Positions 1-64,000 of a DNA stretch of 64,000 nt are shown one piece after another. The notes under the pieces are model-generated. The model saw nothing but the letters and a program-made list of their open reading frames with translations. It had not been told where the DNA came from and searched no databases. The DNA comes from Blautia sp. (GTDB lineage: Bacteria > Bacillota > Clostridia > Lachnospirales > Lachnospiraceae), in the NCBI GenBank assembly GCA_017515325.1, contig JAFWGA010000039.1:1-64000 (forward strand). Direction: 5' to 3'. The position numbers and the translations under genes are program-made. How positions within the stretch are numbered: the stretch's first letter is position 1; each line of letters starts with the position of its first letter.

Positions 1-981
1 AAAAATCTCGTTCCCTTCTGGAACTATCACATTGGGGTAGTCAACTCCCTTTTCCTCCAGAAGAGCCTTTGCTTCCTCGGCCAGCTCGTCTGTCATCCTT
101 CCTCTCTCATCCTCAACACCGATGATACCGCAGCCTTTTTCAGACAATCGATCATTTATTTTGGCCAGCTCTTCCATCTCATCAACACAATATCCGCACC
201 ACATGCCCCAGACGTTGATCATCGTCACAAGATTGTCAGCAAATAGATCCTTTGATGAGATTTTATTCCCATCAAGGTCAGTCGTTTCAAATGAAATAAT
301 CTTTCCTACGATATCATCAGACTCGTCCACCGGAGCGGTAAGTTCTGCCTTTTGTAACTCTTTCAGGAGCTTGTCCTTAACATTATCTATATCAGCCCTT
401 AGCTTGTCTTTGCTCTTTAGGGTTGTTGATGAAGAACCAAGTTTGGCTTCGATCGATTGAAGATCCTTCTCAAAACTCTTGTCTCCAAGAACATTTTTTG
501 ACCAGTTTGACAGGAAGTCTTCGACTGATTGGGTGAGGAAATAAAAATGGAAGCCATCTTTTTCTCCAAACTCCGTAACCTTCATATCGTCGGTAAGAGT
601 TATGCCGACAGCATCAAGCGTAGCAGCCTCTTCCCTATCTGAAACGATGATATAGGCAATGATTGCAGCCGAATTTCCAATAATATTGGTGACCTTTTCC
701 TGATCCTTTTCACTCATGTCTTCGTAACGGTCATTAATCTCCTGAACAGTATCGTTTGACAAGGCAAAATAGCGTACTCCCAGTACTGAAACAAATGGAT
801 CATGGCTCAGGATACCATAATCCATCGGTACCAGGCAACGATCTCTGTTGGAAATAGAGTCAAAGTTGATGGAAAATCCGTAATCTTGCGTGTTATAAGA
901 ACCAAGATCATCTTCTGCCAGTACAGGAAAGCAGAGCATTAAAACAATAAGAAGGATGGATATAATATTTAATTTTTTCAT
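1..981 (-). CDS. secreted/exported thioredoxin-like (TlpA-type) protein, 3' end cut by window edge
   Basis: The frame is open from an ATG at 981 to the window edge (327 codons), so the C-terminus is missing. Residues 1-19 form a signal peptide (MKK start, hydrophobic core, cut near VLA-ED). Residues 20-200 are an unrecognised extracytoplasmic region, followed by a charged, helix-rich linker. From about residue 220 a redoxin domain begins, with the catalytic motif W-C-G-Y-C at C262 and C265 in the context INVWGMWC. TlpA/ResA-like proteins reduce or exchange disulphides outside the membrane, often with an electron-donor membrane partner, but none is visible here. The start overlaps the stop of the upstream glycosyltransferase remnant by ATGA, suggesting it was once translationally coupled. 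The substrate cannot be inferred. Confidence 0.8.
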   Translation of the reverse strand, partial: MKKLNIISILLIVLMLCFPVLAEDDLGSYNTQDYGFSINFDSISNRDRCLVPMDYGILSHDPFVSVLGVRYFALSNDTVQEINDRYEDMSEKDQEKVTNIIGNSAAIIAYIIVSDREEAATLDAVGITLTDDMKVTEFGEKDGFHFYFLTQSVEDFLSNWSKNVLGDKSFEKDLQSIEAKLGSSSTTLKSKDKLRADIDNVKDKLLKELQKAELTAPVDESDDIVGKIISFETTDLDGNKISSKDLFADNLVTMINVWGMWCGYCVDEMEELAKINDRLSEKGCGIIGVEDERGRMTDELAEEAKALLEEKGVDYPNVIVPEGNEIF

Positions 982-1181
982 TTTTTTCCTTTCTTATCAT
1001 AGAGGACAGCAGCTCCAAGGAAGGAAGAGATCAGATGGAAAGAATCTGTAAATCTATTATCGATGATTAGAACTTCCCCGTCAAAAGACTCTTTCTCGAT
1101 GAAATAGAAAGCTTCCTCTATGGACGTAGAAATAATCTCTTCCTAATTCAGGCAAGGAATTAGGATAGTAATATTCTTCAT
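978..1181 (-). pseudogene. N-terminal remnant of a family-2 glycosyltransferase
   Basis: The ATG at 1181 opens with MKNITILIPCLN, the typical N-terminus of dolichyl-phosphate-mannose-synthase-like GT2 enzymes. A TAG at 1143-1145 interrupts codon 13. The same frame then continues as EEIISTSIEEAFYFIEKE and GEVLIIDNRFTDS, matching the GT2 motif region that normally reads (I)DNGSTD. After about 67 codons it ends in a TGA that overlaps the ATG of the next gene. The catalytic DXD and membrane regions are missing. It is a truncated, stop-bearing relic. Its start overlaps the stop of the preceding relic by ATGA, so two GT2 genes were probably arranged in tandem. Confidence 0.75.
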
Positions 1182-1632
1182 TTCAATAAGCTCTTTTTCA
1201 TCTCATCAGCTTGTACAAGTTTAAATTCAAAGTCGCGCTTATCCTTGTCCCGGAGGGAAGCAAGAATCACACCCGGAACAAAGAGGAGAAGAGCCATCAC
1301 CATAACAATACCACAAATGATCAGAGTAGGAAATCGTCTTACAAGTCCTGTCTTTATGAAGTCAAGCCACACAGGAATGAAAAACAAAATGCTTATCACA
1401 CCTAATAAAATACCCACTGACCCAAAAAGCAAAATAGACGATAGGATCTATACTTCTTTAAAATGGTTTTCAAACCCTTCGCTCCATCAGAGAATGTATT
1501 CAGCTTTGATATACTTCCCACTGGGCGATCCCGGTACTGAATCGGAATCGTTTCAATCTTGGAATTTTCTATCTATGGCATGAATGGTCATCTCCGTTTC
1601 AATATACATGCGTATCTAAAAATGCCATACCC
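1178..1632 (-). pseudogene. C-terminal remnant of a family-2 glycosyltransferase with frameshifts
   Basis: Reading the minus strand in three frames recovers one continuous GT2 C-terminus. It runs IETEMTIHAIDRKF, then IETIPIQYRDRPVGS and SKLNTFSDGAKGLKTIL, then LFGSVGILLGVISILFFIPV with two membrane helices, ending DEMKKSLLK. The frame changes near 1565 and again near 1440. The YRDRP and LNTFSDG motifs match a second fragment at 3622-3825, so the two come from related genes. No catalytic N-terminal half is present upstream. The last 84 codons form a clean open frame (ATG at 1432), but I regard it as part of the relic. Confidence 0.7.
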
Positions 1633-1649
1633 TGCTCTACTACCTATCA

Positions 1650-3306
1650 CTATCGCTGAGAACTTTCAATATGGCTATTGTAGTACTTTTTGCTATAAAT
1701 TTTCCATAACCCAAAGATAAAAACGACATTGCCTATCAAGTAATACGTTAGTAAATACATCCACCATCCAGTTGGTTCAGTCAGAATGATTATTATTAGC
1801 TTTGATAATACAAAAGAACCAGCTATCCAAGGATACCAATTCTTCTTGGTAACCAAATGAATCCATATAAAAAGCAAAAATACAATAGGGATGATCGCAT
1901 TCCACATTAGCATCTTGATCCACCTAATTTCAATCCCTTCTGTATCTCTTCCCCCAAATAGATAGATAACCGCTTTTCGTATGTTTTTAAAGACTGGCTT
2001 AAATGCAATCCAATGATTATTCAGTATAACAGGTACCACGCTGTTTTGGTTGTCATCATCAAACAATTCTGCAGCAAGCGTCACATTTTCCGTCGAAGAA
2101 CCTGTAATACCAGATGCCTTTATGAATAAGTTCCATCTTTCAGAAACGACAACACTTGTATATTTTGTAGATAATTTTATAAATGCCTTCAAATAAGCAT
2201 TATAGTCTTCTTTCGTATAATCATCATTTGGATCAGCGTTTCTATTTCTAACACAGTCTGAATGCCAATACAAATCCTCGCCATTCAACTGAGGATTATT
2301 ATAAATAACCATAATATCGGTGACCTTATCTATTGCTTCAAGTTCTTTATAGTCGTTTATAGGATCCGCAACTCTGACAAGCTCCGCACAAGGCCTTAAT
2401 AATGAAATAACCTGATAATTACTATCTCCAAGCGCTTTGTTTTGTAAATAATTGAAGCATAAGAAAGCAAAACAGAAATAATAATACAAATGTATTTTTT
2501 CTTTTTTGGAAGAACTTCTTCTTTAATCAGCCAGGATAGAACACATACGCATGGAATATAAATAAAAGCTTCTGTTCTCCATGTGGCTACAATACTCGAC
2601 AAAAGACCTAATAATATAGTATACGGCCAACACCATTCATCTTTTTCTCTGTTACCACATATCAATATCACAAGTAGAACCAATTCAAGATATATATGTA
2701 ACCCTATCCTATAACCAGAAAATTGGTACATCAATACAGGTGGAAGCAAAAATGGTATTACTTTAAGAATAGTATCTAAGAAAATGTTACGTAAACGAAC
2801 AATATTGTATGTTGCCTCAAGTTTAGTAACCACAAATGAAACACATACAGATACTATTACATTCTGTAGTAGAATTATTCCGCCAGGAAATGGAAATACT
2901 TGCAATAGTACATCCTGATAAAGGCCTGTAAAAAAATGCTGCCAAGCATGAAAAGAATCATAATTTTTTATACCGTTTATTGTCCATAAATCATCCCACG
3001 CCCAAGTCCCAGGCCACAAGATAAGTAAGATAAACATCATCAAAAGAAAATAAACGCAAAAGACAGACCATCCTCGTTTATAGCCTAAATCATTAGCTCT
3101 TATTCTCTTAAACACATGAAACGCAATAGACCAAGATGCTAAAAGAAAAACGAGATACAGAGATTTCACGACCAAATAGTTGTTTGTTATATGATCATAT
3201 TTTAAAAAAACCTGTCAATTTGAAGCGCATTTGTAATAAAAAACTGCAATAATGAAACATATAATGGAATTTTATATTCCCCAATTATCTGATATATTCT
3301 TTTCAT
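1650..3306 (-). pseudogene. polytopic membrane protein (DUF6020-like), two frameshifts
   Basis: Three overlapping frames make one protein of about 550 residues. It starts at the ATG at 3306 (MKRIYQIIGEYKIPLY), shifts in a run of seven T on the coding strand near 3210, and continues as NNYLVVKSLYLVFLL. It shifts again near 2450 (IIYKTK to ALGDSNYQV) and ends at 1650. About ten hydrophobic segments flank a hydrophilic loop of about 150 residues. The motif WPGTWAWDDLWTINGIKNYD followed by WQHFFTGLYQ resembles the intact DUF6020-like protein at 58348-60126 (NICSDSLSQIKQI, NHHPFYHTMLIRV). Such proteins are thought to be membrane glycosyltransferase-like factors, but the function is unproven. One-base indels could also be assembly errors. 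Confidence 0.7.
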
Positions 3307-3621
3307 TTTGAAACAGCCTTCCTTCATGCTCCTCTATACTCTTTAACTATTCTCTAAAAAGTAATTGTTCTCAGTCTAAAGAAACAACTAAGTCAGTTTC
3401 TTTTTTCATTTGCCAGCAAAGGTAGGAAAAATAATCCTTTGCATTTTTGCCCAAGATGTTAATTACGGCATCCGACAGATATTGATGAAAATCAATTACT
3501 ACATTTAATATCATATCATATCATATCATATCATTTATTCTATTTTATAACACTTAACCGTCACCTATATCTCACCCATATTCCTCATTTTTATAGTATT
3601 GTTCTACACTTTGGCCAAATA
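3307..3621. other. AT-rich intergenic stretch with no gene
   Basis: No open frame with a ribosome binding site is seen. It holds only the TCATA pentanucleotide run at 3509-3535 and AT-rich sequence. It separates two glycosyltransferase-type relics. Confidence 0.6.
3509..3535. repeat. pentanucleotide microsatellite (TCATA)n
   Basis: Five consecutive TCATA units in an intergenic AT-rich region. A shorter run of the same unit occurs at 35751-35767. Confidence 0.85.
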
Positions 3622-3825
3622 TTAAGAATCCAAATGAATGGGAATGTGTTCAGCTTTAAAAACGCTCCCTTCTGGCCTGTCCCTATATTTCACCAGAATC
3701 GTCTCAATCTGGTATTTATTATCTAATGCATGGATGGTTATTTCCGTTTCGATCTCGAAACCGCTACTTAGGGCTGGGAAAGTCTTTACGAATTCATAAC
3801 TGAAAGCCCTGTACCCTATCATGAT
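3622..3825 (-). pseudogene. internal fragment of a family-2 glycosyltransferase
   Basis: This 66-codon frame reads IGYRAFSYEFVKTFPALS, then FEIETEITIHALDNKYQI and KYRDRPEGSVFK, which is the segment following the catalytic core of GT2 enzymes related to dolichyl-phosphate mannose synthase. The normal continuation (SKLNTFSDG) is replaced by unrelated residues and a stop. Upstream, the frame runs back through stops into a sequence I do not recognise, so both ends look like recombination junctions. It is a relic, paralogous to the fragment at 1178-1632. Confidence 0.65.
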
Positions 3826-3958
3826 GCTTGCTAATGGAATCTAACCCAAATGTTGCTGCCATCCATACGAAAACCCTGCTTCGGTTCCAAAACTCGCTAC
3901 TGTTGAAGTGATTAGTACCTCTATCCAAGTGGAGTTCCCATCCGCTATATGTGAAACG

Positions 3959-4975
3959 TCACTCTGGACGTACTGTTCGCTTAACATATGTTATTCCTTC
4001 ATGAACAATAATTGCCGTTATTATCGAGCATCCTACTGCAAGCACATTTATTGTTTTGATTGACAACATAGGCTTCAGATGGTGCTCGAACACTGTCAAA
4101 AACTGGGTATGGGTTAGATACAGTTCTAAAGTATACTCTCCAAAAAATCCAAAAAATCGTGAAATCCATTTCTCATGCACAGTATGAAAAAGTAAAACTA
4201 ATATCACGCTTGCACAGAACCCTAAAACCGCATAAAGATATCTCCACATACCATATGCTCTAACCGCACCCATAAACCTTAATAAGATAAACACGAGAAA
4301 TGGTATGGCTAAAGAGCAGATGGGCGGTAAACATTTTTGTTTACGACCGTCTCTCACAAGGGGAGCCAAGAAACAACCTGCTATAAAAATCGGTGCTCTG
4401 CACAATGCAAGATTTACCATTTCAAACCAGTCAGGATTGAATAAAGCGATAGCTGTGTTAAGAAAAATATCTGACACTATAAGAAAGATGCAATAGAACA
4501 ATTTCTTCGGATTACTCTTTACAACTAGACAATACAATAATGGATAAAATGAATATAACACTATTGTTAAGGCTACATACCATCCCCTGTTTTTGCCATC
4601 AATCCAAAAGCTTAGCGAGGTAATGTCCAAAAAAACCCTTAATGGATTTGTATCCTGTCCGTTGTAAAGATACAAATACCACGGCAACAAACAAATAATA
4701 GTTGGTGGAAGAATACGAATAAAACGTTTCTTGTAAAATTCTATGATCCAATTCTTGCCAAGCCCACTATGTAGGTTCTGTGCCGAATAATAAAGGCCAA
4801 CTCCAGACAATAACAAAAAAATCTCAACCCCAAGATTGCCAAAATGCTTTATACCCGCAATTACAGGTATCGACCTATAATCCCCAGAACAATGGAAGAA
4901 CATTATCCAAAGTATAGCCAAACCCATAATAGCTTTTCTCTCAGAACTAAAGTACCCAAAATTGAATTCTATCAT
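3959..4975 (-). CDS. acyltransferase-3 family membrane protein (OafA/YrhL type)
   Basis: About 338 residues and roughly ten membrane helices. The N-terminus IMGLAILWIMFFHCSGDYRS carries the acyltransferase-3 signature (R/K-x-hydrophobic-A-I-x-W-I-x-F-x-H with the conserved His). It continues into LGVEIFLLLSGVGLYYS, the typical second helix. Family members move acetyl or other acyl groups across the membrane onto sugars of surface polysaccharides. I start at the ATG at 4975, which follows an AAGG site and overlaps the upstream stop by ATGA, rather than the longer open frame to 5086. It is paired with another acyltransferase gene, and both probably decorate the glycan made by the operon on the far side of the insertion sequence. 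Confidence 0.85.
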   Translation of the reverse strand: MIEFNFGYFSSERKAIMGLAILWIMFFHCSGDYRSIPVIAGIKHFGNLGVEIFLLLSGVGLYYSAQNLHSGLGKNWIIEFYKKRFIRILPPTIICLLPWYLYLYNGQDTNPLRVFLDITSLSFWIDGKNRGWYVALTIVLYSFYPLLYCLVVKSNPKKLFYCIFLIVSDIFLNTAIALFNPDWFEMVNLALCRAPIFIAGCFLAPLVRDGRKQKCLPPICSLAIPFLVFILLRFMGAVRAYGMWRYLYAVLGFCASVILVLLFHTVHEKWISRFFGFFGEYTLELYLTHTQFLTVFEHHLKPMLSIKTINVLAVGCSIITAIIVHEGITYVKRTVRPE

Positions 4976-5970
4976 TTCACATCTGCCTTTTCGAATAATA
5001 AGAGATGTTCTATAAATCCAGAAATCTGCTTTACAATACATGCAAGTACTATGGTTAATGCCAAAATGATAACAATGTCCAACCACAGCATGTTTGTTAT
5101 ACCAATTAAGCTAAATGGGCCAAGAATCAAAAGGTGATGTGTCAAATACATTTCATACCCGTAATCATCGGTGAATGACAGGAGAAAGGAGATTCCATTC
5201 AAATTGTTTCTGTCAAAAATAGTCTTCATCATCAAGAAAAGGAATATGCCCAATGCCACATGATTGTAATTATAAAAGACTCCAAATCTGGTGACCTGCC
5301 TATGCGCAACATAAGATAAATAGATCTGAATACCGTTCCCGGCAAAGGCTATTATTCCAAATGCAATAACGCACATTTTCTCTTTGATGTAACTCTTCTC
5401 TTCATTAATCCCGAGAATGTATCCAATAATGAAACAGACGATCCATGCCGGAGTATAGAACCTATTAAAGTACCCAAATAGCAGTACCGCTATCTCGATA
5501 GACGCAAGTGCAAATAGAAAAAAGCTTCTATTGCTCTTCACATATTTATTCCTAAAGGCTGCAAGCAGTGGAACAAGCACATAACAAATCAATATGGTAT
5601 GTACAAACCACAGATGCCCCGCACCTTTAAGCGTACCATTCACAAAAAGGCCTTTAGCAAATTCTTTCCAGTTAAAAAACCCCCTGGCAAATAGAAGCTG
5701 GAATACCCCATACGGAACATAAACAACATAGTATGAAATCAGGATTTTCTTAAACCGTCTCACATAAAACGACGTGACTTCGCCGACATCTTTCTGTCCA
5801 TACAGAAACCCGGAAATGCAGAGGTAAATCTGCACCCCGACATTGAACCACCACGCAAGCTCCAAATCCAATTCCTGCATAATATGGCAAGAAATAATAA
5901 AGGAAAGCGCAATGAGGCGGATAAGGCTTACAGAATAGTTTCTATTTTGATGGCTTAATCCTTCTCCCAT
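4972..5970 (-). CDS. acyltransferase-3 family membrane protein (WecH-like)
   Basis: 332 residues with about ten membrane segments. The opening NYSVSLIRLIALSFIISCHI, then WWFNVGVQIYLCISGFLYGQ, matches the acyltransferase-3 fold, with the conserved arginine and histidine in helix 1. It probably O-acylates a sugar in the cell-surface polysaccharide. The stop overlaps the next acyltransferase by four bases (ATGA). The left inverted repeat of the insertion sequence lies only 7 bp upstream of the ATG. The gene has therefore lost its original leader and upstream operon connection, and expression would depend on read-through from the element or a new promoter. Confidence 0.85.
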   Translation of the reverse strand: MGEGLSHQNRNYSVSLIRLIALSFIISCHIMQELDLELAWWFNVGVQIYLCISGFLYGQKDVGEVTSFYVRRFKKILISYYVVYVPYGVFQLLFARGFFNWKEFAKGLFVNGTLKGAGHLWFVHTILICYVLVPLLAAFRNKYVKSNRSFFLFALASIEIAVLLFGYFNRFYTPAWIVCFIIGYILGINEEKSYIKEKMCVIAFGIIAFAGNGIQIYLSYVAHRQVTRFGVFYNYNHVALGIFLFLMMKTIFDRNNLNGISFLLSFTDDYGYEMYLTHHLLILGPFSLIGITNMLWLDIVIILALTIVLACIVKQISGFIEHLLLFEKADVK

Positions 5971-6005
5971 TTTCTAAGGATTCCCACATAAATAAATGGA
6001 ACAAC

Positions 6006-7418
6006 TTAAGCTAACAACCGGTAATCCTTCCAACGACTTCCGGGACTATGTGGAGTGATTACATAATTCCAATTCTGCATAGATGTACAATCCCCAATAG
6101 TTTGTATATTGACATCGTTTTGGTACAATGCATCATTAATGATCCCGATATAATCTCGGTTTTCAGCAATGGCTTTTTTCTTTTCTGATTCTGTCAAATA
6201 GATATTGAAGTTGATTTCGCAGCCAACAGTCAGACCAGTCTTTGTATGAGTTTGACAAGTATAGCCTTTCACCACTTCCAGGGATGTAAGCGGCTTAGCA
6301 GTCCATGCATGAGATACTTGTGACCATAAACGACGCTCAATGGGATTGTATTTACTGGTTCCTGGAGGATAATGGCACATTTCGACTTTAATGCCGAGAT
6401 TATCAGAAAGCTGTTGTAAAGCTATTTTCCATACCCACCCTCTTGAACGATTGCTTCCACCACCATCTGCTAATATCAGAATCCGTTTTGCATTTGGAAA
6501 TTGACCGGAGCCCTGATTTTTCCACCAGGCAGCTATAGAGTCAGCAGCAAATTCTGACGTATCATGATCAATACCAATTACTGCATATCCTGTATTATTG
6601 TTCAAACAATATATACCATACGGGATGAAGATGGCTTTTCTTTTGAGAATTTCTGCAGGAATGGAACTATAGCCATCCGGATATATTTGTTCGTATGTAA
6701 ATGCAAAATCGTGATCAAGTACACGCCTTGGATCACCCTTTTTACGATACTCAACACCAGAACGGATAAAGTCGCCCAATTTCTCTTTAGCCTTCGTGTC
6801 TATTGAAATAACAGGGTCTCCGTTCTTAATATATTCATTCCTTCTTGCTTCAATATGATTGAACTGCGCATCTCTCATTGGATGTGCATCGCCTACCTGG
6901 TCATATTTTTGGTTCTTCTGAAGAGAATATCCAAGTTTACGCACGATATTTTTGATACTTGTATGGCTATAGCGCTGTCTGGTTGTTTTATAGATTTCTT
7001 CTCCTATAGATTTTACCGTTACATTGATCCAGGCATTGTTTCGCATGGGATCCCCATAAGATGCGTTCATAACGATCGTATCAACGACAAAAAGAATGTC
7101 AACGACTTCAGGTATCTGTTCGTCCGTGAAGCATCCCATTGCCAGAATAGCTTCCCGATGTTTTACTTCAAGACGTTTTCTTCCTCCGCCAGGAACACGG
7201 CTACGATCACCAACGTGGAATACTTCGCCCGCTTTTACAGCATCAATGCCACGGTGTATACAACCCCTGCTGATATTCAATGTCCTGGATAAAGCGGTTA
7301 CCCCGCCGTATCCAAGATCTATTGCAATGCTGCCAAGGTATAGTCTTCTTTGTTTTTCGGACATACCTTTCAGGTTGTTTATGATGTGCATAGTAAATGC
7401 AGCGGGCAGTGCAAGCAT
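6006..7418 (-). CDS. ISAzo13-family DDE transposase
   Basis: 470 residues. An N-terminal helix-turn-helix region (residues 25-70: GYGGVTALSRTLNISRGCIH) is followed by the DDE domain of the ISAzo13 (Rhodopirellula-type) family. Visible catalytic contexts are VISIDTKAKEKLG (first Asp), RILILADGGGSNRSR (second Asp) and YPPGTSKYNPIERRLWS (Glu). Length is normal for the family. The stop codon falls inside the left terminal repeat. The gene follows the accessory frame by about 80 bp on the same strand, probably from one promoter near the right end. Confidence 0.93.
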   Translation of the reverse strand: MLALPAAFTMHIINNLKGMSEKQRRLYLGSIAIDLGYGGVTALSRTLNISRGCIHRGIDAVKAGEVFHVGDRSRVPGGGRKRLEVKHREAILAMGCFTDEQIPEVVDILFVVDTIVMNASYGDPMRNNAWINVTVKSIGEEIYKTTRQRYSHTSIKNIVRKLGYSLQKNQKYDQVGDAHPMRDAQFNHIEARRNEYIKNGDPVISIDTKAKEKLGDFIRSGVEYRKKGDPRRVLDHDFAFTYEQIYPDGYSSIPAEILKRKAIFIPYGIYCLNNNTGYAVIGIDHDTSEFAADSIAAWWKNQGSGQFPNAKRILILADGGGSNRSRGWVWKIALQQLSDNLGIKVEMCHYPPGTSKYNPIERRLWSQVSHAWTAKPLTSLEVVKGYTCQTHTKTGLTVGCEINFNIYLTESEKKKAIAENRDYIGIINDALYQNDVNIQTIGDCTSMQNWNYVITPHSPGSRWKDYRLLA

Positions 7419-7499
7419 ATCGGTAACCCCCGGGACCTTATTCTGATGGCGTTCCGAAGGAATGGATATCTGTATATTTACACTGGAAACCAGAAGTTT

Positions 7500-7892
7500 T
7501 TACTGTCTTGTAGTATGTACTGAACGAATGAATGCATCAATGGCATTATTAGTAGCTTCAATCTGATTCTTTAAGGATTGGATCTGTTCGCTTAACGCCT
7601 TGTTCTCATTGCGTTGCTTATCCAGTTCTTCTAAAGCTTGTTTGTACCTGGTGTAATATGATGTATACTCTGATTGATGCGTGAAAGCAGAGGGTTCTTC
7701 CGTTTGGTCTTTCTTTCGCCTGCCAGGCTTGCCAGAGCTTGGTACGAATTCCTTGGTTATTGGATCTTCATACCCAATATAAGTACGCTTGGGGCGGGAG
7801 GATTTTTTTACGGGATCATAACAGGATGTACTCTCATAAATGCTTACCCACCCAGTTTTTTTGTTAACATAACGAACACGGGACATAGACAC
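7500..7892 (-). CDS. insertion-sequence accessory protein with basic N-terminus and coiled coil
   Basis: 130 residues lying between the transposase and the right terminal repeat, same strand. Residues 5-60 (RVRYVNKKTGWVSIYES, then RPKRTYIGYEDP and GKPGRRKK) are basic and resemble the N-terminal segment of IS1634/IS4-type transposases, which suggests DNA binding. Residues 80-118 (heptad-like LEELDKQRNENKALSEQIQS) predict a coiled coil. I infer a transposition helper or regulator carried by the element. No catalytic motif is present. Such an extra frame is not a textbook part of ISAzo13 elements. Confidence 0.7.
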   Translation of the reverse strand: MSMSRVRYVNKKTGWVSIYESTSCYDPVKKSSRPKRTYIGYEDPITKEFVPSSGKPGRRKKDQTEEPSAFTHQSEYTSYYTRYKQALEELDKQRNENKALSEQIQSLKNQIEATNNAIDAFIRSVHTTRQ

Positions 7893-8128
7893 TCCTTAGT
7901 ATGAACACCATCAGTACATATATTATAATATATACCACGCAAAAATAAAATACTCATTTGGTATTTACTATTATAATTGTGTACCAACAACTGATTTTGC
8001 CTTTGGTTTTTTCGCTACTTATAATCGGTAACCAAAGACTATTCTACCATACAGAAGTCTCTATCGGTAAAGAAAAAAGAACCTAATCGCATTTAACAAA
8101 GTTGTTCCATTTATTTAATTGGTAATCC

Positions 8129-8661
8129 TAACCACCTCAATCAAAGTAAAGTGCTATAAAAACCAACAAATTATCATAGTTATTGGAAAAAGCCCAGCTC
8201 AGATTTTCTCCTATGGATCATAGCCTTCTGGATTCAAGGATATCAGAGTTATGATTCCTATCTGCATTACTGAATTCACGGGCGGGGGAATATGCCTATA
8301 CCTTGTACCTTTACTGTACTTTTACTGTACTTTTACTGTACTTTTACACGGTTAACATTTATGCAAAGTAACTCGGTACTTTTACAAAACGGATAATGTC
8401 GCGTTTGTTCATGTGGGTCTTTTTTCTACATTACGCTTTAAATATTTCCTCCTACCGTATCATAAAAAAAATGGTACGCACAATACATTGAATTCGAACA
8501 TCTCCGACTATGAAGTAGGCTTCACCTGACGCAAGCGATTTGTAAATAGATTCCATGTGGAGGTGTTTCATTTTCCAAAAGCTTGTTTTTTTGAAATATT
8601 CGCAGTTTTTCTTAATACAAGTCTGACCGCAATGTTATTCGCACAATACTAATTAAGTTAT
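8129..8661. other. 533-bp intergenic stretch beside the insertion sequence
   Basis: No convincing gene on either strand. It holds the 11-bp tandem repeat at 8304-8347 and AT-rich sequence. Before the insertion it would have joined the LtaS-like gene to the acyltransferase genes. Confidence 0.55.
8304..8347. repeat. 11-bp tandem repeat, four copies
   Basis: Four consecutive units of TGTACTTTTAC, the first with one mismatch. A partial further unit (GGTACTTTTAC) lies about 27 bp on. The array sits downstream of the LtaS-like gene, in non-coding sequence. Confidence 0.9.
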
Positions 8662-10488
8662 TCAGGGATCAAATAAATCATCAATCCTATATTTGCTTTT
8701 TAAAGCGTTATATTCCATATAATAATAATATCTTACAATCTCTGCCACCTTCGATGATGAACTAATACTGTCGGAACTACCATCTGTTTTTATAAAACCA
8801 AGGGATGAATTTTTACTATTTTCTTCAACCTTTACATTTATAACAGACTGAACTTCTTTTGTCATTTTAATCAGCTCATTATAATAGGGAGAAATTGGAA
8901 GCCCTGCATACTTCAGAACAAGCGGTGTCAATGAACACAAGTCAATATTATGATTTTCCGAAAGTGTTGAATAGTCAATAACTGTACCATAATTGCTCCA
9001 AATAAAAAATGGAACCTGACGCATCAATAAATTAATCTGTGTTGATGAAGGTGTTTCTAATTGTTCAAGAGAGATCTCCTTTACTAAAGATGGGCTATGA
9101 TCACCTACCATATAAAAAATTACATTTCTGTCATGATCAGTATAATAATCAACAACCTCTTTGATCATCTCATCTGTCTTTGAAACACATGTAAGGTATT
9201 CCTCCATTCTTCCAATATCATAATCGGAAAGGCCATTATCTTTCCGAATATGTACTATATCAAACTCTGGTACATTTCTATTCCAATCCCCGTGATTTTG
9301 TATTGTAAGCAGATACGCAAATCGAGGCTGATCTTCAGGCATATTCTCATAGAACCTTTTGAAATTTTGAAAGGAACTGCTATCGCTTGCAAACCACCGT
9401 TCTCCATAGTATTCAAGATCAGAAAAATCGTCTTCAAAATAGATATAATCAAAACCAAGATCACTCCATGCACTCTCTCTATGATAATTTTGAGGAGCAG
9501 AAGGATGGGCTGCCATCGTAGTATATCCAATTTTCTCTAGATATCCAACGAGATTCTTGCTGTTTTTTAGACTTAAATCATTAAAGGGTGTCGATGTATT
9601 AAGAAGCGGCATTGCATTACTTGTGAGCAATTCATACTCACTTGCGTTTGTTCCTCCTGCGGTGTAAGGCACCTCCGCATAGCCTTTAAAAGCATCCAGG
9701 GCTTCATAATTCTGCATACATGAAACATCTGTTTCAAAATCTATGAGATGGTCCATATCATAATATGATTCATTAAGAATCATGATAATATCTGGATAAT
9801 TTTCCGATGTCCCAGACATCCCTACAGCATTTCGAATAATCTCGTCATCATAACCATCTGGCTTAGTTATGTGATTGAAAGCCCTTCCAACCGTTTCCAT
9901 CGTTCCAATTACAAAACTATTTTGATAGTATTTTAGTTCCCAACTCCATGCTCCTGACTTAATCAACTTGAACGGTGAATATACTGTAAAATAAGATATT
10001 ATAATTAGGCAAATAATCGAAAGAACGCCTACTCTCCTTTCAGTCATAAATTCAATTTTCTTCATCCTAACATAAAAAAGTATTATCATTAGGATAATTA
10101 GTGAAGCCAAAATACACAAAACAACCGGAGTAACGCGAAAGCTATAACTACCCAATTGTCTATATGCAATAGCTGCATTTTTAATATCCTGAATCGTCAA
10201 CACTGTTCCATGGAAAAGAAGTTCATAATAATTCACAATCGCTATTGCATTAATAAGGAATGCAAAAATGCACGATACAATCAGCGGTTTCCGAATAATA
10301 AGTATTAAAGAAAAAAGGAACAAAAACATAATGACAGCGCAAATAATATACGAAGGAATATATGGCTTAATACTTCTATCAATGTGTCTCGCCTGTACCA
10401 TTGACGCGAATAGAGCCATCATGGTTTGGCAGACACAAATCCACACCATGAAAGTGGTAGCTGCCATTCTTTTATATCCAGGTTTCAT
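8662..10488 (-). CDS. LtaS-family membrane sulfatase (phosphoglycerol transferase)
   Basis: 608 residues. About five membrane helices occupy residues 10-180, followed by an extracellular sulfatase-fold domain of about 400 residues. Signature segments are PDIIMILNESYYDMDHL, GGTNASEYELLTSN (the Thr nucleophile context), AHPSAPQNYHRESAW and MVGDHSPSL (metal-binding Asp-His). LtaS-type enzymes transfer sn-glycerol-1-phosphate from phosphatidylglycerol. Homologues inside polysaccharide operons (for example GacH in streptococci) decorate the glycan with glycerol phosphate. The location at the end of this glycan operon favours that role over true lipoteichoic acid synthesis. The start has a GAGG site 7 bases upstream. 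Confidence 0.88.
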   Translation of the reverse strand: MKPGYKRMAATTFMVWICVCQTMMALFASMVQARHIDRSIKPYIPSYIICAVIMFLFLFSLILIIRKPLIVSCIFAFLINAIAIVNYYELLFHGTVLTIQDIKNAAIAYRQLGSYSFRVTPVVLCILASLIILMIILFYVRMKKIEFMTERRVGVLSIICLIIISYFTVYSPFKLIKSGAWSWELKYYQNSFVIGTMETVGRAFNHITKPDGYDDEIIRNAVGMSGTSENYPDIIMILNESYYDMDHLIDFETDVSCMQNYEALDAFKGYAEVPYTAGGTNASEYELLTSNAMPLLNTSTPFNDLSLKNSKNLVGYLEKIGYTTMAAHPSAPQNYHRESAWSDLGFDYIYFEDDFSDLEYYGERWFASDSSSFQNFKRFYENMPEDQPRFAYLLTIQNHGDWNRNVPEFDIVHIRKDNGLSDYDIGRMEEYLTCVSKTDEMIKEVVDYYTDHDRNVIFYMVGDHSPSLVKEISLEQLETPSSTQINLLMRQVPFFIWSNYGTVIDYSTLSENHNIDLCSLTPLVLKYAGLPISPYYNELIKMTKEVQSVINVKVEENSKNSSLGFIKTDGSSDSISSSSKVAEIVRYYYYMEYNALKSKYRIDDLFDP

Positions 10489-10566
10489 TATTCATCCTCA
10501 ATATTTTTTATTATCCCGATTGCCTTAAGTAAATGACCTATTTCACGTTTTATGTTTTAACTGCTC

Positions 10567-11478
10567 TTAGTATCCCACCACACTATTTCTTGTATCCTTC
10601 TTTACATGTTCATATATTTTCAAAATAATCTCTTTATCAACTTGATCATCAAATTTCCGAGCAAACAAGCATTCAGTATTAATTAATTCGTCATAATCAG
10701 GCAACCTAAAAACATATGGCGAACCTCTCTTCCAATCAATTAATCTCATGGTAGATTCTTTGGTATCAACTGGGATATTGGAATAATATGAGTCTTCATA
10801 ACCAAATTGTGAAGCTAAGCTCTGTACAACCCATTCATCAGCACAAAAAGTCCACGAAAACCATCTCGGTATTATTTCTTTATTTTCGCAGAGGCACCTT
10901 GCCAATTCATCCGTGATGCTCCACCATTGTGAACCCGTTTTAGGATTGTAATCCTTACACCGATTTATGCCAACCATTTTCTGTAATTCCACCAAAACCC
11001 TCTGTAGCTTAAACAACCAAAATTTTTCTCTTTTGACGCCACACATTTTTTGTAGCATCCAATAAAACTGAACACGCATGGAAGTCTTTCTTGTCCACTC
11101 TTCATCACAATAGTGAATAAAGTTCTTCCCATTGCAGTTTTCAAAAAAAGCATGTATCTCATCTTGTGTCCTTAGTGGCAAATCCATGCCAGAAAGCAAA
11201 TGATAATACTGATAATTACCTTTGATTGCCGCTTTCAGAAGCTGCATTTCAGCTTCAACAACACTAAAATCCCCCCAAATGACCGGTATACGATTGATAA
11301 AGATGACTTTTGATGATAATGATGCTTTTTCAATTATTGCTCTGTCGACTTCAGTAAAACTGCTTTTCTTGTCTATATGTATAAATATATCATTTCTCTT
11401 ATCATCTAATAATTCTATCAGCTTCTGAAGTTGGTTCCAATTCTTATGTGCTAAAATCAGATATGCATGCGTACCCAT
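10567..11478 (-). CDS. core-2/I-branching beta-1,6-N-acetylglucosaminyltransferase family (GT14)
   Basis: 303 residues, no membrane segment. The opening THAYLILAHKNWNQLQKLI is the usual GT14 N-terminus. It is followed by DIFIHIDKKSSF, PVIWGDFSVVEAEMQLLKAA, YYHLLSGMDLPLRTQDEIH and GSQWWSITDELAR, all hallmarks of bacterial core-2/I-branching proteins. These transfer a sugar, commonly GlcNAc or xylose, onto an acceptor glycan. It probably adds a side branch to the surface polysaccharide. It lies 25 bp downstream of a GT2 gene in the same operon. Donor and linkage cannot be read from the sequence. Confidence 0.87.
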   Translation of the reverse strand: MGTHAYLILAHKNWNQLQKLIELLDDKRNDIFIHIDKKSSFTEVDRAIIEKASLSSKVIFINRIPVIWGDFSVVEAEMQLLKAAIKGNYQYYHLLSGMDLPLRTQDEIHAFFENCNGKNFIHYCDEEWTRKTSMRVQFYWMLQKMCGVKREKFWLFKLQRVLVELQKMVGINRCKDYNPKTGSQWWSITDELARCLCENKEIIPRWFSWTFCADEWVVQSLASQFGYEDSYYSNIPVDTKESTMRLIDWKRGSPYVFRLPDYDELINTECLFARKFDDQVDKEIILKIYEHVKKDTRNSVVGY

Positions 11479-11503
11479 TCACGCTTCCCTTCAGGTAGTC
11501 CCA

Positions 11504-12508
11504 TCACATCTCTACTCCAATCATTTTTTTATTCATTCTATCCTTTTCATCAGGCTTTATCTTGAGCCATTTTTTCTTTATAAAACGGTATGCCCTTGAG
11601 TTAATTAAAAATAATAAGATGTTCATTTTCCTCTTTCGTCCAATACAATCTGATTTTAAAACGCTTTTCATATAATAATCATATTTTTCTCTCGTGTGTC
11701 GAGATGCAGCGAGATAGATATTACTGTACAGAAGATTGTCTAAAAAATTATCAAATAAGCCATTAACGGTCAGGGCATAAACATACTTTAAACATTCTGG
11801 ATAATTCTCACTTGTGAAAGAAAGCAGTATCTTCATTCCTTCCTCCCACATTTCCATTCTATCCATTGTAACAACATGCATTATACTATCCTGCCGCTGT
11901 CTGTAAAAATACTCAACTGTTTCGGAATATACTATTAATCTACTCTTCTCCAATAAATATGGCATAGTGAATAAATCTTCGTAATAATACCCTTTGGGAA
12001 ACATCTTATCATTGGCTAGTTTTTTTTGCATGAGTTTCCCCCATGCATTCCATCCAATCAAACCTGTTCTTACTAATTCATAAAATGCAGTTTTTCCGTC
12101 CATTACATGGTATTTGTCGGAAGATTTTTCTTCAACTGGTTCATCATCATATACTGGTGTCATTTTAATAATTGAAATATCTGCATCATGATGAGCTAAC
12201 ATATCCATCATTACTTTCAGGTAGTTAATCCCAACGTAGTCGTCAGAATCCACGAAGCAAAAATAATCACCATTCATTCTCGCAAGACCAAAGTTTCTTG
12301 CATCCGACAATCCCCCGTTTTCTTTATGGAAAACACGGATACGGCTATCCTTCTCTTCGTATTCATCACAGATTCTACCACTACTATCCGTCGACCCATC
12401 GTCTACGAGTATCAGTTCAAAATCCTCATATGTTTGAGCCAAAATGCTTGTAATACACCTGCTTAAGTACTTCTCCACATTATATACAGGAACAATTATG
12501 CTAATCAT
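11504..12508 (-). CDS. family-2 glycosyltransferase
   Basis: 334 residues. The N-terminal GT-A domain begins ISIIVPVYNVEKYLSRCI and has DDGSTDSSGRICDEYEEK (nucleotide-binding Asp), GLSDARNFGLARMNGDY and FVDSDDYVG (DXD metal site). The C-terminal third is helical, with basic residues at the end (RFIKKKWLKIKPDEKDR), suggesting peripheral membrane binding. It adds one sugar during repeat-unit assembly. The start follows an AGAGGG site by 6 bases. Sugar specificity is unknown. Confidence 0.9.
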   Translation of the reverse strand: MISIIVPVYNVEKYLSRCITSILAQTYEDFELILVDDGSTDSSGRICDEYEEKDSRIRVFHKENGGLSDARNFGLARMNGDYFCFVDSDDYVGINYLKVMMDMLAHHDADISIIKMTPVYDDEPVEEKSSDKYHVMDGKTAFYELVRTGLIGWNAWGKLMQKKLANDKMFPKGYYYEDLFTMPYLLEKSRLIVYSETVEYFYRQRQDSIMHVVTMDRMEMWEEGMKILLSFTSENYPECLKYVYALTVNGLFDNFLDNLLYSNIYLAASRHTREKYDYYMKSVLKSDCIGRKRKMNILLFLINSRAYRFIKKKWLKIKPDEKDRMNKKMIGVEM

Positions 12509-12547
12509 CCTGATCCCTCTTTTTTACAATTTGCATTGTTATCTTTC

Positions 12548-13663
12548 TTACCCATTCCATGGCTCATACTCCCCAAATTCCAACACATCCGCTATTCTTT
12601 TACAGGTATTGCCATCCCCATAAGGATTGCATGCGTTAGACATTCTTTTGTACTCTTCCTGATCCTCCAGCAGGAGCTTAAATGACTCATATATCGTCTC
12701 CTCATCCGTACCTACGAGTTTCAGTGTTCCCGCGTCCACACCTTCTGGACGCTCTGTTGTGTCTCGCATTACGAGGACCGGTACGCCAAAAGACGGGCAT
12801 TCTTCCTGGATTCCTCCGGAATCCGTCAAGCACAAGTAGGATCTTGCCTCAAAATTGTGGCAATCAAGAACCCCTATAGGATCTATAATATGGATTCGGT
12901 CGCAACCTCCCAGCTCAGCTTCTGCAACCTCTCTGACGATCGGATTCATGTGGATTGGATAAATTGCTTTGCAGTCCAGATGTTCTTCCAATACGCGCCT
13001 AATAGCCCGGAACATGTGACGCATCGGTTCACCAAGGTTTTCACGGCGGTGAGCGGTAATAAAGATCAGTTTTTTTTCTCCAACCCACTCCAGCTCCGGA
13101 TGTGTAAAATCACTCCTTACTGTATATCGCATGGCGTCAATAACAGAATTCCCAGTCACAAAGATTGTAGACTCATCTTTCCCTTCCCGGATCAGGTTAG
13201 CTTTTGCTAATTGAGTCGGAGCAAAATTATATTGGGATATAATCCCTACTGCCTGACGGTTAAATTCCTCTGGATAAGGGCTATGAATATTATATGTACG
13301 AAGTCCTGCCTCCACATGACCAACTGGAATCTGAAGATAAAAACAGGCCAAAGCAGCTACAAAGGTCGTACTTGTGTCTCCATGCACCAATACAAGGTCT
13401 GGGCGCTCTTTTTCAAGTACTGCCTTTATACTTTCCAGAATGTTGACGGTGATATCAAATAGTGTCTGATTCTGCTTCATGATATTAAGGTCATAATCGG
13501 GCAGTATGTTGAAAGCTTCCATAACCTGATTTAACATTTCCTTGTGCTGGCCGGTTACGCAAACAATAGTATGGAACGCAGCCCTATTCTTCATTTCAAT
13601 TACCAAAGGACACATCTTGATCGCTTCCGGCCTCGTTCCAAAAACTATTAGAACTTTTCTCAT
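12548..13663 (-). CDS. wecB: UDP-N-acetylglucosamine 2-epimerase (non-hydrolysing)
   Basis: 371 residues, the normal family length. The N-terminus KVLIVFGTRPEAIKMCPLV is diagnostic. Other conserved segments are VHGDTSTTFVAALACFY, GHVEAGLRTYN, PEEFNRQ, FITAHRRENLG and LTDSGGIQEECPSFGVPVLV. It interconverts UDP-GlcNAc and UDP-ManNAc in the cytoplasm, supplying ManNAc for polysaccharide or teichoic-acid linkage units. No ManNAc dehydrogenase (wecC) is nearby, so ManNAc itself is the likely sugar incorporated. It lies 11 bp downstream of the GT32 gene. It is also called mnaA in Gram-positives. Confidence 0.95.
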   Translation of the reverse strand: MRKVLIVFGTRPEAIKMCPLVIEMKNRAAFHTIVCVTGQHKEMLNQVMEAFNILPDYDLNIMKQNQTLFDITVNILESIKAVLEKERPDLVLVHGDTSTTFVAALACFYLQIPVGHVEAGLRTYNIHSPYPEEFNRQAVGIISQYNFAPTQLAKANLIREGKDESTIFVTGNSVIDAMRYTVRSDFTHPELEWVGEKKLIFITAHRRENLGEPMRHMFRAIRRVLEEHLDCKAIYPIHMNPIVREVAEAELGGCDRIHIIDPIGVLDCHNFEARSYLCLTDSGGIQEECPSFGVPVLVMRDTTERPEGVDAGTLKLVGTDEETIYESFKLLLEDQEEYKRMSNACNPYGDGNTCKRIADVLEFGEYEPWNG

Positions 13664-13674
13664 ATCGGTGCTAT

Positions 13675-14454
13675 TTATCTCCCCTTTATAACTTCCTTCA
13701 TTTTTTTATACTTACTTTCCCCAATCACCGACTGTAAAGCCGTTTTTATAGGGCGTAAATATTTATCACGGTGCAGGTACGCTATCCTTTCTTTATCCAT
13801 TTTTCTTTCTTCATCTGATAACCACGACCCAGCAAAATGATGAATCGTATATGTATTCCCTGTTTTATATATTTTCCCGTCATAATAGCTTTTCGGGCAG
13901 AAGTAATCTTTTGGATAGAAAGTAAAATCCTCAACCGTCTGCAAAGAGTTATCCAGCCTCAACCCATGCTTCTCCATGGAGCGCGTGATGGCCACCACAT
14001 TAGTTTCTGTGTTTAGCGAACCATCCTGAAGAATGAACTGCTTGGATTCGTATTCCGCAAGCCACTCTTTTATCAGATGATGTTCCTTCTGTGAAGCCAT
14101 AATTCCTGTCGGCACCAAAGATTCATCTTCGAACCCACTGAACCCTTTCAGGTGCAGGAACTCCTCCAGTGCCTTTAACACTTCTACATCTGTATCCATG
14201 TATATACCACCGTAGTAAAAAAGAGCATATAGCCTTACATAGTCCGTGACAAATGCCCATTTCTTTGCTTCATATGCTTGGCGTACATACAGTGGGGCTT
14301 TTTCGATGTCAAAATTGTCCTCATTCCATTCGATCAACGCAAAATCCCTACAATATTTTTTCCAGCTCTTCATACATCTGACCGCGAGTTTTGGCTTCTG
14401 ATTTCTCCCAAACCAGCAGTAATGAATTGTTCGTGGAATCATACTACTCTCCAA
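13675..14454 (-). CDS. family-32-like glycosyltransferase (DXD sugar-binding region)
   Basis: 259 residues. IPRTIHYCWFGRNQKPKLA, then WNEDNFDI, AFVTDYVRLYALFYYGGIYM and the DTDV metal site define the Gly_transf_sug/GT32 type found in capsule and teichoic-acid-like clusters. HHFAGSWL near the C-terminus is also typical. It is cytoplasmic and adds one sugar to the lipid-linked glycan. The gene is tightly packed between the pyruvyltransferase fusion (22 bp) and wecB (11 bp). Specificity is unknown. Confidence 0.9.
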   Translation of the reverse strand: MESSMIPRTIHYCWFGRNQKPKLAVRCMKSWKKYCRDFALIEWNEDNFDIEKAPLYVRQAYEAKKWAFVTDYVRLYALFYYGGIYMDTDVEVLKALEEFLHLKGFSGFEDESLVPTGIMASQKEHHLIKEWLAEYESKQFILQDGSLNTETNVVAITRSMEKHGLRLDNSLQTVEDFTFYPKDYFCPKSYYDGKIYKTGNTYTIHHFAGSWLSDEERKMDKERIAYLHRDKYLRPIKTALQSVIGESKYKKMKEVIKGR

Positions 14455-14476
14455 ACCATATATAAATCTAGTATGT

Positions 14477-16783
14477 TTAATCCTTAATACTCTTCTTAGT
14501 TATGGCTCTTAATGCTTTTTTTATACGATCCATGTTAATACATCCAGTATGTTCAAAAGGGGCGACATACATATCTATTACAGAACATAAATCTGTAGTA
14601 TCTTTCAATTCCTGGATAAATCCATCATAGTAAAGAGGCACCGTAAAATTATCCATTTGTTGATATTTTAACATATCCTTCATAGGTTGACTTTTGATTT
14701 CACCAATACCATGATCCATAAGGATCTGTAAAACATTTTCACCTCGCTCTGTAAAACAAGCGACCATACTTACTCCTGTAGTGTCGTCAATGAATTTGGA
14801 TCCCCAATAATCACCAATTCTCAAATCGGCTACAGAACCTGCTCTCCAAAGACAGTTATAACAAGATTCCATGTAGCAATTAGTAGCCTCAAAAGCACGT
14901 AGAAATAAATCTTTCTTTTGATGAAATACTATTTTTTTATCTAAATCACAAATTTTTATGTATTTCTCTCTCCACCCTTTTGTCTTATACCTGAAATCAA
15001 TATTCATATTTTCCTTATCAATAGAATATTGATTGCATATATAATTAATATAGCTATCAAATAAATAATACGTTGGAATTCCATGGCATATCAAATCAAT
15101 ATATACAATATCGTTTCGACTAATAAACACATTTTTAATAGAAGCGACTTGACAAGGTGTACCTATTACAACAATAGGTCTATCTATAGACATAATCTTT
15201 TGAAAAGAATCAGCAAAATAACTATGTATATATTTTGATCCCTGTAGTTTGTGCAACTCATCTAAATCTGTCACCAGACTATGATACGCTCTTTTTGTTT
15301 TTGAATCAAATAAGCATCCTAAAACAGCGTATCCGTTTCTAACCATCATCTCCGAAATGGCAAAGCCTATACCTCCGCTTGAAGACTGTTGTAATACTGT
15401 TTTCCTTTTATCCTTATATGAAAAGAGTCTAGCATCACTTATCGGATTGATTGATGTATTTGTCTCAAACGGACAGACAGTTTTGCATTTTCCACAACCA
15501 ACACATTTGTTTTCATCAACAATGGCTTCCCAAAAGCCTTTCTCTCCTAAAGTAATTAAAATAGCATTACAATTACATACATATGAGCATGCACCACAGC
15601 CGCAGCAAAGAGTATGATCTTCTAAGACATGTCTTGATACTTTTTCCGTATGCTTTTCAATTGAAACTATCGCATCTTCAAGAAATGCTTTTGATATACA
15701 TATTTCTGTAGATATTTTTTTTCTTACAGTTTCAAAATCTATTTCTTCATAACACACATGTTTGCCATGAAAATTGATTAATCGACTTTGTAGGCCTGTT
15801 TTTTTAAGTAGATTAAATATCCTTGAATTCTGATTGATATAGTCTCTCTCTTTAAATCTTTCAAAAACAGAAAATTGCTTACGAAATATTATAGAAAAAA
15901 TTGTCCCGTGAAAGGAATCCGTACAAACATAACTCGCATTGGCAACCAGCTCAAGGAACTCTTTTGGTCCCACTGGCGAACAAATACAACCTTCCCTTTT
16001 TAGATCATGCTCGAATACAGGAATTACCTTTAATTCCAAATTCAAAGAAGATGCTATCTGATAAACTATCTGCCATTGTTTTTCCTCTTTGCCAAGCATA
16101 TAGACCACCATATATGGCACATCTATTTTCCTTATCTCAAATCCGACATAATTTTTCCATTCCTCAGCTGTAAGTAGAAATGTTGGGTCAACAGTAATTA
16201 TAGGTTTCTTGCCAACTAACTGCTCTATAATTTCAGCTCCCTGTTCTTCTCTTATGGATAAATGTTGAAACCTGGAAATCAGTTCTTTCATTTGTTTTTC
16301 TACATATGAATCGATTATTCTTTGTAAGCCTATGCTAGGGGCGTAAGCTATCATTTTCGATTCATCGTATACAAAATCCAAGAAATAGTGAGGATCAAAA
16401 ATATTAGGAGCCCAAATCTGGTCGCTTCCACAGATAAAAACATCATAAAATGTGTTTAAATCCTGTAAACCAGATAAAGTGTTTGCTTTAGGTGTTAAAG
16501 AAATATGATTGGCCAGGAACTCCTGAAATAGAGCACTTCTATCACCATTATCATATGGAATATAATAAGAATATTTCTTTTGCTTTATCTTTTTTTGAAT
16601 TATATGCTTTAAATAATCTAAAGTTTTATAGTGATAAATGATACTATCTCCTTTTAATCGAGGAGCATAATCTATAACATCTACTAAATGGCCGCTTTTC
16701 CTTATATATTCGCATAATGCGGAAACTTGCAGAGATGTACCATAATTATAATAATGAAACCAAGTAATTACAGCAATTTTCAT
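14477..16783 (-). CDS. fusion: polysaccharide pyruvyltransferase plus ferredoxin/FrhB-like domain
   Basis: 768 residues. Residues 1-340 are a CsaB-like polysaccharide pyruvyltransferase (KIAVITWFHYYNYGTSLQ, VFICGSDQIWAPN, AYAPSIGL, VCTDSFHGTIFSI). Residues about 390-450 carry two ferredoxin-type clusters (CCGCGACSYVCNC and CVGCGKCKTVCPF). Residues 470-740 match the coenzyme F420 hydrogenase/dehydrogenase beta-subunit (FrhB) family (SSGGIGFAISEMMVRNGYAV, GTPCQVAS, DLICHGIPT, CYNCLWRAGSVADLRIGDYWG). The first half would place a pyruvate ketal on a sugar using phosphoenolpyruvate. The second half is an iron-sulphur flavoprotein of unknown role that often accompanies pyruvyltransferase genes. The stop overlaps nothing, but the start overlaps the Wzt gene by 4 bp. 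Confidence 0.9.
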   Translation of the reverse strand: MKIAVITWFHYYNYGTSLQVSALCEYIRKSGHLVDVIDYAPRLKGDSIIYHYKTLDYLKHIIQKKIKQKKYSYYIPYDNGDRSALFQEFLANHISLTPKANTLSGLQDLNTFYDVFICGSDQIWAPNIFDPHYFLDFVYDESKMIAYAPSIGLQRIIDSYVEKQMKELISRFQHLSIREEQGAEIIEQLVGKKPIITVDPTFLLTAEEWKNYVGFEIRKIDVPYMVVYMLGKEEKQWQIVYQIASSLNLELKVIPVFEHDLKREGCICSPVGPKEFLELVANASYVCTDSFHGTIFSIIFRKQFSVFERFKERDYINQNSRIFNLLKKTGLQSRLINFHGKHVCYEEIDFETVRKKISTEICISKAFLEDAIVSIEKHTEKVSRHVLEDHTLCCGCGACSYVCNCNAILITLGEKGFWEAIVDENKCVGCGKCKTVCPFETNTSINPISDARLFSYKDKRKTVLQQSSSGGIGFAISEMMVRNGYAVLGCLFDSKTKRAYHSLVTDLDELHKLQGSKYIHSYFADSFQKIMSIDRPIVVIGTPCQVASIKNVFISRNDIVYIDLICHGIPTYYLFDSYINYICNQYSIDKENMNIDFRYKTKGWREKYIKICDLDKKIVFHQKKDLFLRAFEATNCYMESCYNCLWRAGSVADLRIGDYWGSKFIDDTTGVSMVACFTERGENVLQILMDHGIGEIKSQPMKDMLKYQQMDNFTVPLYYDGFIQELKDTTDLCSVIDMYVAPFEHTGCINMDRIKKALRAITKKSIKD

Positions 16784-18060
16784 ATATTTCTCATTTCCAT
16801 TATCATTGGTGGAGGTAATTCAAAATGTCCCCATGCATCAGTTCTCCATGCTAATTTCCCAACACCTTTAGGGTCATCAATGGTAAAGTCAAGTCCTCTT
16901 ACCTGATCGATGTCTTCGTTTCCTCCATATTCATTGATAGTAAAAAAAACATAATATGATTGATAATTTCCTGGTGAAAGACAAGAAAAATCCAACTTCA
17001 GTTTTACCTCACACTTTTCTCCCTTCTTACCAGAATAAAAATCATAACAGAATGTTGCGCATAAATGAGTCTCCTGGCTGTCATATATAACAATCCTAAG
17101 TCCCAGGTTATTAATCTCTTTATTATTTATCCAACGTAATTCCAGAAAAATTGTTTCCTCTCTTTCAAAAACATTTGTTTCTCTTTGAGGGTATTTTGCA
17201 TATAAAAATCTGGCATCCTTTTTTTGCAGGTAGCTGAGTCTTTTAAACCGTGATAGATCAACCTCCGTTGCGACTGTTATAGCAGTATTAAGATAACAGC
17301 TTATTCCTTTTTCAACGCTGCCATCAAACACTAAATGACCACGGTCTAAAACAATACATCTATTACATAACTGCCGAATTGTATTCATATTATGGCTAAC
17401 ATAAAGGATAGTTCTACCCTCTTCTTTTGAAACATCACTCATCTTTTCAAGACATTTCTTTTGGAATGCCATGTCTCCAACAGCCAAAACTTCATCCATG
17501 ATCATTATTTCCGAATCAAGATGTGATGCTACGGAAAACGCTAATTTTACATACATACCAGAGGAATATCTTTTTACAGGTGTATCTATAAACTGTCTGC
17601 ATTCAGAAAAAGCAATTATACTCTCTATTTTATCGTCAATTTCTTTTTTCCTCATGCCAAGTATTGCCCCATTCATATAGATATTTTCGCGTCCGGTAAG
17701 CTCACCATGGAAACCCGTCCCGACCTCCAGCATGCACGCTACCCTTCCGTTCAGACTAATCTTTCCTGTTGTAGGTGCTGTAACCCGGGAAATCAATTTA
17801 AGTAGAGTGGACTTTCCCGCCCCATTATGACCAATTATGCCAATTCTTTCTCCTTTTTTAACATCAAAAGAGATACCATCAAGTGCCATAAAAGATTCAC
17901 CGTTTGTATAAGTTCTTGTACCTATCTGCTTTGTGGGATCGTCTTTTCCACGCAATTTCGCACTAAGGCGCTGCAACTCATCTCGAAGAGTTGTCCCTCC
18001 GATCTGTCCAAGTCTGTACTGCTTGGATACATTATCTACTTTAAGAATCCATTGATCCAT
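16780..18060 (-). CDS. polysaccharide ABC exporter ATPase (Wzt/TagH-type)
   Basis: About 426 residues. The ATPase half has Walker A GHNGAGKSTLLKLI, signature YSSGMYVKLAFSVA and Walker B EIMIMDEVLAVGD. After residue 260 a C-terminal beta-sandwich (FEREETIFLELRWIN, FDFTIDDP-like end) resembles the Wzt carbohydrate-binding domain. Paired with the permease just upstream, it flips or exports a finished, lipid-linked glycan across the membrane. I start at the ATG at 18060, which has a GGAG site 10 bases upstream, instead of the TTG at 18096. The C-terminal domain usually recognises a terminal modification, so a capped glycan is plausible. Confidence 0.92.
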   Translation of the reverse strand: MDQWILKVDNVSKQYRLGQIGGTTLRDELQRLSAKLRGKDDPTKQIGTRTYTNGESFMALDGISFDVKKGERIGIIGHNGAGKSTLLKLISRVTAPTTGKISLNGRVACMLEVGTGFHGELTGRENIYMNGAILGMRKKEIDDKIESIIAFSECRQFIDTPVKRYSSGMYVKLAFSVASHLDSEIMIMDEVLAVGDMAFQKKCLEKMSDVSKEEGRTILYVSHNMNTIRQLCNRCIVLDRGHLVFDGSVEKGISCYLNTAITVATEVDLSRFKRLSYLQKKDARFLYAKYPQRETNVFEREETIFLELRWINNKEINNLGLRIVIYDSQETHLCATFCYDFYSGKKGEKCEVKLKLDFSCLSPGNYQSYYVFFTINEYGGNEDIDQVRGLDFTIDDPKGVGKLAWRTDAWGHFELPPPMIMEMRNI

Positions 18061-18099
18061 TGACTCGTCTCCACTCCATCTAAAACAACTTTTCAACTA

Positions 18100-18969
18100 T
18101 TAAATTGTATCCATAAATGTCCGTTCAATACGGCTGAATAGGATCAAGCCTATAAAGAATACAAAGCCACTTATGATCCAGCTGATTAGATATTGTCCCA
18201 GGTTAAAGTAGCCGAAGCCAAATACTGCATACCGAAAAGTAGTTACAACTGGACTCATTGGATTTAGCATATACGGACAAAGGTACCTTTCTGGAACTAT
18301 GCTAAGACCATAAGCTATGGGGCAACCATATCGCCAAAGTCCTAATCCAAAACCAACAGCCATCGCCAAGTCTCGGTATTTTGTTGTAACAGATGAGACA
18401 ATAATTCCAAATCCTACAGACAATATGACCATCTGGAGTATCAATAATGGAACCAGTAACAGCATAGGAGTAAGGCAAATACTAGAACCACCTTTTATAA
18501 AGTAAATAGCCACAATTATGAAAAAAAGAATCAGCTGAATCGCAAATGAAATCAATCCGGAAAGAGCCGTTGATATTGGAGCTACCAGTCTTGGATAGTA
18601 TACTTTCCCCATTATCGCCCGATTATTTAAGAATGTATTCGAAGTGGCATGCAGCGTAGATTGAAAATATTCCCAGCATATATTACCAGACATATAAAAC
18701 AGGAAACTGGGAATCACATACTCCCCAGCAACATCTGTAGTTGTCAACTTTGCCAGGTTCCCAAAAATAATAGTGTATACGATAGTTGTAAACAATGGCT
18801 GGATTATTGCCCACAAAGGACCGAGGATCGTCTGTTTGTATAAAGCAGTAAAATCCCTTTTAACAAAAAGAAAGATCAGGTCTCTATATTGAAAAGTCTC
18901 TTTTAAATGCAAATCCAATAATTTGTGTTCCGAGGTGATTTCTATATTAAACTTTTGGTTGTTCTCCAT
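18100..18969 (-). CDS. polysaccharide ABC exporter permease (Wzm/TagG-type)
   Basis: 289 residues, six membrane helices. The segment FQYRDLIFLFVKRDFTALYK, then QTILGPLWAIIQPLFTTIVY, is the diagnostic ABC-2 polysaccharide exporter start. NPMSPVVTTFRYAVFG near the C-terminus is also conserved. With the downstream ATPase (39 bp away) it exports the undecaprenyl-linked polymer. Its presence argues that polymerisation occurs in the cytoplasm, although a Wzy-like protein is also encoded at 24101. Confidence 0.94.
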   Translation of the reverse strand: MENNQKFNIEITSEHKLLDLHLKETFQYRDLIFLFVKRDFTALYKQTILGPLWAIIQPLFTTIVYTIIFGNLAKLTTTDVAGEYVIPSFLFYMSGNICWEYFQSTLHATSNTFLNNRAIMGKVYYPRLVAPISTALSGLISFAIQLILFFIIVAIYFIKGGSSICLTPMLLLVPLLILQMVILSVGFGIIVSSVTTKYRDLAMAVGFGLGLWRYGCPIAYGLSIVPERYLCPYMLNPMSPVVTTFRYAVFGFGYFNLGQYLISWIISGFVFFIGLILFSRIERTFMDTI

Positions 18970-18984
18970 CCGTTTTTCCTTCTT

Positions 18985-20148
18985 TTAGCTTTTTTTGGTC
19001 TCCGAAAAACTCAAACCATATAATCTTATGATTTCAGCTTTTAACGCCGACCAATCAAAACCAGCAGTATACACCATATTTGCCGCAAAAAAACGATTTT
19101 CAGTATTCTTTTCTGAGTTGTATATTTCTTTTATCTTCTCCACCCATACATCCACTCCCTGATCTATTGGAAGGTGAGAAATATATGGAGATATATCTAC
19201 CTCATCCGATATATGGTCAGATAACAGACAAGGAAGCCCGGATGCCTGTGCCTCCACGGCACTCAATGGAAGTCCTTCTGATAAACTTGGCATGAGGAAA
19301 ATGTCCATAGCCGAAAGCCATTCTGCAACATTATCTGCTTTTCCATAAAGAATGATGTTATGCTCCAATTCCATAGCATGGATTTTTTGAGACAACTCAT
19401 TAATAAGGCTGCCTGTCCCAATGATGACTAACTTGGTCTGGATATTTCTTTTTTTCAGGCTGCCTACTACATCAATCAGAAAACTATGGTTTTTTACTTC
19501 TTCTAGATAACCTACAGCTCCTAATAGAAGATCTTTGCTGCCTATTCCAATCTCCTGCCTTCGGATTGCTCTTTTTTCCCCATCAAATCTGAAATATCCC
19601 GTATCAATAGCATTGGGGACAAATCGCCATTTGCCACTTTTTATCCCCTTTTTTCCAAACATATATTCACCCGCCGATTTCGAACACCCTGCGTATAGGG
19701 TAGCTTCTCTTCTGATGAAAATCCTAAGCATATCATGTATCAGCTTTCCTGCTTTACTCTCATCAAATTTACCATGGGCATGACATATACGAATGGGTAC
19801 ATTTGCTTTCTTAGCTTCATTTAATACAATAGAAGTAAATCCAATTACTGCGGAATTGATATGGACAATGTCGACTTCTTCCTTTAAAATTTTTTTCAAA
19901 TCACTCTTTATTGCATTGCGGTTCGCCTGATCTGCGGAAGTCCCCTCAATAGGATGTCCACCTGCTATGATACGGATGCCATCATCCTCAAAGGCTTTCT
20001 TTAGCGGTTCATCCTTTATGCCGGCTCTAAAATATACGGTTATCTCATTATCTGCAAAATATCTGGTCAGAATATGAAGCCATTGATACATAAAGAGGCA
20101 TACGCCTGCTCTTTCCACATTTCCTTCGTTAACCAGCAGTATCCTCAC
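18985..20148 (-). CDS. family-4 glycosyltransferase
   Basis: 387 residues with the two-domain GT-B fold. The N-terminal half includes VDIVHINSAVIGFTSIV and PIRICHAHGKFDESKAG. The C-terminal half includes LLLGAVGYLEEVKNHSFLID, KLVIIGTGSLINEL, ILYGKADNVAEWLSAMDIFL and the MPSLSEGLPLSAVEAQASGL motif with the E-x7-E donor-binding pair. It uses a nucleotide sugar to extend the glycan with retention of configuration. The gene lies 15 bp upstream of the exporter permease in the operon. Confidence 0.92.
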   Translation of the reverse strand: MRILLVNEGNVERAGVCLFMYQWLHILTRYFADNEITVYFRAGIKDEPLKKAFEDDGIRIIAGGHPIEGTSADQANRNAIKSDLKKILKEEVDIVHINSAVIGFTSIVLNEAKKANVPIRICHAHGKFDESKAGKLIHDMLRIFIRREATLYAGCSKSAGEYMFGKKGIKSGKWRFVPNAIDTGYFRFDGEKRAIRRQEIGIGSKDLLLGAVGYLEEVKNHSFLIDVVGSLKKRNIQTKLVIIGTGSLINELSQKIHAMELEHNIILYGKADNVAEWLSAMDIFLMPSLSEGLPLSAVEAQASGLPCLLSDHISDEVDISPYISHLPIDQGVDVWVEKIKEIYNSEKNTENRFFAANMVYTAGFDWSALKAEIIRLYGLSFSETKKS

Positions 20149-20193
20149 AGATCTTCACTACTCCTATCTTTCAATGTAAAGTCTTTCCTACAG

Positions 20194-21225
20194 CTATCTC
20201 TTTTCACCACTATGCAGCAATTCACCGGTTGCCTTCTTGGACATCTTCCGTCCCATTCTCATCATAGTCTTTGTCAGTGAAAAGAAAAAACGAAGCCCGA
20301 CAACTAACATTTCCCTGTTCTTCGGCATTGCGTGAGGCGAGACCAAATCTTTCCAATGAGCCTTTAACCCTGCGCGCCACTTTTTTAGCTCTCCTGCGTA
20401 TTTCCTGTCCAACTCCTCATTGTTAACCAGAATCAGCCTTGTGATCAATGTAAAATCTGTCCGCCAGCGATTAAACTGTGCCATACTCAGAAGGTCTGGC
20501 TGTTTTTCTTCCATGATCTCTACAATTTTATCCCACACCCTTATCAGGTTAATGTCATCGTAACCGAATCCCATGCGTGTCAAGCTTTCTGGATTCTGGT
20601 AATATAAATAAATCGGGGCAGTTGTTTCAACGATTGTTTTCACTCCAAGGAAAGCCTGACACGTGATCAGTACATCCTCTCCCTGATTGATGCCATCCGC
20701 TTCAATTAGCCCTTCCAGCAATTCTCTCTTATACAGCTTATTCCAGACATAGTTCACAAATTCCTGTGTCTTCCACTTCATGATCCGCCGCCACATCTGC
20801 TCGGAATCTGTCAACCTGATTGTTGGGGAGTGCGACGCTTCTATTGTCTCATCATAAGACGTTATTTCCTTATAGCCACCCATAGCTACTTCAGCTTGAT
20901 TCTTTTCCAGAAGCTCTACCAGCATATCGAGTGATCCCGATATAAACAGATCATCCACATCGCAGAAAGCAATATAAGGGGAGGTTGATGAAAGAATACC
21001 TGTTCGGCGTGCTGCATAGCATCCGTGGTTATCAGTGTGGATGACTTTTATCCGGTTATCTGATTTTGCCAGACTCTCTGCCATCTCCAGAGTACCATCC
21101 GTCGACCCGTCGTCCACAATGATGATTTCTGTAACCCGATCTCCAGCAGAGCAGACGGATTCAATGCACTCATCAATCATCGAGTCTCCATTATAGACAG
21201 GAACGATAACTGCTATATCTTTCAT
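20194..21225 (-). CDS. family-2 glycosyltransferase
   Basis: 343 residues. DIAVIVPVYNGDSMIDECI, VDDGSTDGTLEMAESLA, GCYAARRTGILSSTSPYIAF and FCDVDDLFISG give the GT-A fold with a DVD metal site. The C-terminal 100 residues are helical and basic. A glycan-assembly role is inferred from the operon. The start lies 5 bp after the stop of the acidic unknown gene, so translation is probably coupled. Confidence 0.88.
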   Translation of the reverse strand: MKDIAVIVPVYNGDSMIDECIESVCSAGDRVTEIIIVDDGSTDGTLEMAESLAKSDNRIKVIHTDNHGCYAARRTGILSSTSPYIAFCDVDDLFISGSLDMLVELLEKNQAEVAMGGYKEITSYDETIEASHSPTIRLTDSEQMWRRIMKWKTQEFVNYVWNKLYKRELLEGLIEADGINQGEDVLITCQAFLGVKTIVETTAPIYLYYQNPESLTRMGFGYDDINLIRVWDKIVEIMEEKQPDLLSMAQFNRWRTDFTLITRLILVNNEELDRKYAGELKKWRAGLKAHWKDLVSPHAMPKNREMLVVGLRFFFSLTKTMMRMGRKMSKKATGELLHSGEKR

Positions 21226-21230
21226 TTATG

Positions 21231-21965
21231 TCACCACCTCATATGATCCGGTTCAAAGTCTGACATATCTCCGCTGCAACTGAAATGTACGATCGTAAAC
21301 CCAAGCTCTTTACACACCTCTTCCAACGCATATTTGGCATTGTGGTGATAATCTTCCATGACAGGAGGGTAATAGTCATCGCAGGTAATGTACTCTTCGA
21401 GATCAGCTTCAAGTGCTCCTTCCATCTGATCTTGGAAATACTCAAACAGCGTATCTGCGTCTGTAAATGGGTTCTTCTGAAGAATAGAGCTAATGTTGTT
21501 AAATGCCAGATCCCTATCAACAACTTTCACATCAGCAGTTACACTGGCATCGCAATCATAGTGGCCGCCTCCCCGGCTCCATATGCCCGATCCTTCCCAG
21601 GAAAATGACCATGTACCGTCACAGAGTTCTTCAAAGCCGAGGTTCTCCTTCTCTTTCCAGGATGATAGATTCCCATCATCGAAAAGGCTCTTATACATGG
21701 CTGAGATTTCATCCGCCGGTTTCTTCCGGAGGAAGCAGGACTTTTGCAAGTCTTTCGACAGGGATTCGGTTTCCATTTCTCTTGCATTTTTTGATGCTTC
21801 AGCCATTAGCGTAACCAGAACCAGACGAGCATGATCAACAGGAATACCGTTAGCGGCAAGATGTTGATAGACCCTATATGGTTCTCTCTGGAGATAGTCT
21901 ATGCCATTTTGATCTATGATTTCTTTTAGAAGTTTTTGTATTTTATCCAGTATTCCTCCGGTCAT
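21231..21965 (-). CDS. acidic protein of unknown function inside the glycan operon
   Basis: 244 residues, rich in Asp and Glu, no signal peptide or membrane helix. I do not recognise a family. The N-terminal part (residues 1-75) is helical (LDKIQKLLKEIIDQNGIDYL and a LVLVTLMAEASKN helix). The centre has a Trp/Gly-rich stretch (WSFSWEGSGIWSRGGGHYDC) suggestive of beta structure. The C-terminus again has helices with Tyr- and Cys-containing segments. The start overlaps the priming transferase stop by ATGA and its stop lies 5 bp before a GT2 gene, so it is embedded in the operon and co-translated. Codon use resembles the neighbours. An accessory or regulatory role in glycan assembly is only a guess. 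Confidence 0.75.
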   Translation of the reverse strand: MTGGILDKIQKLLKEIIDQNGIDYLQREPYRVYQHLAANGIPVDHARLVLVTLMAEASKNAREMETESLSKDLQKSCFLRKKPADEISAMYKSLFDDGNLSSWKEKENLGFEELCDGTWSFSWEGSGIWSRGGGHYDCDASVTADVKVVDRDLAFNNISSILQKNPFTDADTLFEYFQDQMEGALEADLEEYITCDDYYPPVMEDYHHNAKYALEEVCKELGFTIVHFSCSGDMSDFEPDHMRW

Positions 21966-24082
21966 TTTTTCTTACCTTCGATTTTCCTAAGAATGAAGTT
22001 TATGCCTTTGGTGATCCAGTTTTCTTTCTCCAAGAAGATATAGGGAATGTCCTTGTACTGTATTTTATTCGTCTCCAGCCATACATCAAGAAGTCGTTCA
22101 GATACAAAACCAAAGACACGTTTGTCGTTAGTGCTATAATCTGAAATATCCAGCCGTTTCTCCAACTCAAAGAGGATATCGAAAAGCCACTCACAATACT
22201 CATCAGCAATGCTCTTTTTCATAATGAACATGTTGAAACGATGGCCTGTGGTTCTTTTCATGCTCTTATCATATGCCTTCAAATATTCCGGGCATTTTTC
22301 GGAAATGATAACTCTCGTTTCATCAAGATCAATCGCATGATGGGCATGGACATATTGCTGGTAGTTGGTTTCAATCCAATAGTTCCTCTTCTTCGGGAGC
22401 AGAACATCCACACTTACTAACAAAGATCTGGCCTGATCTAAAGAAAGGGCATCTCTTCTATCACTTGTCCCACCAAGCAGTGTAAAGTGTCGTCTGTAGT
22501 GAGCAAGTCCTAAATAATCACATTTGAGATTCTTCCACGCCCAGTAGAGACCGGTGAGCTCACAGTAGTTGGCGTTACGCAGGCTAATATTCTCACCAGT
22601 ATTGTCTCCTACAAAGCCAGGGAACTTATCTTTCCCCTCAGCGCCAACCTGAAGCGGAATATACAAAGGATCACTCGGCATCCAATAGGGTTTGTGCGTA
22701 CAAACAATAATCTTCACATCGCTTTCTGGAATATCCCCTAACCTCTCGTCATTTATCATCGCCCATGGAACGGTCATGAAGAGAATTTTCAAGTCAAGGA
22801 GTGGGCTCCAATTATCTATATACCAGAGATCGAGTTCGATTCTTTTCTTGATGCTGGTATCTCCCCTATACCCATTTACCTGAGCCCAACCGGTAATCCC
22901 CGGTTTCACCTGATGCTTCACCATATAGAGGGGGATTTCTTCTTTGAATTTTTCTACAAAATAGGGGAGTTCCGGACGAGGTCCTACAAGACTCATGTCT
23001 CCCCGAAGCACATTAATTAGCTGAGGTAACTCATCAAGGGAAAATTTCCTTATAAAAGAGCCAAACGCTGTCCGCCTATTATCATTTTTTTTACTCCATG
23101 TTGTGTCGGCTTCCTGATTGATGTACATGGAGCGGAACTTCAGCATCAAGAACTTCTTCCTATTAAAACCTACTCTTTCCTGACGGAATAAAACGGGACC
23201 CGGCGAAGATACTTTTACCCCAATTGAGATCAAAAGCATCAGAGGGCTTAATAGGATAAGTCCCAACGCACTCAACACAACATCAAATACTCTCTTAACA
23301 ACTACCCACCCAATTTGCTCCTGACGGTTTGCCCTCATGTTTACTAGCCGAGTCTTACCAATTGTCTCAAAGATTGGATGAGCAGGGATCATGTCATTGT
23401 AAAAGGGAACGATATAGTAGCGGATACCTGCCTTTTCACATGATGAAATTAAACGTGTTACGTTATTGTAATTCTCTGGTTCAAGTGCGATGACGACTTC
23501 ATCGATATGTGATGATGAAAGACATGCTTCCAAGTCATCATCTGGAGAGATTATTTTATCAATCTGGATTCCAAGCTCTGGCTCGTTTCCTATGTCTTCC
23601 TGGTACTGTTTCGCTAACCTCCCATTCCCTACAAGAACTTCATGTTTAATGTTATAACCGCTACTTCGGATTTGGTTCAGGATGAGGCGGGTAGCGACAG
23701 TCTTTCCTCCGAGGAGGAAAAGCGTCAGGAAGTAAAAGATGAGAATAATTCCTCTCGATATGTCCTCTATCTTGAAGATGAAGATAAGGGCTGTAACGGT
23801 AAATATAGTCACTGTTGTTGCCAGAAACAGGATTCCCAATTTCCAGCTTAGTTTCTTTACACGGGTTGTTCCGTAAAAGCCAAGGATGGAAAGCATAAAA
23901 AGCAATCCGGCCGCATAAAAGAGCGAGGCAATTATCATCTGGCGGCTCAGCCCTTTATTTTCCCACCAGCCGTGAAGAACCTTTAAGCGAAACCATGCAG
24001 AGAAGACGTATGCCAGAACTACGAGAAGGAAATCCAATATGGCACTGATGCGATTCAAATGATCCTGGTTTCTCTTAATCAT
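21962..24082 (-). CDS. fusion: polyprenyl glycosylphosphotransferase plus DUF4422
   Basis: 706 residues. Residues 1-120 have four membrane helices and residues 130-250 a CoA-binding-like domain (HEVLVGNGRLAKQYQED). Residues 260-460 form the priming transferase (VVVKRVFDVVLSALGL helix, SPGPVLFRQERVGFNRK, FLMLKFRSM, SLDELPQLINVLRGDMSLVG, KPGITGWAQVNGYRGDT). This step moves a sugar phosphate onto undecaprenyl phosphate. After VPWAMINDERLGD a second domain (470-690) matches DUF4422: DVKIIVCTHKPYWMPSD, LTGLYWAWKN, YLGLAHYRRHF, FIMKKSIADEYCEWLF. DUF4422 proteins are putative glycosyltransferases in capsule loci, so one polypeptide may prime and add the second sugar. Confidence 0.9.
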   Translation of the reverse strand: MIKRNQDHLNRISAILDFLLVVLAYVFSAWFRLKVLHGWWENKGLSRQMIIASLFYAAGLLFMLSILGFYGTTRVKKLSWKLGILFLATTVTIFTVTALIFIFKIEDISRGIILIFYFLTLFLLGGKTVATRLILNQIRSSGYNIKHEVLVGNGRLAKQYQEDIGNEPELGIQIDKIISPDDDLEACLSSSHIDEVVIALEPENYNNVTRLISSCEKAGIRYYIVPFYNDMIPAHPIFETIGKTRLVNMRANRQEQIGWVVVKRVFDVVLSALGLILLSPLMLLISIGVKVSSPGPVLFRQERVGFNRKKFLMLKFRSMYINQEADTTWSKKNDNRRTAFGSFIRKFSLDELPQLINVLRGDMSLVGPRPELPYFVEKFKEEIPLYMVKHQVKPGITGWAQVNGYRGDTSIKKRIELDLWYIDNWSPLLDLKILFMTVPWAMINDERLGDIPESDVKIIVCTHKPYWMPSDPLYIPLQVGAEGKDKFPGFVGDNTGENISLRNANYCELTGLYWAWKNLKCDYLGLAHYRRHFTLLGGTSDRRDALSLDQARSLLVSVDVLLPKKRNYWIETNYQQYVHAHHAIDLDETRVIISEKCPEYLKAYDKSMKRTTGHRFNMFIMKKSIADEYCEWLFDILFELEKRLDISDYSTNDKRVFGFVSERLLDVWLETNKIQYKDIPYIFLEKENWITKGINFILRKIEGKKK

Positions 24083-24100
24083 GGTTTTCGCCTCCGGTCT

Positions 24101-25489
24101 CTACTTCACCCCATTATCCTCGGGATTTGATTGTGAATCATCAACGCCAGTTACAGAAAGATCTTCACTGGTGGGTAATATTGCTTCTTCTTCCCCAGCC
24201 ACAGATGTCTCATCCGCTTCAACAGCTGAGACTGTACCATCAAATTCAAGAACCGGTTCAGTTCCTACTTTACTGACCACCTTCGCCAACGGATACAGCA
24301 GCACGAAGTTATACCACATTTCAAGTCCTGGTCTCTCCATCATAGCGAAACCAAGTAGAATCGTTTCCAGGAAGATGATTGCGTAATCCCTTTTCTTAAG
24401 AGCCTTCCAGTGGGCGACACAAAGCCATAGGAGGGTATATGCTAGCCACAGCATCCCTCGCATGATAATGTAGGCTGCAAAACTACTATCCAGTATCCCA
24501 ACCTTGATGAAATCTCCTTGGACATTAACGTAAGTGTACACGTTGCTTCTATAGGGATTCCCTACAATAGGCAACCCATAAGTCTTAAAATACAAACCTC
24601 CCTGTATAAACCTCCATGCAAGGTTCCTTAACTTTCCATAATAATACTGATGCCAGAAATTCACCGCCATGCTGTTCGCCATCATGAAAGCAAAACTAAT
24701 AAATGGAATGATGATGGCAATCCACTCAATTGGTTTTTTCCGTTTAAAGGAGCCTTCTTCTGCTTTTTTGTCCTCGTATTTTTCTATCCAATCAATAAAT
24801 AGCGCAATAACAGGGAAAACCAAAGTAATCCCAGCAATCGTCCGGCAGGTAATGTATTTGTACATGAAGACACTGACAGACCAGAAAAGAACGAATGTAA
24901 AGATCGGCTTATACCGGAGGTATAGGTACCAAAGGATAATTAGGCCCAGGAAAACAAGGTATCCCCATGTGTTTGGATAGTTGATTCCTAAAGAATGACC
25001 CGGCGTAGCCGTCTCTGGTTTACCGAGGTCGACGGTGTAGCCAGCAGGGATACCAATCCCGGCAATAATAAGCCCAGCAACGACTACCCCCAGAATATAA
25101 TTCAACATCTTCCGGAAGGATTTCCCACAGGCAAGGACGCAAAAAACGATATCAAAAACAACGCCATAGGCATTCGTGCTCATCTTCGTACTGAAGTAGC
25201 CAACAGAGGCGAGTAAAACCACCCCGACAAAAATCAACCAGAAATTCTGCTTCCAGAGATTTTTCCACGCGGCAATGATGAAGAAGAGATAGAGCGCAGC
25301 TCCCCACATGACGATACCGAGGACTGCGTAACGAGCTTTTTCTACAAAATTGGCTACCTCACCAGTGAAAGCAATCTTAAGTTCGAAATAGATCGCGACA
25401 TATAAAGACAAAAGAATTAGATAAATAGTTTCATTGGAGGCGGAAACTGCTCCAAGGAAAGAAGATATTTCTGATTTTATCTTGCTCAT
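24101..25489 (-). CDS. polytopic membrane protein, O-antigen ligase/polymerase-like
   Basis: 462 residues with about eleven membrane helices spread over residues 20-400. A hydrophilic central loop (DKKAEEGSFKRKKPIEW) and a periplasm-side loop (WHQYYYGKLRNLAWRFIQGG) are typical of Wzy/WaaL-type proteins. The last 60 residues form an unusual acidic Ser/Glu/Asp tail (EPVLEFDGTVSAVEADETSV). As the first gene of the operon it probably polymerises or ligates the glycan outside the membrane. No single motif proves this. A Shine-Dalgarno AAAGG lies 8 bases upstream of the ATG. The divergent gene starts 140 bp away, so operon promoters must lie in 25490-25628. Confidence 0.7.
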   Translation of the reverse strand: MSKIKSEISSFLGAVSASNETIYLILLSLYVAIYFELKIAFTGEVANFVEKARYAVLGIVMWGAALYLFFIIAAWKNLWKQNFWLIFVGVVLLASVGYFSTKMSTNAYGVVFDIVFCVLACGKSFRKMLNYILGVVVAGLIIAGIGIPAGYTVDLGKPETATPGHSLGINYPNTWGYLVFLGLIILWYLYLRYKPIFTFVLFWSVSVFMYKYITCRTIAGITLVFPVIALFIDWIEKYEDKKAEEGSFKRKKPIEWIAIIIPFISFAFMMANSMAVNFWHQYYYGKLRNLAWRFIQGGLYFKTYGLPIVGNPYRSNVYTYVNVQGDFIKVGILDSSFAAYIIMRGMLWLAYTLLWLCVAHWKALKKRDYAIIFLETILLGFAMMERPGLEMWYNFVLLYPLAKVVSKVGTEPVLEFDGTVSAVEADETSVAGEEEAILPTSEDLSVTGVDDSQSNPEDNGVK

Positions 25490-25628
25490 TAGTTTTTCCT
25501 TTCATGTGGTTATTATTTATTCTTGCAAGGTCTGGTCAGAAGAGGATCCTTCCCTCTCCTCAGCACAGCCAGCAATCATAAGCTTGACTACCCAAAGCAT
25601 ATAGAGTTAAAATGACATAAAAAGATGG

Positions 25629-26666
25629 ATGAAGGAGGTGCCCACCATACCCGAAAAAGACTACACTGAGAAAAAGCTCGAAGATTTCCCGGATGTTTTT
25701 GCTGATATTGTGAACGTTTTTCTTTTCAATGGCGAGCAGCGAGTCAAACCAGAGGAACTCCTTACCTCCATGACCCGATCATCCTACAAGGTGGAAGGAC
25801 GCCTGGATGAACAGGAAAGGGATTCAAAGAAGGATTGGATGCAAAACCGTATTTGCATCGCCATCTTCGGCTTGGAGAATGAGACCGCCCCTGAAGCGAC
25901 TTACCCCATCAAGGTCATCTCCTATGATGGTGCCGATTATAGAGATCAGATCCGAAAGCGTGACGATATCAAGAGGAGGAATAAAAAGCTTCTTGACCAA
26001 GCCGTGAGAGAGGGAATGGATCAATCCTCTGTTGTTTTAGAACCACTTCCTCCCTTTTATCCAGTTATTACCCTAGTTCTCTACTTCGGAGATAGGAGGT
26101 GGAACGGTTCCCGCAACCTGAAGGATCATCTAACTATTCCCAGTGGGCTTGATTCATTCGTCCCTGATTACAAAATCAACCTCTTTGAAATTTCCTTCCT
26201 TGATGAGGAAACCGTCGCCAAGTTCAAGAGCGACTTCCGCTACGTGGCGGAGTATTTTGTCCAGACCAGAAGGAAAAAGGAAGGCTTGGAGCCAATCTTC
26301 TCTCTTACGTTGAAGCATCTCACCCACGTAAAGGAATTCATCGATCTTATGAATGCAATTACAAACTCAAAGATTTTTACTGGTCTTCCCGATGGTGTTA
26401 CAGAAAGGAGTGACAAGACCATGATGACGTATATTTATGATGATGCCTATGAGAAAGCACTAAAAAAAGCAAAAGTCGAACTCCGGGAGCAGGTTACTGC
26501 TGAGGTAACACAGGAAGTAACCGAGGAAGCCAAAAAAGAGGGTGAAGACCTCTTTGCAAGGCTTACCGATAAGCTCCTCGAACTTGGGAAGTTCGCCGAC
26601 TTGAGAAAAGCTGTCAAGGACATACCCTTCCGCAAGAAGCTTTATTCCTTGTATGGTATTGAATGA
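25629..26666 (+). CDS. Rpn-family recombination-promoting nuclease/putative transposase
   Basis: 345 residues related to Rpn (PD-(D/E)XK) proteins. Evidence is KKLEDFPDVFADIVNVFLFN, STYKV-like SSYKVEGRLDEQERD, RICIAIFGLENETAPEATYP, PVITLVLYFGDRRWNGSRNL and the FEISFLDEE segment. A glutamate/lysine-rich helix (residues 278-315) precedes the C-terminus. Rpn proteins are DNA nucleases linked to RecA-independent recombination. The start is uncertain. The ATG at 25629 overlaps the AAGGAGG sequence, whereas family alignment suggests starting at an ATA codon at 25647 just after it. The gene ends before a strong terminator. Confidence 0.8.
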   Translation: MKEVPTIPEKDYTEKKLEDFPDVFADIVNVFLFNGEQRVKPEELLTSMTRSSYKVEGRLDEQERDSKKDWMQNRICIAIFGLENETAPEATYPIKVISYDGADYRDQIRKRDDIKRRNKKLLDQAVREGMDQSSVVLEPLPPFYPVITLVLYFGDRRWNGSRNLKDHLTIPSGLDSFVPDYKINLFEISFLDEETVAKFKSDFRYVAEYFVQTRRKKEGLEPIFSLTLKHLTHVKEFIDLMNAITNSKIFTGLPDGVTERSDKTMMTYIYDDAYEKALKKAKVELREQVTAEVTQEVTEEAKKEGEDLFARLTDKLLELGKFADLRKAVKDIPFRKKLYSLYGIE

Positions 26667-26672
26667 TGTAGC

Positions 26673-26700
26673 GCCCCTCAGAGATGAGGGGCTGTTTTTT
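26673..26700 (+). terminator. rho-independent terminator after the Rpn gene
   Basis: A 7-bp stem GCCCCTC/GAGGGGC with a 6-base loop is followed by TGTTTTTT. Confidence 0.9.
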
Positions 26701-26807
26701 CCTTCAAAGGTTTACATAAATGGGTTGCACCTGTTTTTGGGTGGGGTAGGAAAGTGTAGCCTCCAAGGATATAAATTGAACCAATATTTTACAAATTGGA
26801 ATGATAT

Positions 26808-27779
26808 TTACGGGTGTCTGACACATATTTTGGAATCATTCATTATCAAAACTTCATTGTTTAACATATTAAGTCGCTTTTTTATTCTCCATTGCTGTAA
26901 TTTTAGTTCATTTGTTAACGGAGATAAAAGGAGTAGAGATCCTTTGCTTAGCGACTGAACTCTTTCGGCTAATATCGTTAGTATTTTATAATGATTTTCA
27001 TTAAATAATCGTTCTGCTTCTGCTTTGGAAAAATCAAACCGCACAATAGGGTCTGGGTGTTCATTATGCAAATTAACATCATACCAGCTCAAAGCAGTTT
27101 CTATGTTAACTATCTCTGTATATGATTTAATTACAAAAATAAACGGTAAATAATCAACTTCATATTTGTTAATCCAATATTTTACTGCGGAAGTATCAGC
27201 ATCTATCTCTTTTGCCTGATTTAATATTCCTTTATAAGAATAGCATAAAAAGGCGTTTCTATTATTTTCTATAATAGCAGAATATGGAATTGAAACCTGA
27301 TAATCACTCAGAAAATACTTTGTTTGTTCAAGTACGGCACTGATGTAGCAGTGTTTACGCTGAGCATGAAAGTACTCATGAAGGGTGATAAATCTTATCA
27401 ATGAAAAAAATATTTCTTCACACTCAATATTGCTCCCTAAAATATCATTGATTTTTTTCTTTGTAGGTTCATCCAATATTATTTTTATACTGTCATATAA
27501 CTTGTTAATTTCGCCTGTAAACCACGTAATACATTTCTCCTCAAAGTGATATGATGCGTTTATTATTTCTTGCTCATCTGAAATTACAATACCATTTTTT
27601 AGATCAATATACTCGATATCTTCTTGTACATCATCAATACATTCCTTTGATATGTTCAAGGCTTGTTGATATATTTTTCTTAGATTTTCTCGTTTTAATT
27701 CTATAATTTCAGATACATCACTGAATGCTTCAAAATTATTTAATTTATTATTGTGCCGAAATTTAATATTTATCTTCAT
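26808..27779 (-). CDS. putative zinc metallopeptidase (HEXXH), no signal peptide
   Basis: 323 residues, AT-rich, no membrane segment. The motif ITLHEYFHAQRKH places His134, Glu135 and His138 as a zinc-binding HEXXH. About 55 residues later, AKEIDADTSAVKYW gives a candidate third ligand (Glu191) in an ExxxD context reminiscent of M48-type gluzincins. Residues 1-110 are helical and rich in Ile/Glu. I do not recognise a named family. It lies between the Rpn gene and the recombinase, on the recombinase strand, 33 bp downstream of it. An AAGGA site precedes the ATG. A role in mobile-element biology or defence is speculative. Confidence 0.65.
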   Translation of the reverse strand: MKINIKFRHNNKLNNFEAFSDVSEIIELKRENLRKIYQQALNISKECIDDVQEDIEYIDLKNGIVISDEQEIINASYHFEEKCITWFTGEINKLYDSIKIILDEPTKKKINDILGSNIECEEIFFSLIRFITLHEYFHAQRKHCYISAVLEQTKYFLSDYQVSIPYSAIIENNRNAFLCYSYKGILNQAKEIDADTSAVKYWINKYEVDYLPFIFVIKSYTEIVNIETALSWYDVNLHNEHPDPIVRFDFSKAEAERLFNENHYKILTILAERVQSLSKGSLLLLSPLTNELKLQQWRIKKRLNMLNNEVLIMNDSKICVRHP

Positions 27780-27812
27780 TCTATATTCCTTATATAATTA
27801 TTGCTATTACTT

Positions 27813-29030
27813 TTACAGACTAAAGGTCATTATCTTCTCCAATTGTTCTGTTAATTCCCTCACTGTCCTATGACCGTAAACTCCATTGGTTACATCATTC
27901 CGAAGACTGTGTCCCATCATCCGCTTCCTATCAGCTTCATTCACAGAAAAGCTCTCACAGAGTCTACTAAACGTATGCCGACAGGAATGAGGTGTATGGT
28001 ATCTCTCCCCGCCATCTATACCCAGCTCAAACAATTTATCTTTCATATCGAACCGGAACCGACCAGATCCTTTTCCACAGAAGAATGAACCATCCAAATC
28101 TTTAACCAGATCCTTTATCGCGCTGTGGATGGGTACGATCCGATCTCTCCCAGCCTCTGTCTTAAACCCACCTTGAAAGAATCCCTTATCCAAATTTATC
28201 TGAAAATTCTCAGCTTTATATTCATTGACTCTAAACCCGCTATAACACATCACCAGAATATTCTTAACCACAGGATCATCTTTTTTCTCCCAGAGCTTTT
28301 TTAGCTCCTCATCCGTGAAGTCTTGATGATGTTCCTCTTCCTTAGCCGCAGGCATCTCCACATAACGACCAGTCTCCTTATTACACCATCCTCTCGGATA
28401 GGCATACTTCCAGATCTGATGAGCCAAAGTCACTACCCTCGACAAAGTTGTCTTACTGAATCCTTCATCAGCCTGTTGATTAACCATCTCCTGAAGACTA
28501 TCTACAGTTATCTCATCCAGGGTTAGCTTATAAAATGGCTTAAATCTTTTATAGGCAGAATCTGTTGATCGTCTGGCAGCCACCGACAGTTTTCTTTGCG
28601 CATGCTCACCAAATTTATGCTCATAGAAGGAAGCATATACCTCTTCAAAGGTAGGTACCTCAGAGTCCTTCTTCTTTTTGTCGAGGAACTCCCCGTTCTT
28701 TATCTTCTCCATGTCGTCCAGAACTTGCTGGCAGTAATCACAGAGGATTTCCTTTGTCTCAGGTAATTCTATCGGCGTTCCCCCATCAACCAGCTCCTCC
28801 ATACCACTCTTATACATCCCAGCATGGAAAAGAGCCAGAACCTTCAAACCAGAGTCCCAGGAAGCCACATAACAAATAGCCGGAGGACGTTTCCATCCAG
28901 TTTTTTCTTCACCTTCAGTCGTCTGATAAAAAACCGCAGGTGGATGCACCGCATATGGCCGCCGTCTCCCTTCTCCAAGATTTCTTATAGTTCCAAAGCC
29001 TGACGGAAGACGGTGCCTGCCATTTATCAT
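27813..29030 (-). CDS. tyrosine recombinase (phage-integrase family)
   Basis: 405 residues. Residues 1-110 form an unusual N-terminal part (RLPSGFGTIRNLGEGRRRPY then a CDYC pair), typical of Clostridial integrase-like proteins with an AP2-like arm-binding start. Residues 125-220 are the core-binding domain. Residues 235-395 are the catalytic domain, with Arg267 (YSGFRVNEY), His348-x-x-Arg351 (HSCRHTFSR), His374 (MMGHS) and Tyr385 (NGVYGHRTV). All catalytic residues are present. No phage or conjugation genes flank it. Instead, a repeat array and two inverted pilin genes adjoin it, which suggests a local DNA-inversion role. A GGAAGGAG site precedes the start. Confidence 0.9.
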   Translation of the reverse strand: MINGRHRLPSGFGTIRNLGEGRRRPYAVHPPAVFYQTTEGEEKTGWKRPPAICYVASWDSGLKVLALFHAGMYKSGMEELVDGGTPIELPETKEILCDYCQQVLDDMEKIKNGEFLDKKKKDSEVPTFEEVYASFYEHKFGEHAQRKLSVAARRSTDSAYKRFKPFYKLTLDEITVDSLQEMVNQQADEGFSKTTLSRVVTLAHQIWKYAYPRGWCNKETGRYVEMPAAKEEEHHQDFTDEELKKLWEKKDDPVVKNILVMCYSGFRVNEYKAENFQINLDKGFFQGGFKTEAGRDRIVPIHSAIKDLVKDLDGSFFCGKGSGRFRFDMKDKLFELGIDGGERYHTPHSCRHTFSRLCESFSVNEADRKRMMGHSLRNDVTNGVYGHRTVRELTEQLEKIMTFSL

Positions 29031-29058
29031 AGGGTTTTATCTCCTTCCTTTGACGGAC

Positions 29059-29210
29059 ATGCTCCGCAGGGATGGGAGATTTGTGGCGGAGCATGAGCAA
29101 CTGGTCACAAATACGGCGAACTGGTCACAGTTATGAAGTGCGAATTTACTGGCTTTATGCCCACTTGTATGTCCTTCTGACTGGTCACAAAAACATACAA
29201 CTGGTCACAA
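29059..29210. promoter_or_regulatory. phased array of CTGGTCACA repeats and inverted repeats between recombinase and pilin
   Basis: Four identical CTGGTCACA units start at 29101, 29121, 29181 and 29201, so spacings are 20, 60 and 20 bp, multiples of about two helical turns. A 9-bp inverted repeat ATGCTCCGC/GCGGAGCAT lies at 29059-29067 and 29086-29094. An 8-bp inverted repeat TTGTATGT/ACATACAA at 29165-29172 and 29193-29200 brackets the third unit. The region separates the divergently read recombinase and the plus-strand pilin. It looks like recombinase arm sites or an operator cluster. That reading is inferred. Confidence 0.75.
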
Positions 29211-29245
29211 AGGTTTTATCTCAAAGCCGGTAAGACAGGGAATTT

Positions 29246-29263
29246 ATGAGATTGCGACGATGA
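29246..29263 (+). CDS. possible five-codon leader frame overlapping the pilin start
   Basis: An ATG preceded by CAGGGA opens MRLRR and stops at a TGA that overlaps the pilin ATG at 29260 (ATGA). The AGGGA is better placed for this leader than for the pilin. It is either a translational-coupling leader or a by-product of a shuffled 5' end. Confidence 0.35.
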   Translation: MRLRR

Positions 29264-29328
29264 CGGCTTTAGTCATCGCGATGGTAATGGTAGTGGGGAC
29301 CATGAGTATGGCTGGTGCTGCAAACGGA
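29259..29328 (+). repeat. left copy of 70-bp inverted repeat over pilin signal-peptide codons
   Basis: It matches the reverse complement of 32985-33054 at 66 of 70 positions. It contains the palindrome CATCGCGATG and the symmetric element ATGGT-N7-ACCAT. The four differences all change amino acids or lie at the start. No synonymous difference is seen. Confidence 0.92.
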
Positions 29329-30888
29329 AATCTTATTCCGGATTCATCTGTAACCATAAGTGGTCTGGAAGACCAGGATGTAGTAAACCTTTATCAGGTA
29401 TTCAAGTGGGATGACGTAAACGGTTGGTCACTTACTGATGATTTTGAAGATCTTGATACTACTAACCTTGCAAACATCCAGGCAATTATTGATAATGATA
29501 CGACAAATACTCCAATCCAACTTACAAAAGCTGAGCTTGAAGCTCTTGCGACTTATGCTAAAGAAAATAACTTGTCTCCTACTTCAGGAGTTGCTTCCGG
29601 AGCTGATTTCACGAAGTCTGGTCTGGAACCCGGTATGTATTTAGCGCTAGTTGAGCCGAAGACAGCTGGAGTTATCTATAATCCTCTTGTTGTTTCAGTC
29701 GATTATAAGGATAATGAATCTAATGAAATCGATGCTTCTTCTGCCAAAATGGGAAGCGATTCTGCTGTCGCAAAGAAAGATACTGTTACGGTAGAAAAGG
29801 TAGCAAACGATTATACACATAACACGAATGACTATGTACAATTTACTGTAACTACCACTATTCCTGTCTACGCTGATTCCTATGTTAATCCTAAGTTCAA
29901 TGTAACTGATACTTTATCAACCACTGGACTTAAGGGTGTTGTTAATACAGATGATCATAAGTTTGAAGTGGAAGCTGGTTCAGTAAAATATACAGGCACT
30001 CCGAGCGATGGCTTCACTTCTTTTACACTTACATTTGATACTGAAGATATCGCAGCCTTGACAACCCCACAGAGCGTTACAATTAAATATTGGGCTCAGA
30101 TTACCTCTGATGCTCCATTTACTGTTAATGAAGAGACAAATGATGTAACGGTAGAGTATTCTAACAATCCAAAGAACGATCAGGATTATGACACTCTTTA
30201 TGACGAGACCAAACATTGGACATTTGATATAGATGGTAGCCTCTTTGGTGATTCTAGCTATACAACTGGTGAAGTTGTAAAGATTGGCGTTGACGAGAAC
30301 GGACATATTCTTGAGAGCATGGTTGAATTGGACAATGGTTCTGAGCATGGTGCATTGGCAGATGCTGTATTTGGACTATATCCTGAAGGAACTACTGAGT
30401 TTACTGATGCTAACCTTTACAAGAATAAACAATATCAGAGTGGATGCAAGGTCACTACGACTGCTGATGGTTTGATGGAAATCAAAGGTCTTGACGAAGG
30501 CACCTACATCTTGAAAGAAATTTCAGCTCCTGCTGGATATATTAAAGATCAAAATGAGCATACGATTGTAATTGACGCAACTTATAGTGAAAAAGAATAT
30601 AGCAAAGTGATCAACGGGAAAACTGTATATTATAAGGTTAAAACTCTTGATTCTTATACTGTCACCATTGATGGCAAGAAAACATCAACCTATACCATGA
30701 CTCTTTCTGGTCCGGCAATTAGTTCCGTCACACCTGGTGATAGCTCCTCTGAAATCCAGAATACAAAGGGTGTCGAGCTTCCCAGCACTGGTGGAATGGG
30801 TACCACACTCTTCTATGCGATTGGTGCGATCCTCGTACTTGGTGCAGGCATCCTTCTTGTCTCCAAGAGGAGAATGAGTGCTAACTAA
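29260..30888 (+). CDS. LPXTG-anchored SpaH/EbpB-type major pilin, plus-strand copy
   Basis: 542 residues. A truncated signal peptide (MTALVIAMVMVVGTMSMAGA) lacks the basic MKHFKKM start found in its minus-strand partner. Then come an N-terminal pilin domain, isopeptide-type beta domains (DTVTVEKVANDYTHNTNDYV), an E-box-like YILKEISAPAGY at about 414, and the sorting signal LPSTGG at 507 with a membrane helix and KRRMSAN tail. Sortase would join such subunits into a pilus and anchor it to peptidoglycan. No sortase gene is in the window. The weak start (AGGGA serves a leader frame instead) suggests this copy is silent in the present orientation. Confidence 0.85.
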   Translation: MTALVIAMVMVVGTMSMAGAANGNLIPDSSVTISGLEDQDVVNLYQVFKWDDVNGWSLTDDFEDLDTTNLANIQAIIDNDTTNTPIQLTKAELEALATYAKENNLSPTSGVASGADFTKSGLEPGMYLALVEPKTAGVIYNPLVVSVDYKDNESNEIDASSAKMGSDSAVAKKDTVTVEKVANDYTHNTNDYVQFTVTTTIPVYADSYVNPKFNVTDTLSTTGLKGVVNTDDHKFEVEAGSVKYTGTPSDGFTSFTLTFDTEDIAALTTPQSVTIKYWAQITSDAPFTVNEETNDVTVEYSNNPKNDQDYDTLYDETKHWTFDIDGSLFGDSSYTTGEVVKIGVDENGHILESMVELDNGSEHGALADAVFGLYPEGTTEFTDANLYKNKQYQSGCKVTTTADGLMEIKGLDEGTYILKEISAPAGYIKDQNEHTIVIDATYSEKEYSKVINGKTVYYKVKTLDSYTVTIDGKKTSTYTMTLSGPAISSVTPGDSSSEIQNTKGVELPSTGGMGTTLFYAIGAILVLGAGILLVSKRRMSAN

Positions 30889-30920
30889 TCTTTAACCCCG
30901 TAGCAAAATAAGTAACCTTT

Positions 30921-30951
30921 CAGCCGGGGAGGTCTACCCTCCTCCCGGCTG
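30921..30951 (+). terminator. GC-rich hairpin after plus-strand pilin
   Basis: The arms CAGCCGGG and CCCGGCTG plus GAGG/CCTC form a strong stem 33 bp after the stop. There is no T run, so it may stabilise the transcript rather than terminate it. Confidence 0.55.
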
Positions 30952-30970
30952 ATCGGAAAGCAATAGCGAG

Positions 30971-31014
30971 ACGCTGCAACTGCTCTATAAGCTGTGGGTA
31001 GTTGCAGCGTTTTT
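30971..31014 (+). terminator. rho-independent terminator of plus-strand pilin
   Basis: A 10-bp stem ACGCTGCAAC/GTTGCAGCGT is followed directly by TTTTT. Confidence 0.9.
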
Positions 31015-31063
31015 ACGTTCCCTTCACCTCTATATAATCATTTGTATAGAGAAATCTCAGAAT

Positions 31064-31102
31064 GAAAAAAGAGAAGACCAGGCCAACAGACCTGATCTTC
31101 TC
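31064..31102 (-). terminator. rho-independent terminator of minus-strand pilin
   Basis: A 12-bp near-perfect stem (31071-31082 with 31091-31102) is followed on the minus strand by a T run (AAAAAA on the plus strand at 31065-31070). Confidence 0.88.
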
Positions 31103-31205
31103 CATACCCCGGCTAACCTCAGTGTTTCTGGAATAGCTGGTTTTCTTTACTTGTTAGTCAGGCGACGATATGGAAAACGTCTTCTTTCTAAACATTGATT
31201 GTTTC

Positions 31206-33071
31206 TTAGTTCGCAGACATTCTCCTCTTGCTTACCAGAAGGATGCCAGCACCGAGAACAAGGATAGCACCGATTGCATAGAACAGGGTTGTACCCATTC
31301 CACCAGTGGAAGGAAGCTCTACGCCCTTGGTATTTGCAAGCTCTTTGTCGGAACTGTCAATAGAACGAGAAACACTCATGGTCGTTCCATCAGCACTGTT
31401 TTCCATTGTATAGGATGTTGTGCTTCCACCGATTGTTACAGAATAACTTACAAGCTCATTCGTCACATGAGTTGTTGTAATCTGTTTTCCATCAGCTGTA
31501 TAGGAAACAGTAACTTCTTTGTTTTCATTAATCTTCGCGCTGATAACAACAGGTACATAATCCTGAAGAGCAATATATCCCGTAGGAGCAGTATCCTCTT
31601 TCAACCAGTAGTTGCCAGCATCAAGACCCTTGATAGTGATACGTCCTGTTGAATCGGATACAGCTGTTCTTCCCTGATTATTTCCATCTTTGTATGGTGT
31701 ATCTGGTTTGCCATCGTCATCAGAATCGATATAAAGAGTAAACGTTGCACCTTCCAGAGCAGCGTGCTCTACTTCATTATTCCAGGCATAGCTCTTCATA
31801 GAAACAATCGGCTCACCGTCCTTATCAACACCGATCTTTATTGCTTCTGTAGAGGACTCACTGCCATACTTAGAGCCAAAAAGATTAGCGTCGATAGAGA
31901 ATGTGAAATGGTTTGTTTCGTTTTCCAAGAGTCCATAACCAGTTGTATCATCCGGTTTAGTTGAGAAGTTAAGATCTACAGTATTGTTTTCCTGGTTTAC
32001 AGTATAAGCAGCCTCATCAGTTACTACAGCTTTATAAACGATAGTAATTTTCTGTCCAGCCGCCCCTACTTGACGAAGGTAAGCCTCTGTGAACTGAATT
32101 GTGTATTCATCATCATCAACAGCACCATCAGTCAAGATGTAAGCACCGTCTGTTAACGCAGATGCATAGGTAACAGTATTGCTTCCACTCAGAAGGTTGT
32201 CTGTATCGGTATAGGAAGCCGTCTCAGCAGCAAAAACCTTCGGAGCAGCAGAAATCTTAAGCCCAGTCAAAGTATCATGGAGCTTAAATACAGGAGCATC
32301 GTAGTTATCACCGAATCTCGGGATCGTAGTTGTTACGGTATATGTGATCTCTTCGCCAATGTCAGTGGTATGAGCAGAATTATCAGTAGCCTGATCATTC
32401 TCATTTGTCAAGTTAACAGGTTCATCACTACCTGTAGCGGTCTTGTTTAACGGAATAGTGGATTTCTTAGCCATACCTTTATTATAATAGGTTGGCTTGT
32501 CAGCGGAAACCGCAATGGAATAGCTTTCATCAGGTGTCTCATTGTTTCCATAGAAGTTTGCTGCAACAAAAATAGGATTGTACATTGTACCAGGTTTACC
32601 AGGAGTAACAATTACCATGTACAGACCAGGATCCTGATTCTGAACGGACCATTCGCCAGTACTTGTAAGAGCCATGTTTTCCCCTTTTGCGGTACCTAAA
32701 GCATTAGCAAGGGTAGCAGCATCTGTACTATCGATTTGACCTGCACCATCTGCTGTACCAACAATTTTACGAAGAAGAGCTTTGTTAGCAGCCGTGGTTG
32801 TATCATCATTGAAAGTTACACCATTAGCCCATGCCCATCCAATAGGAGTACTATTTGCAGCATCTGTTTCATTAATTGTATGTTCCAAATCCCAATCAAT
32901 GATATGATAATAAGTTACAGTGTCGCCTTCATCGAGACCAGAGACTGTAAGGGTGCTGTTCCAGTTAAGGTCGCCAGGATTTACTCCGTTTGCAGCACCA
33001 GCCATGTTCATGGTCCCCAGTACCATTACCATCGCGATGACTAAAGCCATCATCTTCTTAAAATGTTTCAT
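31206..33071 (-). CDS. LPXTG-anchored SpaH/EbpB-type major pilin, minus-strand copy
   Basis: 621 residues. The complete signal peptide MKHFKKMMALVIAMVMVLGT ends near AGAA. Extracellular pilin domains follow: WSVQNQDPGLYMVIV and, after the Lys-rich KKSTIPLNKTATG, EEITYTVTTTIPRFGDNYD. An E-box-like YWLKEDTAPTGYIAL occurs near 485. A LPSTGG sorting signal at 586 precedes a membrane helix and a KRRMSAN tail. The last 43 residues equal those of the plus-strand pilin. A strong GAGAGGGAAAGC site precedes the ATG, so this is the copy in the expressed position. It converges with the other pilin, with both terminators between them. Confidence 0.92.
   Translation of the reverse strand: MKHFKKMMALVIAMVMVLGTMNMAGAANGVNPGDLNWNSTLTVSGLDEGDTVTYYHIIDWDLEHTINETDAANSTPIGWAWANGVTFNDDTTTAANKALLRKIVGTADGAGQIDSTDAATLANALGTAKGENMALTSTGEWSVQNQDPGLYMVIVTPGKPGTMYNPIFVAANFYGNNETPDESYSIAVSADKPTYYNKGMAKKSTIPLNKTATGSDEPVNLTNENDQATDNSAHTTDIGEEITYTVTTTIPRFGDNYDAPVFKLHDTLTGLKISAAPKVFAAETASYTDTDNLLSGSNTVTYASALTDGAYILTDGAVDDDEYTIQFTEAYLRQVGAAGQKITIVYKAVVTDEAAYTVNQENNTVDLNFSTKPDDTTGYGLLENETNHFTFSIDANLFGSKYGSESSTEAIKIGVDKDGEPIVSMKSYAWNNEVEHAALEGATFTLYIDSDDDGKPDTPYKDGNNQGRTAVSDSTGRITIKGLDAGNYWLKEDTAPTGYIALQDYVPVVISAKINENKEVTVSYTADGKQITTTHVTNELVSYSVTIGGSTTSYTMENSADGTTMSVSRSIDSSDKELANTKGVELPSTGGMGTTLFYAIGAILVLGAGILLVSKRRMSAN
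32985..33054 (-). repeat. right copy of 70-bp inverted repeat over pilin signal-peptide codons
   Basis: Inverted partner of 29259-29328 (66/70). Inversion between the two would swap the pilin bodies 29329-32984 relative to the intact start at 33071. Confidence 0.92.
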
Positions 33072-33542
33072 AAGCTTTCCCTCTCTTTGTATGAAAACTT
33101 AGTTGCCAGTTACTTTCCCTGCAAAGAAAGCAAAGGATGATCCATGTTCCGTTTCCAACCGTGACAACCACAACAGCGGTAAGTCTCTACTCATGTCTCA
33201 AGTATCTTTTTCTTTCCTTGCACATACTTTTATCTTAGTCGACGGGGAACCCCTTCTACAGACGGATCCCGTTAAACCTGATACTCTCTCCGTTCCTGTC
33301 TTCCCCTATCGATAAAATAAACAACGGAAAAATGCGTTTCCTGGTTACTTCCCCTTCCCGTGGTTCTGGTCTGTCTTTTGGCTACCCTGTCCTTCCCGGG
33401 AAGGGGAGTCCTCTGGGTGAGGCTCTCCCCATAGAACGGCATCGTCCCGGGTTAATTGGCCTGCCCCTGGTGCGGGAAAGGCGGATCAGCTGCTTCATCG
33501 CATCATTTATGGGAATCACCTCCTTTCCTTTAAAACCGAGAA
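33072..33542 (-). promoter_or_regulatory. 471-bp leader region upstream of the expressed pilin
   Basis: It lies between the stop of the upstream adhesin gene and the pilin start, read on the minus strand. A possible -10 (TAAGAT) lies near 33235. The perfect palindrome CCTTCCCGGGAAGG at 33389-33402 and a GGGGAG/CTCCCC stem with an inner CCTC/GAGG pair just beside it indicate structured RNA. A strong AAAGGAGG at about 33523-33530 precedes a 38-codon frame (33391-33507) that starts MKQLIRLSRTRGR. I cannot tell whether that frame is translated. No known riboswitch consensus was recognised. Confidence 0.45.
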
Positions 33543-35426
33543 TTACTTCCTTTTCCTCAAGACAAGGATGGTAACCAGTCCGGCGGCTGCTGCCAAAAGG
33601 ATGACATACAGGGCGATCGGGGTATCATCGCCTGTCTTGACATTCTGCGTCTGGCTTACACTCTCGGTATAGGTCTGGGCCACATTGCTGTTTGTCGTAG
33701 TACTGCTGTTGACAGTGCTGCTATGGTTATCGGTAGTATTCGTCGTCACCACGGAAGGCGTGGTAGGCGGCGGAGTAAGGATGATCTGGGTGACATAAGG
33801 TGTAGGTGTCCTGACAATCGGTGTCGGGGTGACGGTGACTGTCGGGATCGGTGTCGGTGTCGTACTCGGATCCGGTCCAGGTCCTTCAGGTAATGGAGGC
33901 GTAATTTCCGGAGTCGGGGTAACCGTCGGGGTCGGGGTCGGTGTCGGAGTCGGGGTGGATGTCGGCGTAGGCGTCGGCGTATCCGGAATCTCCTCATTGG
34001 TGATCTCCACAACCGAAAGCGGAGTCTCCCTGCTCGGATAGGTAAGCAGGACCTTTCCCTCCACGGATTCCTTTTTATCCACCTCTATGGTAACGGCATA
34101 TTTAAATACCTCGCTGGTGGAAAGAAGATTTCCATCCTCATCCGATTCATACACATAGTAAATGACATCCTGCGGCTTCATGCTGTCACCGCCGGGAACC
34201 TCGAAGGTGATCCAATCTCCGATGACCAACTGCTGTGTCTGAAAATAGGCATGACTGCCATCATACAGTGTAGCCTCTGAATAACAGGTTGCAAAGAAGG
34301 GACCTGCGTCCTCCACATCCTCTGAGCTTCCGGCCCTTAACAGGTTTTTCCTGACTTTGATGAATCCATCCAGATAAAACCTGCCGGGAGGCAGCTCTGA
34401 GTAGAAGTTCTCAATATATACTCTGTTCTCGACCTCTTCCTGGGCAGGAAGATCAAAACCGTTGGTAGAGACGTTGTTCTCGTCCGTAATGGTACAGATA
34501 AAGTTAATTTCCCCTTCAACAGGGTAAGGAACCCCCGGAATGATGGGATTTCCTTCCTCATCCAGCTCGTAGACATAATAACGTCCTGCCGGAAGGTTCT
34601 CAAAGGTAACCGAACCGGAACTGCTTCCCTCCACAACGATAGTCTGAACGGCATCCTCAGACACCAGCACAGTCCCCTCCTCGTCGTAGAAAAGGCCGAT
34701 CGTGAATTCCTCATGGACTGCATACACGCTCGCGTGACCAAAGTCCATCCCTACTGCCAGGTTTTTGGTTACGGTAATCTTCCCGGTAAAATCATCCCGG
34801 CTGGCTTTGGGGTAGACATTGACATCATAGAGAAGCTCTCCTTCATGATTCATATAGGGAATCGTAAGCAGGTAGGGCTTGATCTGCACGCTGTCGTCTC
34901 CGGAGGAATTCTGTCCCTTCAGGATCAGATATACGCCGTAATCCATGTCTTCGAAGATAAGGTTTCCCATGGAATCCGTCTCTCCGGAACAGACAGGCTC
35001 ATAGGCAGCGCTGTCAATATCGTAAACCTGGGCAAGTGCCGTACTCATCATCGGCTTGTGCTGAATCCCAGGAATGAGGGCCATACATTTGTAGGCAGCC
35101 TGAAGGGTAGCTTCCGCGCTGGTCAGGTTCGAAAGATCAACCCCTGTACCTGCATAGGCTTCGTCCAGGACAAAACCGCCGTCCGGTGACAGGCTTCCCA
35201 CCTTGTACACATCCAAAGCAATCCCCGGAATGGGTTCCCCTCCAATAATAAGCTGGATCGAAAGCGAGCCCCGACCTGAAGCGTCATAGGCGGCCGCCTT
35301 TGTCCTTATGCTTCCCGTCATCAGCAAAAGCAGCGCCAGCCCCACCAGCAGAAGCGGCTTCATCCTTGCCGGGGAGAAAAACATCCGCTGTGGATTCAGA
35401 CTGAACCTGATTTTTCTATGATCCAT
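33543..35426 (-). CDS. sortase-anchored adhesin/pilin-like protein with Pro-Thr spacer
   Basis: 627 residues. A long signal sequence (residues 1-45, hydrophobic LLLVGLALLLLMTGS) is followed by an N-terminal pilin-like domain (RGSLSIQLIIGGEPIPGIAL, YGVYLILKGQ) and two Cna-B-like domains (GKITVTKNLAVGM, FENLPAGRYYVYELDEEG; FIKVRKNLLRAGSSED). A spacer of about 100 residues is made of PTPTPT, then a Ser/Thr/Asn-rich stalk. The C-terminus NVKTGDDTPIALYVIL, a membrane helix and RKRK form a KTGD-type sorting signal, not the LPSTG of the neighbouring pilins. A minor pilin or tip adhesin is likely. It is encoded upstream of, and on the same strand as, the minus-strand pilin. A GGGAGG site precedes the ATG. 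Confidence 0.85.
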   Translation of the reverse strand: MDHRKIRFSLNPQRMFFSPARMKPLLLVGLALLLLMTGSIRTKAAAYDASGRGSLSIQLIIGGEPIPGIALDVYKVGSLSPDGGFVLDEAYAGTGVDLSNLTSAEATLQAAYKCMALIPGIQHKPMMSTALAQVYDIDSAAYEPVCSGETDSMGNLIFEDMDYGVYLILKGQNSSGDDSVQIKPYLLTIPYMNHEGELLYDVNVYPKASRDDFTGKITVTKNLAVGMDFGHASVYAVHEEFTIGLFYDEEGTVLVSEDAVQTIVVEGSSSGSVTFENLPAGRYYVYELDEEGNPIIPGVPYPVEGEINFICTITDENNVSTNGFDLPAQEEVENRVYIENFYSELPPGRFYLDGFIKVRKNLLRAGSSEDVEDAGPFFATCYSEATLYDGSHAYFQTQQLVIGDWITFEVPGGDSMKPQDVIYYVYESDEDGNLLSTSEVFKYAVTIEVDKKESVEGKVLLTYPSRETPLSVVEITNEEIPDTPTPTPTSTPTPTPTPTPTVTPTPEITPPLPEGPGPDPSTTPTPIPTVTVTPTPIVRTPTPYVTQIILTPPPTTPSVVTTNTTDNHSSTVNSSTTTNSNVAQTYTESVSQTQNVKTGDDTPIALYVILLAAAAGLVTILVLRKRK

Positions 35427-36115
35427 ATCTTTCCTCCCTTACCATAAAGTTCAGTACAGACCCATTTGCGTGACTGCAAAGCACAAAACGCTGAGCAGTA
35501 CCCTTCTGTTTCTATACTGATATACGTCATTGCATATACTATTCCACTGGAAAACTCAAAATCCAACTTCCACTCTTTGTTGTCATTACGGGTATATCGC
35601 AAGTGATTGGCGAGCCAAAGAACCAACAAAGAGATTACGGTATCACATTTTTCTCAAAAGTAATGGGTATATTCAACATATTGAAGATGTGCCTGTTTGG
35701 GATCTTCTTTCTTTAATTTTCCCACTACCTCAGGATTCTCTTCATGTCATTATATCATATCATATCACAAAATATCCAAAAAATCTACGAAATCTTTAAC
35801 GAAATTCTATTGCCTGTTTTTGAACATTTTCACGATCCCCCTGCATAGGAATCATATATGTTTTCATTTCAGTTTCTTTGTATTTGCATCATATCCATGT
35901 GTCGCATGATTTTCCTTTTTTCCCTGCCTGCGGCCCTATCGCTATAACCGGTTTCATTCCTGTCTTTTCCGAAAAATTTTCGATAAACAAGACAATCTCC
36001 ACCGGATCGCAGAATCGGATCCAAGTTCTCTTCATGAAGGTCTTGAAAAAAACGAAAAAAAAAGATACTATAATAATTGTTTGCACAAGATCAATCTTAC
36101 TGAAAAGGAAGAGCC
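35427..36115. other. 689-bp divergent intergenic region
   Basis: It separates the minus-strand adhesin from a plus-strand small membrane protein. It must hold the adhesin promoter. It includes a short TCATA run (35751-35767). A TTGAAA (36043) and TATAAT (36069) lie 20 bp apart ahead of the plus-strand gene, a weak promoter candidate because of the long spacer. Open frames here have no ribosome binding site and look spurious. Confidence 0.5.
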
Positions 36116-36442
36116 ATGAAGAATATATTTCGGAAAATCAATCCCATCGCAGCGGGAGGAATCAGTTCCCTTGCGGGTCTCACCATTTCCATTATCGCCT
36201 TTAAAACCATCCGTCTCTCCAACCAAATCCTGCTGTCGCTGAGCAATGAAGATTTTCTCTTTGGAGATTCCAATTCTCCCAGCATCCCGATCTGGGAGAA
36301 CTACCGGCTTTACGCCACGATAGCCTTTATTGCCGGGCTCATTCTCCTGGCCGCCGGAGTCTGCATCCTGTTTTGGCTAATCCGCCGATTCTTTAAGAGT
36401 CAGGGCATCAACAATGGTCCTGCTGCCTCCTCCGGCTCATAA
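36116..36442 (+). CDS. small two-helix membrane protein, unknown
   Basis: 108 residues. Two hydrophobic segments (about 12-30, SSLAGLTISIIAF, and 65-90, ATIAFIAGLILLAAGVCILF) flank an extracytoplasmic loop. AAGGAAGAG lies 5 bases before the ATG. I recognise no family. It converges on the DUF4203-like gene with 38 bp between stops. Confidence 0.65.
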   Translation: MKNIFRKINPIAAGGISSLAGLTISIIAFKTIRLSNQILLSLSNEDFLFGDSNSPSIPIWENYRLYATIAFIAGLILLAAGVCILFWLIRRFFKSQGINNGPAASSGS

Positions 36443-36480
36443 GCAGCCGGTTCGGACAGCAGGGCTAAGCCTTTTCCTTT

Positions 36481-37458
36481 TCAGGGTATTCTCTTTTGGC
36501 TCTTCTTTTGTCTGTCTCCCCAGAAGCCTTTTGCCTTTCTGTCAGCCTTCCTCTGTCCGATATGATCCCGGTCCTCGTCTCGGCAGTAATCCTGTGTCAG
36601 ATCCGGAACCAGATCTGGGGAGGCTTTTGATCCGGATGACTTCAGGAACCGGGGTTTTTTCTTCGGTTTTTCTTCCGGCGGAACCCTGTCAAAGACATCC
36701 TCCCCATTGAAATACTGCTCATAAAATTCATTTGCTCTTCTGCGGCGTTCTTCCTCGTTTTCCTGATCTTCATCAACCGGATCCCATCTTTTTCCCGGTC
36801 TTTTTCCTTCATCCTTTCCCTCTTGCATCTCTTCCTTTCCCGTTTTTCCGGAGCGGTTCATGACCACCTGGACAATCCAGCCAGTCAGGGCAAAGCCTGC
36901 CCACAGCATCACTCCTTCGGGATATTCATTGATATTCAGCATCCTGGCCAGACAATAGCCCGCCACCGCTCCGCCAAAGAGCCCGGTCAGAAAGATCACC
37001 AGCTCCTTCTCAAAGCGGATGGCCACGATACCCAGTACGACCCCGATCAAAAGGCAGAGAAAGAAGGTCGCCGAGGAATTCGGCCTCACTATGTAGACCG
37101 ATACCGCAGCGCCCATGGCTGACACAACCATAAAGATACCGGCTCTGTAAAAGAAAAAGACGATAAGTGCCAGAACCAGGGCGGAAACCAGCATGACCAA
37201 AATATAAAGTCGGGAAGGTTCCAGAGGAGTCTCCAAAGACCTAAGTATAAAATAGGCTCCGCCAGCCCCCAGGCCGAAACCGGCCAGCATCATCCAGAAG
37301 CGCAGAAGCCGGTAGCCAAAGAGACAATTCAGTATGCCAAAGGCAGTCAGGGCGGCCAGGACAAAAAAAGCCAGGCCGGGCCGTTCCAGCTGGAGCCCCT
37401 GGAAACGCTCCCAGATGATGGGAAGGCGGCGAACCAGATCCAACATTTCCTGTATCAT
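36481..37458 (-). CDS. DUF4203-like (TMEM198-type) membrane protein with basic tail
   Basis: About 325 residues from the ATG at 37458, which has AGAGGTG upstream (the longer frame to 37518 has none). Residues 25-200 have seven or eight membrane helices with Gly-rich hairpins (FWMMLAGFGLGAGGAYFILR, FLTGLFGGAVAGYCLARML) typical of DUF4203/TMEM198 proteins. The last 120 residues are a highly charged cytoplasmic tail (NEEERRRRANEFYEQYFNG, then lysine-rich). The function is unknown. The gene follows the transglutaminase-like gene at 124 bp on the same strand. Confidence 0.75.
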   Translation of the reverse strand: MIQEMLDLVRRLPIIWERFQGLQLERPGLAFFVLAALTAFGILNCLFGYRLLRFWMMLAGFGLGAGGAYFILRSLETPLEPSRLYILVMLVSALVLALIVFFFYRAGIFMVVSAMGAAVSVYIVRPNSSATFFLCLLIGVVLGIVAIRFEKELVIFLTGLFGGAVAGYCLARMLNINEYPEGVMLWAGFALTGWIVQVVMNRSGKTGKEEMQEGKDEGKRPGKRWDPVDEDQENEEERRRRANEFYEQYFNGEDVFDRVPPEEKPKKKPRFLKSSGSKASPDLVPDLTQDYCRDEDRDHIGQRKADRKAKGFWGDRQKKSQKRIP

Positions 37459-37582
37459 AATTTCAACACCTCTTCTATGGCAACCGGCGGAAAGCTTATA
37501 TTCAAAGACACATGACATTTGCCGTTATCTATAAAGCAACCCGACCATCTTTCAAAACAGATACGATTCAGCCTTTCTCCTC

Positions 37583-38839
37583 TCAGAAGATAAAGTACAT
37601 GGTCATCAGTGTGTCCAGACTACCGTAATGATACTCCACCTGGCCCAGCCCATTGTAATTCATATAATACTGAACCGCATCGTCCAGCTGATCTGAATCC
37701 AGCCAATAAGCGCAGGCGGCATCATAAGCCTCCCGATTGGTAAATTTGAACCGGATCACGGCAGCCCCAAAACCGATGCGCATCTTAAAATAATCATCAA
37801 GGGAATACGGATCATAATAGTCAAAGCTGCCGTTATTCAGTACATAGAAATTACAGGCTGTGGAGCTGCACAAAGGGACGGGGAAAAGCGGGGACGGGGA
37901 GTAAGTCGTCTCATATTCCAGGGGGAAGGGGCAAAGATAATCCATCATAATGGTCTTGTGCCAGGGCAGGGAAGCAAAATCCCCAAAAAGGAATTCGGGC
38001 TGATCCCCGTTGGTGGCATCCACATAATAGTATTCCCCATCGATCCGGACAATATTCCAGGCGTGGCCCTCCTCCTTGCCGAGGGTGTTTCCTTCCACAT
38101 AAATACAAAACACACCCAGGTGTTCCAATAGATACTGAACCGCCCCGGCATAGCCGGCACAGACGGCTTCTTTCTTCCAGAATACCCCTGCGATGGACTG
38201 ATCATCCTTAGACTCCCTGTATTCGGTCTGATCGATGATATAGGTGTATACCGCAAAGGCCTTGTCGTATTCCGAAGCATCCGCCGACACCAGGGTATCG
38301 ATTTCCCTCACGGCGGCATCCATGCTGGCCTGAATCTGACGGGCTTCTTCACTGTCCTGCTTTTCCTTATTATCCACTCCTCCGTAGATATATGCGGGAG
38401 AAAAGCTGCAGAAGGACTGACCGCTGTAGACAGTTTTATATACAGGCTCGCGATTGCGTACCCAGAAAAGCTCAGGGTGATCATTGAGGACAGCATGATA
38501 GACTCTGTCCAGTTCTTCATCCCCTGCAATGGTGAGATAGAAATCGCTTTCCCAGGCTCTGAAGCCTGCAAGCATTTCCCGGTAGGCTCTCTTTTCATCC
38601 TGGTTCAGCTGACGGAAATAGAACTCCTCATGACCCTCTTCAGACTGGACGACCTCCTGCTCACGCAGTCTGCGAACCTCGGCCGGTTCTCTGGCAAGTA
38701 CATTCCTGGCAGCCGAAAGAATGCTGGTATCAGAATCCAGGCCTGGGGGAAGATAACCCTTTTCCCAGAGCACTGCCATAATCAGGCAAATAAAGGCGAG
38801 ATACATAACCAGATTTATAATCGTCTCTCTTTTTCGCAT
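37583..38839 (-). CDS. membrane-anchored transglutaminase-like protein
   Basis: About 418 residues. One N-terminal membrane helix (INLVMYLAFICLIMAVLW) anchors an extracellular domain. The transglutaminase-like core has the catalytic triad: Cys in KEAVCAGYAGAVQYLLEHLG, His in EEGHAWNIVRIDG and Asp in YYYVDATNGD. Such domains act as peptidases or in cell-wall processing, and substrates are unknown. I start at the ATG at 38839 after a GGGAGG site, instead of the TTG at 38857. Extra N-terminal (about 160) and C-terminal (about 90) regions are not recognised. Confidence 0.85.
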   Translation of the reverse strand: MRKRETIINLVMYLAFICLIMAVLWEKGYLPPGLDSDTSILSAARNVLAREPAEVRRLREQEVVQSEEGHEEFYFRQLNQDEKRAYREMLAGFRAWESDFYLTIAGDEELDRVYHAVLNDHPELFWVRNREPVYKTVYSGQSFCSFSPAYIYGGVDNKEKQDSEEARQIQASMDAAVREIDTLVSADASEYDKAFAVYTYIIDQTEYRESKDDQSIAGVFWKKEAVCAGYAGAVQYLLEHLGVFCIYVEGNTLGKEEGHAWNIVRIDGEYYYVDATNGDQPEFLFGDFASLPWHKTIMMDYLCPFPLEYETTYSPSPLFPVPLCSSTACNFYVLNNGSFDYYDPYSLDDYFKMRIGFGAAVIRFKFTNREAYDAACAYWLDSDQLDDAVQYYMNYNGLGQVEYHYGSLDTLMTMYFIF

Positions 38840-38926
38840 ACCGCCCTCCCTTCTCAAAAGCCTTGCCTTTTCCCTAAAAATCTTTTATAGTAAAACCAGA
38901 AAACAATAGATGAAGGATATCAAGCT

Positions 38927-39565
38927 ATGAGCATAAAAATACCAATTGAAACATCCGCCCGCCACATTCACCTCTCCCGGGAGGATTTTGCCCTACTTTT
39001 CGGCCCTGACAAGGAGCTTCATTATGTGAAGGAGCTCAGCCAGCCTGGTCAGTACCTGTGTGAGGAAAGGCTGACCGTCAAAGGACCCAGAGGAGAGTTT
39101 GAAAACATGGCCATCCTGGGGCCATACCGTAAGCAGACCCAGGTGGAGCTTTCCCTTACCGATACCCGCAAAGCCGGCATCCCCGGCATTATCCGTCAGT
39201 CCGGTGATATTGCCGGTACCCCCGGCTGTACCCTGATCGGGCCTTGTGGCGAAATGGAGCTCGAGAAGGGGGTAATCGTGGCAAAGCGGCATATTCACAT
39301 GACGCCGGCAGAGGCGGTTACCCTGAAGGTCAAGGACAACCAGGAGGTCTTCGTCCTGACCAAAAGCTATGAGCGAGGGCTGATCTACGCCGATGTGGTG
39401 GTTCGTGTCAGCTGGAATTTCCGTCTGGCCATGCATGTGGATACGGATGAGGCGAATGCCTTTTCCAGTGACGCAGAGCCTTTTGGGGTCATTGTAAAGC
39501 TTTTCGATGAAAACTACAATACGGACATGTGGATAGAAGAGGTTCTTTCCGGCATACACCGCTGA
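38927..39565 (+). CDS. pduL: phosphate propanoyltransferase (PduL-type phosphotransacylase)
   Basis: 212 residues, the standard length. The duplicated beta-barrel halves each carry a zinc-binding His motif: ETSARHIHLSREDF near the N-terminus and VAKRHIHMTPAEA in the middle. VKGPRGEFENMAILGPYRKQTQVE and DIAGTPGCTLIGPCGEMEL are family segments. It converts acyl-CoA (acetyl- or propionyl-CoA) and phosphate to acyl phosphate and CoA, feeding acetate/propionate kinase for ATP. No encapsulation peptide is visible and no microcompartment genes are nearby, so a cytosolic acetogenic role is likely. The ATG follows an AAGGATATC site. A strong terminator follows. Confidence 0.94.
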   Translation: MSIKIPIETSARHIHLSREDFALLFGPDKELHYVKELSQPGQYLCEERLTVKGPRGEFENMAILGPYRKQTQVELSLTDTRKAGIPGIIRQSGDIAGTPGCTLIGPCGEMELEKGVIVAKRHIHMTPAEAVTLKVKDNQEVFVLTKSYERGLIYADVVVRVSWNFRLAMHVDTDEANAFSSDAEPFGVIVKLFDENYNTDMWIEEVLSGIHR

Positions 39566-39594
39566 GGAAAAAGAGGCAGCCCTGGAAAGTAAAA

Positions 39595-39636
39595 CGCGGA
39601 GAAACGCCGAGACCCGGCTTTCTCCGCGCTTTTTTT
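39595..39636 (+). terminator. rho-independent terminator after pduL
   Basis: A 10-bp stem CGCGGAGAAA/TTTCTCCGCG is followed by CTTTTTTT. Confidence 0.92.
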
Positions 39637-39755
39637 AGTTACCCTCGCCAAGGCGAGAAAAAGACTCAAATCGTAATCCCTGTCCATGACTGTCCTGCTT
39701 TCATGACAGGCAGATGGCAGCGTGTCGAACGCTGCCGGCCAGGCCATGACAGGAA

Positions 39756-42700
39756 TCAGTAGCTGTCGCCCCTGGTAAAAATCGGCTTCACCGTCACAGT
39801 AGGCCTGGGATCGACAGTGGTAAAGGGGTCGTCCTCCGTTTCAAGCATGATTCTGAACTGGAAGGCCGGTTCCTGAAGAGTTGTCGTCTTCTGTTCTGCC
39901 GTCTGAGAGCTAAAATCTTCCTCCGGCGCAGGGCCATAGACAGGTTCGCTTACCGACGACTGGCTTTGCGGCTGATAGACCGGTCCATAGAAACCACTGG
40001 TAAAGAGATCCTCCTGGGCGTTGTCAGAATCAGTCCGGGGTGAATCGGATGCCTCTGGGGCAGATGAAAGCAGATCCTCATCCTGCAGAAGGGATTCCAC
40101 CGGATCCAGCAGGATCAAGGGAGCAACCGTGCCGTTTGCCAGACTGAACTGATCTCCATTGTCCAGGCTCAGGATTGCGGTATTTTCCGGAAGCTTCTCC
40201 CACCCGTAATCACTGGATGTGAAAAAGTCCAAAAGCTCCTCCGCCTCAGAAGAGGCAGTGAAAGCCTCCGGTTCCTCCTCCAGGCTGAGGGTCGGCAGGG
40301 ATTCTTCCGGCTCCTCCTCCAGGCTGAGGGTCGGCAGGGATTCCTCCGGTTCCTCCCCCAGGCTGAGGGTCGGCAGGGATTCCTCCGGCTCCTCCTCCAG
40401 GCTGAGGGTCGGCAGGGATTCCTCCGGTTCTTGGTTAGCCATGACAAAAATGGGTCCGTACTCAACCCTTTCTGTCTCGAGATCTTCTGCACCGACAAAA
40501 TCCTCCCCCAGCTCAAGGATGGGGATGGCCTCATCTGTCCTCACCGTATGGGAGCCAGGCATGACTGTCGGGCTGGGAATGATCTGCCCGCTGTCCAGCA
40601 CCAGACTGTAGGCGGGGGCAGGGCTGCTGTTTTCTGCAGGAAGGGTCGGGGCAGGTGTGCCGGTTTCCGAACCCGGCTCCAGAAGAAGACCGCCCTGATC
40701 TGTCTCCAGAAGAAGGGTAAAGTTGTCCAGGGGCAGGGTCTCTACGGTGCTTCCTGCCGTCATAAGACCACCGGGCGTCTCTACGGCGAGAGTGTAGCTA
40801 TGCTCCGGTCTGTCCTCTCCCGCTCTCAGAGTCCTGCCGGAGGCATCCTCCAGGAGGATGGAATAGGGGGAAGAAGAAGCCGTATTGTCGGAGGCAGGTG
40901 CCGCGTTAGGATCTGAGACAAAAAGGTCGACAAAGTCACTGTTGATGGTGACATCATTTACGGTAATGCTGTGGTCTCCGACCACGATATCATCGAGATT
41001 ATCCACGGAGGCCACCCTGACCTCCGCCACCTTGGCCGGATAGAAGGAAGGCTCACGGATATAGCGGAAGCCTGCGGAATAGGCTTCACCGACAGTGACA
41101 CCGTTCTGTCCTGAAGAACAGTGAATGGCAATCCAGTCTCCGGTATCGGTCTTTCCTACCAGGATGCCTACGTGATTGTCTGCGCCGGCCTCCGGCCCGC
41201 TCTGAAATACCAGATCCCCCGGCTGGGCATTCGCCTCGCTGACGACCTTTGCGTTCAGCCACTGGGCAGAAGTGCCGTCGCCAATCTGATAAAACATGCT
41301 CCTGTCTTTATAGCCGTTGATCACAGCCCAGGTGACAAAGCCGCTGCAGTCCAGACCATAGGCTCTGAGAGTACCGGTGGTATTGCTTCCGGTCGCATAT
41401 ACCCGAGAGGCACTTCCCCAGTTGGGGTCCATTCCGATCATGGTGGACTTGCCGCCCCAGAAGTAGCCGACCTTTCCCACCAGAGAATAGGCAGCCGTGA
41501 TGACGTCCACTCTTTCCTCTGAGACATTGTCCCCGACGCTCTGGCGGACAAAGCCCTTTGCTCCGGTGACGGTGGCACACAAAAGCTCGCAGTCCGTCTC
41601 GGTATATTTCTTCAGGATGTCCCTGTCTGCTTTCTCGATCTTATTGTCGCGAATATAATAGTTGATATGGTGGTTGGCATAGTAGGCGTTTTTACCCTCT
41701 CCCTCCACCGGATTCAGATAGGCAAAAATGCGGGCCAGATCATTTTTTGCGGAGAGGTCCAGCATATAAGCCGTCTTTCCTGCCTTACTCTGCTCATAGA
41801 CATAGATGGCAAGGATATCCTGCCAGTTCCTGACCAAAAGTCCCTCGGGAAGGTCAGCCGTCAGAATCTGGGTATTTCTGCTGTCCATAGTGAGGAAGGG
41901 AAGGGGTGTCGGCGTTGCCGTGCCGGCAGGGGAAAGAAGGTTTGCCACGATCAGGGGGCCGCCAGTTCCTGTCCCTGTCCCTGTGGACAGGCCATGCTGC
42001 ACCCGGTATTCCTGTTCGATCTGCTCCATGATGTCGGCAAAATTGTCCGAGAAGGTCAGCTTATAGGTATCCTTCAGGCTTTTCAGATAAAACTCCTTAC
42101 CGGCATGGATGTTCGAAACCATGTCTGTGGAGTAACTGATCATGGTAGGCGAACCGAGCAGAATCGCGCTCGGGTTGGATGTAAAGGGTGCCGGCGTTAC
42201 CGGAATCAGAGTCGGGATCGGGGTGACGGTGGGAGTCGGTGTGGCTGTGGGAACAGGAGTCGCGGTAGCCATGACACCAGGACCGATCTGCGCTGCCGGT
42301 GTGGGAGTGATCGAGCCTACATCGATGGGCTGAGAAGGAGCCTGGGTGGGTCCCGCTACGATCACATCTTCTGCCGGCTGTCCCGGCGCCAGATCATCTG
42401 AGGTGAAGATATCCGGCTCAATATCAATGCCGGCATCCGTCTCGGGGCTGACGAAATCGTCCATGCCCGGGGCCTGGGTCTGCTGCTCACCGGTCTCCTG
42501 GCCGGACGGTTCCTGCGTCTGTTCCGCGCCGGGCTCTGAAGCCGAAGGATCCTGAGGGCTCTCTTCCCCGCCTCCAAAAAAGTCGGGATCGTCCACGGCC
42601 GGATCCACGACGGCGGGATCAATCACACCGGGATCAAGAAAGTCGTCTGAGATAGCCTGATCTCCTGTATCCAGGGGAGCCTCCCAGAGATCCTGATATT

Positions 42701-42893
42701 CTTCCTGGATTTCACTCTCCCCGCTGACGGCTTCAGCGGATTCCGCCCAGATATCCTGGTTCAGCAAATCCCAGCCATAATCTTCCTGTGAAGCGGATTC
42801 TTCTCCCCGGGTCAGGACCTGGGACGCTTGGCCTGCTCCAACAGAGGCTGCCAGGGTCAGGCAAAGATAGGTTTTAACGTATCTGTATTTCAT
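39756..42893 (-). CDS. secreted NlpC/P60 cell-wall hydrolase with long repeat-rich linkers
   Basis: 1,045 residues from the ATG at 42893 (GGGAGGAG site). A signal peptide (residues 1-25, TYLCLTLAASVGAG) precedes a long acidic, Pro/Thr/Gln-rich region (to about 270, including PTATPTPTVTPIPT). A domain with a coiled region follows. The NlpC/P60 peptidase is at about 465-620, with Cys516 (YGLDCSGFVTWA), His574 (DNHVGIL) and His591 (AIHCSSG). The C-terminal 400 residues are low complexity, with four 13-residue repeats (EEPEESLPTLSL-type). NlpC/P60 enzymes cut peptide bonds in peptidoglycan stems. No membrane anchor or sortase motif is seen, so it is probably released or held by its acidic regions. 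Confidence 0.9.
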   Translation of the reverse strand: MKYRYVKTYLCLTLAASVGAGQASQVLTRGEESASQEDYGWDLLNQDIWAESAEAVSGESEIQEEYQDLWEAPLDTGDQAISDDFLDPGVIDPAVVDPAVDDPDFFGGGEESPQDPSASEPGAEQTQEPSGQETGEQQTQAPGMDDFVSPETDAGIDIEPDIFTSDDLAPGQPAEDVIVAGPTQAPSQPIDVGSITPTPAAQIGPGVMATATPVPTATPTPTVTPIPTLIPVTPAPFTSNPSAILLGSPTMISYSTDMVSNIHAGKEFYLKSLKDTYKLTFSDNFADIMEQIEQEYRVQHGLSTGTGTGTGGPLIVANLLSPAGTATPTPLPFLTMDSRNTQILTADLPEGLLVRNWQDILAIYVYEQSKAGKTAYMLDLSAKNDLARIFAYLNPVEGEGKNAYYANHHINYYIRDNKIEKADRDILKKYTETDCELLCATVTGAKGFVRQSVGDNVSEERVDVITAAYSLVGKVGYFWGGKSTMIGMDPNWGSASRVYATGSNTTGTLRAYGLDCSGFVTWAVINGYKDRSMFYQIGDGTSAQWLNAKVVSEANAQPGDLVFQSGPEAGADNHVGILVGKTDTGDWIAIHCSSGQNGVTVGEAYSAGFRYIREPSFYPAKVAEVRVASVDNLDDIVVGDHSITVNDVTINSDFVDLFVSDPNAAPASDNTASSSPYSILLEDASGRTLRAGEDRPEHSYTLAVETPGGLMTAGSTVETLPLDNFTLLLETDQGGLLLEPGSETGTPAPTLPAENSSPAPAYSLVLDSGQIIPSPTVMPGSHTVRTDEAIPILELGEDFVGAEDLETERVEYGPIFVMANQEPEESLPTLSLEEEPEESLPTLSLGEEPEESLPTLSLEEEPEESLPTLSLEEEPEAFTASSEAEELLDFFTSSDYGWEKLPENTAILSLDNGDQFSLANGTVAPLILLDPVESLLQDEDLLSSAPEASDSPRTDSDNAQEDLFTSGFYGPVYQPQSQSSVSEPVYGPAPEEDFSSQTAEQKTTTLQEPAFQFRIMLETEDDPFTTVDPRPTVTVKPIFTRGDSY
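40270..40432 (-). repeat. 39-bp coding tandem repeat, four copies
   Basis: Near-identical 39-bp units encode EEPEESLPTLSL-type 13-residue repeats in the C-terminal part of the NlpC/P60 protein. The units differ at a few bases, so copy number may vary between strains. Confidence 0.9.
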
Positions 42894-42917
42894 GTGACGG
42901 AAACACTCCTCCCAAAT

Positions 42918-43023
42918 TATAGTAAACGAACAAAATGCCTGCATCCTGATTCGTTTACTGCGCCGAATGTTGCCCCGCTGTAAGCGGCATGATTTAGCAG
43001 TAAAATTCGTGCGCATCCTATAA
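42918..43023 (+). repeat. dispersed structured intergenic repeat, copy A
   Basis: It begins AGTAAACGAA, which pairs with TTCGTTTACT 19 bases further on, enclosing an ATGCCTGCAT core. It continues GCGCCGAA, then a CCGCTGTAAGCGG hairpin, and ends TTCGTGCGCATCCTATA. It lies upstream of the NlpC/P60 gene. Confidence 0.8.
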
Positions 43024-43170
43024 GCTATGTCGGCTGACGCGATGCCTTCGGATCACGAGTGGCTGTCTGTTTCTACCTGGATTAAAGCGCCAGCATTGGG
43101 AATTATCTGAGGTATCTTAACACATTTGAAATAATTATTCAACTCCGGCGAGAGTCTTTTCATTGTTTCT

Positions 43171-45336
43171 TCACAGGACCTCCAAGGCAATCCGGAAGGC
43201 GATATTGCGCTCTGAGTCCAGCCGGTCGAAATGAATGCGGTAGGCCTCCCTTTCCTGGTCTATCCCTGTGATGGTTCCTTCTCCGAATATTTTATGGCGG
43301 ATTCTCTGCCCTTCAGGAAGAAGGATCCTGTTTTCGTCCTTCAGGATATGGCGGTTCATGGAATCGACATATTCTTTTGTTTTTTGGATCAGTCCTTCTC
43401 TTGGTGGAAGGGGAAAGGAGAGATTTTCTTCCCCTGCGTCCAGGATAAAACGGGAGGGGTAGCGATCAGAGCCGTCAAAGTTCCTTCCGTCCGCCTCGGT
43501 CATATACAGGTGGTCTCTGGCCCGGGTCATGGCCACGAAGGCCAGACGGCGTTCCTCCTCCATCGCCTGGATGCTGCGGATCTTGCGGGAGGGAAAGATG
43601 CCCTCGTTCATGCCGCAGAGGAATACCACAGGGAATTCCAGCCCCTTAGCGCTGTGAACCGTCATCAGCTTCAGTCTGTCCTCTTTCTCCGGGGTATCCA
43701 TATTTGTGAAGAGGGCAATGTGGCGGACATACTGTTCCAAGGTACCCTCTTCTCCGCAGGATAGCTCATAATCGCGGATGGACTGCTTCAGCTCCGCCAG
43801 ATTGTCCAGTCTTTCCTGGCTGCCCTGTATCCTCAGGTCATTCTCATAGCCACTGACAGAGAGAATTTCTCCGATCAGATCCGAAACCGGGACCGTCTCG
43901 TATTTTTCGGCATATCCTTCGATCAGAGAAATGAACTCCACTGCCTTGGTCCGGGCAAAGAGCTCCTCCTTCTGATTCTCCTTCAAAGCCTCAAAAAGAC
44001 TGCAGCCCTTGGTGGCCGCATATTCCTGCAGATATCTGATCCGCTGCTCTCCCAGGTTCCGCTTGGGTTCATTGGCGATCCTCAGGAAGGAAAGATCGTC
44101 CCGATAGACAATCATACGCAGATAGGCCAGAGCATCCTTGATTTCCTTGCGGCCGAAAAAGGGAGTACCGCTGTAGATGGCATAGGGAATCTTTTCCTTA
44201 ATAAAAGCCTCCTCCAGAGACCTGGTGACGTAGTGGGCACGGTAAAGTATGGTGATGCTTTTCAGGGGAATGCCTTCCTTTTCCTTCAGCCGCATTACCT
44301 CCTGGGCAATCCAGGCCGCCTCCTTCTCTGCATTCGAGGCGAAATGGCAGACGGGTTTTTCCCCCTCCTCCCGGGCAGGGATCAGAGATTTGCGGATCCT
44401 CTCCTGATTTTTGTCGATCAGGCTGTTGACTGCCCTGAGGATGGTAGCGGTGGAACGGTAATTGAGCATCATCATGATGGTACGACAGCCGGGGAAATTC
44501 TCCCCGAAGTCCAGAAGATAGCGGATGTTTGCTCCCCGCCAGGTGTAGATGGTCTGATCCGGGTCCCCCACGACGAAGAGGTTTTTGTGGTAGGCGCTGA
44601 GCACACACATGAGCTCGTACTGGAGACCGTCGATGTCCTGAAATTCGTCGATCATGATGTATTCCAGGCGTTTCTGCCATTTCAGACGGATCTCTTCGCT
44701 CCGGGAAAAGATGAAAAGGGTAACCTTGATTAAATCATTGTAGTCCAGGCCGAAGCATTTTCTTTCCTGATAGAGATATCCATAGAAAATGATGTCCTCG
44801 AGCGTTTCGGCCTTCTGATATTTTTGCTTCAGCTCCTCAAGAGGAAGGGTCAGCATATCCAGATAATACTCCGGTTTTTTGAAAAGCTTCTGGATCTCAA
44901 TCATATCCCGGGCTTTGGCGAAGGTCATGTCCCTCAGTCCCAGCCCTCTTTCTTCGTAGATGACCTTCAGCATGGTGTCGATATCCGCGTTGTCCAGAAC
45001 CAGAAAACTTTTGGGATACTCTACCGCATAGCTGTCCTCCTGCAGGATGCTGACGCAGAAGCCGTGAAAGGTATTGATATAGCCGGTGTCGTTGTCGCCG
45101 GTAAGAGCGTGGATGCGCTGGCGCATCTCCTGAGATGCTTTATTGGTGAAGGTCACGCAGAGGATATTGCCCGGCAGGATACCGACTTCGTTCACCAGGT
45201 AGGCAAAGCGGTGGGAAAGAGCCCTTGTCTTGCCTGAGCCTGCCCCTGCGATCACCCGGATGTAGCCTTCGGTAGCGGTTACCGCCTCCAACTGGGCCGG
45301 GTTCAGCGTCCCAAGCAGTGTTTCCATGATTTCCAT
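43171..45336 (-). CDS. pcrA: UvrD/PcrA-family ATP-dependent DNA helicase
   Basis: About 721 residues. Superfamily-1 motifs appear in order: LNPAQLEAVTAT (Q motif), IAGAGSGKTRAL (Walker A), VTFTNKASQEMRQR, YIMIDEFQDID (DEXX box), VVGDPDQTIYTWRGAN, LNYRSTATILRAV, LMTVHSAKGLEFPVVFLCGM and VAMTRARDHLYMT. The C-terminal KIFGEGTITGI segment is the Tudor-like end usual in PcrA. It unwinds DNA 3' to 5' in repair and conflict resolution. A second helicase-family paralogue may exist elsewhere, so the symbol is tentative. I chose the ATG at 45336 behind GGGGAGGAGG. An ATG at 45327 is possible. Confidence 0.9.
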   Translation of the reverse strand: MEIMETLLGTLNPAQLEAVTATEGYIRVIAGAGSGKTRALSHRFAYLVNEVGILPGNILCVTFTNKASQEMRQRIHALTGDNDTGYINTFHGFCVSILQEDSYAVEYPKSFLVLDNADIDTMLKVIYEERGLGLRDMTFAKARDMIEIQKLFKKPEYYLDMLTLPLEELKQKYQKAETLEDIIFYGYLYQERKCFGLDYNDLIKVTLFIFSRSEEIRLKWQKRLEYIMIDEFQDIDGLQYELMCVLSAYHKNLFVVGDPDQTIYTWRGANIRYLLDFGENFPGCRTIMMMLNYRSTATILRAVNSLIDKNQERIRKSLIPAREEGEKPVCHFASNAEKEAAWIAQEVMRLKEKEGIPLKSITILYRAHYVTRSLEEAFIKEKIPYAIYSGTPFFGRKEIKDALAYLRMIVYRDDLSFLRIANEPKRNLGEQRIRYLQEYAATKGCSLFEALKENQKEELFARTKAVEFISLIEGYAEKYETVPVSDLIGEILSVSGYENDLRIQGSQERLDNLAELKQSIRDYELSCGEEGTLEQYVRHIALFTNMDTPEKEDRLKLMTVHSAKGLEFPVVFLCGMNEGIFPSRKIRSIQAMEEERRLAFVAMTRARDHLYMTEADGRNFDGSDRYPSRFILDAGEENLSFPLPPREGLIQKTKEYVDSMNRHILKDENRILLPEGQRIRHKIFGEGTITGIDQEREAYRIHFDRLDSERNIAFRIALEVL

Positions 45337-45460
45337 TTCCTGATCTCGCCTCCTCCCCAAAAAGGTTTTGTCCGTTGACGCAATGCCACGGATACTCGAT
45401 ATCTGTGTGGGAATATCTATTGACAGGGATCAGAGATTTCCCTTATCATTTATATCTGTT

Positions 45461-45563
45461 AAAGGGAACGAGCAAAATGCCTGCATTTTGATTCGTTTCC
45501 CGCGCCGAGTTTACGCCGCTTTTAGCGGCAGGATTCCCCAGTAAATTCAGGTGCATACGAAAC
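45461..45563 (+). repeat. dispersed structured intergenic repeat, copy B
   Basis: It has the perfect hairpin AAAATGC-CT-GCATTTT, then GATTCGTTTCCCGCGCCGAG, the CCGCTTTTAGCGG hairpin and a GTAAATTCAGGTGCAT end. It lies between the divergent helicase and ketopantoate reductase genes. Confidence 0.82.
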
Positions 45564-45607
45564 TCTTCGCTGCCAAAGGCAGCATCCCCAGAACAGGAGG
45601 TTTTGTG

Positions 45608-46543
45608 ATGCCGACGATCAATGATTCCCCGAAAATCGCCGTGGCCGGTGTCGGCGGTGTGGGCGGCTATCTGTCTGCCCTGCTTTGCCGGGCTTTTGAT
45701 TCGGTAACCCTTGTGGCCAGAAAGGGCCGATACGATGCCTTTGCCCGAAATGGGCTGGTGCTTCACAGTGACCTGAACGGCGAGGTGATCAGCCGTCCCC
45801 AGGCTCTGGTTCAGAGTGCGGGGGAGCTGCCTCCTCAGGATTATCTCTTTATCTGTGTCAAGAATTATTCCCTGGAGGAGCTTCTGCCCCAGCTCAAGAC
45901 AGCAGTGACAGAAAATACGGTGATCATCCCCGTGATGAACGGGGTGGATCCCGGCGACCGGGTACAGGCAGGCCTTAGCGCAGGAACAGTGGTGAAGGCT
46001 TTGATCTATATCGTCGCCTTCTCCAATCCGGATTATTCCATCACCCAGCAGGGTAATTTTGCCGATTTAAGACTGGGCATCGAACATCCTGACGAGAGCC
46101 GGAAAGAAAAGCTGGCTGCCCTTTCGTCACTGCTGACCCAGGCCGGAATCCGGCATCAGCTCTCCGGGGATATCATGCTGGACATCTGGAAAAAATATGT
46201 CCTCAACTGCTGCTACAATGTGGCAACCGCCTTTTACGACTGTCCCATCGGCCCGATCCGGGATGACCCTGCCAAGGCCCGGGATTATATTGCCCTGGCT
46301 CAGGAAGCCGCCCAGGTGGCGGTCGCCAAGGGCATCGCCATCAGTTCAGAGGATATCGAAGCCATCATCGACCGTTTTTATCACAGCTATGCTGACGAAG
46401 CAAGCAGCTCCCTGCAGCGGGATATCCATGCCGGGAGACCGGCAGAGGTGGAGACCTTCAGCGGCTACATCGTGAAGGAAGCCCACCGGCTGGGACTGGC
46501 AGTGCCCGTTTCCGAGAAGATGTACCAGGGACTGGTCAGATGA
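45608..46543 (+). CDS. panE: 2-dehydropantoate 2-reductase (ketopantoate reductase family)
   Basis: About 311 residues from the ATG at 45608, which follows AGGAGG by 7 bases. The Rossmann start KIAVAGVGGVGGYLSALLCR binds NADPH. CVKNYSLEELLPQL and IIPVMNGVDPGDRV match the family, as do the C-terminal KYVLNCCYNVATAFY lysine and SSSLQRDIHAGRPAEVE (Glu/Ser substrate-binding). It reduces ketopantoate to pantoate for vitamin B5/CoA. Many paralogues act on other 2-oxoacids and no other pan genes are nearby, so substrate assignment is moderate. Confidence 0.87.
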   Translation: MPTINDSPKIAVAGVGGVGGYLSALLCRAFDSVTLVARKGRYDAFARNGLVLHSDLNGEVISRPQALVQSAGELPPQDYLFICVKNYSLEELLPQLKTAVTENTVIIPVMNGVDPGDRVQAGLSAGTVVKALIYIVAFSNPDYSITQQGNFADLRLGIEHPDESRKEKLAALSSLLTQAGIRHQLSGDIMLDIWKKYVLNCCYNVATAFYDCPIGPIRDDPAKARDYIALAQEAAQVAVAKGIAISSEDIEAIIDRFYHSYADEASSSLQRDIHAGRPAEVETFSGYIVKEAHRLGLAVPVSEKMYQGLVR

Positions 46544-46548
46544 CAGGG

Positions 46549-46591
46549 GGAGGGTTCTGCCGTTACCTGCAAGGCGGCGGCAGAACCCTCC
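46549..46591. terminator. convergent hairpin between panE and the AEC transporter
   Basis: A perfect 14-bp stem (46549-46562 with 46578-46591) lies between the two stops, flanked by ATGAC/GTCAT. It has no long T run on either strand. Confidence 0.7.
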
Positions 46592-46596
46592 GGTCA

Positions 46597-47514
46597 TCAT
46601 AGAATCATCTGCCCCACAGCGATCACCGCCGGCAGGCTGATGCCAAACAGAAGTGTGGAAAAAATCACCGACCTGGCGCAAAGCTCCGGATAGGAATCCG
46701 TCTGGACGGCATAGATGGTGGTGAGAGTGGCGCAGGGGCAGGCCAGGTAAACCAGGACGCACATCTTTACGTCCCTCTGCAGGGGCATAAAACTGAGGAC
46801 AGCGATCACCACAAGGGGAATCAGAAAATTGCGGATCAGGCTGACCGGGTATACCCGTTTCTCCCTCAGGATCTCCCACAGGGGGTTCTCAGAGAGCATG
46901 ACGCCGATTATGATCAGAGTCATGGGGGAGATCATGGACCCGATATTGCCGATCACGGTCTGGACCGGCCCCGGCCAGTGAAGCCCCAGCACCAGCATGG
47001 CCAGAAGAACCACCGTGGATATGGTTGGTGCCGTAAGGAGGGATTTCGGAGAAAACTTTCCTCCCGTAAAGAGGGGAAGCAGAAAAATAAAAAAGAGGAT
47101 ATTGAAGGCTACGATAGCTGCGGAATTATACAATACGGCGATGTCCCCGAAAAGGGCAAGGCAAAGGGGGAGTCCCAGAAAGGTACAGTTGGGAAAGGTC
47201 ACGAGGCCTGTCAGAGCCGCATTGAGCTTCGCTTCCATGTGCAGTAGCCTTGCCGTCAGCTGGCAGGCCAGCAATGTCGCTCCCATCACCCCCATCATCA
47301 CCGCAAAGGAAAGGCCAAGGTTTTTAAAGGCTTCCGGCCCCATATCCAGACGGGCTGCCGCCAGGATCGTGCAGGGCAGCAGGAGTTTTGAACACAGACT
47401 GGTGAGAAACTTTCTCTGCTCCTCATGGATTATCCGGCATTTCCCCGCCAGAAAGCCCACCGCTACATAACCGAAAATGATCAGGATCTGATTGAAGACC
47501 AATCCCATCGACAT
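46597..47514 (-). CDS. AEC-family (auxin efflux carrier type) permease
   Basis: About 305 residues from the ATG at 47514 (GAAAGG site). Ten hydrophobic segments in two five-helix halves are visible: GLVFNQILIIFGYVAVGFLA at the start, then VTFPNCTFLGLPLCLALFGD and a C-terminal ACPCATLTTIYAVQTDSYPE. These are hallmark AEC segments, including the discontinuous helix Asn/Pro motifs. Characterised members move carboxylates such as malate or malonate. The substrate here is not inferable. It converges with panE and diverges from the ytfQ promoter region. Confidence 0.88.
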   Translation of the reverse strand: MSMGLVFNQILIIFGYVAVGFLAGKCRIIHEEQRKFLTSLCSKLLLPCTILAAARLDMGPEAFKNLGLSFAVMMGVMGATLLACQLTARLLHMEAKLNAALTGLVTFPNCTFLGLPLCLALFGDIAVLYNSAAIVAFNILFFIFLLPLFTGGKFSPKSLLTAPTISTVVLLAMLVLGLHWPGPVQTVIGNIGSMISPMTLIIIGVMLSENPLWEILREKRVYPVSLIRNFLIPLVVIAVLSFMPLQRDVKMCVLVYLACPCATLTTIYAVQTDSYPELCARSVIFSTLLFGISLPAVIAVGQMIL

Positions 47515-47868
47515 AGTGTTATCCTTTCTTGAAACTACAGCATCCTCGTTTCCTGCTCCGAATGTCCGCCGCAGGCATGATTCCCGGTAAATTCGCAGGC
47601 GGTGGCTTACATCGCCAACTGATGACAACGCAGCAGATACTTGCGAAGACAAGTCAGAGGGCGGAGGAATTTAATTACAGGGCCTTAGCACTTTTGCCCT
47701 TGGCAATAACCGCAGATGGCGCGGCTTTTGTCATCGCAGGAAAAATACACCTTCTTATTATGTATATCTTCTCCCTTCTCTCCTGTCAATAGCACGATGC
47801 AAAAAAGGGAGGAATTCAGAGCAGCTGACGAATCAAAGGGAAAATGTTTGGTTCGTTTACTATAAATG
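47515..47868. other. intergenic region upstream of the sugar importer
   Basis: 354 bp holding repeat copy D at its left. On the right is TTCGTTTACTATAAAT (47852-47867), which echoes the end of copy A in inverse. No gene is supported. Confidence 0.5.
47540..47601 (+). repeat. dispersed structured intergenic repeat, copy D (partial)
   Basis: GCATCCTCGTTTCCTGCTCCGA, then CCGCCGCAGGCATGATT and GTAAATTCGCAGGCG, align with copy A, but the first hairpin arm and the inner loop are missing. Confidence 0.6.
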
Positions 47869-47897
47869 TTGACATTTCAAGGCCCTTGCAATAAAAT
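47869..47897 (+). promoter_or_regulatory. promoter of the ytfQ-ytfR-ytfT-yjfF operon
   Basis: A consensus -35 TTGACA (47869-47874) and -10 TAAAAT (47892-47897) are separated by 17 bp, 73 bp upstream of the ytfQ start. Confidence 0.88.
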
Positions 47898-47913
47898 AAA
47901 TATGTTAAAAAGT

Positions 47914-47936
47914 CCAACACGGCAGCTGCCGGTTGG
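47914..47936 (+). promoter_or_regulatory. palindromic operator candidate downstream of the promoter
   Basis: CCAAC, one extra base, CGGCAGCTGCCG (a perfect 12-bp palindrome) and GTTGG form an almost perfect 23-bp inverted repeat at roughly +10 to +32. This position suits repression by a LacI- or GntR-type regulator. It could also form an mRNA hairpin. Confidence 0.7.
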
Positions 47937-47969
47937 ATAAACTGCATGATATGCGAAGGAGGATTAGCA

Positions 47970-48971
47970 ATGAAAAACATCATGAAGAAGCTGCTTGTTT
48001 CCGTTCTTGGCGTTACGGTTCTGGCTGCGTCCAGCGTTTCCGTATCCGCTGTCACCATCGGCTTCTCCCAGATCGGTCAGGAGTCTGACTGGCGTACCGC
48101 CAACACAGACGATGTCTGCGCCGCCATCGAGAATCACGAAGGCTGGGAGCTGGTTTACAGCGATGGCCAGCAGAAGCAGGAAAATCAGATCCAGGCTCTG
48201 AACAACTTCATCACCCAGGGTGTGGACTATATCCTTTTCACCGGCGTTGTCTCCTCCGGCTGGGATGAGATCCTCGCGGAAGTAAATGAGAATGAGATCC
48301 CGCTGATCCTTCTTGACCGTATCCCGGACTGCGCGGACAAGATTGACTACGCTGCTGCCTTTGGCGGTGACTTCCCGCTGGAAGGCCGTCGTCAGATCCA
48401 GTGGGTCGGCGAATATATGAAGGCTCAGGGCCGCGACTCTGAGGATGTCAACGTTGTCATCATGGAAGGCACCACCGGCTCCGACGCTCAGGTAGGCCGT
48501 ACCGAGGGCAACCTTGCCGCTCTGGAGGACTATCCTTTCCTGAAGGTTGTCGAGCAGAACACCGGTAACTTCACCCGCGCCGAAGGCCAGGCCCTTATGG
48601 AGAGCTGGCTCAAGTCCGTTGACGACATCGATGTCCTGGTAGCTCAGAATGACGATATGGCTCTCGGCGCTGTCGATGCCATCAAGGCTGCCGGCCTTGT
48701 TCCCGGCGAAGACATCATCATCGTTGGCTGCGACTCTGTCAAGGCTGCCTTCGAAGCCATCGTTGCAGGCGAGATGAACGCCACCATCGAGTGCACACCT
48801 CTGTACGGTGCTTTCCTTGTTCCCACCATCGAAGCTCTGGAAGCCGGAGAGACCTTTGACAAAGAGATCATCCATCCGGAAGAAGGTGTCTTTGACGCAG
48901 AAGGCGGTATCGAGGTTGAAGGTACCGTTTCCGTTAAGGCTGCCGACGTGATCGACGAGCGTGTATATTAA
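47970..48971 (+). CDS. ytfQ: galactofuranose-type sugar ABC transporter, substrate-binding protein
   Basis: 333 residues from the ATG at 47970 (AAGGAGG, 7 bases upstream). A signal peptide (residues 1-29) is cut near VSVSA-VTIG. The mature start TIGFSQIGQESDWRTANTDD, then LFTGVVSSGWDEIL and PLILLDRIPDC, match E. coli YtfQ, which binds galactofuranose. Other conserved parts are VVIMEGTTGSDAQVGRTEG and VLVAQNDDMALGAVDAIKAAG. There is no lipobox Cys, which is unusual for a binding protein in a cell without an outer membrane. Codon use is strongly biased, as expected for high expression. A terminator after the gene may uncouple it from the rest of the operon. Confidence 0.9.
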   Translation: MKNIMKKLLVSVLGVTVLAASSVSVSAVTIGFSQIGQESDWRTANTDDVCAAIENHEGWELVYSDGQQKQENQIQALNNFITQGVDYILFTGVVSSGWDEILAEVNENEIPLILLDRIPDCADKIDYAAAFGGDFPLEGRRQIQWVGEYMKAQGRDSEDVNVVIMEGTTGSDAQVGRTEGNLAALEDYPFLKVVEQNTGNFTRAEGQALMESWLKSVDDIDVLVAQNDDMALGAVDAIKAAGLVPGEDIIIVGCDSVKAAFEAIVAGEMNATIECTPLYGAFLVPTIEALEAGETFDKEIIHPEEGVFDAEGGIEVEGTVSVKAADVIDERVY

Positions 48972-48972
48972 T

Positions 48973-49073
48973 CGTAAACGAGCGGAATGCCTGCATTCCG
49001 ATTCGCTGCCCGCAGAGGATTTACGCCGCCGCAAGCCGCAGGATTCCCTCCTGCGTTCGGGCGCATCCTATAC
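48973..49073 (+). repeat. dispersed structured intergenic repeat, copy C
   Basis: GTAAACGAGC, then the hairpin GGAATGC-CT-GCATTCC (the same stem as copy B but with A-T pairs changed to G-C), GATTCGCTGCCCGCAGAGGA, a GCCGCCGCAAGCCGC element and the end TTCGGGCGCATCCTATA. It lies directly after the ytfQ stop. Confidence 0.82.
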
Positions 49074-49135
49074 CATACAGGACCTGGCAGGTCTTGGGAT
49101 TAACTATTGTATGTCTTAAATAGATGATTCTGCAA

Positions 49136-49172
49136 GGCGGTAGGTTCTCTCCACAGTTCCTGCCGCCTTTTT
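49136..49172 (+). terminator. intraoperonic terminator between ytfQ and ytfR
   Basis: The stem GGCGG-T-AGG/CCT-G-CCGCC is followed by TTTTT. It would lower transporter-component expression relative to the binding protein. Confidence 0.8.
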
Positions 49173-49216
49173 ACTGTCCATTCATTTCCTCTTTACAAGC
49201 AGAAAGGAGGGATATT

Positions 49217-50746
49217 TTGCCAGAGCAAGACAATCAAAATTCTCAAAGAGCTCTGCTCGAGATGAAGGGAATTGAAATCCTCTTCCCCGGAGTCAAAGCC
49301 CTGGACGGTGTGGATTTCACCCTGAATGCAGGCGAGGTTCACGCTCTGCTGGGAGAAAACGGAGCGGGTAAATCTACCCTGATCAAGTGCCTGACCGGAG
49401 TCCATCACAAGGACGCCGGCACCATCCTGCTCGACGGGAAGGAGATCACTCCGACCAACCCGCAGCAGGCCATCGATATGGGAATCTCCACGGTCTTCCA
49501 GGAGATCAACCTCTGCCCCAACCTGACCGTTGCCGAAAATATCTTCGTCGGCCGTCAGGAATTCAAGCATCGGATTATCAACAAAAGAGCCAGGGAGCTG
49601 ATGAAACGCTTCCATCTGGACATCGATGTCACGCGTCCTCTTTCCTATTATTCCACGGCAGTCCAGCAGATGGTATCCATTGCCAGAGCCGTCGATATCC
49701 AGGCCAGGATCCTGATTCTGGATGAGCCCACCTCTTCTCTGGATGAGAATGAGGTCCAGCTTCTCTTCAGTGTCATGCGTGAGCTGAAGGCTCAGGGAAT
49801 GGGCATTATCTTCATCACGCATTTCCTGGATCAGATTTATGCCATTTCTGACCGGATGACCATCCTGCGCAACGGTCACCTTGTCGGCACCTATGGAATC
49901 CATGAGATGACCAAGCTGGAGCTGGTCACCGCTATGATCGGTAAGGATATGGATGTGATCTTCAATCTGCACCCTGCCAATCTCAGGCAGGATGCCGGCA
50001 ACATGCTGGAGGCGGATCATATCGGTGCCCCGGGAACCATCGCGGATATCTCTCTTTCCATCAAGGAGGGCGAGCTGGTGGGCTTTGCCGGGCTTTTGGG
50101 ATCCGGGCGTACCGAGACGGCGGAGCTGATTTTCGGCGCCACCCGTTCCATGAAGGGCAGCATGAAGGTCAAGGGCAAAGAGGTCCAGGTCAAACGCCCC
50201 TTCGATGCCATCATGAGCGGTATCGCCTTCTGCCCGGAGGACAGAAAGCGGGACGGTATCATTGCCGACCTTTCCATCCGTGAGAATATCATGCTGGCGG
50301 TTCAGGCCAAGCGGGGCTTCCTCAGGCCTTTATCCCGGCAGGAGCAGAATGAACTGGCGGACAAATATATCAAGGCCCTGTCCATCGCTACGCCGGATGC
50401 CGAGAAAAAGATCGGCGAGCTTTCCGGCGGCAACCAGCAGAAGGTGATCCTGGCCCGCTGGATGGCCACCCAGCCGGATCTTCTGATCCTGGATGAGCCG
50501 ACCCGAGGCATCGATGTCGGCGCCAAGGCTGAGATTCAGCGTCTGATGCTGCAGATGTGTGAAGACGGGGTTTCGGTCATCTTTATCTCCTCTGAGCTGG
50601 AGGAAGTGATCCGCTGCTCCAACCGGATCGTGATCCTCAGGGACGGCGTCAAGGCAGGAGAACTGACCGGTCCCTTCGAGGGCGATACCCAGAATAAGAT
50701 CCTCCAGATTATTGCGGAGGGTATGCAGGCAGGAGGTGAGGCGTAA
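49217..50746 (+). CDS. ytfR: galactofuranose-type sugar ABC transporter, duplicated ATPase
   Basis: About 509 residues, two fused ATPase domains as in all sugar importers of this class. Domain 1 has GENGAGKSTLIK and Walker B ARILILDEPTSSLDEN. Domain 2 has the degenerate Walker A GLLGSGRTETAEL, signature LSGGNQQKVILARWM and DLLILDEPTRGIDVG. I start at the TTG at 49217, which lies 7 bases after AAAGGAGGG, giving a PEQDNQNSQ N-terminus. Upstream codons lack a binding site. It powers the two permeases that follow. The stop TAA shares its last base with the next ATG. Confidence 0.93.
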   Translation: MPEQDNQNSQRALLEMKGIEILFPGVKALDGVDFTLNAGEVHALLGENGAGKSTLIKCLTGVHHKDAGTILLDGKEITPTNPQQAIDMGISTVFQEINLCPNLTVAENIFVGRQEFKHRIINKRARELMKRFHLDIDVTRPLSYYSTAVQQMVSIARAVDIQARILILDEPTSSLDENEVQLLFSVMRELKAQGMGIIFITHFLDQIYAISDRMTILRNGHLVGTYGIHEMTKLELVTAMIGKDMDVIFNLHPANLRQDAGNMLEADHIGAPGTIADISLSIKEGELVGFAGLLGSGRTETAELIFGATRSMKGSMKVKGKEVQVKRPFDAIMSGIAFCPEDRKRDGIIADLSIRENIMLAVQAKRGFLRPLSRQEQNELADKYIKALSIATPDAEKKIGELSGGNQQKVILARWMATQPDLLILDEPTRGIDVGAKAEIQRLMLQMCEDGVSVIFISSELEEVIRCSNRIVILRDGVKAGELTGPFEGDTQNKILQIIAEGMQAGGEA

Positions 50747-52317
50747 TGAAGAAAACTTACAGGATTCCTCTGATCTGCGGGCTCGTGCTTCTGCTTGCCG
50801 GCATTTTCTGCTTTGCCAATGTCTGCAGGGTCAAGGATGCCATCTATGACAATTACCGGATCAGCTTTTCCGATCAAAGCATCCAGGATATTTTCATGAA
50901 TGACAATACGGAGCCGGCAGTGCGGGAGGCTTTTGATGAAGCCATCCGCAAGTCCGCCCGTACTGTCTCCAAGGATGCCGCTGCCGCCGGAGATGAGGAC
51001 GCCTCGATGGAGCTTGCCTCTGCTGATCTGGATGCTGCGCCTGACGAGATCGGGAGTCTCGAATCTTTTGTCTCCGAGGACGTGAATGCGGAGGCTGCCC
51101 TGGCGGATGCCGGATTATCCGCCTTCGATACCGTTTTCCCCAAGGGTTTCCCGCAGGTAGAGCATTTTCGGATCTTCTTTAAGCTTCAGCCCTGGTTTCT
51201 TCTGGCCGGCCTGGCCTTTTGCCTGATCTCTGCCTTCATGGTTCTGGCAGCCAAACATCTGGATTTCGCCTCCATCATGCGTTCCAAGATCACCTGGGCT
51301 GCCATCGCGGAAATCCTGATCCTGATCGTCTGCCTGATTGTCAGGCCGGACTTTTTCTCCATCAGCTACCAGCCTTCGACCGGCATGCTGTATGGAAGCC
51401 TGATCGATATCGTGAACCGGTCGGCCGAAATCACGATCATCGCCATGGGCATGACCCTGGTTATCGCCCTTGGCGGAACAGACCTTTCGGTGGGCGCTCT
51501 GGTGGCCGTGGCCGGTGCCATTGCCTTAAAGCTGCTGCGCTGGGACGTGACCGTCTACAATACGCCGGGTGACTATTCTGTCAAGCCCTTTATCCTGGTC
51601 ATCCTGCTTCCTCTTCTGGCCTGCCTTCTGATGGGTGCCTTCAACGGTGTCCTCATCGGTCAGCTGAATCTGCAGCCTATCATCGCTACCCTGATCCTGA
51701 TGGTCGGGGGCCGTGGTATTGCCCAGATCTGCACCAACGGAAAGCAGTTTACCACGCTGTATTCTCCCTTCCGCTGGATCGGGCAGGGGCAGTGTCTCTT
51801 CCTGCCTACCCCCATCGTCATCACCATTGTCGTGGTGGCGGCGGTCATGATTTTTGTCCGAAAGACCGCCTTCGGTACCTTCGTCGAATCGGTGGGTATC
51901 AACCGGAGCGCTTCCCGTCTGTCCGGTATCAATGCGAAAAAGGTCATCCTGATCGTTTTTGCCCTGACCGGCTTCCTTTCCGGTATTGCCGGGCTGATCT
52001 ATTCCAGCCGTATCATGTCCTGCGACTCCAACAACGCAGGTCTCAACTACGAGACGGACGCCATTCTTGCGGTTGTTATCGGCGGAACCAACATGGCCGG
52101 AGGAAAGTTCTCTCTTTCCGGTACCATCATCGGTTCTCTGATCATCCGTACCATCGTTACCTTTGTCTACTATTTCGGCATCGCAGCAGAGGCTACCATG
52201 GCCTTCAAGGCTTTGATCATCGCCATGGTTATCGTGCTCCAGTCTGAGCCGGTCCGCAACTGGATGTCCAATCGCACCCGCCGCAGGGCGGCATTGAAGG
52301 GAGGCGAAAACAGATGA
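50746..52317 (+). CDS. ytfT: galactofuranose-type sugar ABC transporter permease with extra extracytoplasmic domain
   Basis: 523 residues, about 180 longer than YtfT. Residues 7-27 form an extra membrane helix (IPLICGLVLLLAGIFCFANV). Residues 30-145 are a hydrophilic, acidic, Ala-rich extracytoplasmic segment (AAAGDEDASMELASADLDAA). A second helix (PWFLLAGLAFCLISAFMVLA) leads into a normal permease core from about 180, with TLVIALGGTDLSVGALVAVAG, a family signature, and IGGTNMAGGKFSLSGTIIGS. The core forms the sugar channel with YjfF. The extra domain is unexplained. I infer a possible docking site for the non-lipidated binding protein. Start and stop overlap both neighbours. Confidence 0.9.
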   Translation: MKKTYRIPLICGLVLLLAGIFCFANVCRVKDAIYDNYRISFSDQSIQDIFMNDNTEPAVREAFDEAIRKSARTVSKDAAAAGDEDASMELASADLDAAPDEIGSLESFVSEDVNAEAALADAGLSAFDTVFPKGFPQVEHFRIFFKLQPWFLLAGLAFCLISAFMVLAAKHLDFASIMRSKITWAAIAEILILIVCLIVRPDFFSISYQPSTGMLYGSLIDIVNRSAEITIIAMGMTLVIALGGTDLSVGALVAVAGAIALKLLRWDVTVYNTPGDYSVKPFILVILLPLLACLLMGAFNGVLIGQLNLQPIIATLILMVGGRGIAQICTNGKQFTTLYSPFRWIGQGQCLFLPTPIVITIVVVAAVMIFVRKTAFGTFVESVGINRSASRLSGINAKKVILIVFALTGFLSGIAGLIYSSRIMSCDSNNAGLNYETDAILAVVIGGTNMAGGKFSLSGTIIGSLIIRTIVTFVYYFGIAAEATMAFKALIIAMVIVLQSEPVRNWMSNRTRRRAALKGGENR

Positions 52318-53369
52318 AAGAGAAGACTGTCTCTTCCCGCCAAAGCCTGTTCAGCCGGATCATGAATCCGAAATATATCATGGTCTACGCGACGATTGGA
52401 ATTTTCCTGATCATCTATATCTTCGGTGCCATCATGTATGGCAGTATCGGCTTCACGACGCTGCGTACCTTTGTCAATTTCTTTACGGACAATGCGTATT
52501 ACGGGATCTCTGCCGTGGGTATGACCATGGTTCTGATCACGGGGGGGATCGATCTGTCCGTGGCTTCGGTACAGTCCCTGACCGGCATGCTTATCGCCTA
52601 CGGCTATACGGAGCTGGGGATTTCTCCGCTGATCACCATTCCCTTCGCCATCCTGGTGGCGGTAGGCCTGGGTACCCTCATGGGCGCGGCCATCTACTAC
52701 CTGAACGTGCCGCCCTTTATCACCACCCTGACCGGCAACTTCCTGGCCAGAGGTGTGTGCAGTCTGATCTCCCGTAAGTCTATCAGTATCGATCATCCGC
52801 TGATCAATAAGCTGGCCGGAATCAAGTTTACGCTTTACAAATATGCTGATGGGGAGTGGGTCAAAATCAAACCGATTACCTCTATCAGTCTGAACGTGGT
52901 GATCTTTATCGTCATGATCATCATCGGCACGATCATTCTGCAGCACACCCGGTTTGGCCGGAATGTCTACGCTGTGGGCGGCAATGAACAGAGCGCCCGC
53001 CTGATGGGTCTTCCCGTCGGCCGGATCAAAATCTCCGTCTATGCCTTCAACGGCTTCTGCTCCGCTCTGGCCGGCATCGCTTATCTGCTGGTCGTCAAGT
53101 CCGGCTGGAATATGGCACTGCAGGGAGGTGAGCTGGAGGTCATCTCCTGCGCGGTTATCGGCGGAACCTTGCTGACCGGCGGTGTCGGTTTCATGATCGG
53201 TACCATGTTTGGTGTCCTTCTGAAGTCTGTCATTCCGGCTCTGATTACCTTTAACGGGCATCTGAATTCCTGGTGGGGCAAGATCGCCACAGGAGCCCTT
53301 CTGCTGCTCTTCATCGTGATCCAGAGTGCGGTGGTCAGCTACAGCGGCAAGCAAAAGCAGAAGAAGTAG
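52314..53369 (+). CDS. yjfF: galactofuranose-type sugar ABC transporter, second permease
   Basis: 351 residues, about nine membrane helices. TMVLITGGIDLSVASVQSLT is the RbsC/YjfF signature. YYLNVPPFITTLTGNFLARG and GGNEQSARLMGLPVGRIKIS are conserved, and IGGTLLTGGVGFMIGTMFGV closes the core. It dimerises with the upstream permease. Its start overlaps that gene by ATGA. It is the last gene of the operon. No sugar-catabolic gene follows, so substrate identity rests only on similarity to YtfQ/R/T and YjfF. Confidence 0.92.
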   Translation: MKEKTVSSRQSLFSRIMNPKYIMVYATIGIFLIIYIFGAIMYGSIGFTTLRTFVNFFTDNAYYGISAVGMTMVLITGGIDLSVASVQSLTGMLIAYGYTELGISPLITIPFAILVAVGLGTLMGAAIYYLNVPPFITTLTGNFLARGVCSLISRKSISIDHPLINKLAGIKFTLYKYADGEWVKIKPITSISLNVVIFIVMIIIGTIILQHTRFGRNVYAVGGNEQSARLMGLPVGRIKISVYAFNGFCSALAGIAYLLVVKSGWNMALQGGELEVISCAVIGGTLLTGGVGFMIGTMFGVLLKSVIPALITFNGHLNSWWGKIATGALLLLFIVIQSAVVSYSGKQKQKK

Positions 53370-53404
53370 GAAAGAAAAAAGCTTTGGCGCGGCCGCCGCA
53401 TCCC

Positions 53405-53445
53405 TTATCCTCGTTATCGGAAGTGCTTTCCGTTAACGAGGATAA
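53405..53445. terminator. long hairpin at the convergent ends of yjfF and the aminopeptidase gene
   Basis: An 18-bp stem with a single mismatch (53405-53422 with 53428-53445) and a 5-base loop. It includes the aminopeptidase stop codon at 53433-53435. There is no T run, but the position suits a bidirectional stop or transcript-end protection. Confidence 0.65.
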
Positions 53446-54731
53446 TCGGAAGCGTAGGTATAGAAGGCCTGCGCAAAGCTGACAAGACTTTCCACATCCC
53501 TGCTTCCCGCGGTTTCAAAGCAAGAATGCATGGCCAGCTGGGCCAGACCGATGTCTGCGCTGCTTATGGGAAGATGGGTCTCCAGAAGATTCCCCAGGGT
53601 GGACCCGCCGGTGATATCCGAGCGGTTGGCATAGGTCTGGAGGGGAATCCCCTTTTTCCGGCAGATCTCGGTGACGATTGCTGCCGATCTCCCGTCCGTG
53701 GTGTATTTGAGCTCCCCCTGGTATTTCAGGACAATGCCCTGGTTCATCCTGGGCCGGTTGACCGGGTCGGAGGTTTCCGGCATATTGGGATGGGCTGCGT
53801 GCCCATTATCCGCGGAAATCAGAAGGCTCTTTGCCAGAGCGATATGATACTCCTCCTCTCCCATCCCCAGGCTCAGGCAGATGCGGCGGAGCGTATCGTC
53901 AAGGAAGGTAGAATCGGCTCCCTGCAAGGACCTGCTTCCCACCTCTTCATTGTCAAACACACAGTGCAGCGGAATCAGGTCTGGCCTTCCCGTGTCTTCG
54001 GCTGCCAGAAAGCCCAGGAAGGATCCGAAGCAGCATTCAAGATCGTCCAGCCTCGGGCCTGAGAGGAACTCTCCTTGCGGCCCCCAGACGATAGGCTGTT
54101 GATGATTCACCAGGAACAGGTCATGGCCAAGGATAGCCTGACGTCCATATCCCGTCTTTTTTTCTATCAGCGTCCAAAAGCCGTCAGTATCATCCCCCTG
54201 GCACAGGATGGGCTTGAAATCCCTTTGGATATTCAGTTCCGGGGCATTTCCCTTATCCCTGGTCAGATGCGGCGCAACAGAGGGAATGACAGCCGTGCAT
54301 TCTTCAAAATCCAGGAAAATCCGCTCTATCCGGCCGTGGTCTGACACAAAAATCCGTCCAGCTATGGAAAGCGGGCGATCAAACCAGCCGGAAAGCACTG
54401 CTCCGCCATAACGCTCCACATTCAGAAGCACCAGATCCTCGGAGGCCAGCCCTGCACCCGGCTTGATTTTGAACATGGGAGAGTCGGAGTGGGAGGCAAA
54501 AAGGCGGAAACCCGGAGCATCCTTCACTCCTTCCGGAATCCGAAAGGCAATCACTGCCGAGTCATTGCGGCAGACATAATATCCTTTTCCCGGTTCCAGC
54601 GTCCAGCGCTGATCTTCCTTTCTCTCTTCATATCCCCTCTGATCCAGGCAGGACCTGATCTGACGGACAGCATGAAATGCAGTCGGACTCTTTTCCAGAA
54701 AACCAATCAGTGAAGTGAGAGTATCATTCAT
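53433..54731 (-). CDS. apeB: M18-family aminopeptidase
   Basis: 432 residues from the ATG at 54731 (AGGAGG, 6 bases upstream). Metal-binding and catalytic segments of aspartyl-aminopeptidase-like M18 enzymes are visible: FRLFASHSDSPMFKIKPG (His/Asp), GWFDRPLSIAGRIFV, VFDNEEVGSRSLQGA (Glu-Glu), SADNGHAAHPNMPE and a C-terminal GLAQLAMHSCFETAG. It removes N-terminal residues, usually acidic or aliphatic, from cytosolic peptides as a large zinc-dependent dodecamer. It is monocistronic and convergent with the sugar importer. Confidence 0.93.
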   Translation of the reverse strand: MNDTLTSLIGFLEKSPTAFHAVRQIRSCLDQRGYEERKEDQRWTLEPGKGYYVCRNDSAVIAFRIPEGVKDAPGFRLFASHSDSPMFKIKPGAGLASEDLVLLNVERYGGAVLSGWFDRPLSIAGRIFVSDHGRIERIFLDFEECTAVIPSVAPHLTRDKGNAPELNIQRDFKPILCQGDDTDGFWTLIEKKTGYGRQAILGHDLFLVNHQQPIVWGPQGEFLSGPRLDDLECCFGSFLGFLAAEDTGRPDLIPLHCVFDNEEVGSRSLQGADSTFLDDTLRRICLSLGMGEEEYHIALAKSLLISADNGHAAHPNMPETSDPVNRPRMNQGIVLKYQGELKYTTDGRSAAIVTEICRKKGIPLQTYANRSDITGGSTLGNLLETHLPISSADIGLAQLAMHSCFETAGSRDVESLVSFAQAFYTYASDYPR

Positions 54732-54814
54732 TATTTTCCTCCTAAACGGCATGCCGAGCCGCTCGCTGCCATAGAGAGCAGCCTTCCTGAGCGCGGTTTT
54801 TGATGACACAAAAG

Positions 54815-54843
54815 GCCGGGCAATGCGTCAAGCATTGCCCGGC
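54815..54843 (-). terminator. rho-independent terminator of the zinc-knuckle protein gene
   Basis: A perfect 12-bp stem GCCGGGCAATGC/GCATTGCCCGGC with a 5-base loop, followed on the minus strand by CTTTTGTG. Confidence 0.85.
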
Positions 54844-54895
54844 TTGTGTTTCATCGAGACTGAACCCTGCTCGGTCTCAATCATTCCTGGTCAAA

Positions 54896-55897
54896 TCAGC
54901 CCTCGATATAGGCTTCCATATCATCGGTATCATCCACATATCCCTGGCTGTCGTCGACATATTCCTGGGAATCATCTACATAATCCTGGCTGTCGTCAAC
55001 ATATTCCTGCTGCGTATCGTCGACATATTCCTCCTGGGACTCTTTGGTATCATCCACATAGTCCTCGGTACCGCTTTCCTGGCTAAGGGCAGCTTCCTTC
55101 TGCGGGCACATATGGTTCCTGTACTCGTTTCCGGCATGCAGCCATGCGCCACAGTATTCGCACTGAACCTGCTCATCGCCGCCGGCGTTCTCCTGAGCCA
55201 GGGCAGCTTCCTTCTGCGGGCACATATGGTTCCTGTACTCATTTCCGCTATGCAGCCAGGCGCCGCAGTATTCGCACTGAACCTGCTCATCGCCGTTAAT
55301 GCTCTCCTGAGCCAGGGCCGCTTCCTTCTGCGGGCACATATGGTTCCTGAAGATGTTGCCGGTCTCCAGCCACTCTCCGCAATACTCGCACTGAACCTTA
55401 TCGGTATTGGCACCAGTGGAAGGAGCCGTCTGGGTATTATTGGCTGCCGGAGCTGCATTCTCAGTCTTGGCGGCAGGAGCCGGTGCGCTGGCTGCCTGAG
55501 AGCCGGTAACCGCTTTCTTTGTATCATAGATCAGGATCTGGGCGCTGCGGATGGCATTGCGGATATTGGCTGTGTTGCTGGGATCCACGACCAGGCCTGT
55601 CAGGATAAAGACCTCATTGCGGGTGGAGAAAGCGTCGTAAATCACATTTGCGTACTGGCTGTTGGCCACCGGCATAGCGGGGATATCCGCACCGTTGGAA
55701 TAATGATCGATATTGATGGTATTCGTTCCGTCGCTGAGAACGACCCATCTGGTCATATCCTGCACCTCATACCAGCTGTCGCTGGGAAGCTGAATGGTCA
55801 GCACCCCGTCAGGTGTGGTAAAAGATGCGGCAGATGCCGGAATGGCAAGGCAGATTGCTGCAGCAAAGGCAGCAAGCAGACATTTTTTGTTCAACAT
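54896..55897 (-). CDS. secreted protein with three CCHC zinc-knuckle repeats and acidic YVDD repeats
   Basis: 333 residues. Residues 1-24 are a signal peptide (AAAICLAIPASA). Residues 25-130 form a compact domain (FTTPDGVLTIQLPSDSWYEV, then IYDTKKAV). An Ala/Pro/Asn linker leads to three 38-residue repeats. Each has C-x2-C-x12-H-x-C (C170/C173/H186/C188, C208/C211/H224/C226, C246/C249/H262/C264) in the form QCEYCGAWL...RNHMCPQKEAAL. The tail has six YVDD units in a Glu/Asp/Gln-rich stretch. The Cys/His spacing predicts zinc binding, which is rare outside the cytoplasm. There is no anchor motif. I do not recognise a function. A metal-scavenging or matrix role is conceivable. Confidence 0.85.
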   Translation of the reverse strand: MLNKKCLLAAFAAAICLAIPASAASFTTPDGVLTIQLPSDSWYEVQDMTRWVVLSDGTNTINIDHYSNGADIPAMPVANSQYANVIYDAFSTRNEVFILTGLVVDPSNTANIRNAIRSAQILIYDTKKAVTGSQAASAPAPAAKTENAAPAANNTQTAPSTGANTDKVQCEYCGEWLETGNIFRNHMCPQKEAALAQESINGDEQVQCEYCGAWLHSGNEYRNHMCPQKEAALAQENAGGDEQVQCEYCGAWLHAGNEYRNHMCPQKEAALSQESGTEDYVDDTKESQEEYVDDTQQEYVDDSQDYVDDSQEYVDDSQGYVDDTDDMEAYIEG

Positions 55898-55928
55898 GAT
55901 TGTAACCTCCTTAATCTGTTATTTTGTC

Positions 55929-56002
55929 ATATGCGTCCGAATCCTCCTTCATATCTTGCCGTATTGGCGGTGTAAATTCGGCGCTGTAAACGGATCAAAA
56001 TG
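55929..56002 (-). repeat. dispersed structured intergenic repeat, copy E
   Basis: On the minus strand it reads GATCCGTTTACAGCGCCGAA, TTTACACCGCC, then GGAGGATTCGGACGCATAT, matching copies A and C in order. It lies upstream of the zinc-knuckle gene. Confidence 0.75.
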
Positions 56003-56107
56003 AAAAACAAGCCGTTTCATTGGCTTCGACGGATCATTATATTCCAACGTATCAGGAAAATCAAGCCCTTATGCTATCGTTCACCTTTAATTCACAATTG
56101 GTATCGG

Positions 56108-56962
56108 TCATTTTCGTGACCGCACAGATCGAATATTATAGAAAAGAATATCACCGATCACAATGGCCGCGCCGACCAGAGAAAGCATTCCCAGGGTTTC
56201 CCCATAAAAGACCGCCACCAGGGTGGGGTTGAGGACAGGCTCTATGGCATTGATCATGGAGGCCGTCACCGGGTCTGTATATTTTGTCCCTGTAGAAAAG
56301 AATATATAGGCAAGGCCTACCTGAACCAGGCCAAGCAGGATGACGCAGCTCAGTACCTGGGGACTGAAATCCGTTTCCCATCTCACCATGGGAGACAAAA
56401 AGATCCCGGTCATCAGCTGCCCCCAGAAAATGGATGACAATGCGTCCCCCTTTTCAAACTGGTTCAGCATGAAAACGCCGGCATAAAAAACCCCGCTGAC
56501 CAGAGCCAGAAGATCCCCCAGGATTTTCCCGGAGGATATGCTTTCAAAGAAAAAGCAAAGGATGCCGGCCAGAACGATCAGGATTGAAATGATTTCCAGC
56601 TTTCCTGGCTTTTTCCCGAAGAAGACATACATCAGGACCACGATCCAGACAGGAACCGTATACTGCAGAATGATGGCGTTTCCGGCTGTAGTCATTTTAT
56701 TGGCCATGGTAAAGAGCGTGGTCACACCCGAAAAACAGGCGGCTCCGGCCAACACCGTCGGGTTAAGCCGCAGTCTGTGGCGGATGGCCAGAAGATAAAG
56801 GCCGATCACCAGGCTGGCAATCAGGTTGCGGGCTCCGTTGATGGCCAGCGGATTCCAGGGCACCAGCTTCAGAAAAAGTCCCCCCAGGGAAAAGCAGAAA
56901 GAGGCCAGAAGCATCATGATAATGCCCAGACGTTTCTGCCGGATGTCCACTTCTGTCATCAT
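56108..56962 (-). CDS. EamA/DMT-family transporter
   Basis: 284 residues, ten membrane helices in two EamA repeats. KRLGIIMMLLASFCFSLGGL is the first helix. KMTTAGNAIILQYTVPVWIV and FFSTGTKYTDPVTASMINAI, then EPVLNPTLVAVFYGE, are the conserved ends of each repeat. DMT carriers export metabolites such as amino acids or purines. The substrate is unknown. It is the last gene of the antiporter-NUDIX-DUF6020-murT run, 9 bp after murT. Confidence 0.9.
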   Translation of the reverse strand: MMTEVDIRQKRLGIIMMLLASFCFSLGGLFLKLVPWNPLAINGARNLIASLVIGLYLLAIRHRLRLNPTVLAGAACFSGVTTLFTMANKMTTAGNAIILQYTVPVWIVVLMYVFFGKKPGKLEIISILIVLAGILCFFFESISSGKILGDLLALVSGVFYAGVFMLNQFEKGDALSSIFWGQLMTGIFLSPMVRWETDFSPQVLSCVILLGLVQVGLAYIFFSTGTKYTDPVTASMINAIEPVLNPTLVAVFYGETLGMLSLVGAAIVIGDILFYNIRSVRSRK

Positions 56963-56971
56963 ATCTTAATC

Positions 56972-58351
56972 TTACTCCCAGAAATCCTTCTTTCCCGTCT
57001 CCTGCACCAGCACCTGGCGAAGCTCCATCATGGCCGTATAATTTGGCAGGGCAAAGATGGGGCGTTTCTGCTCCAGCAAAAGCTTCAGCAATTCCTGATA
57101 ATCCGTCACAATCTGCAGCAGTCCATCCTCTGCCCCGGCCTTTTTCAGCCGTTCAAACAGATCCTGCGCCCTGTCCCCGCAGACAAAAATCTTCTTTACA
57201 TGGGGATCCTCACAGAGCTTTTCGTAATCGGTGGCATTGATCCAGGAAATATCGTGTCCGTCTCCGGTACGGTCATTCAGACACAGGACAAGGGTAAAAT
57301 CCTCCTTCACTCCCAGGAGATAGGAAAAGGCCTGATTACAGCCGGCAGGATTCTTCACCAGAATCATCTGAAGCGGATTGCCATGCAGGTCAAAGGATTC
57401 CAGACGGCCAAAGGAGGAACGGACACTGGCCAGGGAATCCATAGCCTTCTGCAGGGAAACACCCATGGCCTTGGCCGCAGCCACCGCTGCTGCCGCATTG
57501 TAGATATTGTAAACTGCCGGAAGAGAGATGACCACTCGCTGGACAGTATCGTCCGCTTTCATCAGCACTGTGCTGCCTGTCGTGTCCTTCTTCTCGATGG
57601 CGACGACAGCCACATCCGGTGATTTGCGCTTATAGCCGCACTTTGGACAGTAAAAGCCGCCCAGGTGGGCATATACGTGATAATCATATTTATAGCTGCC
57701 ATCGCAGACGGGGCAAAAGCCGGCGTCCGCCAGGTCGATATTCCCCTGCGGGCCGACCGTCTTGTCCAGGCCATACCAGACCACGGAATTCGGCACATTC
57801 AGAGCCAGGGAGGCTGAAAGCGGCTCCTCCGCGTTCAGCACCAGCGTGGAGGATGGGCTCTTTTCCACCCCCATGCGGATTTCCTTCAGGGTATTCTCCA
57901 CCCCTCCATAGCGGTCCACCTGGTCGCTGAAGAGATTGGTCACCACGATGGCCTTAGGCGAGATAAAGGGAACCAGCTGCTTTAACGCGGCCTCGTCACA
58001 TTCCAGCACAGCGTAATGGGATTTGGGCTTTCCCAGCCAGCTGGTATTGCTGATCAGATCCGCCGCAATGCCGTGGAGCAGATTGGCTCCGGACTTATTC
58101 AGCAGACAGTCACAACCCGCCTGGGTCAGGGCGTGCTCAATCATATTGCAGGTGGTGGTTTTGCCGTTGGTTCCCGTCACCACCACGATCTCCATCCCTT
58201 CCGAGGCGGTCAGCAGGATATTTCCGGCTATCTTCATGGCAACGATTCCGGGGATAGCCGTTCCTCCCCGTCCGGTTTTTCTGAGGATGAAGCGGGTCAG
58301 CTTGCAGGCGGCCACGGAAAGCACAGTCCGGATGACATTTGGTTTTTTCAT
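56972..58351 (-). CDS. murT: MurT-type Mur ligase (lipid II isoglutaminyl synthase catalytic subunit)
   Basis: 459 residues. The ATP loop VVTGTNGKTTTCNMIEHAL, then LECDEAALKQLVPFISP and VTNLFSDQVDRYGG, are Mur-ligase central-domain motifs. A MurT-specific zinc ribbon follows (CPVCDGSYKY and YCPKCGYKR). The C-terminal DUF1727 domain has LVKNPAGCNQAFSYL and RTGDGHDISWIN. MurT with GatD amidates the D-glutamate of lipid II. The usual neighbour gatD is absent: an EamA transporter follows and a DUF6020 protein precedes. It overlaps the upstream gene by ATGA. The partner may be encoded elsewhere or this may be a diverged paralogue. Confidence 0.88.
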   Translation of the reverse strand: MKKPNVIRTVLSVAACKLTRFILRKTGRGGTAIPGIVAMKIAGNILLTASEGMEIVVVTGTNGKTTTCNMIEHALTQAGCDCLLNKSGANLLHGIAADLISNTSWLGKPKSHYAVLECDEAALKQLVPFISPKAIVVTNLFSDQVDRYGGVENTLKEIRMGVEKSPSSTLVLNAEEPLSASLALNVPNSVVWYGLDKTVGPQGNIDLADAGFCPVCDGSYKYDYHVYAHLGGFYCPKCGYKRKSPDVAVVAIEKKDTTGSTVLMKADDTVQRVVISLPAVYNIYNAAAAVAAAKAMGVSLQKAMDSLASVRSSFGRLESFDLHGNPLQMILVKNPAGCNQAFSYLLGVKEDFTLVLCLNDRTGDGHDISWINATDYEKLCEDPHVKKIFVCGDRAQDLFERLKKAGAEDGLLQIVTDYQELLKLLLEQKRPIFALPNYTAMMELRQVLVQETGKKDFWE

Positions 58352-60126
58352 GACTTTTCCTCCACAAGGGCAAAGATGATGATCGGCAGTGTGGCATACA
58401 AGGGATAAGCATAGCGGAATTCATAGCACATGGGGGTAGCGATCATCAGGGTCAGTAAGAGTCCGACGACCGGCAGGGCAATCAGAGCCTCCTTTTTCTT
58501 TTTCATGGCTGCCAGGGCCAGGAAAAAGAAAAGGATCCAGGAATGCAGGCCCACATTGTAGGCCTGTCGCAGCACCAGATTGTCGGACATAAAGGCTCCC
58601 ACATAGTGATGATAGAGCTCATTGCCCTTTTCCCAGTAAATGGTCTGCTTCAGTCCCTCCTCCTCGTACAGACCGTCCATCCACAGCATCCAGTAGGACG
58701 GGCAGGGGTTCCAATAGCCGTAGGTCTGATCGATCCAGGCCCGCAGAGCCAGAACCGGATGGTGAAAAACCACCGAGGCCCAGGTCGCCAGAAAAGCGTT
58801 CTGATTCAGGGTGATAACCTCCTGATGCCCCTCATATCGGATCAGGTTCTTGATATAATCCGAAACGTCTGGATGATACTCCTCCTTCATCCTCCGGATC
58901 GATACAACCTGCTCCAGATAATCCCTCTCGCTTTGGGTAAAGCTGCCATCCTCATAGGCGACCCTGGCCATCTGCTGTAAGGGTATGGACAGGGATTCCA
59001 CCGTGTCCGGCTGGGCTACGTTCAGAGATTTCAGCACCGGATATTTCAGGACCAGCGACAGCATCAGGATCCAGACCAGGATCAGCACGATATTGAAGTG
59101 CTTCTTCCCTTCCATCAGGATAAAACACAGAAGGAAAAAGACAAAGGCTGGCATGCCGTTGCTCCTGAGAATGCAAAAGCCCAGGGCCGACACCGCCAGC
59201 AGGATGATATTGACCAGCCGGTAATGGCTGCTTTCTTTGACGCAGCGGTAAAGACTGACCGTAAACAGACAGATCACCGCCCCGTATACCGTATCCTTCC
59301 ACATGGTAAAGCTGAAGCTGATGTGGAAGGGCATAAGCCAGTACCATAAAAAGACGAAAACAGCCGTCAGCTTCCGGCAGCCGGCCTGCAGCATGGTAGC
59401 CACGACAAGGGCAAATACTGCCGCCAAAAGCAGAATCTCGAAAAGGTGAAAACAGGCAACGGCTGCATTGATGTCATGAAAGAGATTCATCCCCAGGGTA
59501 AAAAATACCCGGATCAGCATGGTATGGTAAAAGGGATGATGGTTGGAATAATTTCCATATAGGATCTGCTTGATCTGGGAAAGACTGTCAGAACAGATGT
59601 TTCCGGGGTAGACGCAGGCAAACAAAAGAAAGAGATTCAAACCTGCCATCAGAAGAAAGCAGGCCAGAAAAGCTTTCCAGGGAAAGGCCTGGCTCCACTG
59701 GATCCTGGCCGTCTGCTTCCTTTTCATCCGGACCGCGGCGTACTTCAGTCCTTCAGACGCTGCCGTAAAGCCGCCTGCTCCCAGAAGGAGCATGGTTATG
59801 GCTTTGTGTCCGGGCGTGTCATCCATGTACATCCTGTAATTGGCTCCCACCACAATCAGGCCGAAAAGAGTAGAGGCCACCCATCGGGCGATATCCGGCC
59901 AAAGGTCTTTTCTGACTTTTCCCTTCCTCTTTTCCAGAGCCTTCCGGGCAGGATTCCTTTGATTCCACAGGTAAGCAGCCAGGGCCAGTCCGCCTGCCGT
60001 CAGATATACCAGACGGGAGGAGCTACGCTCGTTCCGGCCAAAATAGACCAGAAAACACAGGAGAAAAAAGCGTGCCGCGGGATTTCGGAAATTCCCGCCA
60101 GGTGGGTCTTGTCTGATGATCTTCAT
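58348..60126 (-). CDS. DUF6020-like polytopic membrane protein
   Basis: About 592 residues from the ATG at 60126 (GGGGGG, 5-6 bases upstream). About twelve membrane helices alternate with loops. YPGNICSDSLSQIKQILYGN, then NHHPFYHTMLIRVFF, lies in the first large outer loop, an aromatic/Asp-containing motif reminiscent of membrane glycosyltransferases of the PMT/GT-C type. A long extracytoplasmic region around 340-440 precedes the final helices. The frameshifted gene at 1650-3306 looks like a distant relative. Operon position next to murT suggests cell-envelope work. The function is unproven. Confidence 0.75.
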   Translation of the reverse strand: MKIIRQDPPGGNFRNPAARFFLLCFLVYFGRNERSSSRLVYLTAGGLALAAYLWNQRNPARKALEKRKGKVRKDLWPDIARWVASTLFGLIVVGANYRMYMDDTPGHKAITMLLLGAGGFTAASEGLKYAAVRMKRKQTARIQWSQAFPWKAFLACFLLMAGLNLFLLFACVYPGNICSDSLSQIKQILYGNYSNHHPFYHTMLIRVFFTLGMNLFHDINAAVACFHLFEILLLAAVFALVVATMLQAGCRKLTAVFVFLWYWLMPFHISFSFTMWKDTVYGAVICLFTVSLYRCVKESSHYRLVNIILLAVSALGFCILRSNGMPAFVFFLLCFILMEGKKHFNIVLILVWILMLSLVLKYPVLKSLNVAQPDTVESLSIPLQQMARVAYEDGSFTQSERDYLEQVVSIRRMKEEYHPDVSDYIKNLIRYEGHQEVITLNQNAFLATWASVVFHHPVLALRAWIDQTYGYWNPCPSYWMLWMDGLYEEEGLKQTIYWEKGNELYHHYVGAFMSDNLVLRQAYNVGLHSWILFFFLALAAMKKKKEALIALPVVGLLLTLMIATPMCYEFRYAYPLYATLPIIIFALVEEKS

Positions 60127-60136
60127 TGTCACCCCC

Positions 60137-60742
60137 CTACTCTCTCAGCGACAGCAGCCAGGCAGCCAGATGCATGGCCTGCTGGAACCGGCCTGTCGCA
60201 ATCAGCTCCTCCACCTCATCCGCCGACAGTCTGACCACATTCAGAAATTCCGTCTCGTCCAGATCCTGGCCGGAAACCTTACGGCAGTTGCGGGCCAGGA
60301 AGAGATGGGCATAATTATCCGCAAGCGTTGCGTTGGAGGGGATTGTGAGAAGATACCGCCAATCATCGGATTCATACCCCGTCTCCTCCAAAAGCTCCCG
60401 GCGGGCGGCCAAAAGAGCATCTTCCGCAGACACATCTCCTGCTCTGCCATATTCTTTCCCGTCGCTTCTTTCTATGCCGCCTGCCGGGAATTCGGTAGTC
60501 ACCTCCCGAATCCCCTGACGGAACTGTCTCACGAGAAGATAATTCCCCTCTGTGTCCGAAGCGACGATGACCACATAGTCTCTGCGGCTGTAGCTGTAAT
60601 AGGGCTCGAAGACCTTGCCATCGGGAAAGCGAAAGGCAGATCTTCTGAAGTCGATCCACTGGTCCTGAACGATATGCTCAGTGCTGACCTCCTCCCAGGC
60701 CAGAGGATCCTTATTTTTCTTTGTATCAGAGTTCTGTGTCAT
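60137..60742 (-). CDS. NUDIX hydrolase (ADP-ribose pyrophosphatase-like)
   Basis: About 201 residues. The NUDIX box is EFPAGGIE, then a 16-residue insert, ARRELLEETGYES, keeping the REUXEEXGU core. YYSYSRRDYVVIVASDTEGN and LVRQFRQGIREVTTE precede it, as in ADP-ribose/nucleoside-diphosphate-sugar hydrolases. It cleaves nucleoside diphosphate derivatives in the cytoplasm. The start at 60742 has AAGAAGGAG directly upstream. 60760 is possible but has no site. It lies 10 bp upstream of the DUF6020 gene. Confidence 0.88.
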   Translation of the reverse strand: MTQNSDTKKNKDPLAWEEVSTEHIVQDQWIDFRRSAFRFPDGKVFEPYYSYSRRDYVVIVASDTEGNYLLVRQFRQGIREVTTEFPAGGIERSDGKEYGRAGDVSAEDALLAARRELLEETGYESDDWRYLLTIPSNATLADNYAHLFLARNCRKVSGQDLDETEFLNVVRLSADEVEELIATGRFQQAMHLAAWLLSLRE

Positions 60743-60829
60743 AGCTCCTTCTTTCTGCATAAACAAGGGAATATCTACCAAAATGCAAGTATTTATCTGC
60801 TATACTATAGCACTCTTTCCCGGAGATTG

Positions 60830-62113
60830 CTACACCATAAATCTATTCCTGCTCTGCTTATGGGCAGGCTTGACAGAGATCTCGCCGGCCTTCTCCAGGG
60901 CATTTTTGGTAATGAGGGGGCCGGTCAGCTCGTAGATGAGGACACTGAAGAGGGTGACATTTCGGATCACAGAGCCTTCCGCCTGTCCGAGGGCCATGGC
61001 CTGATTGCACATGCCAAGCGCCACACCGGCCTGGGGCAGGAGTGTCAGACCGAGATATTTTCTGGTCTTTTCATCACATCCCATTGCCGTGCTTGATGTC
61101 CTGGCTCCATAGTACTTTCCAAGGGAACGGGCCAGGATATAGACAATACCGACCAGGACATACTGATACTGGGCGAAAACTCCCAGCTCCAATTCGGCGC
61201 CGCTGAGGACAAAGAAAGTGGCATTCAGAGGCGCCGTCCATTTTTCCGCCCGGTTCATGATATCCGCGGAGAATTCGCTGATATTGCAGAACACGGTTCC
61301 CAGCATCATACAGACCAGAAGGGAAGAAAAGCTTATGGTTGCTTTTCCGACAGGGATCTTCAGATAGGAAAGGGCAATGGTCAGAAAAACGAAGGTGATG
61401 GTCATGGACAGGCGGTTGGTATTTGAGAAGAAAAGCTTTTCCAGCTGAGCCATCACATAACCGAGCACAGCCCCCAGTAACAGGGAGAAGACAATCTCCA
61501 GGATCGGATTCACCACAATGGAGATCATGTCCATGTTTCCGCCCTTCATGGCCTGAGCAATGCCGAAGCAGACAGAAAAGATGACAAGGCCAACGGCATC
61601 ATCCAGGGCAACGATGGGCAGAAGGAGCCTGGTCAGAGGACCATCCGCCTTGTACTGCCGTACCACCATCAGGGTGGCGGCAGGAGCCGTTGCCGATGCG
61701 ATGGCACCGAGCATAAGGACTACTTCCATGGGAAGAATCTCATCGCCCAGGACAATATGCAGCCCGCCCAGGGCAAGGATGACCAGGGCAGAGGCAAAAA
61801 CCGCCTGAACGATACCGATCACTGTGGCGGCTTTTCCGGTCTGTTTCAGGGCGGAAAGCCGGAATTCGCTGCCGATGGCGAAGGCAATAAACCCTAGCGC
61901 CGCTGTATTGATATTGCTGACACTCTGTACCGCGTCATAGGAGACAAAGCCCAGACCCTCTATACCGACCCGTCCTAACCCATAGGGGCCGATCAGCAGA
62001 CCGGCAATCAGGAAAGCGGTGACATCGGGGAAATTCACCCCCATCGTTTTAAAGACACGTGTAAACATTAAACCCGCAAAAAGCGCGATTGAAATTGATA
62101 AAAATACGTCCAT
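60830..62113 (-). CDS. cation:proton antiporter (CPA2/KefB type)
   Basis: 427 residues, about twelve membrane helices. DVFLSISIALFAGLMFTRVF opens the protein, followed by FLIAGLLIGPYGLGRVGIEG, IAFAIGSEFRLSALK, MLGAIASATAPAATLMVVRQ and LPIVALDDAVGLVIFSVCFG (the transport-site Asp-Asp motif). It exchanges Na+ or K+ for H+ across the membrane. No TrkA-N regulatory domain is attached. It is the first gene of the run ending at 56108 and has a long leader of up to about 180 bases. Confidence 0.92.
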   Translation of the reverse strand: MDVFLSISIALFAGLMFTRVFKTMGVNFPDVTAFLIAGLLIGPYGLGRVGIEGLGFVSYDAVQSVSNINTAALGFIAFAIGSEFRLSALKQTGKAATVIGIVQAVFASALVILALGGLHIVLGDEILPMEVVLMLGAIASATAPAATLMVVRQYKADGPLTRLLLPIVALDDAVGLVIFSVCFGIAQAMKGGNMDMISIVVNPILEIVFSLLLGAVLGYVMAQLEKLFFSNTNRLSMTITFVFLTIALSYLKIPVGKATISFSSLLVCMMLGTVFCNISEFSADIMNRAEKWTAPLNATFFVLSGAELELGVFAQYQYVLVGIVYILARSLGKYYGARTSSTAMGCDEKTRKYLGLTLLPQAGVALGMCNQAMALGQAEGSVIRNVTLFSVLIYELTGPLITKNALEKAGEISVKPAHKQSRNRFMV

Positions 62114-62508
62114 ATGCTGCCTCTCTTTTCCGCTTCAATGTTCGTGACGATCCCGCAATCCGCGCTTCCATGACAGAAAGCAAGCTCCTGTCTGTAAGGG
62201 AGGCATACCCTCTGCCATCTGCCCTTACGCATCGCTTCGCCGCCTGCATCACGTGAGAACCGTTGACCGGAATCGCTGCGATTTGTCCATATTTCAAACG
62301 TCCGCTATTATAATCCCTGGCTATTCATCTGTAAATCGGACATAATGTATAATTTTTTAGCTTTACAGGAAGGGAAAATTGTCTCACTATGTAACAGTTC
62401 TCCTTGATACCGCAGGAAGAGGCTTGCATATTCGCCCGGATTGCGATATCCTGATATGATAAAAATATGTAAAAATACCATAAGAAATTAGAAATGAGAG
62501 GTAGGAAA
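62114..62508. other. divergent intergenic region with a structured antiporter leader
   Basis: 395 bp. Read on the minus strand, 62114-62300 contains several hairpins (for example GACAG...CTGTC near 62170-62200 and GGCAGAGGGTATGCC near 62205-62220) ahead of the antiporter ATG. The right half is AT-rich (TATAATTTTTTAG near 62350) and must drive the plus-strand desulfidase gene. I could not match it to a known riboswitch consensus by eye. Confidence 0.45.
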
Positions 62509-63786
62509 ATGGATTCGACCAGTTTGATTTATCGGACTTATGTCAGCATCCTGGAGCGTGAGCTGATCTGCGCGATGGGCTGCACCGAGCCCATCGCGCT
62601 TGCCTATTGCGCGGCCAAGGCGCGTTCTGTGCTGGGAACGCTGCCTGAAAGGATCCTGGTGGAGGCAAGCGGAAATATCATCAAGAACGTGAAAAGCGTG
62701 GTTGTCCCCAATACGGGCGGCCGCTGCGGTATTGCTACTGCCGCTGCCATAGGGGTATTGGGCGGGGATGAAAATGCTCAGCTTCAGGTCATCTCCCAGG
62801 TCACGGATGAGACCATCGACAAGCTTGGCCCTTATATGGAGAAGACCCAAATCGACATTTCTCTCCTGGAATCGGACAACCTGCTGGATATGATCGTCAC
62901 GGTATTTTTTCAGGACTCCTACGCCAAGGTCAGGATCTCCAATGAACATACCAATATCGTTCTGATCGAAAAGGATGAAGAGATTCTTTTCCAGAAGGAA
63001 GCGGAGGCGGAAGAGGAAAAGGGGGAGGAGCTTCCTGATTATTCCCTGCTCACGGTGAAGGATATCTATGATTTTGCCACCAGCTGCAATCTGGAGGATG
63101 TCACCCCCATCCTGGACCGGCAGATCGAGATGAATACCGCCATATCGGACGAAGGGATGCGTCACGATTACGGTGCCAACATCGGGAAGGTCCTTCTGAA
63201 AATGGGCAATGACGTCCGCACAAGGGCCAAGGCCAGAGCGGCTGCCGGGTCAGACGCCCGTATGAATGGCTGTGACATGCCTGTCGTCATCTGTTCCGGC
63301 AGCGGCAACCAGGGCATGACCACTTCCCTCCCTGTGATCGAATACGCCAAAGAGCTGAAGGCGGATCAGGAGAAGCTCTACCGGGCTCTTCTCATCTCCA
63401 ACCTTGTGACTCTCCACTGCAAAAGCGGGATCGGCAGACTGTCCGCCTACTGCGGCGCTGTCAGCGCAGGAGCCGGAGCAGGGGCTGGCATCACCTATCT
63501 TCACGGCGGGACGGATAAGGAAATCTCCCATACTATCGTAAACGCCCTGGCCATCTCCTCCGGCATCGTCTGCGACGGGGCCAAGTCCTCGTGTGCCGCC
63601 AAGATCGCCATTGCGGTGGATACCGGCATCCTGGGCTTCGAAATGTACCGGAACGGCCAGCAGTTTTATGGCGGCGATGGCCTGGTCGTCAAGGGGGTGG
63701 AAAACTCCATCAATAATTTCGCCCGTCTGGGCCGCATCGGCATGCGTGAAACCGACCGTGAAATCCTGCTTATGATGACAAATTAA
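62509..63786 (+). CDS. L-cysteine desulfidase family protein (CyuA/YhaM, UPF0597)
   Basis: 425 residues from the ATG at 62509 after GAGAGGTAGG. The N-terminus has ELICAMGCTEPIALAYCAAK with the conserved Cys. SGNIIKNVKSVVVPNTGGRC and GSGNQGMTTSLPVIEYAKE are family blocks. The C-terminal Cys residues in LVTLHCKSGIGRLSAYCG and CDGAKSSCAAKIAIAVDTG would bind the [4Fe-4S] cluster. These enzymes break L-cysteine down to sulphide, ammonia and pyruvate, or act as serine dehydratase alpha-like proteins. Oxygen sensitivity fits an anaerobe. The next gene is a transporter of the dicarboxylate/amino-acid family, so the pair may import and degrade an amino acid. Confidence 0.92.
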   Translation: MDSTSLIYRTYVSILERELICAMGCTEPIALAYCAAKARSVLGTLPERILVEASGNIIKNVKSVVVPNTGGRCGIATAAAIGVLGGDENAQLQVISQVTDETIDKLGPYMEKTQIDISLLESDNLLDMIVTVFFQDSYAKVRISNEHTNIVLIEKDEEILFQKEAEAEEEKGEELPDYSLLTVKDIYDFATSCNLEDVTPILDRQIEMNTAISDEGMRHDYGANIGKVLLKMGNDVRTRAKARAAAGSDARMNGCDMPVVICSGSGNQGMTTSLPVIEYAKELKADQEKLYRALLISNLVTLHCKSGIGRLSAYCGAVSAGAGAGAGITYLHGGTDKEISHTIVNALAISSGIVCDGAKSSCAAKIAIAVDTGILGFEMYRNGQQFYGGDGLVVKGVENSINNFARLGRIGMRETDREILLMMTN

Positions 63787-63884
63787 AGTCAACGGCAAAT
63801 GCTATCAGTCGTGGCTGTAAACCTCCTGCAGAATGCGCACGGATATGCGCTCATACTTAATAAGCAAACAGAAAGGACAACAAA

Positions 63885-64000
63885 ATGAAAATAATGAAAA
63901 GCCTTCCCTTCCGACTTCTTCTGGGTATCGTCATTGGTATGCTTCTGGGACTGGTGCTTCCTGAAAGTGTAATGGTCGTCGTTGTCACAGTCAAATATAT
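63885..64000 (+). CDS. dicarboxylate/amino acid:cation symporter, 5' end only
   Basis: The first 38 codons (MKIMKSLPFRLLLGIVIGML, then LGLVLPESVMVVVVTVKY) match the first helix region of the DAACS family (GltP/SstT type), which imports glutamate, aspartate, serine or C4-dicarboxylates with Na+ or H+. An AAAGGA site lies 7 bases before the ATG. The gene runs off the window. It follows the cysteine desulfidase gene by 98 bp and is probably co-expressed, suggesting an amino-acid substrate. Confidence 0.75.
   Translation, partial: MKIMKSLPFRLLLGIVIGMLLGLVLPESVMVVVVTVKY

Follow-up and report, generated by a model that had tools for sequence, protein, structure and literature searches.

A candidate invertible locus for a sortase-type pilus backbone beside a lambda-class integrase in Blautia sp.

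Results

The window, i.e. the whole stretch of 64,000 nucleotides analysed here, holds a tyrosine recombinase situated between a polysaccharide-type gene cluster and a group of pilin genes (Table 1). A sequence-only reading of this DNA had claimed two convergent pilin genes, and domain searches agree. Pfam SpaA, GramPos_pilinBB and Gram_pos_anchor all score above their curated cut-offs in the left and right proteins, which on this domain content are SpaA-type LPXTG backbone pilins. NF033902, the model for the SpaH/EbpB subfamily of major pilins, gives 72.4 bits for the right protein and 38.3 for the left, both under its 95-bit cut-off, and by this measure the two are pilin-like proteins outside that subfamily. 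That reading had also placed the single intact start and ribosome binding site at the right copy, and normal start signals are indeed found there only (AGAGAGGGAAAGCTTATG). In the left frame, no ATG, GTG or TTG precedes the ATG at 29260, itself within the repeat described below. The left frame runs open through 542 codons and encodes complete pilin domains and an anchor, and the gene is presumably silent. An out-of-frame ATG and a Shine-Dalgarno-like AGGGA lie directly upstream of its head.

Table 1. Features of the pilin locus, with positions in the window
Feature	Position	Strand	Basis
Tyrosine recombinase, 405 aa, lambda/phage-integrase class; predicted N-terminal arm-binding-like, core-binding and catalytic domains	27813..29030	-	PHROG, AlphaFold, Foldseek, residues
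Four exact ACTGGTCACA repeats, candidate arm-type integrase binding sites	29100..29209 (29100, 29120, 29180, 29200)	+	Repeat search
Left core site candidate, CGATGAC-GGCTTTA-GTCATCG	29258..29278	+	Perfect 7-7-7 dyad at outer edge of homology
Left arm of inverted repeat (left pilin signal-peptide codons)	29259..29328	+	66/70 match to 33054-32985
Left LPXTG backbone-type pilin, 542 aa, without normal start region; candidate silent allele	29260..30888	+	Pfam domains, start context
Left pilin C-terminal codons	30760..30888	+	129-nt inverted repeat with 31206-31334, 82%; protein kept, synonymous sites diverged
Right pilin C-terminal codons	31206..31334	-	Other arm of that 129-nt repeat
Right pilin of LPXTG backbone type, 621 aa; Shine-Dalgarno and start both intact; candidate for the expressed allele	31206..33071	-	Pfam domains, start context
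Right arm of inverted repeat	32985..33054	-	66/70 match to left arm
Right core site candidate, AGATGAT-GGCTTTA-GTCATCG	33035-33055	-	Outer edge of right arm; 5/7 half-site positions match
Pilin-like surface protein upstream of the right pilin, same strand; beyond the would-be flipping segment	33543..35426	-	Gram-positive pilin D1 domain, C-terminal sorting signal

The signal-peptide codons of the two pilins form the inverted repeat that had been claimed, with 66 of 70 bases shared (blastn, 94.286% over 70 nt; E about 1e-24 in a small database). A repeat search gives a longer alignment of 73 nt at 93% (29256-29328 / 32985-33057). With 3 mismatches or fewer allowed, the 21-base outer edge of the repeat is found at two places only in the 64 kb and in none of 100 shuffles. 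Among degenerate codons for the same residue, 14 of 14 are identical in the head, as expected from the claim of no synonymous change there, against 97 of 211 outside it (Fisher p = 3e-5, head versus body plus tail); the body contributes 77 identical and 94 different codons. The tails are longer than the heads and almost alike in protein, and their codons are not homogenised: the last 43 codons contain 20 that are identical and 20 with synonymous differences (head versus tail, p = 8e-4). The earlier count of about 20 synonymous differences stands, whereas the supposed identity of these 43 residues comes to 42. An assembly artefact in the form of a palindromic duplicate was ruled out, the pilin proteins being just ~38% identical.

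As codon controls we compared heads with those of other pilins. The right head against that of G384, a pilin from another genus, gave 10 identical and 3 different codons (p = 0.02), and G384 against the pilin of locus L034 gave 7 and 3 (p = 0.12). Comparison with the L085 pilin gave 2 and 8 for the right head (p = 0.19) and 1 and 8 for the left (p = 0.08). By these codon counts, strong head identity is not general among pilin pairs, and one pilin of another genus shares much of it. The G384 head is 92% identical over 61 bases in a genome with no recombinase match at E 1e-40; thus, alike heads need no recombinase.

A complete tyrosine recombinase about 230 bp away had been described, and we find its frame open, with 228 bases between it and 29259. 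The protein matches a PHROG integrase (E 6e-31). Its AlphaFold model (pLDDT 81.4) has five short strands followed by a helix predicted at residues 14-69 (block pLDDT 66-90), a candidate arm-binding domain, and Foldseek with the model places lambda integrase at ranks 1-2, the integrase of phage Brujita at 3 and Tn1549 Int at 4 (E 8e-8 to 5e-7, 12-15% identity), lambda Int giving TM-scores of 0.42-0.48 by query length against the whole model. R267, K290, H348, R351, H374 and Y385 are invariant in 20 aligned sequences, and we take them to be the catalytic R-K-H-R-H-Y set of tyrosine integrases. Judged from sequence and predicted structure, the enzyme is a lambda-class tyrosine integrase with an intact frame. 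It has no match in plasmids at E 1e-40, neither it nor its two left neighbours match a defence library, and Rfam finds nothing at gathering score in 20000-45000.

Lambda-type core sites have inverted half-sites around an overlap in 7-7-7 geometry. Nine perfect 7-7-7 dyads occur in the window, and the only one to start within 29000-34000 is at the left arm, where the blastn homology between the arms begins abruptly; by analogy it resembles a lambda-type core site and is a candidate for one. The right core candidate is an imperfect dyad. Both copies read GCT-TTA-GTC through the core in the same frame. Searching the 64 kb with up to 3 mismatches allowed gave no direct-repeat partner of the core, the contig starting at window base 1. 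The ACTGGTCACA repeats are on the integrase side only, between integrase and core and outside the would-be flipping segment, and may bind the integrase as arm sites; when the 228-base gap was shuffled 5000 times by dinucleotides, no 10-mer ever occurred more than twice.

Relatives of the recombinase were searched in overlapping sets of 61, 397 and 392 genomes and those of the pilins in 64, the source genome being counted each time; in one of the recombinase searches, 30 of the 53 matches listed (the stronger ones) were turned into loci and screened. In these genus, family and order genomes the complete arrangement was not found a second time, and the look for the inverted arrangement in relatives that the sequence-only reading had asked for found none. 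In a tree of 67 rows, which leaves out seven sequences that are incomplete or broken (L160, L162, L164, L102, L116, L117, L010) and has no row for L161, the recombinases of the window, L034 and L035 form one clade (support 99/91), with the window and L034 together at 100/99. The related locus L036 is a C-terminal recombinase fragment only. Screening 100 recombinase loci (85 + 15), many with just 1.5-kb flanks, with the pilins as queries gave a pilin match beside the recombinase in two only, the window locus, as positive control, and L034; this screen did not catch L035. Neither L034 nor L035 has two pilins within the sequence present.

In L034, the recombinase is divergent to a pilin that lacks a normal start and a visible Shine-Dalgarno and has ATGATGGCTTTAGTCAT exactly in common with the window. 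No second pilin follows within the 581 bases to the contig end, and at the sensitivity used the head occurs once in its own genome. The repeats of L034 differ in sequence from the ACTGGTCACA repeats. The L035 contig ends inside a signal peptide divergent to the recombinase (MALVLALAMVLAMGTVAFA), so that no pilin body is in view, the signal-peptide remnant alone being present; this is where an assembler would be expected to stop if two bodies followed one head. L035 has a single weak 14-nt repeat pair, and its recombinase is adjoined by a phage-type primase/helicase gene with a counterpart in phage contig L127 at 43% identity. It may be a plain prophage remnant. A candidate partner head for L035 (G483:C27) was rejected, as it appears by eye to belong to a transporter-type binding protein; short signal-peptide DNA can resemble unrelated signal-peptide DNA.

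The nearest kin of the recombinase include 38 viral-contig loci and the integrases of 7 phage records. The latter, among them those of Blautia phage Montmirail and of Ruminococcus gnavus phages such as phiRM10, show ~39% identity over 97% of the protein. Those are phage genes, in contrast to the setting of the window recombinase. The flanking DNA examined at the 38 loci has no pilin match, the exact 21-base core is in no viral contig in the form searched, 64 pattern matches in viral contigs include no relative of these pilins, and the right head has no match in phage records. Provirus callers often cut at the integrase 3´ side, and 9 of the 38 loci end within 40 bases of it; in phiRM10 there are gaps to either side, and an attachment site is not annotated. 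Possibly the attachment site of the phage kin is at the integrase 3´ side, to which these ends faintly point. Within the window, PHROG gives no match in the two genes left of the recombinase, and 0 of 8 further proteins scanned on both sides of the locus match phage structural, lysis or replication proteins. In a congener (G002), a prophage with two serine recombinases, tape measure and tail genes and a glucosaminidase-type lysin ends beside a pilin at the same signal-peptide codons, which may therefore be a recurrent recombination target.

Discussion

We lean, by somewhat more than even chances, towards the locus being a switch that works by inversion and chooses between two alleles of a sortase-type pilus backbone. 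The phage-derived integrase would bind the four repeats through its N-terminal domain and recombine the two inverted 21-base cores, such that a segment of ~3.7 kb with both convergent pilin bodies flips. At the right flank, the start of the gene would stay in place, with its ribosome-binding site, its first codons and presumably its promoter; the body behind this start would be made and the other would be silent. Since GCT-TTA-GTC is in the same frame in both copies, the reading frame would be kept in either orientation, and since the arm repeats are outside the segment, each flip would restore the same kind of substrate and could let a single enzyme act in both directions. As in invertons, inverted repeats bound a segment (29259-33054). 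An intact integrase frame is nearby, and from sequence we infer that the segment inverts and that this integrase acts on the repeats to do so.

The earlier proposal of a pilin phase or antigen switch gains from the anatomy of the locus, i.e. the core-like dyad, the arm-like repeats, the shared frame and a recombinase clade in two similar divergent loci. It is weakened in that a stranded phage integrase accounts for L034 and L035 at least equally well, and for part of the window too. Further points against a switch are that the inverted orientation was not found among the genomes searched, that L034 lacks a second pilin in the sequence available, that the repeats of L034 differ and those of L035 are weak, that the right dyad is imperfect, that the G384 head is similar without such a recombinase, and that core exchange alone would not keep the ~50 head bases within the inverting segment alike. 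The phage-type primase in L035 lowers our confidence in the switch and raises it in the phage alternative.

According to that alternative, which we hold to be rather unlikely, phages or related elements with this family of integrase attach at the conserved signal-peptide codons of pilins, one such insertion, since decayed, cost the left pilin its start, the second pilin is an inverted paralogue and there is no programmed inversion. The viral kin, the prophage ending in G002, the primase/helicase of L035 and the single start-less pilin of L034 are all in keeping with it. It leaves unexplained, however, the zero synonymous change between the heads and the inverted partner 3.7 kb away; the neighbouring genes that were scanned do not look phage-like, the core has no direct-repeat partner in the window, although one may lie beyond the left end of the contig, and an attachment site at the integrase 3´ side in phage kin would count slightly against it.

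Gene conversion or homologous inversion of paralogous pilins through their near-identical heads, with the recombinase as a bystander, would account for a likeness that spans 70 head bases, beyond the 21-base core, and for the G384 head. We consider it improbable given the abrupt end of homology at the dyad, the longer tails that escaped homogenisation and the recurrence of the recombinase clade beside a pilin with no normal start and beside a signal peptide that looks pilin-like. It is very improbable that the left pilin is a decaying duplicate, i.e. a pseudogene with a damaged start, as the ATG and AGGGA ahead of its head might suggest, and with head identity due to chance or signal-peptide selection, because the gene is otherwise open and complete in its domains and its head codons stand out from the rest.

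More tentatively, and with doubt, an invertible switch may be one case of a broader pattern in which sortase-pilin signal-peptide codons are a recurrent target where mobile elements with two unrelated types of integrase, tyrosine and serine, attach, and in which one tyrosine lineage has been adopted by the host, with arm sites outside the segment, as a symmetric two-allele switch.

The locus is probably a variation on known inversion switches. In Moraxella bovis and Moraxella lacunata, Piv inverts the tfpQ/tfpI pilin genes, a system on which Marrs published in 1988 (cited in PMC5903667). There, as proposed here, inversion sets one or the other of two pilin bodies behind a single fixed 5´ end, with the crossover near the coding 5´ end. 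The Moraxella system has type IV pilins, a transposase-like Piv enzyme and proven inversion, while the window has LPXTG pilins, a lambda-class tyrosine integrase and an inversion that we infer; the window locus is not of the Moraxella Piv type and resembles it in its working only. Recombinase-driven inversion also alters surface structures in the E. coli fimS and the Clostridioides difficile cwpV and flagellar switches, which flip a short regulatory segment, whereas the window segment would hold two coding bodies, with crossover in signal-peptide codons. Titles and the first part of abstracts listed from a collection of open-access papers, with few subscription journals, disclosed no inversion-switched sortase/LPXTG pilin. 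In Bifidobacterium breve, sortase-dependent pili likewise phase-vary, ON/OFF, by replication slippage according to one study (PMC9187656) instead of the inversion proposed here.

If true, inversion of sortase-pilin bodies would parallel the Moraxella switch in a Gram-positive bacterium, with a phage integrase in place of Piv, and would show how such bacteria could vary a surface fibre used in adhesion. Phage attachment sites would then also be tied to how phase-variation switches of the host arose; here one short run of pilin codons may do both jobs. Parts of the arrangement recur: an integrase with a start-less pilin is seen in a second genome (L034), and an integrase with a signal-peptide remnant in a third (L035).

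A probable invertible pilin switch

We infer that the window probably carries an invertible pilin switch, in which a segment of ~3.7 kb with the bodies of two pilin genes would flip behind a fixed start on the right. It covers the first 64 kb of a contig of 76.5 kb, from a 3.3-Mb genome in 68 contigs with an estimated completeness of 87.7%. The two pilin genes are convergent, and the three Pfam domains listed in the Table score above their curated cut-offs in both products. Both reach the NCBIfam cut-off for the LPXTG anchor domain and miss that for the SpaH/EbpB subfamily.

Features of the pilin locus
Feature	Position	Strand	Description
Tyrosine recombinase	27813-29030	-	405 aa; PHROG integrase family
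Putative arm repeats	29100, 29120, 29180, 29200		four exact ACTGGTCACA copies between recombinase and left core
Left core candidate	29258-29278		CGATGAC-GGCTTTA-GTCATCG; perfect 7-7-7 dyad
Left pilin	29260-30888	+	LPXTG-anchored, backbone-type; Pfam SpaA, GramPos_pilinBB, Gram_pos_anchor
Right pilin	31206-33071	-	LPXTG-anchored, backbone-type; Pfam SpaA, GramPos_pilinBB, Gram_pos_anchor

The sequence-only reading had proposed that the 5´ ends of the genes form an inverted repeat, free of synonymous change over the signal-peptide codons (the heads), and that their 3´ ends have diverged synonymously. All three claims hold: 66 of 70 bases are identical, every degenerate same-residue codon of the heads agrees (14/14), and the last 43 codons agree at 20/40 such codons. 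Over the bodies the figure is 77/171 (head versus rest, p = 3e-5). Head identity is not general among pilins, since four other pairs agree at 10/13, 7/10, 2/10 and 1/9. Even so, the first value is high; it comes from an intact pilin gene in a different genus (L194 11873-13537, on G384:C48). The head of this gene is 92% identical to the window's right head over 61 nt, though its body is distant; its genome gave no recombinase match at E 1e-40.

The start region of the right gene is AGAGAGGGAAAGCTTATG. That this is the sole intact start, as had been claimed, agrees with the left frame, which has no start before an ATG at 29260, itself within the inverted repeat. Close in front of the left head is a five-codon frame (29246-29263) with a Shine-Dalgarno-like AGGGA and an ATG that is out of frame with the pilin; its stop overlaps the left ATG as ATGA. 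This frame may provide weak coupled translation or represent a start in decay. GCT-TTA-GTC is read in frame across the common core in both genes, and therefore, arguing from codon phase, either body joined to the right flank would keep its frame.

Recombinase and candidate recombination sites

The neighbouring tyrosine recombinase is complete, as first described, and matches its PHROG family at E 6e-31. Residues R267, K290, H348, R351, H374 and Y385, which we take to be the integrase catalytic set, are invariant across 20 aligned sequences. In an AlphaFold model (mean pLDDT 81.4, pTM 0.55), residues 14-69 form five short strands and a helix, followed by helical core-binding and catalytic regions. 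Foldseek ranked lambda integrase first (E 8e-8), then the mycobacteriophage Brujita and Tn1549 integrases, all at 12-15% identity. Among named sequences, its closest relatives are the integrases of phages from Ruminococcus gnavus and of Blautia phage Montmirail (~39% identical; 7 records).

Homology between the arms of the inverted repeat starts abruptly at 29259. Nine perfect 7-7-7 dyads occur in the window, and the left core candidate is the only one within 29000-34000; its right counterpart is AGATGAT-GGCTTTA-GTCATCG. The ACTGGTCACA copies form two pairs with 20-bp spacing, and 5000 shuffles of the gap that holds them gave no 10-mer in more than two copies. No similar repeats were found near the right core. 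The locus resembles a lambda-type site in its candidate core and putative arm repeats, here on one side. Because these putative arms lie outside the segment that would flip, they would be usable in both orientations.

Switch or phage attachment site

The main rival explanation is a phage attachment site at the pilin signal-peptide codons. Junctions of this kind can indeed be read as attachment sites, because in a congener (G002) a prophage ends next to a pilin gene, at the MMALVIA codons that the window pilins share; its genes include tail tape measure, tail endopeptidase, glucosaminidase and two serine recombinases. In the window, a PHROG scan of 10 recombinase neighbours, covering part of the window's genes on a contig that ends at window base 1, found no gene for phage structure, lysis or replication. 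Phage kin may also carry their attachment site on the 3´ side of the integrase, where 9 of 38 viral loci end, whereas the candidate core in the window is 5´ of the gene; phiRM10, whose record shows gaps flanking the integrase on both sides and no annotated site, supports neither side. The opposite orientation of the pilin segment has not been seen so far. In the G002 prophage (L085, G002:C31:12000-31000, 2123-9665, and L202) the glucosaminidase is of lysin type and both serine recombinases are long; the adjoining pilin frame is open upstream, with no normal-looking start. At L085 9537-11175 the last pilin codons and downstream DNA recur as a direct copy (87-93% identical) some 907 bp further along, so that a fragment of the pilin 3´ tail remains there.

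Scanning the GTDB genome collection, we found three recombinase relatives. Two of these, L034 and L035, group with the window recombinase in a supported clade (99/91) of a 67-recombinase tree, in which phage contigs come next. In L034, a Parasporobacterium MAG from roe deer, the recombinase is divergent to a pilin that has no visible Shine-Dalgarno and carries an exact copy of the window's ATGATGGCTTTAGTCAT. Between the two genes a 22-nt motif recurs; the best 19-base repeat of this gap matches at 16/19 (best in 40 shuffles, 15). The L034 head occurs once in its own genome at the sensitivity used, and the 581 bases up to the contig end hold no partner pilin. In L035, a Clostridia MAG from roe deer, the recombinase is divergent to a signal peptide truncated by the contig end before any pilin body. 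This neighbourhood is phage-like: the long gene that follows encodes a phage-type primase/helicase with 43% identity to its counterpart on a phage contig (L127). A fragment resembling a second recombinase C-terminus (L035 6371-6475; 77% identical over 35 residues) is separated from the intact gene by 5 kb and may mark where a former element ended on its far side. The third relative, L036, is a fragment only. Among 100 recombinase loci screened with pilin queries, often with flanks of just 1.5 kb, a pilin lay beside the recombinase in L034 and the window locus, the positive control, only. With own genome counted, the recombinase profile matched 45/397 family genomes at E 1e-30 and 6/392 order genomes at 1e-60; it also matched 38 viral loci.

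Pilin switching by DNA inversion is known from Moraxella, and this is the nearest working analogue of the window locus. PMC5903667 reports that invertible sites occur near genes for fimbriae and pili, and that those of Clostridia are mostly near signalling and chemotaxis genes. No word starting with pilin, sortase or LPXTG occurs in the main text of PMC11892184. Bifidobacterial pili switch by slippage, according to PMC9187656.

Neighbouring genes

Two genes adjoin the recombinase at 25629-27779 (345 and 323 aa) and are possibly element cargo; searches of Pfam, PHROGs, NCBIfam and PADLOC matched neither, and the 323-aa product has a zinc-protease-like HEYFH motif, as judged by eye. A long minus-strand cluster of surface-polysaccharide-type genes (1-25489), with a sugar transferase, UDP-GlcNAc 2-epimerase and glycosyltransferases, ends next to the recombinase, so that two surface systems adjoin. 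Positions 6006-7418 encode a DDE transposase.
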